Made by a program: the position numbers and the translations under genes. DNA of 34,990 nucleotides, taken from IMG/VR virus record IMGVR_UViG_3300008259_000020, positions 1 through 34,990 of that record; one strand, given 5' to 3'. Position 1 is the stretch's first letter. Every line of letters starts with the position of its first letter. This DNA comes from a virus. The notes under the pieces were generated by a model. The model was not told where the DNA came from. It saw nothing but the letters and a program-made list of their open reading frames with translations, and did not search any database. Shown here piece by piece: positions 1-34,990 of this stretch.

Positions 1-428
1 TTAAAAAATCTAAAGATTGTGTATCCATCGGCCTTCTCCTTTATTACATCTTCTGCTGCTACTTTACTTCTAGCATACGGACTTGCCATTTCCCAAGCAC
101 TACTGGTACTTGCAAACAGCATATGACCAGTTTCAACTCTATCCAGCATGTTTGCAGTACCCATTATATTTACTCGATAGTATTCGGTGGGTTCTCGTAA
201 ACTATCAGGTACTACACTTCTGCCAGCAAGATGTACGACAGCGTCATAACTGCCGTACACCCACTTTGTAATATCGTATGAAGTGTAGTTGTCACAGTAA
301 GCAAGAATATCATTGTATTCGCTGTGGATATTAATATCCCAAGCATCTACATAATGTCCGTGTTCTTTTAGAATTTTACAAACATGACTACCGATGTATC
401 CGGTTGCGCCTGTGACCAATACTTTCAA
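1..428 (-). CDS. NAD-dependent epimerase/dehydratase (extended SDR), 3' part cut by window edge
   Basis: The visible 142 residues begin LKVLVTGATGYIGSHVCKIL, the N-terminal Rossmann fold with the glycine-rich G-x-x-G-x-x-G motif of nucleotide-sugar epimerases and dehydratases (GalE/RmlB-type SDR). An AVVHLAG segment and an STSSAWE segment follow, as expected for this family; the Tyr-x-x-x-Lys pair is probably YARSK. The frame is still open at base 1, so the C-terminal substrate-binding part lies outside. The start is a TTG inside TTGA, overlapping the stop of the glycosyltransferase, with GGAG about 8 bases upstream; no ATG is available nearby. It probably converts a nucleotide sugar used by the neighbouring glycosyltransferase. 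The sugar substrate cannot be told from what is visible. Confidence 0.85.
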   Translation of the reverse strand, partial: MKVLVTGATGYIGSHVCKILKEHGHYVDAWDINIHSEYNDILAYCDNYTSYDITKWVYGSYDAVVHLAGRSVVPDSLREPTEYYRVNIMGTANMLDRVETGHMLFASTSSAWEMASPYARSKVAAEDVIKEKADGYTIFRFF

Positions 429-1591
429 TACTTCTTCTCCGCTACATGGTCTCTATAACGATTGCTGTCTCTACGCCACTGTTCGCCGTTGCCTTGCATG
501 ATGTCAATGTAACGATCAACAGTAGCATCGGTCCAGTCGCTAATTTTACCAATGTCTTTGTGAGGACCCTTCAGTAAATTTGACAACTTATGAACAGCAT
601 CTTCCTTGCTCCACGGAACATACATTCTCGTATGATCATTTGCAAAGATCTCAGGGAAACTGCGATATGCAGGAAATAGAACGTTGCAACCCAATGCATC
701 TGCTTCACTAACAGTGTTACTGGTCCAATCTTGTAACGCACAGTTAAACAACACACGACTATTGTTTAGAATATCGTAGTATTCGTTCTTTTTAAGATTT
801 TCATAAATCTTTAGTTTGCCTGCTGATTCTAATGCTCTTGCACGTTCGATATAGCGAGGATTGTTTGAACGTAACGGGCCACCTTGTAAAATAGCAAATT
901 CTGTGTCGTCTGCATGATTATAATTTTCAATCAGATCCATAAAAAAGTCGGGTTGTTTTTCTTGATCCCAACGTGCAGCAAATACAACACGATTAGGTCT
1001 TTGATAAAACGGAGTAATAGTATCGACTCTGCTTTGTACTTCTGCTTTGCCAAATGCAAGTCCGCTAACGTTATAAAGTGGCGCACGCCAATTAGCAATT
1101 TTCATATGAGCAACCATTTCTTCGTTACTAGCAAGAACACCAGTAACAAATTCGTTGGTCATTTCTTCGTACAAACTCATCCAACGGCTCATACCCCAAA
1201 CGTGTACAAAGTCGTCAGGATCAACTGCTTGTGCTAGACAACGTACCCAAACCTTTGGACGTTGTTCTGCAGGAATCTGATCCATAATGTACGGAAGCGA
1301 TTCGATACCGGGTTGAAACATGTCTTCAAAGAAAACTGCGTCTTCACCAGTTACTTCACCATTACGCATCATCTGTACTAGATTCATCATCTGACTCATA
1401 CTGAAATATGAACGTCCGTGTGCATCTAGAACTTGACCTACTTGGATAGACTTAGTGTTATCAATGGTGACACCGGGCACCGAGATATACTCAATGCCAC
1501 GGCGTTCAAACACTGTACGGCTCCAGTCTTCTAACTGAAGTGTGTATCTACCCTCATAGGGCTCTAGCCCCATGTAGAATAGTTTACGCAT
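425..1591 (-). CDS. GT-B glycosyltransferase (group 1-like)
   Basis: A 388-residue protein. The C-terminal half has the layout of group 1 (GT4-like) transferases: a strand with FAARWDQEKQPDFFMDLIE near residue 205, then FAILQGG, a helix-rich segment, and near residue 290 the donor-binding segment SNTVSEADALGCNVLFP, where the Glu would contact the nucleotide sugar. The N-terminal half is less conserved and should bind the acceptor. It overlaps the upstream gene by 8 bases (ATGCGTAA) and the downstream epimerase by 4, so the three are probably co-translated. It may glycosylate phage DNA bases, a virion protein or a host surface polymer; the sequence does not decide. Family confident, substrate unknown. 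Confidence 0.75.
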   Translation of the reverse strand: MRKLFYMGLEPYEGRYTLQLEDWSRTVFERRGIEYISVPGVTIDNTKSIQVGQVLDAHGRSYFSMSQMMNLVQMMRNGEVTGEDAVFFEDMFQPGIESLPYIMDQIPAEQRPKVWVRCLAQAVDPDDFVHVWGMSRWMSLYEEMTNEFVTGVLASNEEMVAHMKIANWRAPLYNVSGLAFGKAEVQSRVDTITPFYQRPNRVVFAARWDQEKQPDFFMDLIENYNHADDTEFAILQGGPLRSNNPRYIERARALESAGKLKIYENLKKNEYYDILNNSRVLFNCALQDWTSNTVSEADALGCNVLFPAYRSFPEIFANDHTRMYVPWSKEDAVHKLSNLLKGPHKDIGKISDWTDATVDRYIDIMQGNGEQWRRDSNRYRDHVAEKKY

Positions 1592-1802
1592 TTCTTACCT
1601 TCTTATAGTTGTTACGTGCTTTTGCTCGTTGCCAACCACGCCACTTTACAAAAGCAGTCCATACACGAGACTTTTCGTTGTATAGATTTGCTTCATTCCA
1701 TTCCCAGAAATCGCCTTTGTAATCGAGTTCAGTGCGACAAAAATCGCGGAACTCTTCGAGGTCGTTGAAGACTTTATTTACTACCGGATTGGTAATAGCC
1801 AT
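1584..1802 (-). CDS. Small conserved-type phage protein, function unknown
   Basis: 72 residues, rich in aromatic and charged residues (FWEWNEANLYNEKSRVWTAF, then WRGWQRAKARNNYKK), with a basic C-terminus. No family recognised. AAAGGA lies upstream of the ATG, and the end overlaps the glycosyltransferase start by 8 bases. It is tightly packed between the QueD-like gene and the glycosyltransferase and reads as part of the same operon. The basic, Trp-rich C-terminus could bind nucleic acid, but that is only a guess. Confidence 0.6.
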   Translation of the reverse strand: MAITNPVVNKVFNDLEEFRDFCRTELDYKGDFWEWNEANLYNEKSRVWTAFVKWRGWQRAKARNNYKKVRNA

Positions 1803-1807
1803 TTAGT

Positions 1808-2206
1808 TTAGTTTCCTTTGTTTGAGTTGTTAGGATAAAAGATTAGTGAGCCATTTTCTCCATCTTCGGAGACTTCGATTTCTACAAAGCGGCCCGGGTA
1901 CCTTGCAGAAATTTCTTGATACAAGTCGTCGCTGATCATTTCGCAACTCTTGTGATTTAGTTCTAAAATATCTTCATTGTAAAGTTTTTCAAGCCAGCGT
2001 TTGAACTGGATGAATTCGATGTCTCTATCATCGTGAAACACTTCAATACGAACTTTAAAGTGGAAGATATGACGATGAGGAACACCTAGGAAACTCACAT
2101 CGTCCCAGTCGCCAGTTTTAAGACGGGGGTCTGTTGCAGCGGCAGGATAAAGATGCACGCCTTCTTTACGAAAGGTTACCCAAATACTTTTAGATGCTGA
2201 TGTCAT
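1808..2206 (-). CDS. QueD-like 6-pyruvoyl-tetrahydropterin synthase superfamily protein lacking the usual catalytic Cys
   Basis: 132 residues from the chosen ATG. The T-fold pattern of QueD/PTPS is visible: zinc-ligand-like His18 (EGVHLYP), then His44 and His46 (VPHRHIFHF), a later Asn-His pair (His85) and a Glu in the VSEDG strand (Glu114), matching the order in E. coli QueD. The cysteine that QueD carries four residues before the H-x-H pair is absent; the only Cys is residue 88. In the queuosine pathway QueD makes 6-carboxy-tetrahydropterin, the precursor of preQ0. The DpdA-like gene nearby supports a role in 7-deazaguanine supply, though the missing Cys may mean different chemistry. The frame is open to an ATG at 2275, but the promoter at 2276-2304 would start RNA below that codon, and the ATG at 2206 puts His18 at the usual distance from the N-terminus. 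Confidence 0.65.
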   Translation of the reverse strand: MTSASKSIWVTFRKEGVHLYPAAATDPRLKTGDWDDVSFLGVPHRHIFHFKVRIEVFHDDRDIEFIQFKRWLEKLYNEDILELNHKSCEMISDDLYQEISARYPGRFVEIEVSEDGENGSLIFYPNNSNKGN

Positions 2207-2275
2207 ACGTTGTTCTTTTTCTTTTCTTAGGAAATAGTTGTGCAATGCTTCTTGCGTTTCGTTGTCTGTGTTCAT

Positions 2276-2304
2276 AATATATAACTACTTTTATTTGTTG
2301 TCAA
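2276..2304 (-). promoter_or_regulatory. Predicted sigma70-type promoter for the QueD-like/glycosyltransferase operon
   Basis: Reading the minus strand, TTGACA (2299-2304) and TATATT (2276-2281) are separated by exactly 17 bases. The -35 hexamer contains the TGA stop of the gene at 2301-2834. The expected transcription start, about 7 bases below the -10 box, falls inside the longest reading frame of the QueD-like gene and so favours its ATG at 2206. Confidence 0.65.
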
Positions 2305-2834
2305 CGAATAATTGTGTCTTTTGTGTACTTTGACCAGTCGGTAAAAGTATCACGATTGGTTAAATCGCTTACAGAATGAACCCAAACGCCTGGGTTAGTA
2401 GAACGAAAATCACGATCGTCCAACTTAATGCAGGCGTTATAACCAAGTTGACGAATGTACGGAAGTTTAACACTGATCATACTAATAAAGCGATCGTATT
2501 CGCTCCATCCTGCTTCAAGAACACCTTCGTGATATTTTAAGTCATAGTCTAGTGTAACCCAATAATCTTCTTTTAGCATAAATGCAATAGGATCATGCCA
2601 TGCCATATATTGATCATATTCAGGTTGAGTTTGGTCAATGCTAAAACTCATGTTAGCACCAAAGTAGATATGATCAACTTTGTTTTTCTTGGCTAGTTTT
2701 AGAATTTCTTCTGCTGGTTGTAAACCAACAACAAACAGTGTTTTCATTCCGTGAGCCGAAGTATGTTCGACCTCAGTACCAACAAAGAAGTTTGGCTGTT
2801 CGCTTTTTACACCAGTGCTATAATTTCGTTTCAT
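2301..2834 (-). CDS. Conserved phage protein of unknown function in the 7-deazaguanine region
   Basis: 177 residues. Recognisable stretches are NFFVGTEVEHTSAHG near residue 15, a KTLFVVG strand, HIYFGANMSF, and a C-terminal part with SVKLPYIRQLGYNACIKLDD followed by DRDFRSTNPGVWVHS. It reads like a soluble alpha/beta protein. I have a general impression that similar proteins occur in marine T4-like phages, but I cannot name a function. It lacks the CxxxCxxC motif of a radical SAM enzyme, so it is not QueE, and it shows no QueC signature. AGGAAATC precedes the ATG, and the start overlaps the stop of the 57-residue gene upstream (ATGA). Its place between the DpdA-like and QueD-like genes makes a link to base modification possible but unproven. 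Confidence 0.6.
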   Translation of the reverse strand: MKRNYSTGVKSEQPNFFVGTEVEHTSAHGMKTLFVVGLQPAEEILKLAKKNKVDHIYFGANMSFSIDQTQPEYDQYMAWHDPIAFMLKEDYWVTLDYDLKYHEGVLEAGWSEYDRFISMISVKLPYIRQLGYNACIKLDDRDFRSTNPGVWVHSVSDLTNRDTFTDWSKYTKDTIIR

Positions 2835-3004
2835 GATTTCCTGACCTGATAAATTTCATTCCACACTTGCCAACGTTTTTTGACATAATCGTTGACTTCG
2901 TTGTGTGGATAGTTGTTTTGCTTCATACTTGCTATTATACGATCTAAATCGCATAATGCAAGATCTAATGCTTCTAATCTTAACTTTTTTTCAAGCGGAT
3001 CCAT
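2831..3004 (-). CDS. Small helical protein (57 residues), function unknown
   Basis: Begins MDPLEKKLRLEALDLALCDL and ends in YQVRKS. It is probably all helical and charged. The start overlaps the end of the YdcH-like gene by 14 bases, and the stop overlaps the next start as ATGA, the same coupling used throughout this operon. That packing, and a reading frame with no internal stop, are the only evidence; no family was recognised. Confidence 0.6.
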   Translation of the reverse strand: MDPLEKKLRLEALDLALCDLDRIIASMKQNNYPHNEVNDYVKKRWQVWNEIYQVRKS

Positions 3005-3206
3005 TTAGAGTTGCTTTCGCACTTAGTTTACTTTCGATTCTATGTATTTCGTCTTTGAGCCATAACTTCTGTGTTTTTAACTTATAAACTTCAGGGCTGA
3101 CGTTTTGATTATTAAAAGTTTCCGAAATGTAAGTGTCTAGTTCTCTGTGTTTTCTTTTTAGTTCTTCAAGATGTGCATTTAGTTTTTCGTCATCGTTGTT
3201 GCTCAT
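2991..3206 (-). CDS. YdcH/DUF465-like small coiled-coil protein
   Basis: 71 residues. The segment LEELKRKHRELDTYI followed by LKTQKLWLKDEIHRIESKL matches the helix-turn-helix coiled coil of DUF465 (YdcH) proteins, in which a K-H-x-x-L-D pattern is followed by a K-x-x-L-x-L-K-D-x-I helix. The biochemical role of the family is not known. GAGG lies upstream of the ATG, which directly follows the TAA stop of the DpdA-like gene, so the two are probably translated together. Confidence 0.65.
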   Translation of the reverse strand: MSNNDDEKLNAHLEELKRKHRELDTYISETFNNQNVSPEVYKLKTQKLWLKDEIHRIESKLSAKATLNGSA

Positions 3207-4664
3207 TTATACTTCCTCAAAAAGATTATTAAACATTGTACTAGCATTTACAGTTTTCTTACCAACATTAAGTCTAGTACCAATTACTTGCATCCAATAT
3301 CTGCTGTACTTTTCGATTGCTTCAAGACTTTTGGTGCGATCTTTTAAACTAAAAATTTCGTCAACCACATCTCTAAAAGTTATACGATCAAATCTGTCAT
3401 CTATAAGCATATATGGATATATTCCGCTATCATACATTCTATTTGCTCGTTGTGTACTTTCAATATGCATCCAAACATTGTGACCCATTTGCAGTGCATA
3501 CGAAAAACTATCCCAACTAGTTCTACCTTCTTTACCTATTTTATTTAGGTCGCCGGGCTTGTAAATACAAATATCTTTCATTTGACAATGCATGGATATT
3601 GGTGAATCCTCAAATGCATCCACAATGCCATCCTGCACAATACCTTGACTAAACAGTCTTGTATCAGTGGAATACTTTTTATCATCAGCACTAGGACTCA
3701 TCATGTAACTCCACTTGCCACGGTCTTCAATTCTTATACTATGATAAACCTGTCCATTAGCAGTTGCAAGGAAAGGACTTGCACAGTCATATGTAATCAT
3801 AAAGTTTGGATTATGATACTTACGAACAGCACGTTGAATGTCAGTTAACAGCACTGCCCATTCGAGTTTGCTTGTGCCAAGGAAGTGCATAACATCGTGC
3901 ATACCTGTTTCTAGCAAGCCATCGTGTATCATTGCAACAATACGACGAAGTATCAAGTGTACATCGCACATGTTCTGTCCACCCATAGCCCAACCATTAA
4001 AGTGAGTCTCTGGATATTGTTTTGGATCACAGTAGCCTTTGAATTCTTCGTACCACTCATCTGCTTCTTGATGATTGCCACCTTGAAGAACGTTTAGTAC
4101 TTTGAAGTTACCGCGGCGATTTGCCATGTAATATTTTGCATTGATATGAGTTGCATCAACTGCATCTTGATATGTTTTAATACCTGATGCAGCACTGGCC
4201 TTTGGATCACGGAAAGTCCACGTTGGAATATCCAGCATCATGCCGTAGTCCATGTATTCTTCCATCCAGTTTACAACTAGTTCACGCTTCTTTTGTGCCT
4301 TAGGACAGTTTGGATCTGTCCAGTCACCTTCCCACAATCCTTTTGCAATTTGAAAACCACCCGAGTCGCCCAGCAACCAACTGTTGTTCCTATCACGGTT
4401 ACGTAGCATATCTTCTTTTTCACTGAACTTATTAACGTCAAGTTCGGCATGACCTGCACTATAGAGCGCCCATTTGTAATGGAACGCTCCTTTGTTTGAG
4501 TTTAAGAAATTTAACGCTTCTACTTCACCAATACCTGCAGGAACACGATTAAGATCTACATATTCGCTGTATCGTTGTTTACCTATGAATGTAGCATAAA
4601 AGCCACTGATACTAGGCAAAAACACTGCATAATCATTTTGTGCCTCGGTTAAATTGCTATTCAT
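3207..4664 (-). CDS. dpdA: DpdA-type DNA guanine transglycosylase (TGT fold)
   Basis: 485 residues with the key motifs of tRNA-guanine transglycosylases in order: DSGGFQ at 100-105 (base recognition), an LDIPTW segment near 145, LQGG at 193-196, GGQ at 228-230 in place of GGL, LGTSK at 262-266, and MITYDCASPF, in which Asp293 aligns with the catalytic nucleophile. The bacterial zinc motif CxCxxC is not present; only a looser Cys360/Cys366 pair is seen. Phage DpdA proteins exchange guanine in DNA for 7-deazaguanine derivatives such as preQ0, which protects against restriction enzymes. The C-terminus, STMFNNLFEEV, resembles the tail of the DNA polymerase in this window and could bind the sliding clamp. 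The start overlaps the previous stop as ATGA. A tRNA-directed activity cannot be excluded by sequence alone. Confidence 0.85.
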   Translation of the reverse strand: MNSNLTEAQNDYAVFLPSISGFYATFIGKQRYSEYVDLNRVPAGIGEVEALNFLNSNKGAFHYKWALYSAGHAELDVNKFSEKEDMLRNRDRNNSWLLGDSGGFQIAKGLWEGDWTDPNCPKAQKKRELVVNWMEEYMDYGMMLDIPTWTFRDPKASAASGIKTYQDAVDATHINAKYYMANRRGNFKVLNVLQGGNHQEADEWYEEFKGYCDPKQYPETHFNGWAMGGQNMCDVHLILRRIVAMIHDGLLETGMHDVMHFLGTSKLEWAVLLTDIQRAVRKYHNPNFMITYDCASPFLATANGQVYHSIRIEDRGKWSYMMSPSADDKKYSTDTRLFSQGIVQDGIVDAFEDSPISMHCQMKDICIYKPGDLNKIGKEGRTSWDSFSYALQMGHNVWMHIESTQRANRMYDSGIYPYMLIDDRFDRITFRDVVDEIFSLKDRTKSLEAIEKYSRYWMQVIGTRLNVGKKTVNASTMFNNLFEEV

Positions 4665-5050
4665 TTAAACTTTAAGTCTTTCAATAAGTCGGTTAGTTCT
4701 GTAGTGCTATACGCAGTGTTGGGCCAAGAAGTAGTGCCGCTGGTAGTACTGATGTTAGGCGAATAGACCCGGGTTGAATTTGTACCAACGTAATCTTTGT
4801 AGTGGTCTCTGTAATTGTCTTTATATGCACGATTGTTTTGTAGTTCTCTCATCATACTTTCAAGATTTTGTACTTTTTTAAGCAATGATTCGAACGGGCC
4901 TTCTAGTCTTTCATCTTCGTTGAGTTCTTGTGCGTGAACAATTGCAGCAACCATCATAAAGTTACGCAATGCTTTTTTTACACTTGGATTATCTGACGCA
5001 AGTGCTGCGTCAAACATTTGTGCAAATTCTTCAATATTAAACTGTTCCAT
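4661..5050 (-). CDS. Unknown phage protein with helical N-terminus and low-complexity tail
   Basis: 129 residues. Residues 1-75 look helical and acidic (FAQMFDAALASDNPSVKKAL, later LLKKVQNLESMMRELQNN); residues 76-120 are rich in Tyr, Ser, Thr and Asn and probably disordered; a final TTELTDLLKDLKFK helix closes the protein. No family was recognised. GGGGA precedes the ATG, and the gene lies between the clamp-linked DUF2061 gene and the DpdA-like gene, overlapping both. An adaptor or structural role would fit the domain plan, but nothing identifies it. Confidence 0.6.
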   Translation of the reverse strand: MEQFNIEEFAQMFDAALASDNPSVKKALRNFMMVAAIVHAQELNEDERLEGPFESLLKKVQNLESMMRELQNNRAYKDNYRDHYKDYVGTNSTRVYSPNISTTSGTTSWPNTAYSTTELTDLLKDLKFK

Positions 5051-5222
5051 GTTTTATTCCCCATTTAATTTTTAACCAAATTCTTTCAAACGCATAATGA
5101 ACCGAAGTCAAAATAATATGTATTGCAATAGCATCTGCAATACCAGTCCACAATGCAGTAATTAATAACGCAATTAGTCTGTATAATATTGTTCTAACTA
5201 AGGTTCGTGTATGAGTTTCCAT
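5037..5222 (-). CDS. DUF2061-like small membrane protein
   Basis: 61 residues, with two hydrophobic segments (YRLIALLITALWTGIADAIA and IHIILTSVHYAF) followed by ERIWLKIKWG. The pattern of a basic N-terminus, two membrane spans and an E-R-x-W-x-x-I-x-W-G end matches DUF2061, a family of small predicted inner-membrane proteins of unknown role. It overlaps the clamp stop as TAATG and the next gene by 14 bases. Confidence 0.7.
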   Translation of the reverse strand: METHTRTLVRTILYRLIALLITALWTGIADAIAIHIILTSVHYAFERIWLKIKWGIKHGTV

Positions 5223-5950
5223 TATTTTTGTTGTGCTGGAAGAATATACTCGTACTTGGCTAGTCCGCTGTCTACTGTAATTTTCATTGCACCTTGATCA
5301 GTGATACTTAGTTTTTTGTCGCCGTCGAGATGCAGAATTGCCAGAGTCTTGTCAATTGGCCAAGCCCACGTGTGTTTCAGTGTTCCTGTTACACTGTGCT
5401 GGAAAGTAAAACTACCAGCGTGTGTATTTAGATCACCAAAGTAGAAGTTCAAATTTCCGTTTTCAGTTTTAACTTGGAATACAGTTTCTTCGCTGTGAGC
5501 ACCAGCCATCAGTTTCATACGGGCAATTGCAGCCATAGATGGTTCAATTTCGATGTCCCAAGATGATCCTTTAAATTTTACTGATTTGAGTTTTTCTTCG
5601 ATAATTGCTCGGTTCATAAAGCGATAATCATTCTGGAAGTCACCGCCAGCATTTTTAAAGTGAATCTGTGTAGGAATAGTCTCTCCATTGCGCTCTTCTT
5701 GTTTAATAACAATTGTAGCCTTTTCTTTGTATTCCGGATTCTTCAAGTGGTAAGCAAGTTTGCCAAGATCTGGCATACCAAATACGCCAGTAAACTCGGC
5801 AACTGGCTTGTGTGTTGTGCCTGTTAAAATAACAGATCTATCTTCTGCCATGGACTCAATTGTAGTAGCAGATTCTGCTGTCACTTTAAGTGTAGCAATA
5901 AAGCCTAGTGAATGTGTATGCGATACGATGTCTTGTAAAATGTCTTTCAT
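5222..5950 (-). CDS. 45: Sliding clamp, T4 gp45-like DNA polymerase processivity factor
   Basis: 242 residues from the ATG at 5950, which has GGAG six bases upstream; a longer TTG start would lie inside that ribosome binding site. The overall pattern matches T4-type clamps: a first domain ending in a segment like FTGVFGMPDLGKLAYHL, a middle linker with FKNAGGDFQNDYRF, and a second domain ending LAKYEYILPAQQK, typical of the last strand of a clamp. Such proteins form a trimeric ring that holds gp43 on DNA and, in T4, activates late transcription. Similarity to T4 gp45 itself is low, so the call rests on architecture, length and company: gp43 and gp44 are in the same window. It is the first gene after the promoter at 5974-6002. 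Confidence 0.7.
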   Translation of the reverse strand: MKDILQDIVSHTHSLGFIATLKVTAESATTIESMAEDRSVILTGTTHKPVAEFTGVFGMPDLGKLAYHLKNPEYKEKATIVIKQEERNGETIPTQIHFKNAGGDFQNDYRFMNRAIIEEKLKSVKFKGSSWDIEIEPSMAAIARMKLMAGAHSEETVFQVKTENGNLNFYFGDLNTHAGSFTFQHSVTGTLKHTWAWPIDKTLAILHLDGDKKLSITDQGAMKITVDSGLAKYEYILPAQQK

Positions 5951-5973
5951 ATTTTTCTCCAATGATTGTTTTT

Positions 5974-6002
5974 ATTGTATAGTATAAGCCTTTGTAAGTC
6001 AA
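5974..6002 (-). promoter_or_regulatory. Predicted sigma70-type promoter for the clamp/DpdA operon
   Basis: On the minus strand TTGACT (5997-6002) and TACAAT (5974-5979) are spaced by exactly 17 bases, followed by a short leader with GGAG before the clamp ATG. The -35 box covers the TGA stop codon of the dehydrogenase gene upstream. Confidence 0.75.
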
Positions 6003-6757
6003 CTCTTTTTTCTAATAGAATTGTTAGATTCAACTGCTGCTTCTAGTGTATTTAGATTTATGTTTGCATTTGCTGCTGTTTTTAGAAGTGCTTGAGTGTC
6101 TTTAGGTAAACACATTCCGCCCCAACCTCTTGTCTCTTTTTCTATAAATGTATGGCTTTCACCTATACGACTGTCAACACCGACTCCCCAACGCACACAG
6201 TCATAGTTTAATCCTAGTGTTTCGCAAAAATTGTACATTTCGTTAAAGAAACTACACTTGGTAGCAAGAAATGCATTTCTAAAATACTTGATTGCAATAG
6301 CATCTTGTGGTGTACAAAGAGAAATTTTTATTTCTGGATAGGTATAGGAATAAAAATCTCTCCAATAATCGGTGTTTCCGCCTGCTAAAAAGATGTGTTT
6401 TAGATTTCTCAAATCCTCATCTGCTGCACTAGCCCGTAAAAATTCAGGACTAAATGTAACAGAATGTTCTGGAAAATCTCTCTCGATGTCTTTCCACCCA
6501 TCTAAGGATATTGTACTTTTAACTAGTATAGGAATGTGTTTAGGAAGTGTACCGATAACATGATGTACAATACTCATATCGCAACTTCCGTCATCAGTTG
6601 AAGGAGTAGGAACACAAACAATTGCAGCATGTAGATTTTTAATATCTTCGACACGAGTATTGTTAAAATTAGGATCTACTATAGTAATTTCGTGATATAA
6701 ATTAAATGCATTGTAATAGGCTTTACCTACAAAGCCGTAACCAAGTAATGCTATCAT
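5999..6757 (-). CDS. UDP-glucose/GDP-mannose dehydrogenase family protein, short form
   Basis: 252 residues. The N-terminal NAD-binding loop GYGFVGKA (6-13), FSPEFLRAS (102-110, with the conserved Glu), KYFRNAFLATK (157-167) and GGMCLPKDT with Cys216 are the hallmarks of UDP-sugar 6-dehydrogenases. These enzymes oxidise the sugar C6 to a uronic acid through a thioester on that Cys. Cellular enzymes are about 400-450 residues; this one stops soon after the catalytic Cys and lacks the C-terminal UDP-binding domain. All catalytic motifs are intact, so it may be a compact phage form with a changed substrate or oligomer. The start overlaps the HAD gene as ATGA. Confidence 0.85.
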   Translation of the reverse strand: MIALLGYGFVGKAYYNAFNLYHEITIVDPNFNNTRVEDIKNLHAAIVCVPTPSTDDGSCDMSIVHHVIGTLPKHIPILVKSTISLDGWKDIERDFPEHSVTFSPEFLRASAADEDLRNLKHIFLAGGNTDYWRDFYSYTYPEIKISLCTPQDAIAIKYFRNAFLATKCSFFNEMYNFCETLGLNYDCVRWGVGVDSRIGESHTFIEKETRGWGGMCLPKDTQALLKTAANANINLNTLEAAVESNNSIRKKS

Positions 6758-7476
6758 GCTGCTATCCTTGCTTCTTGATAAAATTGTAATGTTTCAAAAG
6801 TAAATCTCCAGTCAGTTACTTCGATACCAACGCCTCTATTGCGTTTTTTAATCTCTTGTGCTAGTGGATAATCGTTTCCGTCTTCGGACATCTTATCTCC
6901 AAAAAAGTAAAGTCTATCCCCGCTTTTAAAATGTTCTAGTATTTGACTTTTATCTTTGCCTTTTTCGTAAATGTCAATGCCAGTTTCGCCACCAATACGT
7001 GCTTCAAGGTCTTTGAAGGTTGAATTAAATCCATCAACTAGTTTTTTTCTTTCCTGATCTAATTCGTCAAATTCAACATATAGACGACGTTCTTTTAACG
7101 TAGCATTTCTTCCTACAACACTAAAGTTGACTGCACCACCACGTTCTTCGATATGGTTACCTGTGCGTAAAACAAACTTACTTTGTTTTAATTTGCCTTC
7201 TAACCAGTGACGTGCGAGATCTGGTAATTGCCAAGTTGATTGTTTTACAACATTGCCTTTGACTCTTACTTCATTGCCACTGCAATTAAAAATAATACTA
7301 ACAGCGTTTACAATACGTTCGTTGAGTTGCTCAACGGTTTTGCTATAATCGCTACCAGTTACTAGATATACAGAATTTTGTTGACAAAACAACAAAAAGA
7401 AATCAGCAAACTCAGGATTTATCTTTCCTCTACTAGGAGTAAGGGTTCCGTCTACATCAAAGATAAATTTATTCAT
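6754..7476 (-). CDS. HAD-family phosphatase/mutase resembling eukaryotic-type phosphomannomutase
   Basis: 240 residues. It begins with the HAD motif FDVDGTLTPSRGKI (nucleophile Asp7, acid/base Asp9). VTGSDYSKTVEQL, VNFSVVGRNATLKERRLY and YFFGDKMSEDGND follow in the same order as in human PMM1/PMM2 (GGSDFEKVQEQLG, NVSPIGRSCSQEER, FFGDKTMPGGND). Those enzymes interconvert mannose-6-phosphate and mannose-1-phosphate. Similarity runs along the whole length, cap domain included. The genes on either side are a cytidylyltransferase and a nucleotide-sugar dehydrogenase, so a role in making an activated sugar is likely. Whether it acts as a mutase or only as a phosphatase is open. Confidence 0.8.
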   Translation of the reverse strand: MNKFIFDVDGTLTPSRGKINPEFADFFLLFCQQNSVYLVTGSDYSKTVEQLNERIVNAVSIIFNCSGNEVRVKGNVVKQSTWQLPDLARHWLEGKLKQSKFVLRTGNHIEERGGAVNFSVVGRNATLKERRLYVEFDELDQERKKLVDGFNSTFKDLEARIGGETGIDIYEKGKDKSQILEHFKSGDRLYFFGDKMSEDGNDYPLAQEIKKRNRGVGIEVTDWRFTFETLQFYQEARIAA

Positions 7477-7904
7477 ATGCTTTTAGATTCCTTTTCTGCG
7501 TCAACTACTCTTCGACGTAAATCGCTACTGCTAAATCTGTGATCACGTTTGTTAAAATGTAACTCAATGCCACGTTTACGACATACGTCTTTGCCAGAAA
7601 AATCCTTTTCGCGATATTCTTCACCTAGAAATCGTATGTCAATTTCAAACAGTTCTAGTATATCCACTACATCTTGTTCTGTTTGATATGGAACAATTTC
7701 GTCTATAAACTTAACAGCATTTAGTTGAGCATAGCGTTCTACCAATGTTTGAACTGGTTTGTTTTTTTCTGTAGGGCGGTCTATTGTGGGATCTGTTTGC
7801 AAGCCTACAATTAAATAATCGCAGTTTGCTTTGGCTTCTCGTAACATACCAATGTGTCCGGCATGTAACAGATCAAAGGTGCTAAAAGTTATTCCTACTT
7901 TCAT
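7473..7904 (-). CDS. Cytidylyltransferase-like nucleotidyltransferase (TagD type)
   Basis: 143 residues. HAGH at 14-17, within the TFDLLHAGHIGML segment, is the nucleotide-binding HxGH motif. VERYAQLNAVKFIDEIVPY and C-terminal RFSSSDLRRRV fill the places of the RYxxV and ISTTxL/R motifs of glycerol-3-phosphate cytidylyltransferases and related enzymes. It should join CTP or another NTP to a small phosphate compound such as glycerol phosphate or a sugar phosphate. GGAG precedes the start, lying across the stop of the DNA polymerase gene, and the end overlaps the HAD gene as ATGA. The exact substrate is not determined. Confidence 0.8.
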   Translation of the reverse strand: MKVGITFSTFDLLHAGHIGMLREAKANCDYLIVGLQTDPTIDRPTEKNKPVQTLVERYAQLNAVKFIDEIVPYQTEQDVVDILELFEIDIRFLGEEYREKDFSGKDVCRKRGIELHFNKRDHRFSSSDLRRRVVDAEKESKSI

Positions 7905-7907
7905 GTA

Positions 7908-10574
7908 TTAACTCCAATCAAAAAGTGAATTAAACGTAGTATTTTGTTTAGTGCTTTCTAAATCATAATCTAGAACGCCGATAAGATTGTCAAGTTTGTT
8001 ATCAATGATAACTTCTTCCATACTGTTATCATCAAATGGCAATTCTTTAAACCACTGCGGAAGTCTTAATTCGTCTACTGGATATGCTACACTAGTATAC
8101 CCAAGTGGATTTTGTCTTACCTTACAAACAATAACTTTCATGCCGTCCACAATCTCTTGACTGTATCTGTCGCCGTTCATGCGCTTTAGTGTATTCCAGT
8201 TAATGCTTGCACGAACGTGACCTGGCATATTTGCTTTTCCAAGTTTTGCTTCTTCTCGCTGATATGCTTGAATATTATTGGCACGTTTTGGCGAGCCTTT
8301 TTCATATCCAGGACGTTCTTTAAATGCACGTCTAAAGTTTGTAATAGCCTCGAGTATGTCACTTTCCGGTTTCTTTAACAACACCATAGTAAGCAATTCG
8401 CTGAGAAACTCTTGCATAAACACAGGAGTATCACTGCGCTTTAGATCAAGACCCATTGCTTTAATCTTACCAGGTTTGCCGTCGACGTCTTTGCGTTTGT
8501 TTTCTTCATCATATACAAGAACTGCATAACGTTTCTTGGTAATAAACAATCCAGTTTCGCCTACAATTTCACGTCCTGCTTTGATTACTTCTGCACGGTT
8601 CTTTGGGCAATGAAACGCACTGCCCATAAATTCGCCGAAGGTTTTATTTGCTTCTTCGGAAACTTGATCATACAATGTAATAACATTTTCTTTACTCCAT
8701 GGTATGTGTCCGTCGTTGATGTCTTTTTGCAGTGTAGAGAATGCACTAAAGTATACAGAGTCAGTATCACCGTAAATTATTGCCTTACCGACATGATCGT
8801 ATTCGCCAGTGATAATTTCATTTACTTTACTAGCCATGTGCTTGGCAATCTGTCTACCAGTTAGTGTAGTGCTTTGTCCAATGCGTTTGTCGAAAAACCT
8901 GCAACCTGGATTAAGAATAGCACCATACAAACTGTTAAGGTTAATCTTCTTAACCAACTGACGCTTGTCCCAGAACGAAATTTCAGTTTCGTTTCCTGCA
9001 TCCTTTGCTTTTTTAAGCATTGCCTGTAGTTCTTTACGTTCTTTGTACCAACGTGCCAGTAGTCCGGGAATAACAGATTCGAACTCATGTGTAAAGATAG
9101 TACCGTTAGCACTGATCATCCAAGGCATGTTGCTGTCAAACATTAGTTTATAAAGTTCAGCACCGCTTAACACGTCAGTACGACCATCTTCCCAATCAAC
9201 TGTGATGGTCTTGTCTCTGCGTTGTTCCATTACCCAAGTGTATTCAAATGTGCCAAACAGGCCTTCCCACGCTGCGGCAAATGATTTTTTATGCAGTGTC
9301 ATCTGCTCGTGGATATATTGATCAGTGTATTCTGGGCGTAACTGTCCAACAATACTTTCTGGAGCCATGTTTAATGCTCTAATTACTGAAGGATACAGAC
9401 TGTTCAAGTCCATACTTCCAACCCACTGATGCAATCCTTTTTTGGGATATGCAACATATGCACCTGCTGCTTGTGTGTTGCCGCCGTGGTCACGTCTATT
9501 CGGAACCTGCATACCTCTACGGTGTGCTTCGTTGATAATTGCTTGTTCTGTAACAGCAACCGCACCCATAATAGTTTGCAACAGAACAGTGTTGTCGTGA
9601 GCAATCTCATTTGCTAGATCAATAAAGCGTAGTTTTTTGTCTAGTTTATCAAGTAGTGCAACGTCCTGTCTGTTATATTCTATAAAGGTTCTAAAGTCGT
9701 TATTGTAAAGTTGATCTAGTGTGCCTTCGTATTGTGTCTTGCGTTCATCTAGTTCGTACTCGCCAATTGCATCAAGTCTATAACTATGACGTTCTTCGTA
9801 AGTGTACTTACGATACAATTCTAGAGAGTCAATATGTACACGACCTACAAAGTCAAATGTCTCAGAAGTCTTGCCGTACTTTTCGTATTCGCGCTTCTTG
9901 GGATATTGATCCCATAAGCAAAAACGTCTAGTATCGTTTTTACTCAACACTCTAGCAACTCTATTGACAGTGTACGGAACGTCATATCCTTCACTGTTCC
10001 AACCACTTAGAATATCTGCATCTTGTATCAAGTCAAGAAATGTATCCAACATGTCTGCTTCTTTTTCAAAAAGAATACAGTTCTCGCCCCACTCTACACA
10101 ATGTTCACGGGCTTGCTCCATTGTTAGTGTCTTTGGTGGAACTGCTAGTGTTATAAGTGCATCCACCCACTGTAAACAAACAGTGATTGCAGTAATTGGC
10201 ATAAACGGATCGCTAGTAGGAGCAAATCCACGTTCTGGATCAAAGTCGGTCTCGATATCCCAAAATGCTACGTTTAGTTTAGGAGCATCTTGATTTTCGT
10301 AGTTTTCACTTAGACACTGAAAGATAGGATTAATATCGCTTTCAAACAGATTCTTATTTTTATTAATTGCTAATTCTTTTCTGTAGTCTTTGGTATTTTT
10401 ACAAACAATGCGACTTAGCGGATCGCCATATACACTTTTATACTTTCCTTTAGGATCTTCGTAATAGAAAGTATACTTTACTGGATACTCTTGTTGTATT
10501 CGTTTTCCGTCTTTACGTTCAATAACTCTAATAATATCAGAGTCTCTGTCAAACATTGCGTCGACATATGGCAT
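7908..10574 (-). CDS. 43: Family B DNA polymerase, T4 gp43 type
   Basis: 888 residues, close to T4 gp43 (898). Exonuclease motifs are AFWDIETD (Asp106/Glu108), a SGWNSEGYDVPY segment and YNRQDVALLD; polymerase motifs are DLNSLYPSVI (A), KINLNSLYGAI (B) and YGDTDSVYF (C), so both proofreading and synthesis should be active. The last residues, NTTFNSLFDWS, resemble the C-terminal clamp-binding peptide of gp43. AAGGAG lies six bases before the ATG. It is uninterrupted, with no intein or intron insertion. It replicates the phage genome with the clamp and clamp loader found elsewhere in the window. Confidence 0.97.
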   Translation of the reverse strand: MPYVDAMFDRDSDIIRVIERKDGKRIQQEYPVKYTFYYEDPKGKYKSVYGDPLSRIVCKNTKDYRKELAINKNKNLFESDINPIFQCLSENYENQDAPKLNVAFWDIETDFDPERGFAPTSDPFMPITAITVCLQWVDALITLAVPPKTLTMEQAREHCVEWGENCILFEKEADMLDTFLDLIQDADILSGWNSEGYDVPYTVNRVARVLSKNDTRRFCLWDQYPKKREYEKYGKTSETFDFVGRVHIDSLELYRKYTYEERHSYRLDAIGEYELDERKTQYEGTLDQLYNNDFRTFIEYNRQDVALLDKLDKKLRFIDLANEIAHDNTVLLQTIMGAVAVTEQAIINEAHRRGMQVPNRRDHGGNTQAAGAYVAYPKKGLHQWVGSMDLNSLYPSVIRALNMAPESIVGQLRPEYTDQYIHEQMTLHKKSFAAAWEGLFGTFEYTWVMEQRRDKTITVDWEDGRTDVLSGAELYKLMFDSNMPWMISANGTIFTHEFESVIPGLLARWYKERKELQAMLKKAKDAGNETEISFWDKRQLVKKINLNSLYGAILNPGCRFFDKRIGQSTTLTGRQIAKHMASKVNEIITGEYDHVGKAIIYGDTDSVYFSAFSTLQKDINDGHIPWSKENVITLYDQVSEEANKTFGEFMGSAFHCPKNRAEVIKAGREIVGETGLFITKKRYAVLVYDEENKRKDVDGKPGKIKAMGLDLKRSDTPVFMQEFLSELLTMVLLKKPESDILEAITNFRRAFKERPGYEKGSPKRANNIQAYQREEAKLGKANMPGHVRASINWNTLKRMNGDRYSQEIVDGMKVIVCKVRQNPLGYTSVAYPVDELRLPQWFKELPFDDNSMEEVIIDNKLDNLIGVLDYDLESTKQNTTFNSLFDWS

Positions 10575-10642
10575 TCATTTCTCCTTGTTGCTTCTTGGCC
10601 AACTAACCATCTACTTGCTCTTAAGTGAGCGACTCTATTCAT
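10478..10642 (-). other. Polymerase leader region with a possible overlapping mini-ORF
   Basis: Between the upstream gene and the polymerase (10575-10641) there is no recognised gene. An ATG at 10642 shares a base with the upstream stop (TAATG), the junction style used widely here, and opens a 54-codon frame starting MNRVAHLRASRWLVGQEATR. It would overlap the polymerase by 97 bases, and its overlapping half looks like a shadow of the polymerase frame. The leader also contains the 8-base palindrome TTGGCCAA about 25 bases before the polymerase start. T4 gp43 represses its own translation through a leader hairpin, so this may be regulatory rather than coding. Confidence 0.2.
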
Positions 10643-10875
10643 TACTTATTGTGTTTTAACATGTACAGTGTAATTTTAGGATCATCTACTACTAGTAAAT
10701 CGCTTGGGTATTTCCTATCAGGCCATGATCGTCCTACTGCTACAACATTAATCATTTTAGGATTAACTTTTTTAACTACTGCTATTTTAAGCCTGCTATG
10801 GTCGGGGTACACCACAGTGTCCCCGACATTAATGCTGTTTCCTAAAATATCTTTATGTATTATTTCCTCAGTCAT
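10642..10875 (-). CDS. Small beta-rich phage protein, unknown function
   Basis: 77 residues from the ATG that overlaps the upstream stop by 8 bases (ATGACTGA); a start three codons earlier is also possible. The core NVGDTVVYPDHSRLKIAVVKK followed by INVVAVGRSWPDRKYPSDLL looks like a small SH3-like barrel, the G-D-x-V-x-Y pattern being common in such folds. No named family was recognised. It lies between dsbA and DNA polymerase behind the promoter at 11154-11182. Confidence 0.55.
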   Translation of the reverse strand: MTEEIIHKDILGNSINVGDTVVYPDHSRLKIAVVKKVNPKMINVVAVGRSWPDRKYPSDLLVVDDPKITLYMLKHNK

Positions 10876-11134
10876 CTTTATCATAACCGAGAGTAGCAAC
10901 AATAGTTTCGAGATCTTCGAATTCGTCTGTGTGACGTGTCCAATCTCTTTTCATTGCAACTTTGATTGCTTTGTTAATCAAACTTGGTTTGACATTAAGT
11001 TCTTCTGCAACACTTTTAATAGTGTCTTTTAAGCCACCTTGCAAGTCGGCAATTTCTTGTAGGACGCTAACACCTTCCTTAACAAGACGATCCAATTTTG
11101 CTTTTTCTTCAGGCCCGTAGACTCTGTCACTCAT
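10868..11134 (-). CDS. dsbA: DsbA-like dsDNA-binding late transcription protein
   Basis: 88 residues from the ATG at 11134, chosen because AAGGAGT lies six bases upstream; a longer frame to 11182 runs through the promoter. The sequence is helical: LVKEGVSVLQEIADLQGGL, then IKSVAEELNVKPSLINKAIK, an HTH-like stretch, and an acidic tail DEFEDLETIVATLG. It resembles the short DsbA-like proteins of marine T4-type phages. In T4, DsbA binds double-stranded DNA near late promoters and assists late transcription. It stands first in the operon that ends with DNA polymerase. Confidence 0.65.
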   Translation of the reverse strand: MSDRVYGPEEKAKLDRLVKEGVSVLQEIADLQGGLKDTIKSVAEELNVKPSLINKAIKVAMKRDWTRHTDEFEDLETIVATLGYDKDD

Positions 11135-11153
11135 GTAATACTCCTTTTTTAAA

Positions 11154-11182
11154 ACTTTAACAATAAATTGCTTGTTTGTCAA
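11154..11182 (-). promoter_or_regulatory. Predicted sigma70-type promoter for dsbA and DNA polymerase
   Basis: Minus strand TTGACA (11177-11182) and TAAAGT (11154-11159), spaced 17 bases, with TG one base before the -10 box (extended -10). The dsbA ribosome binding site and ATG follow within 25 bases. Confidence 0.65.
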
Positions 11183-11186
11183 CAGG

Positions 11187-11783
11187 TTATTTTACAAATG
11201 CACCTATTCTTCCGTGTACATCTGGATATTCTTTATAGGTATATCCTTCGGGAGGCTCTGTGCTTTCGCCCTCCCACACTGGTATAAAATGAACAATATT
11301 GTTTTCAAAATCTTGATTATGTCTAAAATGAACTTCTATTAGTTTGCCGCCAATGTATTCGCAGTTAATCCATTCATACTTTTCTACAAACGGTTTTAGT
11401 ACATTAGGTAATCTTATTCTGTCAGCAACACGAACCCAATGTTCCCAACGTGTAAATGTTGTGTCAGGTTTATGTCCTTCTACTGCTAAAACTTGTTTTC
11501 CTTGATAGTAGTCTATACTTAGATGTCTACCTTCAAACCATTCACACCAAAAATGTCCTACAGGTAAGTGAGTGGTATCACGTTCTAGATAAACTTTTTG
11601 TGTACCTAGTCCTAACCCTTGCATATTAACACAAGGCCGTACAATATAATGGCCCGGTAAAGTTACATCTAAACCTACCGGGCCGCAATTATAATCGAGT
11701 TTTTTTGAAAGTATAAGTTTATCTAGAACCCACATATCGTCCGGATCAATTGTTTTCCAAACTAGATTTTCTGCGTATTCCAT
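11187..11783 (-). CDS. Unknown phage protein with ATP-grasp-like features
   Basis: 198 residues. Not a named family to me, but the order of segments recalls a reduced ATP-grasp domain: GHYIVRPCVNMQGLGLGT near residue 45 (a hydrophobic-Lys/Arg-Pro strand then a Gly-rich loop), FWCEWFEGRHLSIDYY (like the acidic hinge strand), and INCEYIGGKLIEVHFRHNQD near residue 140 (like the metal-binding E-x-N/H strand). ATP-grasp enzymes ligate a carboxylate to an amine or thiol. The protein is shorter than most family members and the match is by eye, so treat this as a suggestion. It starts 2 bases after the stop of the DUF3008-like gene and lies at the end of the large block that runs down from 20905. Confidence 0.55.
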   Translation of the reverse strand: MEYAENLVWKTIDPDDMWVLDKLILSKKLDYNCGPVGLDVTLPGHYIVRPCVNMQGLGLGTQKVYLERDTTHLPVGHFWCEWFEGRHLSIDYYQGKQVLAVEGHKPDTTFTRWEHWVRVADRIRLPNVLKPFVEKYEWINCEYIGGKLIEVHFRHNQDFENNIVHFIPVWEGESTEPPEGYTYKEYPDVHGRIGAFVK

Positions 11784-11785
11784 TT

Positions 11786-12511
11786 TTACTTTTTAACGTG
11801 TTCGGGTTTACCTTTGTGCTTGGTTTTAGCATAGTCTTTTGCGTCTGCTTTGCTCATGCCTTTAGCAGCCTTTGCTACTTCTTTACTAGCAGGCTTTTCG
11901 CCCGATTTTGCAGCGTAAACCATGCCCATAAACTTTTGTTGTGCTTTTGACTTGGCTTTTTCCAGCAACGACTTGTATGCTGTTGCTTCTGATTCTTTCA
12001 TTTTTAAAGTTTTTGATTCAGCAGTAATAGGACTCATTACTTTTTCATCATACTCTAGTGCATGATATACACTGCCGATATAGTCTGCTGCTTTGGTAAT
12101 CTTGCTTTGCTGCCAACCTTCGAGGCCTTCTGCTTCACTGATGTTTTTTAGCAATTCGTGTAGTTTAATTGCATACTTTGCAATTTTATAAAGTTCAGCA
12201 CGAGCCATTTGTACTTCGTGATCTTGTTCTGCTGCACCAGCAAGTTCAGCAAGACCTTCAATTAGTTTAGATTCTGCCATAGCAGGCTGTCCGGCCTTGT
12301 TTGCTCTTGCTACAAGACCCTTGATAATTTCTGGAGACATTCCAGTTTTTTGTGAAAGTTCTGCCATGTTCTTAGCACCAAACGGTGTGCCAAAGTTTTC
12401 CAAATGATCTGCTAGTCTTGCCATTGCGTTAGCAATCATATCGTTTGGTTCTTTTACTGCTAGTTGTTGCAGTTTACGGCCTAGTGCAGCATACTTCATA
12501 TTTGGTTCCAT
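11786..12511 (-). CDS. Phage protein with C-terminal DUF3008-like domain
   Basis: 241 residues. The N-terminal two thirds are helical (KLQQLAVKEPNDMIANAMAR, EGWQQSKITKAADYIGSVYH). The last 60 residues, with AQQKFMGMVYAAKSGEKPAS and GMSKADAKDYAKTKHKG, match DUF3008, a short basic domain found in phage and bacterial proteins of unknown role. CGGAGA precedes the ATG, and a possible late promoter is just upstream. It probably belongs to the virion or packaged-protein set transcribed late. Unlike many of its neighbours it does not begin with a clear [I/L]-x-E signal. Confidence 0.65.
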   Translation of the reverse strand: MEPNMKYAALGRKLQQLAVKEPNDMIANAMARLADHLENFGTPFGAKNMAELSQKTGMSPEIIKGLVARANKAGQPAMAESKLIEGLAELAGAAEQDHEVQMARAELYKIAKYAIKLHELLKNISEAEGLEGWQQSKITKAADYIGSVYHALEYDEKVMSPITAESKTLKMKESEATAYKSLLEKAKSKAQQKFMGMVYAAKSGEKPASKEVAKAAKGMSKADAKDYAKTKHKGKPEHVKK

Positions 12512-12533
12512 TGGTATCTCCGAGATCTTTTAT

Positions 12534-12541
12534 ATATTTAT
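12534..12541 (-). promoter_or_regulatory. Candidate T4-like late promoter
   Basis: Minus strand GATAAATATATAAAAG contains ATAAATAT, close to the T4 late promoter consensus TATAAATA, and lies about 22 bases before the ATG at 12511, leaving room for a short leader with GGAG. It overlaps the stop of the upstream gene. AT-rich sequence makes chance matches likely, so this is tentative. Confidence 0.35.
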
Positions 12542-13374
12542 CGTTTAATTGTTTTACCGCCGAACAAACTTACATCTTTCATATCCAATGCGTTGTCAGT
12601 TGGCTTTTGCATTTTTACTTTTGTTTTACTGTTTGCAACAGTTGCTACACCGCCTGCACTAGTACCGCCTGCTGTAGCAGTTTCGGCAATTTCTTCAGTA
12701 AATTTCTTAGTAATTTTAATATCGTCACGTCCAAAGGCAGTTACAAATGCTTGGAATTCTTTTGGACCCATAACAAATTCGTTTGCGTTTGGTTTAAAGT
12801 ATTGCATCACACGATCGTTTCTACGTAGTGTGCTCATTAGTCTCGGACTGGTAACTGTAAAGTGTCTTGTAATCTTCTTTGCTGCTGGTTCAACTCGTGC
12901 GTCGGCACTACCCCATGATCCATCTGATCCTTTTTTCTTACCTTTTACAGTAATCTTATTGTCAACTTTGTCAGACTTTTCTTTTTCTTTATATTCTACT
13001 TTTACTTTACCATTACTGGCTTTTTCAATCTGTCCAAGAAATTCGCCAAAATACGAAAATCTGTTAGCCAGTCCTGGAGCATCGATGGATATTGTTACAC
13101 CACGTGCTGCTGTAAATGTTTTGTCGGCAAGCATTTTTTTAATTGCATTAACCAAATCTTCCTTGCTTTTAAGATTGTAAAACTTCCATTTAGCATCGGC
13201 AAATTTTAAATCTGCTGCACTTGGAACAAAACCTGCATAACCTACCAAGTATGGGTTGTCATCACCACCACCTGCTGCGGCAATTGGCTTCTTAATGCCA
13301 AATCTCATAAAGATATTGCCGGCTGTTTTTTCTTTTTCTACTCTGTCTAGTTCTACAATCTGATTAACTTGCAT
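12538..13374 (-). CDS. Unknown phage protein with N-terminal I-V-E processing-like signal
   Basis: 278 residues. It begins MQVNQIVELDRVEKEKT; IVE at residues 6-8 fits the [I/L]-x-E signal cut by the T4 prohead protease. The middle is Lys-rich (VEYKEKEKSDKVDNKITVKG, then KKKGSDGSWGSADARV). A Gly/Ala/Thr-rich stretch (ETATAGGTSAGGVATV) precedes the C-terminus. No enzyme motif was seen. The basic, partly low-complexity character would suit an internal head protein packed with DNA. It lies 2 bases after the 55-residue gene. Confidence 0.55.
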   Translation of the reverse strand: MQVNQIVELDRVEKEKTAGNIFMRFGIKKPIAAAGGGDDNPYLVGYAGFVPSAADLKFADAKWKFYNLKSKEDLVNAIKKMLADKTFTAARGVTISIDAPGLANRFSYFGEFLGQIEKASNGKVKVEYKEKEKSDKVDNKITVKGKKKGSDGSWGSADARVEPAAKKITRHFTVTSPRLMSTLRRNDRVMQYFKPNANEFVMGPKEFQAFVTAFGRDDIKITKKFTEEIAETATAGGTSAGGVATVANSKTKVKMQKPTDNALDMKDVSLFGGKTIKR

Positions 13375-13376
13375 TG

Positions 13377-13544
13377 TTATCCACCTACTAATTTACCGCG
13401 CAATGGGTGTTTTTGTGTTGGTCCCATAGTGGGATGTACTTTTTTAGGCATAGGATCGGATCCTTTTGCTTGGTCTGGTTTTTTCTTTTCGCGACCAACA
13501 TCTACATTAAGTAAAGCAGTTTCTGTTATTTCAAAAACTTTCAT
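13377..13544 (-). CDS. Mini-protein (55 residues) with N-terminal I-T-E processing-like signal
   Basis: Begins MKVFEITETALLNVDVGREK, followed by a basic, Pro-rich tail ending HPLRGKLVGG. The first eight residues resemble those of the protein at 16680-17495 (MKVNEITE), and ITE at 6-8 fits the T4 gp21 cleavage rule. The start overlaps the previous stop as ATGA and the end lies 2 bases before the next start. After cleavage a short basic peptide of about 47 residues would remain, like the small internal peptides of T4 heads. Function unknown. Confidence 0.55.
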   Translation of the reverse strand: MKVFEITETALLNVDVGREKKKPDQAKGSDPMPKKVHPTMGPTQKHPLRGKLVGG

Positions 13545-13732
13545 TTTGCTTTCCTTAGACCTGCAATTTTTGCATTGATACCGTACTGTGCTAGTATTTG
13601 TTGTTTTGCTTCTTGAACATTACGTGCAGATACTTGAACAGGGATCCATTGACTATAGAACTTCTGTTGCACTTGTACGTTTGCAACAAAAATGGAAAAC
13701 ACCTGTGTATCTTTTAATTCACGTATTAGCAT
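13541..13732 (-). CDS. Small phage protein (63 residues), unknown function
   Basis: From the ATG at 13732, just past the stop of the 648-residue gene, it reads MLIRELKDTQVFSIFVANVQ and ends YGINAKIAGLRKAK. The frame is open further upstream but would then run backwards into the large gene. The N-terminus resembles the MLLRELFE of the 486-residue protein but has D rather than E after ELK, so a processing signal is doubtful. The fold seems mixed: a beta strand pair, then a basic helix (ARNVQEAKQQILAQYG). Confidence 0.5.
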   Translation of the reverse strand: MLIRELKDTQVFSIFVANVQVQQKFYSQWIPVQVSARNVQEAKQQILAQYGINAKIAGLRKAK

Positions 13733-13733
13733 A

Positions 13734-15680
13734 TTAATATTTATTCCAATCAAACGGTTTACGTTTTTTAGGAATTTCTTCAACTGCATGACCGCCCTGC
13801 ATTGCTGCCCATTCACGTAAACTATATTTAGGCTCAACGGATTCATTTGGGTTACTAGTCCAAAATGCCTTCCCTTGACTAGTTTGACTGGTACTAGGTT
13901 TAATATCGTTGCCCATACTTTTCACAAATTTGTACATTGCAGTAGCTATTCCGTTGCGTTGATATTCATCATTAACACGCAAATTGCCGGCTACCAAATA
14001 TGGATCAGCCTTTTTAAATCGTTTAAACAAACCAGAAGGTTCATCGTTTCCTATAACGATAAATCTCACATATCCAATAGACTTATTATCTATAAATGCT
14101 TCAACTTTTATTTGCGGAATCATATTACTAGGATAATGATTTGCAACTATTTTTACTTTGCCTATCTTAGTATCAACTACAGTTTCTTTATGAAAGTCTT
14201 TGTTTAATAATTCAGGATTTATGCTTTCAAAAAGTCCTATGTTAAACAAAACATTTGTGTTAGATTCATTTAGTTTAAAGAACGGACCTTGGATGATACT
14301 TTTGCTTTTTTCTTTTACTAATCCTCTATTGAGATTTTTCTTAAATTCATCTGTGATGTGTCTATTTCGCAGTCCTTGACTAAAGAACAAGTGCGTTTCT
14401 ACAGGATTGTTCCCGAACACCTTTGCTATTGCTGCCATGCGATTTCTGCCTTCATGCCCTACTACTCTAGCAGGCATAGAAAAATCACCATTTTCCCACG
14501 ATTCTGGTATTTCTATTCTAAGGAAAGGACTGCCGATAGTGCCGCCTTGTTCGAGATGTTGGGCTATTTTTTCAGAAGGTTCACCGTCTAATGGTGCTGC
14601 TAGATCTATAAAATGCTTAGGAGTCATAGTCACACGCAAACCTAAATAATCGACTTCTTGGTTGTTAGGAACAGCACCCCATCCATTTTTATTGTCAATT
14701 ATATCTACATTGGTATTGACACCTTTTACAATACGATCGTCTTCTTTAAAAAACTCATTTTCTCTTATTGTAAGACGACCTTGCTTTGTTAAAAATTCTT
14801 GATATTTTGGATCAGAGTGTTTCATTACAAAATTTATAGAACTATCTTTGTTAAAATCGTTGAACGTATAAAAATTGGTACTTGGCCCAATAAACTGATA
14901 TTCGTCGAAAGTTTTGTGATAAATTACAGAATCAATTCTTCTAAAAAATAATCCTCGGCCGTATCTAGATTGAGAAAATTTGTCAACTACGTAATATCGT
15001 TTTTCTATTTTAACAATATCGTTTATTTCAATATCTTCTCGCCAGTTTTCTGTATTTTCTTTGACTTGTTTCTTACTCTTGCTGTCTTCATAAACTGGAT
15101 TGTTATTGTTTAACTTTGATTCTTTATAGTACGGATTTTTTGGATCAGTGTCTCCGGTAACATCTGGCCACCAATCTAACTCGAAACGTTTTCCATCAGC
15201 AAACATCTTCTTCATTGACTTGATGCGCTTTTCATATTCGGCTTTCGAAGGTTTAACATTGTTTTCAACAACGTCAAGCACATATTGTATAGTAACTGCA
15301 TTGGCACTTAAACTTGCACATCTTGCACCCACTTCACCTTTTAGATGATCTATTAAAATACTTTCGCTGCTTTTTGCCAAGTCGTCGGAAAGATCATGCG
15401 GTACTCTCAAGTCAACATAGGAATAAACATAATCGTAGTGTGGTAGTGGTGACGAGTGTAGAATGTATTCGTCCAACACTTCGATTCTTTTAAATCCGTC
15501 TTTGTTATACCAAATTGCTCGTTTATGTGTTAATTCATCTGGATTTTTAAAAAACTTTACCAGTTGTTTTACATATCCGGCAGGTTCGTCATTTTTCCAT
15601 TGAGATAAAACATTTAAAGATTCAGCAACTTTTTTTCCACGCTTATCGTTTACTTCAAACAGATCTTGTATTTTCATCAT
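13734..15680 (-). CDS. Large multidomain phage protein with L-F-E N-terminal signal and C-terminal GNAT-like motif
   Basis: 648 residues. The start MMKIQDLFEVNDK (or one codon later) contains LFE, fitting the prohead protease rule. A segment near residue 405, ARVVGHEGRNRMAAIAKVFG, resembles the E-G-x-x-R-x-x-A core of ParB/sulfiredoxin-like domains. Near residue 580, VNDEYQRNGIATAMYKF matches motif A of GNAT acetyltransferases (acetyl-CoA loop R/Q-x-x-G-x-A/G). The first 350 residues are unassigned. The combination suggests a toxin- or effector-like enzyme that might be packed in the head, but activity is inferred from short motifs only. The start overlaps the KYGV stop of the gene before it (ATGA). 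Confidence 0.6.
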   Translation of the reverse strand: MMKIQDLFEVNDKRGKKVAESLNVLSQWKNDEPAGYVKQLVKFFKNPDELTHKRAIWYNKDGFKRIEVLDEYILHSSPLPHYDYVYSYVDLRVPHDLSDDLAKSSESILIDHLKGEVGARCASLSANAVTIQYVLDVVENNVKPSKAEYEKRIKSMKKMFADGKRFELDWWPDVTGDTDPKNPYYKESKLNNNNPVYEDSKSKKQVKENTENWREDIEINDIVKIEKRYYVVDKFSQSRYGRGLFFRRIDSVIYHKTFDEYQFIGPSTNFYTFNDFNKDSSINFVMKHSDPKYQEFLTKQGRLTIRENEFFKEDDRIVKGVNTNVDIIDNKNGWGAVPNNQEVDYLGLRVTMTPKHFIDLAAPLDGEPSEKIAQHLEQGGTIGSPFLRIEIPESWENGDFSMPARVVGHEGRNRMAAIAKVFGNNPVETHLFFSQGLRNRHITDEFKKNLNRGLVKEKSKSIIQGPFFKLNESNTNVLFNIGLFESINPELLNKDFHKETVVDTKIGKVKIVANHYPSNMIPQIKVEAFIDNKSIGYVRFIVIGNDEPSGLFKRFKKADPYLVAGNLRVNDEYQRNGIATAMYKFVKSMGNDIKPSTSQTSQGKAFWTSNPNESVEPKYSLREWAAMQGGHAVEEIPKKRKPFDWNKY

Positions 15681-16063
15681 ACACCATACTTGTTGCGTTT
15701 TGGTTTGGCAACTGGACTGTTTTTATTTGTACTGTCCATTTCTTTACTTTTTGTATCGCCGTTGTTTAAATCTTTATAATTTAAACCAATTACTTTATAA
15801 CTTTGTTTAAGCATTTCGGCTTCGACTTCTGTGTACGGGTGTGCAGTTTTTTTCTTGCCTATCCAACTCATTGAATCCATATCTGGCGGAGTTTTTCCAT
15901 CAGAACTTGCAAGGGCCATCATCAATCTGTACTGTCCGTAGTCACTACCAAATGTTCCTAAATTCGGACCATCATCATATGTATGCAAACCTGCGGTTGA
16001 CTCTTGTTCTCGTTTTGATAGTTTACTTCCGGCGGCTTCACTGATTATATCATGTATTTTCAT
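15677..16063 (-). CDS. KYGV-tail paralogue A, candidate internal head protein
   Basis: 128 residues. It begins MKIHDIISEAAGSK, with ISE at residues 7-9, then carries SDYGQYRLMMALASSDG and ends NSPVAKPKRNKYGV. The next gene upstream has the same plan and almost the same last 15 residues, so the two arose by tandem duplication. GGAG lies six bases before the ATG, made by the Gly-Val codons at the end of the preceding gene. No enzyme motif. The shared C-terminus suggests a common binding partner. Confidence 0.6.
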   Translation of the reverse strand: MKIHDIISEAAGSKLSKREQESTAGLHTYDDGPNLGTFGSDYGQYRLMMALASSDGKTPPDMDSMSWIGKKKTAHPYTEVEAEMLKQSYKVIGLNYKDLNNGDTKSKEMDSTNKNSPVAKPKRNKYGV

Positions 16064-16064
16064 G

Positions 16065-16472
16065 TTAAACTCCGTACTTGTTGCGTTTTGGTTTTGAAAC
16101 CGGGCTTGACTTATTTACGTCCGTGGTTTCTGTGCTTTTACTACTGGTGATTTGCACTGGTGTAACACCCATCAATCTTGAGGCCAAAGTAACAATTTCT
16201 TCTTCTTCTTTGGTGTACGCAACCTGTGTTAAATTTTCTGCATATTCAGATTCTTGCTCAAAGTCGTCATTGGTTAAATGACCATCTGCCATTGCTTTTG
16301 CGGCTGCAACTGCAACACCGTATCTGTACTGCATGTAAGGATCTGTATTTCTAAGTTGCTTTTGTATAAAGGTAGCAGGCATAGGATCTGTAATTCTAGC
16401 AGGAAGTTTTCTAGACTTGCCAGTAAGTTTTGGTTCGCGCTGTTGTTCGTTAATAATGTCTCTAATTTTCAT
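16065..16472 (-). CDS. KYGV-tail paralogue B, candidate internal head protein
   Basis: 135 residues. It begins MKIRDIINEQQREPK, with INE at residues 7-9, has TDPYMQYRYGVAVAAAKAM in the middle and an acidic EEEEIVTLASRLMGV helix, and ends KSSPVSKPKRNKYGV. It is the paralogue of the gene at 15677-16063: both share the N-terminal signal, a Y-x-Q-Y-R core and the basic tail. The start overlaps the upstream KKK stop as ATGA. No known function. Confidence 0.6.
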   Translation of the reverse strand: MKIRDIINEQQREPKLTGKSRKLPARITDPMPATFIQKQLRNTDPYMQYRYGVAVAAAKAMADGHLTNDDFEQESEYAENLTQVAYTKEEEEIVTLASRLMGVTPVQITSSKSTETTDVNKSSPVSKPKRNKYGV

Positions 16473-16693
16473 TTTTTCTTACGCCCTCTAAAACCCGGCT
16501 TTGTATTTAGCGCACCTGTCATGTGTGGAAGATTAAACCATAATTCAAACCATTCTTTATCACCAGGCTTGATATTTTTTTCTCGTTCTATACGACGTTT
16601 TTCTGTTCCGGTTACAGAGATGTTTTCGTTGTAAGGAGTATATCCTTTAAACTCATTTATGCCTGCAAGACGTTTTAGATCATCGATATTCAT
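16469..16693 (-). CDS. Small basic phage protein, unknown function
   Basis: 74 residues. It begins MNIDDLKRLAGINEFKGY, where INE at 12-14 could also fit an [I/L]-x-E rule, and ends in the basic KPGFRGRKKK. The middle, EKRRIEREKNIKPGDKEWFE followed by LWFNLPHMTG, may form a helix-loop-helix. AAGG precedes the ATG, which lies within the end of the upstream gene. Considered part of the same late block. Confidence 0.55.
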   Translation of the reverse strand: MNIDDLKRLAGINEFKGYTPYNENISVTGTEKRRIEREKNIKPGDKEWFELWFNLPHMTGALNTKPGFRGRKKK

Positions 16694-17495
16694 TTTTACC
16701 TTCTTGCTCTTTTTCTTTCCACCAATTTAAAAAATTCATTGTTGGATTGCTTAGATACCAAGCAACATCTTTATATGTTTTAAATCTTGCTTGTAGCAAT
16801 TCTTGTTTAATTTTTCCGTATTCTGGGTCACGCATTGCTCTTCTATCAGATGGTAAATTAATAAGTTCTTTTGATTTTTTACCGGCATACTTGCTTAAAA
16901 ATTCTTGTAGGTTCAGCATATAGTAGAATGGTGTATCTACTATTACTTCGCCGTCCCATTCGCTTTGACTAGGAATACCTTGCTTATAACCTGCTAAGGC
17001 ACGGTTAACTTCTTCACTAGCATCATAGTCTGTTGGCCGCGATAAAGTCGTTCGCGCACCGCCTCCTAGATCTTTTGGTTTATATTTGTCATTGTAGCCT
17101 TCAAAACTTCCTAAGTCTAGTATCTCTGGGTTCCAATATGCTTTAAATTTACCACCCGGTATCATAATAAAGTTTGTGCCATGAAATCCTGATATATTAT
17201 CGGGTGTAGTAACCAACGCTTGTGTAGGGTGTTGTACACCTAAACCGTTGAAGATTTTTTGTTGAAAGAAGCTACTATTGCCTTTTACACCTTTGCGTTC
17301 TCCGCCTTCGTTATTAACTTTTATCATAAGATTTGTAGCGCCTCTGCTTCGAGATTCACCGCCCTCAAACATTCTATATAATATAGGAGTATTGCCTAGT
17401 TTATTACACATTTCAGCAGCAACTTTTACACGCTCAATAGCGTGATCTGTATCGTTAATAAATGTAACTTTTTCAGTAATCTCATTTACTTTCAT
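16680..17495 (-). CDS. Candidate packaged protein with ADP-ribosyltransferase-like features
   Basis: 271 residues beginning MKVNEITEKVTF; ITE at 6-8 matches the prohead protease rule. Near residue 38 ILYRMFEGG recalls the first (Arg) motif of ADP-ribosyltransferases. GTNFIMIPGGKFKAYWNPEI near 105-125 and WDGEVIVDTPFYYML near 205-220 (position of the catalytic Glu strand) follow at roughly expected distances. In T4 the packaged enzyme Alt is an ADP-ribosyltransferase with a removable N-terminal targeting peptide, which makes the parallel attractive. No clear S-T-S motif was seen, so the enzyme call is weak. Start and end overlap the neighbours by a few bases. Confidence 0.5.
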   Translation of the reverse strand: MKVNEITEKVTFINDTDHAIERVKVAAEMCNKLGNTPILYRMFEGGESRSRGATNLMIKVNNEGGERKGVKGNSSFFQQKIFNGLGVQHPTQALVTTPDNISGFHGTNFIMIPGGKFKAYWNPEILDLGSFEGYNDKYKPKDLGGGARTTLSRPTDYDASEEVNRALAGYKQGIPSQSEWDGEVIVDTPFYYMLNLQEFLSKYAGKKSKELINLPSDRRAMRDPEYGKIKQELLQARFKTYKDVAWYLSNPTMNFLNWWKEKEQEGKNEYR

Positions 17496-18952
17496 TTCTT
17501 TTTAGCTCTTCCTGATTTCATATTGGCACACCAGTGGTACATCTTTCCACGTTCGCCGCCAGAATTCTTTGCACGTTTGCGTAATGCTGTTACACTGCCA
17601 CTGCAACTAGCACCGGCACGTTTTACTCTACCAGGACGGCTTTTGCCTTTTATTTTACCATCTGCAAAGTTTTCGTTATATGCTTTGTCGGCGGCTGCTT
17701 TTGCACTTGCACCATCTGGGTGGCGTGGATTAATACTAACAACATCACCATTCATAAGGTCGCTTACACTAGCACTCTTTCCTACTTTGTCCAACAGTTG
17801 ATGCAGTTTATCATTTGGGTCGTAGCCATTGGTTTCATATCCCATTTTGCCACGTACTTCTGTTCTTTTGCCTGTGTTTTTATCTAAAATATGCAATATT
17901 AACATATTGGCACGTTTGTCACGTTCCAGTTGTAACAAATAATTTTTGCTATCAGCAACATTTTCGTTTATATCTACGTCGGCACTTTTAAAAAATTCTG
18001 GATATTTTTTGTTGAACATTCGCATAATGATGCCGGCTTTTGTGTGTGCTTGGTTTTCTTCGGAACTACCAGTTTTGCCGCTGTCTTGATTTAGATCACC
18101 ATCTAGCGATTGTTTAAAATGTACAAGTTCGTGTGCAAACGTTCTTAGTATGTCAATAGGATGACGATCCTTAATACCTAGATATATAGCACGGTCATCG
18201 TTTACAAAACGTCCAAACGATGGATAGTCTTGATGATCTAGGTACGGTTCTAGTTTAATTTCGGGTAACTTATTGAGATCCAACACTTTTACAGCAATTG
18301 GAAGAAACTTCTCAACAGCCGACATTAAATCATTTTTTTTTAGATCCAATGACTGATTTTCACTAACGGACTGGCTGATCCCCATTGCACTGCGAACAGC
18401 ATCATACATCTGTTGAGCAAGTTTAGGATTTGGTACACCTTGTGTAAATGAATCAAAGTCGCCTGTTGCTGCTGCCGCTCGCATTTTACTAGCACTCATG
18501 CCTTCTGCACCATCGGCGTCAGGATCTCTTTCGCCAGCACTTACAACTGTAATGCTATCAAACTGAAATGGTACTTTTCCGCTCTTGTCTGGTTTTCCAT
18601 TGTAGGTGTCGAACAGTTTCTGAAAACCATCTACTCTGTCGCTGCCTGCAACAAACACAACATCAGTGTAACCTAAACTTTGAATATATTCTAGTGCAAC
18701 AACAGGTGTGTTAATGCCCTCACGACCGATTTCTATACCAGGAAAGAATGCCTTAGCAAACTTTAATTTTGTACCAAAGTCAAGTGGATCTTTTTTTTTA
18801 TCTTGACTGTGACTTAAAAAAAGAAAATGATCGCCGGGTATGCTTTTGATTTTATCAACTAATTTAGCATGACCGATAGTTGGAGGATTCATTCTGCCAA
18901 ATGCGAGAACTGCAACTTTACTACTTTGTTCAAACAGTTCTCTCAGTAGCAT
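17492..18952 (-). CDS. Nucleotidyltransferase-metallopeptidase fusion with basic Cys-containing tail
   Basis: 486 residues. It begins MLLRELFEQSSKVAVLAFGR, with LFE at 6-8 fitting the prohead protease rule. Residues 10-185 form a HIGH-type nucleotidyltransferase: GRMNPPTIGHAKLV (T-x-G-H), VVFVAGSDRVDGF and a GMSASKMRAAAATGD segment in place of the ISSTxIR motif. Around residue 275, FAHELVHFKQ is an HExxH zinc motif, with a Glu in SSEENQAHTKAGIIMR as possible third ligand (gluzincin-like). The last 50 residues are basic with two Cys (ASCSGSVTALRKRAK and YHWCANMKSGRAKKK). GGAG and TAATG link it to the gene before. The fusion could be an injected effector; substrates are unknown. Confidence 0.75.
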   Translation of the reverse strand: MLLRELFEQSSKVAVLAFGRMNPPTIGHAKLVDKIKSIPGDHFLFLSHSQDKKKDPLDFGTKLKFAKAFFPGIEIGREGINTPVVALEYIQSLGYTDVVFVAGSDRVDGFQKLFDTYNGKPDKSGKVPFQFDSITVVSAGERDPDADGAEGMSASKMRAAAATGDFDSFTQGVPNPKLAQQMYDAVRSAMGISQSVSENQSLDLKKNDLMSAVEKFLPIAVKVLDLNKLPEIKLEPYLDHQDYPSFGRFVNDDRAIYLGIKDRHPIDILRTFAHELVHFKQSLDGDLNQDSGKTGSSEENQAHTKAGIIMRMFNKKYPEFFKSADVDINENVADSKNYLLQLERDKRANMLILHILDKNTGKRTEVRGKMGYETNGYDPNDKLHQLLDKVGKSASVSDLMNGDVVSINPRHPDGASAKAAADKAYNENFADGKIKGKSRPGRVKRAGASCSGSVTALRKRAKNSGGERGKMYHWCANMKSGRAKKK

Positions 18953-19287
18953 TAGTATTCTCCTTTTTTAAAGTTCTCAACTTCTGCTTCTAAAATTCTA
19001 TTGATAATTTCAATTTTATCGTTATCGGCCAACAAGTCTTCCGGACGCTTTTTAATATTAAACTTTTTAACATACTTTTTAACAGCCGCATCAATAATCG
19101 GGATCATTTCTTTCTTAGAAAACTTACCACCGTTCTTAACTGCTTCTTGTACATTTAACATCATAGGATACATATGTCTTCTATAAAATGCAGGATCGTT
19201 ACGCATAAAGACCATAAGGTCTTCGACCAAATCCCACGGAAGATTTTCGTTCATATCCATATTTGAAAAATCTGTTACTTTTACCAT
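18952..19287 (-). CDS. Helical phage protein, unknown function
   Basis: 111 residues, charged and mostly helical: LPWDLVEDLMVFMRNDPAFY, FSKKEMIPIIDAAVKKYVKK, then IEIINRILEAEVENFKKGEY. No family recognised. It starts 7 bases inside the end of the preceding gene (ATGGTAA) and ends at the TAATG junction with the fusion gene, so all three are likely expressed together. Confidence 0.6.
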   Translation of the reverse strand: MVKVTDFSNMDMNENLPWDLVEDLMVFMRNDPAFYRRHMYPMMLNVQEAVKNGGKFSKKEMIPIIDAAVKKYVKKFNIKKRPEDLLADNDKIEIINRILEAEVENFKKGEY

Positions 19288-19844
19288 TTTCTACACGACC
19301 AATATCTTGCTTTTGTTCTAGGACCTGGGTTATCACAATTGTGTCTTGCTCTAAAACTACGACGACGAGCAGGATTTGATTTTTTAATTTTCATATTCGG
19401 ATCGCCAAAGTTTACCTTTTTAATATTTCCTGTACCTGGGTTCTTAACATAAACCTTGAACTTTTTAACATCGCCACGCATGGGCTTGCCAAGCGGTACT
19501 TTACGTCCTTGATATTCTGCTTCATCTAGTACATCATCTTCGTTGAACCACATAACACCGTAGGCTTCGTAAAAGTCGTCGCCATCGTATGTTTCTTCTT
19601 CAACTACGTCACCTTCGGTTGAGATCTCAATATCAAAGTCTTCGAATCCCTGTTCAAACATATAATTTGCTAAACGATTAGCATATTCGTCTGATTCTTC
19701 TTCACTCAATTGTCGAGGCAACGGTATTTCGTAAACAGTAGTATCCTGACTGCTTTCATAAATTTCGTGACTGGGGAAAATACTTTCATCTAACTTTTTA
19801 GATGTTTGTTGCTTTTCCATAATTATTCTTACAAAATGTTCCAT
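19281..19844 (-). CDS. Acidic phage protein with short Arg/Cys-rich C-terminus
   Basis: 187 residues. The first 120 residues are very acidic (EESDEYANRLANYMFEQGF, EEETYDGDDFYEAYG); the last 45 are basic and end ARRRSFRARHNCDNPGP plus RYWSCRKW. The Cys- and Arg-rich end resembles the tail of the neighbouring 486-residue protein, and such tails recur in marine phage proteins. GAGG lies before the ATG at 19844. An acidic body with a basic tail would suit a head-interior or DNA-contacting protein. No function assigned. Confidence 0.6.
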   Translation of the reverse strand: MEHFVRIIMEKQQTSKKLDESIFPSHEIYESSQDTTVYEIPLPRQLSEEESDEYANRLANYMFEQGFEDFDIEISTEGDVVEEETYDGDDFYEAYGVMWFNEDDVLDEAEYQGRKVPLGKPMRGDVKKFKVYVKNPGTGNIKKVNFGDPNMKIKKSNPARRRSFRARHNCDNPGPRTKARYWSCRKW

Positions 19845-19851
19845 GTTTACC

Positions 19852-20199
19852 TCAGTGATTTAGTGTGATGCTGTTTATACTACCTTGAGTCCAAGAAGCA
19901 GTTGCTCGTACCCAAACATAATTTCCTATAAAATTCTTAATAGTTGTACTGGTTGTTGACCCAACCGCAGTGTATTCTGTAGTGGGTACTGTAAACCAGT
20001 CTGTTTCTACAGGTGATACTGCTAGTGTTGCTTGCATCTTAACAGTACCTATAAACCCTGCTACTGAATATTGAACAGTATGGTAACCATCTGTTTTACC
20101 GTAATAGCCGTCGGCCTTGTATTGTTCGCCGGTAACAGACTTGGTACCTGTACCGGAATATGCTTGATTTGATAAAATTGTTTCACTTGTAGACGACAT
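19852..20199 (-). CDS. Beta-rich, Thr/Ser-rich protein, possibly virion surface or fibre
   Basis: 115 residues from the ATG at 20199. The composition is Ser/Thr/Gly/Tyr-rich with alternating hydrophobic residues (YHTVQYSVAGFIGTVKMQAT, TTIKNFIGNYVWVRATASW), as in a beta-sandwich. The ending SWTQGSINSITLNH resembles the last strands of small phage structural domains. The frame continues to a TTG at 20214, but the ATG is preferred. No strong ribosome binding site was seen; it may be coupled to the preceding gene, whose stop is 5 bases before the ATG. Confidence 0.5.
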   Translation of the reverse strand: MSSTSETILSNQAYSGTGTKSVTGEQYKADGYYGKTDGYHTVQYSVAGFIGTVKMQATLAVSPVETDWFTVPTTEYTAVGSTTSTTIKNFIGNYVWVRATASWTQGSINSITLNH

Positions 20200-20203
20200 A
20201 TAA

Positions 20204-20905
20204 CTATTTATCAATGTTTGCTTTATAGATTAACTTATCTATTCTGGTGATATTATCACCAACAATCATTTGCACCAGCATTACTACATGTTCATTACGT
20301 ACATACATGTAAGTTCCTTGAATCCAGCGATATTCGTTTTCGTGATGATCTAATGCAACTTTGCCAATTGAAACATTTTTAGAATTTTTCTTAATCCAGT
20401 CGGCTAATATCTTACTGCCCGGTTTCTTTCCAAATGTCAATTTCCAAGGAAACTTTGGTTCTTGATTTACTAAGATAACATTTTGATTGTTGGTTAGAAA
20501 GTCAATTGCTGACTCAGAAGGTTCCCATATTTCGACGTTAACAGAAAGTTTTGATGATACTTTTTTTAATAAGTCGTGGTCGTTTGTGTAAATTATAAGT
20601 GTACGACTTTCACAACGAATCATATATTCGCCGGCATTTTTTAAACACTTGTATATGTGATAGGCTTCATCAACTTCGTGTGAATGTATAACTGTGGCTT
20701 TAGAAAATCTATTTCTAAGAGTTAAAATTTCATTGGATTTATTACGCTGAACAAATTCTTTTAAACGTTGTTCAGCGTAAGACAATTTACCATTACGTTG
20801 TAAATCTGTACGGAAAATACTTGTAAGTGTATTTGTAGTTTTTAACTTATACAAATATTTCCCGTAATGCAATCGCTTTGCTTCATGCAGTTTCAGATTG
20901 CTCAT
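20204..20905 (-). CDS. Conserved-type phage protein, unknown function
   Basis: 233 residues from the ATG at 20905, inside the end of clpA. Segments such as FRTDLQRNGKLSYAEQRL, TLIIYTNDHDLLKKVSSKL and VNVEIWEPSESAIDFLTNNQ point to an alpha/beta protein. The C-terminal half (FPWKLTFGKKPGSKILADWI, then YRWIQGTYMYVRNEHVVMLV) has a long beta region. A TTG three codons earlier is an alternative start. No family or motif was recognised. The 23-base overlap with clpA implies shared translation. Confidence 0.6.
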   Translation of the reverse strand: MSNLKLHEAKRLHYGKYLYKLKTTNTLTSIFRTDLQRNGKLSYAEQRLKEFVQRNKSNEILTLRNRFSKATVIHSHEVDEAYHIYKCLKNAGEYMIRCESRTLIIYTNDHDLLKKVSSKLSVNVEIWEPSESAIDFLTNNQNVILVNQEPKFPWKLTFGKKPGSKILADWIKKNSKNVSIGKVALDHHENEYRWIQGTYMYVRNEHVVMLVQMIVGDNITRIDKLIYKANIDK

Positions 20906-23132
20906 GTGTTTCAACTACTAATTTAATCTCGTTATCATTGATATCGATATGTACTTCGCCGCCATCTTTTAGGCTTCCAAACAACATAAGCCTTGAAAGA
21001 GGACGTTTAATATCTTTGTCAATCACACGTTGTAGCGGTCTTGCACCCATTTTAGGATCAAAGCCTTTGTCAACCAAGTAATCCAGTGCTTCGTCACTAA
21101 CCGTAATTTTAACATTCTTGTCTTTGACTTGATCCATGAGTTCTTTCAAGAACTTTCCTACAATTTTCATCATAACAGGCTTGCTAAGTTTTGAGAATGT
21201 AATTACACCATCGAGACGATTTCTAAATTCCGGACTGAAGTACTTCTTTAGTTCGCCGTCTTCGTAATCTCTGTCAAGACTTTGACTAAAACCAATAGTA
21301 TTTTTCTCTGCTTCTTTAGCACCAAGGTTAGTGGTTAGGATAAGAACGCAGTTACGAGCATCTGCTTCTTTGCCGTTGGACCCTGTGATTTTACCATTGT
21401 CCATCAACTGTAGAAGCACTGCACTAACATCAGGATGTGCTTTTTCAATTTCGTCTAGCAACAGTACACAGTTAGGATTCTCTTGTAGTTTGATGATGAG
21501 TTGTCCTGCATCATCTTCAAATCCAACGTAGCCCGGAGGTGCACCGATAAACTTTGCAATACTGTGCTTTTCTTGGTATTCACTCATATCAAAACGAATT
21601 AGTTTAACACCAAGGTGATGTGCAAGTTGTTTTGCTGTTTCAGTTTTACCAGTACCTGTTGGCCCCATAAACACAAACGAACCGATTGGTTTGTTTTCAG
21701 GTTTAAGTCCTGCTTGAGCAACAAGAATTTTGTCAACAATACTTTCAATTGCACTGTCTTGACCATAAACACTTGATTTTAGATTTGTTTCTAGATTGAC
21801 AAGATTTTCTGTTTCGCGTTCGGCAATTTGATCTTCGGGAATCTTTACAAGTTTAGCAAGTTCGTACTGAATATTTTCAGCAGTTACAACCTTGTTGTCA
21901 ACTTGATCCAGCACTTTGAATCTGCTACATGCAACGTCAATGAGATCGATTGCTTTATCAGGAAGTTTTTTATCTGCTTGATACTTGACTGAAAGTTTAA
22001 CAGCGGCTTCGATTGCATCATCAGTGATTACTACACTATGATAATCCTCATAGTACTTGCGAATACCATCAAGAATTTTAACAGACATTTCTGGTGTAGG
22101 TTCATCAACATTTACACGCTGGAAACGACGCATAAGTGCGCGATCTTTTTCAAAATACTTGCGATACTCTTCCCAAGTAGTGCTTGCAACAACCTTAACG
22201 TTGCCTTTTGATAGGGCAGGTTTGAGCATGTTTGCAAGATCGTTAGCACTGTTTCCACTGCCAGCGCCTGCACCACTGATCATGTGTGCTTCATCAATAA
22301 ACATAATGGTCTTGCCCTTTGTTTGTAGGGCTTGAAGAACAAGTTTAAAGCGTTCTTCAAAGTCGCCGCGGTACTTACTGCCGGCAAGCATACTACCAAT
22401 GTCCAGTGCATAAACATTATAGTCTTGTAAAAACTTTGGTACTTGTTTGTTAACAATTTTCCAAGCAAGACCTTCTGCAATTGCAGTTTTACCTACACCA
22501 GGATCGCCAACCATTAGTACGTTTGACTTGGTTCTACGTCCAAGTGCAAGAGCAACTTGTTCTACTTCTTCTTCACGTCCAATAACAGGATCAATCTTGT
22601 TTTTCTTTACTTCGCTGTTCAAGTCTGTGGTAAAGGAACGAAGTGCCTTGTTAGCAACGCCTTGATTTTCCTGTTGTTCTTCTTCGTCAACCATGCTATC
22701 AAATTCAGTACTCATGTAAGTAACAAATTTGTCTTTTGAGATACCGGCTTGTTGTGTTACAAAGTATGCATACGAACGTTTTTCGTTTAGAATACTAACA
22801 AATACGTCACCAACGTCAATGTTATTACGTCCATTAAACAATACCTGTGTAAATGCTCTATTCAATACACGTTCAACAGTTTGTGTCTTTTTAGGCTTGT
22901 ACCTTGTGCCTTCGATCTTAATCTCATCTAGTTTTGTCTTGAGATAGTTTTCAAGATTCTTTTTCATTAGTTCAGGGTCGGCACCAAACCCAATAATAAC
23001 TTTTTCAAAGTGTTCTTCACACAGTATTGCATACAAAAGATGCTCAAGTGTAATGTACTCATGCTGTAGTTTTTTAGCATCGTTCATTGCTTTGTCAAAA
23101 ACAACTTGTAGTACTTGGCTAGGTTCAACCAT
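20883..23132 (-). CDS. clpA: ClpA-type AAA+ unfoldase
   Basis: 749 residues, near the length of bacterial ClpA (758). A Clp N-domain (ITLEHLLYAIL) comes first. The first AAA+ module has GDPGVGKT (Lys215), FIDEAH and GSKYRGDFEERFK; the second has GPTGTGKT (Lys496) and LLLDEIEKAHPDV. There is no ClpB-type middle coiled coil. IGF at 613-615 sits where E. coli ClpA has IGL, the loop that docks on ClpP, so the protein may use the host protease. AAAGGA lies before the ATG, and the gene overlaps def by 8 bases. In this phage it may redirect protein turnover during infection. Confidence 0.95.
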   Translation of the reverse strand: MVEPSQVLQVVFDKAMNDAKKLQHEYITLEHLLYAILCEEHFEKVIIGFGADPELMKKNLENYLKTKLDEIKIEGTRYKPKKTQTVERVLNRAFTQVLFNGRNNIDVGDVFVSILNEKRSYAYFVTQQAGISKDKFVTYMSTEFDSMVDEEEQQENQGVANKALRSFTTDLNSEVKKNKIDPVIGREEEVEQVALALGRRTKSNVLMVGDPGVGKTAIAEGLAWKIVNKQVPKFLQDYNVYALDIGSMLAGSKYRGDFEERFKLVLQALQTKGKTIMFIDEAHMISGAGAGSGNSANDLANMLKPALSKGNVKVVASTTWEEYRKYFEKDRALMRRFQRVNVDEPTPEMSVKILDGIRKYYEDYHSVVITDDAIEAAVKLSVKYQADKKLPDKAIDLIDVACSRFKVLDQVDNKVVTAENIQYELAKLVKIPEDQIAERETENLVNLETNLKSSVYGQDSAIESIVDKILVAQAGLKPENKPIGSFVFMGPTGTGKTETAKQLAHHLGVKLIRFDMSEYQEKHSIAKFIGAPPGYVGFEDDAGQLIIKLQENPNCVLLLDEIEKAHPDVSAVLLQLMDNGKITGSNGKEADARNCVLILTTNLGAKEAEKNTIGFSQSLDRDYEDGELKKYFSPEFRNRLDGVITFSKLSKPVMMKIVGKFLKELMDQVKDKNVKITVSDEALDYLVDKGFDPKMGARPLQRVIDKDIKRPLSRLMLFGSLKDGGEVHIDINDNEIKLVVETHEQSETA

Positions 23133-23643
23133 TTTTAATCCTTTTGATTCTGCGCTTTTCGGCCATTTTATATTTTAGTTTACTAACTCTGTCGATGTAC
23201 TGAATACCATGTAAATGATCGTATTCATGTAAGAATATACGTGCATCTATATCATCAAACTTTGTTTCTACATGTATAACATTTTTAAAGTCACTTGTCA
23301 AGGTATCAAATTCAACAATGCAACTAATTGGACGTTTTACTTTTAAAAACAGCCCAGGATGACTTAAACAGCCTTCGGGTCCTTCTTCAGTTTCTTTGCT
23401 TAATCCTTTAATAACAGGATTCATCACAACAGTTATCTCACCGTATTGTCTATTTAACACAGGTTTCATAACAAAAATCTGATACGGTACTCCTACTTGA
23501 TTAGCACTTAACCCTAGACCGCCTTCTTTAACCACAAGGTCGATCATATCTAATGCAATCGGTGCAGGATGCAGTTGATTAAACGGCCAAGTTTGCGTTG
23601 GCGTTTCTAGCATAACATTAGGTGCTAGTATTAATTGCATCAT
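23125..23643 (-). CDS. def: Peptide deformylase
   Basis: 172 residues, with all three metal-site motifs: [10 protein letters not shown] (motif I), EGCLSHPG (motif II, Cys ligand) and [14 protein letters not shown] (motif III, HExxH). The enzyme removes the formyl group from the starting Met of new proteins; phage versions are known in marine phages, and some act on host photosystem proteins. The start lies 26 bases inside the end of dnaJ, and the stop overlaps clpA, so the three form one operon. Confidence 0.95.
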
Positions 23644-24424
23644 TTATAACTTTTATCCTTTCGATTATGATATCGTCTGATATCTTTGGAACAAAACCTT
23701 TTACTGTTAGATAAAGATGGCCAGTTATTCCTTTAGCAGGGTCTATTAAACCGTATCCTGCAATAGAAAAAACAGTTCCAGGTTGAGTTCCTTTAGGTAT
23801 TTTAACATTTATTTCGTTGCCAGTCAATGACTTAATAACAACGCTTGTTCCTAAAATAAGATCAAAAACACTAACTTCTTTTGTGCATTTTAGATTCTTA
23901 CCATCTCTTTCAAACACTGAATGTTTCTTTACTCTAACAAGAACAATTAAATCACCTCTAGGTATTGAAGCGATACTGTTGTCGCCTAGACCTTTAAAAC
24001 GTATGGCTTCGCCGTCTTGTATACCAGCATGTATTTTAATTGTAGCAATAGTACTTTGTCCATTAAACAAATTGTAATTTGCAATTAAATCTTTGCCAGT
24101 AACTACTTCTTCTAAGTCTAGCGTAATTGCTATTTTAATATCTCGATTTTTTCTAACATTAGGATATCCACGCATAGTTCCAAAGAATGCATTTAATATG
24201 TCATCCATGTTTGTTGAATTGAAGTTGTATTCCTGTTTAGGTTGATCATACTCTGCACGTTTTGTAGTATCTTTTAACGTTTCGTATGCTTCGTTTATTT
24301 CAGCAAAACGTATGGTATCACCACCCCTGTCAGGATGGTGTTCCATTGCTAATTTTCTATATGCTTTTTTTATTTCATCTTGTGTAGCAGTTTTTGAAAC
24401 ACCAAGTACTTTATAATAATCCAT
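23618..24424 (-). CDS. dnaJ: DnaJ-like co-chaperone (type II, no zinc finger)
   Basis: 268 residues. The J domain occupies residues 1-60 ([20 protein letters not shown], then HHPDRGG with the HPD motif that activates DnaK). No Cys-rich zinc finger and only a short linker follow, then the C-terminal substrate-binding domains ([28 protein letters not shown]-type segments). The plan matches CbpA/DnaJ type II and it probably works with host DnaK. It heads the dnaJ-def-clpA operon; no strong ribosome binding site precedes the ATG. Confidence 0.9.
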
Positions 24425-24429
24425 TGCTT

Positions 24430-24453
24430 ATTATATATCGTCTATACGTATAG
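24430..24453 (-). promoter_or_regulatory. Possible promoter with palindromic operator upstream of dnaJ
   Basis: On the minus strand the 12-base perfect palindrome CTATACGTATAG (24442-24453) lies 6 bases before TATAAT (24430-24435), the consensus -10 hexamer. No TTGACA-like -35 box is present at 17 bases; the palindrome covers that position, so it could be an activator or repressor site. The gap before dnaJ is only 34 bases. Confidence 0.4.
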
Positions 24454-24458
24454 CGATA

Positions 24459-24929
24459 TTAGTTAAATGGATTTAATCTTTGCAATGCTGTTTCTTGTTG
24501 TTGTGTAGCGTTTGTTGCCTGTTCTGTTGCTGCCGCAATTTCTGCATTTGCAGCCTCTAAAGCACTATTACTATCTTTGTAATAGCCTTCGTATGCAATT
24601 ATAATTGCCTGTTGCTGTTGAATAAATGCTCTTAAATCACTAAGGTTAAGGGCAAGTGCTTCATAGCCCTCATCAGTTAGTGCAAAGAACACAACAGGTT
24701 TTCCTTTTGCTTTTAATTTTTCAATTTGTGCTTGAAAGTTTTCTGGTGTTACTACATACCACTCAACATTTCTAGTTTGTACTCTATCAACTCCGGGCAA
24801 AACCAGTTCTGGTTTTTCAACTGGTTTTGCCGATATTTGTATAGGTTGTGGTTTTGGAGCACCACAGGCACTAACGACGAATAAGATCGTCGTAAAGCCA
24901 AGGACATTCACTATTGAACGAACGTGCAT
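24459..24929 (-). CDS. Predicted outer-membrane lipoprotein, o-spanin-like (Rz1 analogue)
   Basis: 156 residues from the ATG at 24929, chosen over the ATG three codons earlier because AGGA then lies nine bases upstream. The N-terminus is a lipoprotein signal (VLGFTTILFVVSACG) with the lipid-modified Cys. The mature part starts Pro-rich (APKPQPIQI, KPVEKPELVLPG) and ends in an Ala/Gln-rich helix (AATEQATNATQQQETALQRL). It overlaps the end of the i-spanin-like gene by 59 bases in a different frame, the overlapping arrangement typical of Rz/Rz1 pairs. It is longer than most o-spanins, so another lipoprotein role is possible. Confidence 0.6.
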   Translation of the reverse strand: MHVRSIVNVLGFTTILFVVSACGAPKPQPIQISAKPVEKPELVLPGVDRVQTRNVEWYVVTPENFQAQIEKLKAKGKPVVFFALTDEGYEALALNLSDLRAFIQQQQAIIIAYEGYYKDSNSALEAANAEIAAATEQATNATQQQETALQRLNPFN

Positions 24930-25335
24930 CTTTTGCATTCCTTTCTTCTTCTGTTAATTCTGCCCCACTTAGTAGTTCGAAACATCTTCCTACTTTATTG
25001 CTTGCCCCGTTAATAATGCGTTCGACCAATGCAGGTTTTTCGTTGCCCAATACACCCAAGTCATGTTTAGCCAATCTGTTTGACAGTTCTCTATTTTGTT
25101 CTCGAATGGCTTGAAACTCTCGGTTGATACGAGTTATTTCTGCATTAGCCTTAGCAAAATCTTGTTGTAGTACATTTATAGTTTCTTCATTGGTTTGTAC
25201 TGCTATTTCTAACTTAGCATTATTTTCAGTTAACGTAGCAATTCTAGACTGACTGTCTTTGTAATACCAAGCAAAAGCCCCTGCCATTGCTAGCATCAAG
25301 ACTCCCATCATTGCCATACCTTTTAATCCTAACAT
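24871..25335 (-). CDS. Predicted i-spanin-like inner-membrane protein (Rz analogue)
   Basis: 154 residues from the ATG at 25335, preferred because GGAG lies eight bases upstream and the endolysin stops just before; the frame is open to 25437. One N-terminal membrane span (GVLMLAMAGAFAWYY) is followed by a long coiled coil (IATLTENNAKLEIAVQTNEE through REFQAIREQNRELSNRLAK) and a C-terminal globular part with two Cys. This is the plan of an i-spanin, which joins an outer-membrane lipoprotein to fuse the membranes at lysis. Position right after the endolysin supports it. Confidence 0.7.
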   Translation of the reverse strand: MLGLKGMAMMGVLMLAMAGAFAWYYKDSQSRIATLTENNAKLEIAVQTNEETINVLQQDFAKANAEITRINREFQAIREQNRELSNRLAKHDLGVLGNEKPALVERIINGASNKVGRCFELLSGAELTEEERNAKDARSFNSECPWLYDDLIRR

Positions 25336-25364
25336 AGACGGTACTCCAATTTTAAAACCACTGG

Positions 25365-26255
25365 TTAGCCTAGTAACTTTGACAATGTCTTTGGCCCGGC
25401 CACTCCATCGGCTGTTAAGCCATTCTTTGTCTGCCATGCTTTTAATGCTGACTCTGTTCCAGGGCCAAATGAGCCGTCTGCTGTAACTCCAAGTGCTTTT
25501 TGCAATTTTGCTACTGAAGGGCCGCTTGATCCTTTTTTCAATGTTTCTGTAACGCTGGCTGATGCACCACCAGTACCACTTGATACGGAACTGGCTGATG
25601 GTGTAAAATTTCCACCAAGTACTTTCAATGCTTCTTCAAAACGTTCTTTACGATCAGCAAGGCCGATGTCACCACCGTTGATGATTTTTGTCATCTTAAC
25701 AATGTCTTTGGTGTCAGCAACTGCATTTAGTTTCTTTGCGTTCCAGAACCAGCAAGCACTCTCGATAGCACCTTTTTCAGTTGCAACATAATCAGCAGCC
25801 TGTTCTGCTGTCATGTTAACACTTTTACCAAAGTTGGTATAGTTCTCACGGCCAGTAAGTTGCTTTAGACCACGACCACGGAATCTCCATCCGTCGCCTT
25901 CTTTTACGTTGCCCATCTTGGAAGTTCTGAACTCGTCCATGTAAACATAGTTAGCAATCATCTCTGGGTTTTTAGCATACTCTTTTGCGTTACGCTTGCC
26001 TGGACCAAAATAGCGAGGGAATATTTTTAACAGAGTTTCTTCTCTATAATTCAAATTCTCTTCGAGCATCTTGAAGTTACCTGACTCGTGAGCACACTGA
26101 GCCATAAATCCTGCAACACGCTCGATTGTGTTAATTTCGTACTTAGGAAATATCTCTATCATTGCGGCATGCCACTTTTCGGCATCCGGATTTCCTTTTA
26201 AAATTTGTTTTACTTGTTCAACTGTAAATTTGAACTTTAAGTCTTCTGCGCCCAT
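25365..26255 (-). CDS. Endolysin: GH19 chitinase-like muramidase with peptidoglycan-binding domain
   Basis: 296 residues from the ATG at 26255 (AAGGA seven bases upstream). Residues 5-215 are a glycoside hydrolase family 19-type domain, with FMAQCAHESGNFKMLEENLN (catalytic Glu in HES), GWRFRGRGLKQLTGRENYTN and KIINGGDIGLADRKERF. After a Ser/Gly linker, residues 235-296 form a PG_binding_1 repeat (LKKGSSGPSVAKLQKALG, DGVAGPKTLSKLLG). It should cut the glycan strands of the cell wall at lysis. No signal peptide is seen, so it would need a holin; no holin gene was recognised in this window. Confidence 0.93.
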   Translation of the reverse strand: MGAEDLKFKFTVEQVKQILKGNPDAEKWHAAMIEIFPKYEINTIERVAGFMAQCAHESGNFKMLEENLNYREETLLKIFPRYFGPGKRNAKEYAKNPEMIANYVYMDEFRTSKMGNVKEGDGWRFRGRGLKQLTGRENYTNFGKSVNMTAEQAADYVATEKGAIESACWFWNAKKLNAVADTKDIVKMTKIINGGDIGLADRKERFEEALKVLGGNFTPSASSVSSGTGGASASVTETLKKGSSGPSVAKLQKALGVTADGSFGPGTESALKAWQTKNGLTADGVAGPKTLSKLLG

Positions 26256-26416
26256 AGTAAATTCCTTTCTTGACACTCGCGACATTGGCAGTTGTCGCAC
26301 ACTTTCATTTGACCAAATAGTCTTAGACTATCGCTGTCTCTATAATCTTCCCACAAACTAATGCCACAATGTGCAGATCTTCCGCAATTATTGCAACGCT
26401 TATCGATAGATTCCAT
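26237..26416 (-). CDS. Cys-rich mini-protein (59 residues), likely zinc-binding
   Basis: Reads MESIDKRCNNCGRSAHCG, then an acidic spacer, then KVCDNCQCRECQERN. Eight Cys in two clusters (CxxC...HC and CxxCxCxxC) suggest one or two zinc sites. The ATG shares a base with the stop of the upstream gene (TAATG), and its end overlaps the endolysin start by 19 bases. Found by reading the frame directly. The function is unknown; its place before the endolysin may be only positional. Confidence 0.6.
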   Translation of the reverse strand: MESIDKRCNNCGRSAHCGISLWEDYRDSDSLRLFGQMKVCDNCQCRECQERNLLWAQKT

Positions 26417-27135
26417 TAAATTCTTTCTAAAACTAATGTATGTCCAGCATTTTCGAAGGTTAGTATAGTATTACCATATTTTGTAACATTGTAATCGCCT
26501 ACGTATTTTGTAAGAAAAAGTATCTCTGCATAATCGTTAATATTTATTTTTTCTTTAATACTTTCGTTAACTTGCACGGTATTTCCGAAATCCTTAACTT
26601 TAAATCCAATAGGATCTGCAAACACTTTTTTAATAATTAATTCTTCATCTTCGGTTAACTCGATAGAATCCAAGTAACTTTTGTTAAAGAAATTTTTAAA
26701 GTTGTTCATATTAGATTCTGTAACTGTTTGATTGTACGAATCTGTATCCAGTGGTATTTCTGCTGCTAGGTTTTCAACAGTCAACGGCTGACTGCGAAAT
26801 CCTCTGTAGTATCTAAATTTCCAATTTTTCTTAGCAGTTAGTTTTGTAATACCATCCATTAGTTCCATGATTTGTTCTGGAACACTGTTGTCTCTTTCGA
26901 TTTCAACAAACACACGATACATACCGTCTTCTAGTTCACCTGGCGAAACATCTGCATCCAGTACAAAACTATAACCTTTTTCGATAAAGTCAGATAAATC
27001 TCTAGCAGGTTGTTCTTCGTTTACAGTGAAACTTACAACAACGATATCTTCGTCGCTGCCCATTTTACTTTTATAAGAATCGATTTCAATGATTCTGTAG
27101 ACTAAATCTACCAAATCGCCTTCTTTAAGTCCCAT
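26416..27135 (-). CDS. Phage protein of unknown function
   Basis: 239 residues. It begins with a small beta-rich domain (LKEGDLVDLVYRIIEIDSYK, IVVVSFTVNEEQPARDLSDF, GMYRVFVEIERD). It continues with KFRYYRGFRSQPLTVENL and ends in another beta-rich part (GNTILTFENAGHTLVLERI). It is paired with the gene before it, overlapping by one base, probably under a late-type promoter. Company with a virion-like neighbour suggests a structural or assembly role, unproven. Confidence 0.6.
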   Translation of the reverse strand: MGLKEGDLVDLVYRIIEIDSYKSKMGSDEDIVVVSFTVNEEQPARDLSDFIEKGYSFVLDADVSPGELEDGMYRVFVEIERDNSVPEQIMELMDGITKLTAKKNWKFRYYRGFRSQPLTVENLAAEIPLDTDSYNQTVTESNMNNFKNFFNKSYLDSIELTEDEELIIKKVFADPIGFKVKDFGNTVQVNESIKEKININDYAEILFLTKYVGDYNVTKYGNTILTFENAGHTLVLERI

Positions 27136-27674
27136 TATATTCCAACCTCTCCTGCTGGTGCGATCTGATCTTGTGCTTCTGGCGGAGTATCCTGTGCCAT
27201 TGCAGTTTGCTCAGGATTTTCTTGCGCCATATCCTCAACTTCCGAATCTTCTATCTCTGTATTATACATATCAGACAATAGTTTTTTTGGCATACGTATT
27301 TCTACAATCCATATTGGATGTCTTTCGAGTTTGCCTTTTTTAGTACCAGGACGAAAATCGTCAGGATCCATTACAGTTCTTGGTTTAATGATGTAAGATT
27401 TCTGATAAAATACTTTGCAGTCGTAATCTAGGAGACGCTTGCCACCCATTGGATCTGGCATTTGATCAGCAGACCAAAAGAATTTTGCACTAACCCAGTG
27501 ACGATCAATAATAGGACCTTCAGCTAACTCGCCATCTTCCCAATTTTTGTAAACATATAGATCGAGTTCGTCTAATACACGCTCAAAGTCTTTTAACACA
27601 TTGAAGGCAGTATTGCTTTCGTACATGCTTTCGATGTTTTTAATTACATCTATGGAATCAAGAATGTTTGCCAT
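27135..27674 (-). CDS. Conserved phage protein, possibly virion-associated
   Basis: 179 residues. The core WVSAKFFWSADQMPDPMGGK, then VFYQKSYIIKPRTVMDPDDF and HPIWIVEIRMPKKLL, is of a type I associate with marine T4-like phages; the family role is not known to me. Residues 140-179 are acidic and Gln/Pro-rich, probably disordered (EDMAQENPEQTAMAQDTPPE). AGGAAATACA precedes the ATG, and a TAAATAAG motif lies about 25 bases upstream. It is the first gene of the block that leads into lysis. Confidence 0.6.
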   Translation of the reverse strand: MANILDSIDVIKNIESMYESNTAFNVLKDFERVLDELDLYVYKNWEDGELAEGPIIDRHWVSAKFFWSADQMPDPMGGKRLLDYDCKVFYQKSYIIKPRTVMDPDDFRPGTKKGKLERHPIWIVEIRMPKKLLSDMYNTEIEDSEVEDMAQENPEQTAMAQDTPPEAQDQIAPAGEVGI

Positions 27675-27697
27675 TGTATTTCCTATTCTTTTCTATA

Positions 27698-27706
27698 CTT
27701 ATTTAG
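27698..27706 (-). promoter_or_regulatory. Candidate late-type promoter, minus strand
   Basis: CTAAATAAG on the minus strand, about 24 bases before the ATG at 27674. A matching TTAAATAAG sits 46 bases away on the plus strand facing phoH. Two copies of the same motif in one divergent intergenic region, each before a gene, support a phage-type promoter related to T4 late TATAAATA. Confidence 0.4.
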
Positions 27707-27751
27707 TCGTTTTGCTGTTCAATATGCGCGGTTTTCTTTATGCCTCAAAGG

Positions 27752-27760
27752 TTAAATAAG
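27752..27760 (+). promoter_or_regulatory. Candidate late-type promoter, plus strand (phoH)
   Basis: TTAAATAAG on the plus strand, the counterpart of the minus-strand CTAAATAAG at 27698-27706. A start a few bases downstream would place the hairpin at 27765-27801 at the very 5' end of the phoH message. Confidence 0.4.
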
Positions 27761-27764
27761 TGTG

Positions 27765-27801
27765 CAGGGGAGGAAGTTTCCTGCAAAGGAAACTAACCCT
27801 G
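27765..27801 (+). other. Leader hairpin with GNRA-type loop before phoH
   Basis: An 8-bp perfect stem AGTTTCCT/AGGAAACT (27775-27782 with 27787-27794) closes a GCAA tetraloop. An outer 5-bp stem CAGGG/CCCTG (27765-27769 with 27797-27801) is separated by a small internal loop. It ends about 14 bases before the AGGAGG ribosome binding site, which stays free. It could stabilise the phoH message or act as a protein-binding site. Confidence 0.6.
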
Positions 27802-27826
27802 TGTTCCAAATCCATAGGAGGACTTA

Positions 27827-28561
27827 ATGGGTAAAGCTAGAGCCGCTAAGAGGCAAGCAAACTTTTCAACTAACAACACCAATAATGTTGTTAAATTTAA
27901 CAATTTCCTTCCAAAAAAGAATCGTACAGTAGATATACTTCCACGAAATAAAAGCCAAGAAAACTACGTGTTAACACTGTTGGATCCGGGTAAAGACATA
28001 GTCTTTGGTATTGGTCCAGCGGGAACCGGTAAGACTATGTTAGCCTGCCAGGTGGCCGTAAAGAAGTTTTTAGAAGGTGAAGTAGATCGCATTGTTGTAA
28101 CTCGTCCTGCTGTCAGTGCAGACGAGGATCTAGGATTCTTACCAGGTACGCTAGAAGAAAAAATGGCACCGTGGACTAGACCTATCTTCGACGTTTTTAG
28201 AGAGTATTTTTATGCTAACGAAATCGAAGGTATGATTCAGGAAGGTGTTATTGAAATATCACCTCTTGCATACATGCGTGGTAGAACATTTAAAGATGCT
28301 TATATCATTGCAGACGAAATGCAAAACGCAACACCAAATCAAATGAAAATGTTACTAACACGAATTGGTAACAATAGTAAGATGGTTGTTACAGGTGATT
28401 TGGCCCAAGCAGACCGACTTAAAGATAATGGACTTATTGACTTTATAGGTCATTTAAAAGACACCGAGACTAGACGTATCGAAGTATGTGAATTTGCCTA
28501 CAAAGATATTGAGCGACATCAAGCCGTTAAAGAAGTTCTTAGAGTTTACGGAGACGAATAA
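27827..28561 (+). CDS. phoH: PhoH-like P-loop ATPase
   Basis: 244 residues, the only plus-strand gene. GIGPAGTGKTMLACQ is the Walker A motif (around residue 67). VTRPAVSADEDLGFLPGTLE is a strongly conserved PhoH signature, and IIADEMQNATPNQMKMLLTR holds Walker B, followed by VVTGDLAQADR. PhoH-like proteins are widespread in marine phages; proposed roles are in RNA handling or phosphate-stress metabolism. AGGAGG lies six bases before the ATG. The gene has its own leader hairpin and terminator, so it is a single-gene unit against the direction of everything else. Confidence 0.95.
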   Translation: MGKARAAKRQANFSTNNTNNVVKFNNFLPKKNRTVDILPRNKSQENYVLTLLDPGKDIVFGIGPAGTGKTMLACQVAVKKFLEGEVDRIVVTRPAVSADEDLGFLPGTLEEKMAPWTRPIFDVFREYFYANEIEGMIQEGVIEISPLAYMRGRTFKDAYIIADEMQNATPNQMKMLLTRIGNNSKMVVTGDLAQADRLKDNGLIDFIGHLKDTETRRIEVCEFAYKDIERHQAVKEVLRVYGDE

Positions 28562-28562
28562 T

Positions 28563-28593
28563 AGTAAAGGGCCTTAACGGGCCCTTTACTTTT
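28563..28593 (+). terminator. Intrinsic terminator after phoH
   Basis: Perfect 11-bp stem AGTAAAGGGCC/GGCCCTTTACT with a 6-base loop, followed by TTT. It begins right after the phoH stop and ends at the stop codon of the opposing minus-strand gene, so it separates convergent transcripts. The T-run is short; on the other strand AAAGTAAAGG follows no comparable T tract. Confidence 0.8.
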
Positions 28594-28864
28594 AATAAGA
28601 TATTCTCTTTCCACTCGTCGGTGGAATTGTATTTGGTTTTGGATTTTTTATAAGCCAAATTAAATATTCATTTTTATTTAATATAGATTTCCAATAAAGT
28701 GTCTTGATTGGAGGTTTTCCGTTTTCGTCATAGTGAGTTTGAATCTCATAAAACTCGTCAAGCCAAACCCATTTTCCTCTGGTTGTTTTTATCGGAAGAT
28801 ACGCATATTTTTTAACAACTGTTTCTCTAGGACTGGGTTGATAACCCATGTTAACGCCCATCAT
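28592..28864 (-). CDS. Small phage protein, unknown function
   Basis: 90 residues, Tyr/Trp/Lys-rich (KKYAYLPIKTTRGKWVWLDE, TLYWKSILNKNEYLIWLI), probably a small mixed alpha/beta domain. It starts in the ATGA overlap with td and stops at the phoH terminator. No family was recognised. It is the last gene of the nucleotide metabolism block. Confidence 0.6.
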   Translation of the reverse strand: MMGVNMGYQPSPRETVVKKYAYLPIKTTRGKWVWLDEFYEIQTHYDENGKPPIKTLYWKSILNKNEYLIWLIKNPKPNTIPPTSGKRISY

Positions 28865-29727
28865 ACTGCCATGGGTGCCTTGATAGTATCATGATAACGA
28901 TAATCTACAAGAACATAATCACTGGCTTTTGTTTTGACTAACTCATCAAGTGTTGTAAAGTATGGCATCTTTAGTCCTGGGCCGGAATATATTTGTCGTG
29001 ACAGTTGTTCTTCTACCGCATCGACGTGATTTTGATAGATGTGACAGTCACCGCCAGTCCAAACAAAGTCACCAACCTTGAGTTCCAGCAATTGGGCAAA
29101 CATATGTGTAAGCAAACTGTAACTAGCAATATTAAACGGCACACCTAAGAACATATCAGCACTGCGTTGATAAAGTTGACAACTTAGTTCGCCATCTTGT
29201 ACATGAAATTGAAAAAGTGCATGACAAGGAGGAAGTGCCATAACATCAATCATGTCTGCGTTCCACGCACTTACAATATGACGTCTACTATCAGGATCGT
29301 TGTGCAGGTTTTCTAAAACATTTGCAATTTGATCTACAAATCCTAGTTTAGCATCCCAACTACGCCATTGGTGGCCGTATACTGGCCCAAGTTCTTTAAC
29401 AGTATCGTTGTTTTTGTATCCAAGATTTCGACCTTGTTTGTCTGCATTGGCAGTCCAAATAGTTGTTTTATCTACTAGTTCTTCACGCGGTTTTTCATAG
29501 TGAATTTCAGCAAGTCTACGTTCGTCGGTACTGCCTTCTAGGAACCATAGCAGTTCGCTAACTACGCTACGCCAGGCAAGTTTCTTTGTAGTTACTGCTG
29601 GAAAACTATCTCGCAAATCAAAACGCATTTGATAACCAAACACGCCTCGAGTACCTACTCCAGTGCGGTCATCACGATCCTTGCCGTGGTTCATAATATA
29701 TTCTAGAGCATCATGATATTGCTTCAT
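28861..29727 (-). CDS. td: Thymidylate synthase (ThyA type, T4 td)
   Basis: 288 residues, close to T4 Td (286). GKDRDDRTGVGTRGVFG at the N-terminus (phosphate-binding Arg), SELLWFLEGST, and MALPPCHALFQFHV with the catalytic Cys are all present, as are the C-terminal substrate loops (YQRSADMFLGVPFNIASYS). It makes dTMP from dUMP with methylene-tetrahydrofolate. There is no group I intron, unlike T4 td. It overlaps the dihydrofolate reductase gene by 17 bases, and the two act as a cycle. Confidence 0.97.
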   Translation of the reverse strand: MKQYHDALEYIMNHGKDRDDRTGVGTRGVFGYQMRFDLRDSFPAVTTKKLAWRSVVSELLWFLEGSTDERRLAEIHYEKPREELVDKTTIWTANADKQGRNLGYKNNDTVKELGPVYGHQWRSWDAKLGFVDQIANVLENLHNDPDSRRHIVSAWNADMIDVMALPPCHALFQFHVQDGELSCQLYQRSADMFLGVPFNIASYSLLTHMFAQLLELKVGDFVWTGGDCHIYQNHVDAVEEQLSRQIYSGPGLKMPYFTTLDELVKTKASDYVLVDYRYHDTIKAPMAV

Positions 29728-30205
29728 CGTTTTTCCTTCTATACTTTTCAGTAGTTAGTTTGCCGTCAAAGTAATGCTCATAAAATTCAAATTTTGTCAA
29801 GACTAAATCTTTGGATAAAAAGGTATCACAATTATATGTACCTTCAATTCGACTTAGCCAAATTTCGTCAATGATGTCTATGCAACTTTCAAATAGTTGA
29901 GCACCACCGATGATCCATTTGGACTTGTCTGACATGTGAGGCAATACTTGTGTTATAGCGTTTATGTTCATAACAGCATCTGCACCTGGAAAATGAGACA
30001 AATCATTTGTGGAACATACTATGTTATTTCTTTTTGGCAACGGCTTAACTGGTAAACTTTCCCAAGTTTTTCTACCCATTACCACAGTACTTTCACTGGT
30101 ACAGTTTTTAAACCACTTTAAGTCGTCACTGTTATGCGGCCACGGAAGACTGTTGTTTTTACCAATGCCCCAGTTGTCATCACAGGCAAATATTGCGTAT
30201 ATCAT
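29711..30205 (-). CDS. frd: Dihydrofolate reductase (T4 frd)
   Basis: 164 residues. IFACDDNWGIGKNNSLPWP at the N-terminus and TVVMGRKTWESLPVKPLPKR for NADPH binding match DHFR, followed by KWIIGGAQLFESCID. It regenerates tetrahydrofolate used up by thymidylate synthase, whose gene follows at once. GAGGATAAC lies right before the ATG. Confidence 0.96.
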   Translation of the reverse strand: MIYAIFACDDNWGIGKNNSLPWPHNSDDLKWFKNCTSESTVVMGRKTWESLPVKPLPKRNNIVCSTNDLSHFPGADAVMNINAITQVLPHMSDKSKWIIGGAQLFESCIDIIDEIWLSRIEGTYNCDTFLSKDLVLTKFEFYEHYFDGKLTTEKYRRKNDEAIS

Positions 30206-30206
30206 G

Positions 30207-30455
30207 TTATCCTCTAATCCTACGCATCATATCTCGATTTTCTTCTTCGACTTTCTCTTTGGCATCACGCCACATATCTCTTACTAGCCAACCTACAACA
30301 GGAATAATAAAAGTAACACCAAAAAACAAAAGTCCCGCAAAATCACTGTAATTGTGCTTCAAATACTGTGCACCTCCTGTTACAAAAAGAATATACACTA
30401 CAAACCCAACGGGCCATGCAATATTTTTTAAAAAGTGTTTCCAAACTCTATTCAT
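30207..30455 (-). CDS. Small membrane protein with two predicted spans
   Basis: 82 residues. Two hydrophobic segments (IAWPVGFVVYILFVTGG and FAGLLFFGVTFIIPVVGWLV) separated by a short polar loop, then a charged C-terminal helix (RDMWRDAKEKVEEENRDMMR). Both termini would lie in the cytoplasm. A holin role is conceivable from the layout, but the gene sits among replication genes far from the endolysin, so I do not assign it. AGGA precedes the ATG. Confidence 0.55.
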   Translation of the reverse strand: MNRVWKHFLKNIAWPVGFVVYILFVTGGAQYLKHNYSDFAGLLFFGVTFIIPVVGWLVRDMWRDAKEKVEEENRDMMRRIRG

Positions 30456-30456
30456 T

Positions 30457-31371
30457 TCAAAGTCTTCCTAGCCTAATAAGTGTTGCTGCCAAGTTAATTT
30501 CTGGATCCACAACCAGCGTATGATCCACAAGCCCTTGTTTGATAATAAGGATTGCTGACTCTTGCTTTTCGTTGTCTCCAAACAACGAAATATTGTCATA
30601 CAACCACCGATAAACATCTTCCATTTCTTCAGCACGAATTGTTCCGCAAAGTAGTTTACGTGCTTCAAAGATCTTACCTTCTTTGAACAAGTCAACCATT
30701 TGTATTTTCCAATCGGCTTGTCCGGAATCGCCCTGACTTGCAGAGATTAACGATCCTGCTGTGCTGTTTTGTTGTACCATATTGATACATTTACGCAAGT
30801 CAGGATAAGTTGCTTTTACATAAGTATCAAGTACATCTAAATCAAATGTAATGTCTTCGCTAAGAAGAATTTCTGCAACTCTAGCAGTAAACTCAACTTG
30901 ATCGGTTTTTGCAATATGGAAACTCTGACAACGACTGTGGATCGCTGGAATTACTTTGTTAGGATAGTTACAGGTTAGAATAAATCTTACTGTATTATGG
31001 TATTCTTCCATAATACCACGCAATGCAGCCTGTGCGTTGATTGACAAATAGTCTGCTTCGTCTAGTAGAATTACTTTAAAATCACCAAATGGAATCATCT
31101 GTGAAAAGCCAGTAATTCTATTACGCATTTCGTCTACGCCAGTTTGACGACTGCCGTTTACTTCTAGAATGTCCAGTGGATTAACTTTTAATTCGTTAAG
31201 TAATAGTTTTGCGAGTGTAGTTTTACCAATGCCTGCATTACCACTAAACAGCAAATGAGGAATACTTCTTTCATTGATCCACTGCAATACTTGCGATCGT
31301 TGTGTTTCATCTCGAAACACATAACCATCAACTGTGTTTGGCCTGTATTTTTCTACCCAAAGTTCTTTCAT
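30457..31371 (-). CDS. 44: Clamp loader ATPase subunit, T4 gp44 / RFC small subunit type
   Basis: 304 residues (T4 gp44 has 319). Begins KELWVEKYRPNTVDGYVF, then FSGNAGIGKTTLAKLLL (Walker A), VILLDEADYLS (Walker B, DEAD), and HSRCQSF (SRC motif that contributes the arginine finger). It loads the gp45 ring on DNA. T4 has a partner subunit, gp62; no clear gp62 was seen here. It overlaps the previous gene as ATGA, and an internal promoter in mazG may feed it. Confidence 0.95.
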   Translation of the reverse strand: MKELWVEKYRPNTVDGYVFRDETQRSQVLQWINERSIPHLLFSGNAGIGKTTLAKLLLNELKVNPLDILEVNGSRQTGVDEMRNRITGFSQMIPFGDFKVILLDEADYLSINAQAALRGIMEEYHNTVRFILTCNYPNKVIPAIHSRCQSFHIAKTDQVEFTARVAEILLSEDITFDLDVLDTYVKATYPDLRKCINMVQQNSTAGSLISASQGDSGQADWKIQMVDLFKEGKIFEARKLLCGTIRAEEMEDVYRWLYDNISLFGDNEKQESAILIIKQGLVDHTLVVDPEINLAATLIRLGRL

Positions 31372-31595
31372 TGTTCTAGCCTTTTTAATTTATTTTCAAG
31401 TTCTTCAATATAGTCTGCAATCTTCCAATCAATCGAGTCCATACATTTAAATTTATATTCTTCGCCCGCACGATTACGCAGAAAACGAACCATCGGACTT
31501 GGATCGATCATAGGAGTAAGTTCGGCATACACTTTGTCTACAACATCGTGTTCGTTTTCTTCTTCAAACCCATGTGTATTATGCGGTGAACTCAT
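31368..31595 (-). CDS. Small protein upstream of gp44, unknown function
   Basis: 75 residues from the ATG at 31595, chosen because it overlaps the MazG stop as ATGA; the frame continues upstream to an ATG at 31613. A central segment, LTPMIDPSPMVRFLRNRAGE, and a C-terminal charged coiled coil (DYIEELENKLKRLEQ) are visible. No family was recognised. Its stop overlaps the gp44 start. Confidence 0.55.
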   Translation of the reverse strand: MSSPHNTHGFEEENEHDVVDKVYAELTPMIDPSPMVRFLRNRAGEEYKFKCMDSIDWKIADYIEELENKLKRLEQ

Positions 31596-31888
31596 TTTAT
31601 TAAATTGCTCCATATAGATAGTTTTTTACGCTTAACAATTACTCTAGCATCCAATTCTTCGTTTGTCAAGAGTCCGTGTTCTACCATCAGTTCTAACATG
31701 CATAGAACATCACCTGCTTCTTCAATCAGTGAGTCTCTATACTTGTCTCCGTATATTTCTTCAATTGTAGTATACTTTCGCATGATTTTCATGCATACTT
31801 GCGTAAGTTCGCTAGATTCCTCTGCGGTGATTGCCATAAGTTGCTGTACAGCATTAAGTGGTGACTCTAGTTCTTCGTTACTTACCAT
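31592..31888 (-). CDS. MazG-like nucleotide pyrophosphohydrolase (first copy)
   Basis: 98 residues from the ATG at 31888. MAITAEESSELTQVCMKIMR and SLIEEAGDVLCMLELMVEHG supply the E-E-x-x-E and E-x-x-D metal-binding helices of the all-alpha NTP pyrophosphatase superfamily. These enzymes cleave NTPs or dNTPs to monophosphates and pyrophosphate; cyanophage MazG has been discussed as an alarmone hydrolase. A second, different MazG-like gene lies at 33242-33646. The start lies within the last codons of the small membrane protein gene upstream. Confidence 0.75.
   Translation of the reverse strand: MVSNEELESPLNAVQQLMAITAEESSELTQVCMKIMRKYTTIEEIYGDKYRDSLIEEAGDVLCMLELMVEHGLLTNEELDARVIVKRKKLSIWSNLIK
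31641..31669 (-). promoter_or_regulatory. Predicted internal promoter upstream of gp44
   Basis: TTGACA (31664-31669) and TAGAGT (31641-31646), spaced 17 bases, with TG one base before the -10 box. It lies within the mazG coding sequence. It has the same layout as the other five promoters, though a coding-region match needs more caution. Confidence 0.45.
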
Positions 31889-32066
31889 GTTTTTGTCTTT
31901 TTCTAAAATCGCAATAATCCACAGTCCAGAGAGAGTACACAAATCCTGCTAGTAGACCGTTTAAAATGTTTATCCAAACGTTATCACCAGTTATGCTGGC
32001 TATACTAAAAGCAAGCATCAAATCTGCTGCAAGAATAGCAACTGCCCAATCATACCAACGTATTAT
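31878..32066 (-). CDS. Small membrane protein with no standard start codon (possible ATA start)
   Basis: The frame carries about 60 residues: RWYDWAVAILAADLMLAFSI, then ITGDNVWINILNGLLAGFVY and a basic tail DYCDFRKRQKHGK. Two hydrophobic segments suggest a membrane protein. Upstream of RWYD there is no ATG, GTG or TTG before an in-frame stop, but AGGAG lies exactly six bases before two ATA codons. An ATG eleven codons long in another frame begins nearby at 32085, so a single-base error or a programmed shift is the alternative. The first internal ATG would remove most of span one. The end overlaps the mazG start. The coordinates assume the ATA start. Confidence 0.5.
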   Translation of the reverse strand: MIRWYDWAVAILAADLMLAFSIASITGDNVWINILNGLLAGFVYSLWTVDYCDFRKRQKHGK

Positions 32067-32085
32067 TCTTAACTCCTGTGGTCAT

Positions 32086-32235
32086 TTAATCTTCTACTGC
32101 TTTGTATATGTGTTTTGATGAATACAAACGTGCAGGACCAAACATAAGTTCTACCTTTTTAATAGCATCTTCTGGAGAATTTGCCCTTACTAAATCTATA
32201 TGTTTTTGTCCTAAAATCACGTGAAAGTATATCAT
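32086..32235 (-). CDS. Mini-protein (49 residues), unknown function
   Basis: Reads MIYFHVILGQKHIDLVRANS, then PEDAIKKVELMFGPARLYSS, ending YKAVED. The beta-alpha-beta pattern suggests a small ferredoxin-like half fold. The start overlaps the stop of the gene before as ATGA. It belongs to the string of small genes between dexA and mazG, and no family was recognised. Confidence 0.55.
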   Translation of the reverse strand: MIYFHVILGQKHIDLVRANSPEDAIKKVELMFGPARLYSSKHIYKAVED

Positions 32236-32387
32236 TTCGACAGTGCTTTACGCAGTTCTGATCCTTCGAAGTTTTTCATATCTGTATAGTGTTTAAGAAC
32301 AGTATTGTCAGGATCAAGGCGTTTGATTTCACGAGCAAAACGTTCAATCATATCATAGTCCAATTGAGTTTTAATGTGTTTACCCAT
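32232..32387 (-). CDS. Mini-protein (51 residues), unknown function
   Basis: Reads MGKHIKTQLDYDMIERFARE, then IKRLDPDNTVLKHYTDMKNF, ending SELRKALSK. Charged and helical. It begins in a TAATG overlap with dexA and ends in an ATGA overlap with the next gene; this close coupling supports real translation. No family was recognised. Confidence 0.55.
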   Translation of the reverse strand: MGKHIKTQLDYDMIERFAREIKRLDPDNTVLKHYTDMKNFEGSELRKALSK

Positions 32388-32923
32388 TATTTTGTCCATC
32401 CGTGATGTTTGAAGATAATTTGTACACTCTTGGCTTGGAAGTAAGCGTCAGCAAGAGCGTTGTGTAGATTGGTTTGCATGTCTTTGCGAGGATCCTTGGG
32501 CATACGTTTGGTAATTGTACGAGCGTCTGAAATTTGCCAAAACTGCCACGGAATAGGTTTACCTATGCTGCGATACATGTCTTCTAGCATTGTAATATCG
32601 AAGCCATATCCTTGACCCCAAATTTCGTCAACACCGACTGCCCACTTGTTAAGTTGACGCAGTGCTTCTTCTACTGTAACTGCACCAGTCTGATCAAATG
32701 CTTCTTCCATAACGGCAGGATCTTGTTGACTCCACCATTCAATGGTTTTATCACTGCTGGTACGACCAAGACGGTCTTGATCGTCTACTAGAATCTTAAA
32801 GTAAAGTTCGTCGTAGGGTTCGTCGTTGGTAAGTGGATTAAATTTAACTGCACCAAATGAAAGCACTGTTGCAGTTGGAATGACATCTAATGTCTCTAGG
32901 TCGATCATGCCATGTACGGCCAT
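32387..32923 (-). CDS. dexA: DEDD-type 3'-5' exonuclease (DexA-like)
   Basis: 178 residues. MIDLETLDV gives the first Asp/Glu pair, YGFDITMLEDMY the second Asp, and HNALADAYFQA the His and final Asp of a DEDDh exonuclease. The segment KTIEWWSQQDPAVMEEAF is typical of the DexA/Rv2179c-like group. T4 DexA is a 3'-5' exonuclease of 227 residues; this one is shorter. AGGAG lies eight bases before the ATG. It is first behind the promoter at 32951-32979. Confidence 0.85.
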   Translation of the reverse strand: MAVHGMIDLETLDVIPTATVLSFGAVKFNPLTNDEPYDELYFKILVDDQDRLGRTSSDKTIEWWSQQDPAVMEEAFDQTGAVTVEEALRQLNKWAVGVDEIWGQGYGFDITMLEDMYRSIGKPIPWQFWQISDARTITKRMPKDPRKDMQTNLHNALADAYFQAKSVQIIFKHHGWTK

Positions 32924-32930
32924 AAAAAAA

Positions 32931-32976
32931 ACTCCTTGTTACTCTTATGCATACTAGCACAAAAATAACAAGGAGT
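32931..32976. repeat. 11-bp inverted repeat across the dexA promoter and ribosome binding site
   Basis: ACTCCTTGTTA (32931-32941) and TAACAAGGAGT (32966-32976) are perfect inverted copies with a 24-base spacer. One arm contains the dexA AGGAG; the other lies in the promoter spacer, beginning inside the -35 box. Because one arm is upstream of the expected transcript start, it is more likely a DNA operator than an RNA hairpin. Confidence 0.6.
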
Positions 32977-32979
32977 CAA
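32951..32979 (-). promoter_or_regulatory. Predicted sigma70-type promoter for the dexA operon
   Basis: TTGACT (32974-32979) and TAGTAT (32951-32956), spaced 17 bases, with TG one base before the -10 box (extended -10). It lies in the short gap between the collar gene and dexA. Confidence 0.75.
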
Positions 32980-32985
32980 TGTTTT

Positions 32986-33222
32986 TTATGGGCGTGATGG
33001 CCAAAGACCATTTACACAAATAATGTAGTGTAGTCCTTTAGAAGGACTTTCTAGTTTTGGCAATGCAAAAGTAGTTATTCCATCGCCGCCAAAAGTACAT
33101 CCTAGCAATGCAAAGAGGGCTTGATACTGAGAAATATTTAGTATTCTACCGTCACAGGCCATGAAGCCTTCTGGGTCATAGTTAAATGCAACAAGTTTAA
33201 TTGCTCCAATAAATTCTTCCAT
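32986..33222 (-). CDS. Phage tail-collar domain protein
   Basis: 78 residues from the ATG at 33222 (AAAGGA upstream). FIGAIKLVAFNYDPEGFMAC, then DGRILNISQYQALFALLG, TFGGDGITTFALPKL and the ending YIICVNGLWPSRP match the tail-collar domain seen in T4 gp12-like fibres and microcystin-dependent proteins almost completely. It is only the domain itself, with no shaft, so it could be a fibre tip or an accessory subunit. A tail gene among early-type genes is unusual in position. The domain call is strong, the role less so. Confidence 0.85.
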   Translation of the reverse strand: MEEFIGAIKLVAFNYDPEGFMACDGRILNISQYQALFALLGCTFGGDGITTFALPKLESPSKGLHYIICVNGLWPSRP

Positions 33223-33241
33223 GTTTTTTCCTTTATAAAAT

Positions 33242-33646
33242 TTACAAATCGCCGACTTTGCGATTCTCACTATATTGTACATCAAATTGTCCGCCTGGGT
33301 AACGTGCTTCTAGTTTGCGAACGTTTTCAGCAATCACTTCATTTGGATCAATACCAATTGCTCTACAAGCATTAACCCAATACCAAGCAATGTCTCCGAG
33401 TTCGCGTTTCATATGAAAAACTGTTTCGTCGTTCATTGGCTTGCCTTGAAACACACATTTCTTAACAATTTCGGCAAATTCGCCACCTTCTGCTGCTATA
33501 CCAGTACTACCAGTCATTAGCAATGCAATATTAACTACTTCGTTTAGTTCGCGAAGCCTAACAATCATGGCTTCGAGATCATTTGAAGGACCGCTTGTGA
33601 CTTCTGCAACAAAATCACGATATTTATTTAGGTCGACTTGTGTCAA
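33242..33646 (-). CDS. mazG: MazG-like nucleotide pyrophosphohydrolase (second copy)
   Basis: 134 residues. TGIAAEGGEFAEIVKKC and HMKRELGDIAWYWVNACRAI hold the E-x-x-E and E-x-x-D metal motifs, followed by VIAENVRKLEARYPGGQFD, a pattern seen in marine phage MazG proteins. The start is TTG with GAGG five bases upstream; no ATG is available until well into the conserved part. It follows the GroES-like gene by 9 bases. It differs in length and sequence from the copy at 31592-31888, so the two are not a recent duplication. Confidence 0.8.
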   Translation of the reverse strand: MTQVDLNKYRDFVAEVTSGPSNDLEAMIVRLRELNEVVNIALLMTGSTGIAAEGGEFAEIVKKCVFQGKPMNDETVFHMKRELGDIAWYWVNACRAIGIDPNEVIAENVRKLEARYPGGQFDVQYSENRKVGDL

Positions 33647-33655
33647 ATTTTCCTC

Positions 33656-34060
33656 TTATCTGTTAATAAAATTTTCTGGGCGTATATCCACGCCTGCACC
33701 GTTTTCGTACTCTTTACCAAATATTACATCGTTGGGCTTTTCTTTGCTCCAACCAACAATACTAGTAGTTTCGATCATTCTTAGTTCTTTGCTACCAGTG
33801 CCGTCATCTACGTCAAACGCTCTAGTCCAACGTCCGTGTTCAACTAGAACCCAATCTCCAACTTGATAATCTTCGTTGTTTTCAGGCCCTTTAGCATGAA
33901 CTCGACCCCAGCGTGGGTAAATTCCACGTGTAGTGCCGTCATCATCTTTGATAATCAATCCGCTCTTGGTTTTTTGTTCTCCAAAAAACATATCAGTTAC
34001 AATAACATGATCCTTAATAGGAGTCAATTTACCTTTAATTGTATTGATATTTAAAACCAT
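33656..34060 (-). CDS. GroES-like co-chaperonin (T4 gp31 analogue)
   Basis: 134 residues. PIKDHVIVTDMFFGEQKTKS followed by GLIIKDDDG fits a co-chaperonin with a mobile loop, and WGRVHAKGPENNEDYQVGDW followed by VLVEHGRW gives the rest of the GroES barrel. T4 gp31 replaces host GroES so that GroEL can fold the large capsid protein. The final 30 residues are an extra tail beyond GroES. AAAGGA precedes the ATG. It stands second behind the promoter at 34444-34472. Confidence 0.8.
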   Translation of the reverse strand: MVLNINTIKGKLTPIKDHVIVTDMFFGEQKTKSGLIIKDDDGTTRGIYPRWGRVHAKGPENNEDYQVGDWVLVEHGRWTRAFDVDDGTGSKELRMIETTSIVGWSKEKPNDVIFGKEYENGAGVDIRPENFINR

Positions 34061-34063
34061 AAG

Positions 34064-34429
34064 TTATCCTTTTCGTGTTGTGGTTTTATTAGCAGTAGGA
34101 AGTTCTTTTTTAACAAAATTGCCATCAGTGTCTTCCTCCCAATCGGCTACTTCCGCCGCAGTTGTACCGGTAATATCTTCGTTTACTTTTTCATCTTGTC
34201 TCTTGACATTTTCTTCTTTGACGCCAGTAGACTTAGCATAATAATCTCGAAGAATATCTTCTTTTTTTCTAATTATTTTACCGCCAGGTCCTAACTCGTC
34301 TCCGCGAGCATTAACTCTAGCATTTCCTACTGCTGGAGTTAGTTCGTTTCTACTAATCAAGAGATCAAGATCAACGTTTTTACCGTTGGCCGTTCTATAA
34401 ATTTTACGACCTTGTTGTTTCATTGTCAT
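34064..34429 (-). CDS. Phage protein of unknown function
   Basis: 121 residues. KIYRTANGKNVDLDLLISRN and VGNARVNARGDELGPGGKII look like a compact conserved core I associate with marine T4-like phages. The rest is charged, Thr/Glu-rich and probably disordered (EEDTDGNFVKKELPTANKTT). GGAG lies six bases before the ATG, and it is the first gene after the promoter at 34444-34472. No function is known to me. Confidence 0.6.
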   Translation of the reverse strand: MTMKQQGRKIYRTANGKNVDLDLLISRNELTPAVGNARVNARGDELGPGGKIIRKKEDILRDYYAKSTGVKEENVKRQDEKVNEDITGTTAAEVADWEEDTDGNFVKKELPTANKTTTRKG

Positions 34430-34443
34430 GATAATCTCCTTAC

Positions 34444-34472
34444 TTTATAACATTACTTATGATCATTGTCAA
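34444..34472 (-). promoter_or_regulatory. Predicted sigma70-type promoter for the GroES-like operon
   Basis: TTGACA (34467-34472) and TATAAA (34444-34449), spaced 17 bases, with TG one base before the -10 box. It overlaps the 3' end of the gene upstream. A ribosome binding site and ATG follow within 15 bases. Confidence 0.7.
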
Positions 34473-34990
34473 CCGATAGATTTCCATCTGATACAGTGCA
34501 ACGCCAATAACTTGCTTTACGGTTCCAATGATATGCCTTATGATAAAAGGTTCTGTTATCAACAGGTTCTTTGTCCGCATGATCAATAACTAAATCATTG
34601 GAACGTATTCCTAGCATACTTTCTGTTAAGTCTGCGTCTATATCATTGAGAATTATTGGATACTGCGCTGTATTGTTTTTGCACATTAGTATGTTTAAGA
34701 ATACAGATGGAAGTGCTGGTAACGATGGGTAATACTGCCGCATAAAAGCAACAAGATCATCAACTAACTTACGTGTGTTCTTGTGTAACACAACACTGGA
34801 AGCACCTTTGTATTCCCAATAGATATCGTCTTCACCTAAAACCTTGCGACCCCAAAAACCTTGACTTTCGAATGTGTTTTTTAAATGAGAAAGTGTTTCT
34901 TGATATTCACTATGTAAAATAGTATCGGGATTCTGCTTAATAAACTCCAATATATTTTCAAATACATCAGTTTCTTTGCAGCCAGTTTCT
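34453..34990 (-). CDS. Unknown phage protein, 5' end probably outside the window
   Basis: At least 165 residues from a TTG at 34950, but the same frame stays open to the window edge (DVFENILEFIKQNPDTIL reads naturally), so the true start is probably beyond base 34990. Visible segments are FESQGFWGRKVLGEDDIYWE, NILMCKNNTAQYPIILNDID and TFYHKAYHWNRKASYWRC. No family was recognised. The stop lies within the promoter of the next operon. Confidence 0.5.
   Translation of the reverse strand, partial: ETGCKETDVFENILEFIKQNPDTILHSEYQETLSHLKNTFESQGFWGRKVLGEDDIYWEYKGASSVVLHKNTRKLVDDLVAFMRQYYPSLPALPSVFLNILMCKNNTAQYPIILNDIDADLTESMLGIRSNDLVIDHADKEPVDNRTFYHKAYHWNRKASYWRCTVSDGNLSVDNDHK

Follow-up and report, generated by a model that had tools for sequence, protein, structure and literature searches.

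The closest described system is that of phage T4, in which the internal proteins IPI-III carry a short N-terminal peptide on otherwise sequence-unrelated proteins encoded by several genes per phage, and are described as restriction inhibitors in the literature excerpts available. The same arrangement was found at the locus described here, whereas its cargo includes large multidomain proteins with fixed C-terminal tails, and the T4-like viruses concerned reach 382 kb. The packaged T4 enzyme Alt is processed at both ends, being cut at ITE-6 and LTE-619 with removal of 63 C-terminal residues (PMC5694885, as excerpted). A C-terminal tail also follows a Glu in the present DNA, but it is basic while the Alt C-terminus is acidic, the two were not alike (score 18.0 against a shuffled mean of 17.8), and the block studied showed no ART domain match.

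The T4 controls were gp24 (MAKINELLRE), ipII and ipIII (MKTYQEFIAE), gp22 (MLKEQLIAE), Alt (MELITE) and the gp23 site (FLTE). The gp24 propeptide was the T4 form nearest to MKIxDLxE / MKINELLxE, although gp24 is a vertex shell protein and not cargo. A loose pattern fitted 7 of the 14 chosen T4 genes (ipII, ipIII, 21, 22, 24, and also e.6 and inh) and missed ipI, alt, 67, 68, 23, 20 and alt.-2; alt fell outside because its known cut at residue 6 precedes the range of the pattern, and IPI, outside the short rule, has ITE only at residues 17-19.

Cyanophage virions provide the second comparison. The excerpts of PMC3037559 report that the cytidylyltransferase (T4-GC190) of S-SM1 was detected in virions by mass spectrometry (MS), and that the protein was absent from the detections in virions of S-PM2, which encodes it. 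The third is that of polyvalent proteins (Iyer et al. 2017; a jumbo-phage survey of 2021), which combine unrelated domains and are thought to be injected. Their excerpted combinations of GNAT, ParB-like and peptidase domains resemble those suggested here, where a firm cytidylyltransferase would be joined to a metallopeptidase with a weak match (17492-18952) and domain X to a ParB-like region and a weak GNAT (13734-15680); LPD23 occurred in 1 of 60 tagged relatives. The proteins here are marked by a T4-type targeting peptide, which the available parts of the polyvalent-protein literature do not discuss.

The window analysed was a stretch of 34,990 nucleotides at the start of the 111-kb record IMGVR_UViG_3300008259_000020. 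Its shared start peptides are very probably capsid-targeting propeptides of the T4 kind, cut by a prohead protease and carried on modular cargo, above all because published virion proteomes contain tagged homologues. Since the peptide resembles the one that sends T4 proteins to the head, the source, an uncultured T4-like virus of bacteria, probably packs an enzyme kit with its DNA.

Tagged start peptides in the window

The seven genes of the 12538-18952 block singled out by the first-pass annotation all lay on the minus strand, began with ATG and had the coordinates and N-termini it had quoted (Table 1), with an extra Met before the tag of 13734-15680 (MMKIQDLFE). As in substrates of T4-type gp21, these seven block proteins began with a peptide of ~6-20 residues ending in [L/I]-x-E. 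A simple rule, by which the Glu of [LIM]xE must fall at residues 6-10, fitted 7 of the 9 genes called in the block and 9 of the 146 other called genes of the record (Fisher p = 1e-6). A tighter pattern, R2 (M-x-[IVLFMA]-x-[DEQ]-[ILFM]1-2-x-E), was derived by eye from the seven block tags; it fitted 7/9 block genes, a circular figure since the pattern was taken from the same genes, and 0/146 elsewhere, and was therefore applied to other genomes. The genes which we take to be replication genes (DNA polymerase at 7908-10574, clamp, clamp loader, thymidylate synthase and DHFR) had no tag-type start in the window listing; an equal frequency of the motif on replication genes was what the first-pass annotation had named as counting against packaging.

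Table 1. Tagged proteins, candidate members and protein segments in the window
Feature	Coordinates	Strand	Start or tag	Remarks
241-aa protein	11786..12511	-		relatives begin MRNKKISE / MKNKKISE
278-aa protein, slot B	12538..13374	-	MQVNQIVE (13351-13374)	cargo follows tag
Slot B C-terminal tail	within 12538..13374	-		PTDNALDM..SLFG..TIKR; common to shorter relatives
55-aa protein	13377..13544	-	MKVFEITE (13521-13544)	
63-aa reading	13541..13732	-	MLIRELKD	from internal Met of 13541-13846; status doubtful
648-aa modular protein, slot A	13734..15680	-	MKIQDLFE (within 15654-15680)	
Slot A tail	13737..13844	-		LREWAAMQGGH..FDWNKY; retained though middle varies
Domain X	15111..15629	-		residues 18-190 of 648-aa protein; shared by 24 proteins of relatives, whose N-termini take several forms
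128-aa protein	15677..16063	-	MKIHDIISE (16037-16063)	tail PKRNKYGV
135-aa protein	16065..16472	-	MKIRDIINE (16446-16472)	tail PKRNKYGV
74-aa protein	16469..16693	-	MNIDDLKRLAGINE	IxE at residues 12-14
271-aa protein	16680..17495	-	MKVNEITE (17472-17495)	
486-aa protein	17492..18952	-	MLLRELFE (18929-18952)	
Basic C-terminal tail	17495..17671	-		NFADG...MYHWCANMKSGRAKKK; 59 residues, directly after Glu427 of 486-aa protein
187-aa protein	19281..19844	-	MEHFVRIIME	IxE at residues 8-10, the T4 register

Judged by their starts, 19281-19844 and 16469-16693 probably enlarge the tagged set beyond seven, together with 11786-12511 via its relatives, which taken singly is a possible member. The 19281-19844 protein has the tail FRARHNC..YWSCRKW and a relative beginning MKNFISIIWE, relatives of 16469-16693 retain its start as GI[NT]E, and the stretch of 11786-12511 that matches its relatives' start (MAESKLIE) is internal here (Met78). 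In the 63-aa reading, Asp replaces Glu at the tag end, as in relatives L003 and L097.

Internal [LI]xE sites numbered 10 in the block proteins against 13.4 expected from composition (Poisson p = 0.22) and 299 against 255.5 expected outside the block; measured against the outside rate the block gave p = 0.09, and in a ranking of sliding nine-gene windows it came eighth from the bottom. Depletion as a sign of protease exposure is thus not clear and suggestive at most. A cruder count (15/1105 vs 1186/17911 windows) was discarded for its uncorrected composition. The TATAAATA late promoter, the only type scanned, had no match in the window (2.98 expected) and one match in a 19.7-kb stretch of relative G002 (1.84 expected), just upstream of a tagged gene.

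Cargo behind the tags

The slot A protein contained, in order, domain X, a RIVKGVNTNVD module, a ParB-like region identified via relatives, a weak GNAT and the FDWNKY tail, and the 17492-18952 protein a cytidylyltransferase, a HELVH metallopeptidase-like region, a middle module and the basic tail. Among the enzymes proposed at first, the cytidylyltransferase was firmly assigned, while the metallopeptidase (E = 0.0018) and GNAT were weak matches only. The idea of an ADP-ribosyltransferase at 16680-17495 found no support: there was no Pfam, PHROG or NCBIfam match and no relevant match in a PDB sequence search, and the predicted model (pLDDT 37.6) was too poor for judging the fold. Relatives of this protein began MKINEIIE, MKLHEITE and MRSQEFVTE. 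A fold search with the 647-aa model returned nothing at E <= 0.001, and PADLOC gave no match for five proteins. Compared with named phages, 12000-25000 had no DNA match, 15677-16063 and 16680-17495 had no protein match, 13734-15680 had one weak protein match, and the basic tail had none, a result on which the BLAST low-complexity filter may have had a bearing. The bodies had been described as unrelated, which held for most of the block and failed for 15677-16063 and 16065-16472, these being full-length paralogues (33% identity, E = 4e-12).

The basic tail of 17492-18952 (18 K+R vs 3 D+E in 60 residues) and the small size of several members (55-135 aa) with no recognisable enzyme would fit a tag whose cargo has a structural or DNA-condensing role inside the head and does not reach the host as working enzymes. 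We consider this unlikely, as domains of known enzymes or regulators follow the tag in relatives (cytidylyltransferase, NT5C nucleotidase, TauD, sigma-70 region 4 and PARP-like), and cargo varies among relatives, as host-facing proteins should. The Pfam/PHROG scan of tagged relatives covered the longest 60 of the 80 tagged clusters and listed matches to E = 0.01, some below curated cut-offs.

Tags in related viruses and in cyanophage virions

Related viruses swap the enzymes and keep the tag. The body behind the kept tag was replaced in slot A (86-648 aa across relatives) and in slot B (58, 232 and 278 aa), and domain X stood behind MKIQDLFE, MKIHEILAE or MKTFKNYLKE, depending on the virus. 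In the proposed search of relatives for the same motif on unrelated proteins, R2 ended in Glu in 80 clusters, followed by Asn (24) and Ala (20); the cytidylyltransferase of the closest relative begins MQLRELFN, without Glu. Among one member each of 661 clusters, from which proteins shorter than 45 aa or identical to a protein of this genome had been removed, [LI]xE ended at E8 in 50 and at E9 in 45, with 6-18 at E10-E15 and 8-17 at E6-E7; the count of 49 at E5 reflects an acidic position inside the tag. Full-length clusters were used because single-linkage families merged 576 multidomain proteins. Because block proteins served as queries for most of the 216 loci, rates among them are not genome-wide. 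Gene calls in uncultured records came from a simple script, and a few starts may be wrong.

In a 330-kb relative, the simple rule fitted 7/12 genes of the homologous region vs 29/374 (p = 2e-5) and R2 fitted 4/12 vs 0/374. Across that whole genome, R2 showed no preference for Glu as its last residue (E 4, S 5, N 3, R 3), nor did [LI]xE peak clearly at E8/E9. The start MKVREIVSE of G045 was missing from its gene list, probably through a miscalled start.

The S-SM1 cytidylyltransferase begins MKKFSAFLNE and is 33% identical to the 17492-18952 protein (E = 2e-39); the simple rule also fits 11 other called S-SM1 genes. In S-CREM2, the virion cytidylyltransferase (MKNFSSFLTE) is homologous to the same protein (E = 2e-18), and further tagged virion proteins are a SAM hydrolase (MKDFDSFLEE), a kinase (MKRFDAFLTE), ORF13 (MKDLHSFLTE), ORF136 (MQTFSMFFSE) and ORF15 (MNFSEFNE). 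T4-form or R2 tags were present on 6/52 MS-detected virion proteins vs 1/167 undetected (p = 8e-4), the tag being absent from most virion proteins and present on one undetected protein. The simple rule was weaker (7/28 non-structural detected vs 9/167 undetected; p = 0.003) and also fitted 3/24 structural virion proteins. These cyanophages have a homologous cytidylyltransferase in virions with a T4-form tag, but that tag is the longer T4-like MKxFxxFLxE, ending at E10 except in ORF15, while tags of the present phage end at E8/E9. The excerpted literature names no packaging signal for these enzymes.

No gp21 or gp23 match was found in the 111-kb record, which is probably a fragment. Both were found in 1/45 mostly short records; among longer records, gp21 was found in 7/12 and gp23 in 7/18, and all four longest relatives (330-382 kb) had both a gp21-type protease and gp23. 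Each was present in 8 of the 57 different records searched, including G002 and four over 330 kb, and neither was found in G029 (275 kb) or G049 (195 kb).

The missing head genes, the presumed DNA polymerase gene near the block, and hydrophobic positions 3 and 6/7 that fit a short amphipathic helix would also suit a helix that docks onto some other shared partner (tail, baseplate, replisome or chaperone) and has no connection with the head protease. This is quite improbable given the preference for terminal Glu (80 clusters, the runner-up residue reaching 24), the L-x-E that closes both the T4 propeptides and the predicted gp23 propeptide (YLSE/YLAE/YLRE in five relatives, LLME in a sixth virus), and the tagged homologues among virion proteins, T4-form or R2 tags being on 0/24 structural ones in S-CREM2. 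Chance likeness of AT-rich start regions or copied 5' ends is hardly credible: the 15677/16065 pair is paralogous, and the likeness between the S-SM1 cytidylyltransferase and the S-CREM2 kinase extends past the tag over the first 55 residues (39% identity), yet the strict pattern recurs in 80 different clusters of relatives and in 0/146 other genes here, and the tag on one and the same domain X varies from virus to virus.

Proposed packaging and its significance

The first proposal of capsid targeting, head packaging and cutting after [L/I]-x-E is therefore supported by the T4 likeness, the cargo swaps, gp21 and gp23 in the four longest relatives together with the L-x-E closing the predicted gp23 propeptide, and the homologues in virions. 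Precursors would be made late, the tag would dock them in the prohead scaffold core, and a gp21-type prohead protease would take off 8-14 residues by cutting behind the Glu of [L/I]-x-E. Once mature, the proteins would stay with the DNA inside the head and pass into the host together with it. We infer that the tagged proteins are injected; if they act as T4 Alt and the T4 internal proteins do, their purpose is likely early host control, through nucleotide or NAD metabolism or counter-defence.

The interchangeable cargo slots are new here, and a second protease site before the basic C-terminal tail of 17492-18952 would be a possible further novelty. Tails after the Glu were mostly 55-60 residues long, and a hydrophobic residue often stood two places before it, in a test of 53 non-redundant of 73 distinct contexts that omitted four N-terminal instances, one of them following [LIM]xE. 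Protease-like junctions before YWSCR and DUF3008 tails were set aside as too similar in sequence for judgement. More tentatively, the cargo may be two-ended: 'empty' tag-and-tail genes would take exchangeable inserts, and the protease would also cut hydrophobic-x-E junctions within the chains, one ahead of the basic NFADG tail and one ahead of the RIVKGVNTT module, each precursor yielding separate effectors in the head. Sigma-factor, ADP-ribosyltransferase, nucleotidase and cytidylyltransferase domains would be among the cargo delivered together.

The tag would be a candidate packaging signal for enzymes already known in cyanophage virions, and the T4 protein-packaging system gains new candidate tags and tails. 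In uncultured T4-like viruses, whose protein bodies often show no homology that can be recognised, such a targeting peptide would make it possible to predict head-packaged, probably injected proteins from their sequence alone. Many genes now annotated as 'hypothetical' would become candidates for early host takeover or counter-defence.

A common N-terminal tag concentrated in one gene block

The virus record contained 111,225 bases, with the window as its first 34,990, and window translations included what we take to be a DNA polymerase, a clamp loader, a ClpA-like protein, thymidylate synthase, DHFR and PhoH. The seven similar N-termini described by the first-pass annotation (MQVNQIVE, MKVFEITE, (M)MKIQDLFE, MKIHDIISE, MKIRDIINE, MKVNEITE and MLLRELFE) were confirmed on the minus strand at 12538-18952. 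The description there of the bodies behind them as unrelated fails for one pair, two of the seven genes being paralogues. The tag, scored by a simple rule ([LIM]xE with the Glu at residues 6-10), was concentrated in the block, where 7/9 genes carried it, compared with 9/146 in the rest of the record (p = 1e-6). The stricter pattern R2 (M-x-[IVLFMA]-x-[DEQ]-[ILFM]1-2-x-E) gave 7/9 against 0/146, a comparison that is circular here since R2 was derived from the same seven.

Features associated with the tagged block
Coordinates	Strand	Feature	Relatives
16469-16693	minus	gene starting MNIDDLKRLAGINE	GI[NT]E kept in the relatives listed
17495-17671	minus	basic tail NFADG...MYHWCANMKSGRKKK	tail also present
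19281-19844	minus	probable further tagged gene, MEHFVRIIME, IxE at residues 8-10	one starts MKNFISIIWE

At least the gene at 19281-19844 probably joins the seven; its IxE is in the same register as that of T4 IPIII. Counterparts of the gene at 11786-12511 in relatives start MRNKKISE or MKNKKISE. A doubtful 63-aa reading at 13541-13732 starts MLIRELKD, with Asp replacing the tag Glu, and LKD or LQD is kept at loci L003 and L097 of relatives; Asp at this place in T4 IPIII is reported to allow targeting and block cutting (PMC9026906). Beyond the window, a 489-aa protein (G000:C1:99929-101398) starts MRYSDFKLVE, another candidate tag.

Six viral-contig scans and four stretches of the closest relative, G002, yielded 216 loci with 2718 distinct proteins in 661 full-length clusters. 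With one protein taken per cluster, [LI]xE had its Glu at residue 8 in 50 clusters and at residue 9 in 45, compared with 17 at residue 6, 8 at residue 7 and 6-18 at residues 10 to 15; a further 49 at residue 5 were attributed to an acidic residue within the tag. Varying the last residue of R2 over the same clusters gave 80 for Glu, 24 for Asn, 20 for Ala and 18 for Lys. The 330-kb relative G045 (386 genes called) had R2 on 4/12 genes of its homologous region and 0/374 others, and the simple rule on 7/12 and 29/374, respectively. Over the whole G045 genome an R2-like pattern ending in Ser (5) was as frequent as one ending in Glu (4) and [LI]xE showed no clear peak by position, so the tag signal is local.

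T4 form and presence on virion proteins

The T4 genes fetched as a control start MAKINELLRE (gp24), MKTYQEFIAE (ipII and ipIII), MLKEQLIAE (gp22), MNEPQLLIE (gp21, the prohead protease) and MELITE (Alt), and the site in gp23, the major capsid protein, is FLTE; the window tags look closest to the gp24 form. The first ten residues of IPIII are reported to be enough for packaging, residues 4 and 7 counting for targeting and 8 and 10 for cutting (PMC9026906). A loose form of the rule also fitted T4 inh and e.6 and did not fit the starts of ipI, 67, 68 and 23, so alone it is neither proof nor complete. A longer T4-form tag (MKxFxxFLxE, Glu at residue 10) was often seen in other viruses (L112-L135) on proteins with domain X (residues 18-190 of the 13734-15680 protein) and on their neighbours, for example on three adjacent L112 genes.

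Tags were present on virion proteins of cultured cyanophages. Among the 41 proteins detected in S-SM1 virions was the putative cytidylyltransferase T4-GC190, and its S-PM2 counterpart was undetected in S-PM2 virions (PMC3037559), which counts against packaging in the head. The S-SM1 protein (SSM1_190) starts MKKFSAFLNE and is homologous to 17492-18952 (33% identity, E = 2e-39). S-CREM2, with 219 annotated genes, has 52 virion proteins (Table 3 of PMC10665884). The T4-form or R2 tag was carried by 6/52 detected proteins (SAM hydrolase, kinase, cytidylyltransferase, ORF13, ORF15 and ORF136) and 1/167 undetected (ORF175; p = 8e-4), with 0/24 in the structural class; the simple rule alone gave 7/28 non-structural detected and 9/167 undetected (p = 0.003). 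The S-CREM2 cytidylyltransferase, ORF154, is also homologous to 17492-18952 (E = 2e-18). The passages retrieved from PMC10665884 make no mention of an N-terminal signal.

The Cas9-like S-CREM2 virion protein ORF12 (L279:7704-10313, minus strand) has no N-terminal tag and carries RFASFMAE, the same form shifted inward, at residues 18-25. The similarity between two virion proteins, SSM1_190 and the S-CREM2 kinase ORF14, extends past the tag to cover the first 55 residues of each (39% identity, E = 2e-5).

Exchange and possible identity of the cargo

The cargo varied independently of the tag. Gene 13734-15680 (648 aa) occupies slot A, recognised by an FDWNKY-like tail; its counterparts in L003 and L097 measure 150 and 321 aa, and all three lie behind the same neighbour gene. 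Minimal forms of 86-104 aa hold little beyond the tag, a RIVKGVNTT module and the tail; other versions contain either domain X or the sequence FDIDDTLF, presumably a HAD-phosphatase motif, and one protein of the FDIDDTLF kind (L173) had no Pfam match. Gene 12538-13374 and its counterparts (slot B) encode 278, 58 and 232 aa, with significant alignment confined to the last 50-54 residues. Domain X occurred in 24 relative proteins (R2 on 7, loose rule on 18) under two tag styles, e.g. MKIHEILAE and MKTFKNYLKE.

Of the proposed nucleotidyltransferase-metallopeptidase pairing, PHROG firmly identified 17492-18952 as a cytidylyltransferase (E = 4e-54), whereas the metallopeptidase match, around HELVH, was weak (E = 0.0018). 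The GNAT-like assignment drew weak matches in 13734-15680, under curated cut-offs, and searches with 16680-17495, guessed to be ADP-ribosyltransferase-like, returned nothing for its identity. One region of 13734-15680 is similar to two relatives; its ParB-like label comes from matches to ParB-like models elsewhere in the tagged set, made by members that may differ from those two relatives. At E <= 0.01, Pfam matches among 60 tagged relatives were cytidylyltransferase (7), sigma-70 region 4 (3) and NT5C nucleotidase (2), together with TauD dioxygenase, pterin dehydratase, endolysin-type domains and LPD23.

One protein (L174:4014-5930, +), tagged MRLRQLFE and resembling cytidylyltransferases at its start, also matches sigma-70 region 4 (Pfam E = 1.9e-14) and is possibly an injected sigma factor. 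Far from the block in G045, another (G045:C1:231183-232040; L261:16683-17540) has the tag MRYSEIAE and, behind it, a domain matching the PARP/ART type just short of the cut-off (E = 1.7e-5); this protein is a possible counterpart of T4 Alt.

A second site may precede the basic tail and an internal module. Glu stood directly before the NFADG tail in 73/73 distinct contexts, with freely variable upstream sequence, and before the RIVKGVNTT module, where this is internal, in 10/11 ([LIM]xE in 7/11). In 53 non-redundant NFADG contexts the residue two before this Glu was L, I, M, V or F in 32/53, compared with 94/424 at neighbouring positions (p = 3e-8). As a conjecture, the hydrophobic-x-Glu is a possible second protease site, though the Glu could have a structural role instead. 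The arrangement parallels T4 Alt, in which a cut at LTE-619 takes off the 63 C-terminal residues in addition to the N-terminal cut at ITE-6 (PMC5694885).

Genome context and proposed route to the host

Pfam found no gp21 or gp23 match in this 111-kb record. Among the first 45 records, mostly short, both were in G002 and neither in any other; further records had gp21 in 7/12 and gp23 in 7/18 (12 new). All four records above 330 kb had both, and the 275-kb and 195-kb records had neither. The block was identical letter for letter between G002 and a 330-kb record (6.3 kb compared), and 6.3 kb of the block was identical across L003, L095 and L096 (contigs of 138.7 kb, 330 kb and 13.9 kb). From this identity, G002 and probably this record are fragments of a large genome, and the shorter identical contigs look like fragments of a T4-like virus with a large genome. 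The predicted gp23 propeptide of five viruses of the group ends YLSE, YLAE or YLRE, with L and E constant and the middle residue varying; a sixth, more distant gp23 has LLME.

Three further points weigh against the proposed mechanism: one relative starts MQLRELFN, the window tags are shorter than most tags with mass-spectrometric support, and the block proteins showed no clear depletion of internal sites. That diverse proteins share only a targeting sequence is established in T-even phages (PMC3012670, PMC12373910), and injected multidomain phage proteins, including those of jumbo phages, have been surveyed (PMC5512222, PMC7824862). In open-licence PubMed Central full text, capsid targeting was treated together with cyanophages in a T4 review alone and nothing combined it with phage metagenomes; among the titles listed by wider searches, none indicated that tags of this kind had been surveyed in environmental phages. 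By analogy with T4, the tagged proteins would dock in the prohead core, be cut by gp21 and survive inside the head, and would then be injected and act early in the host.
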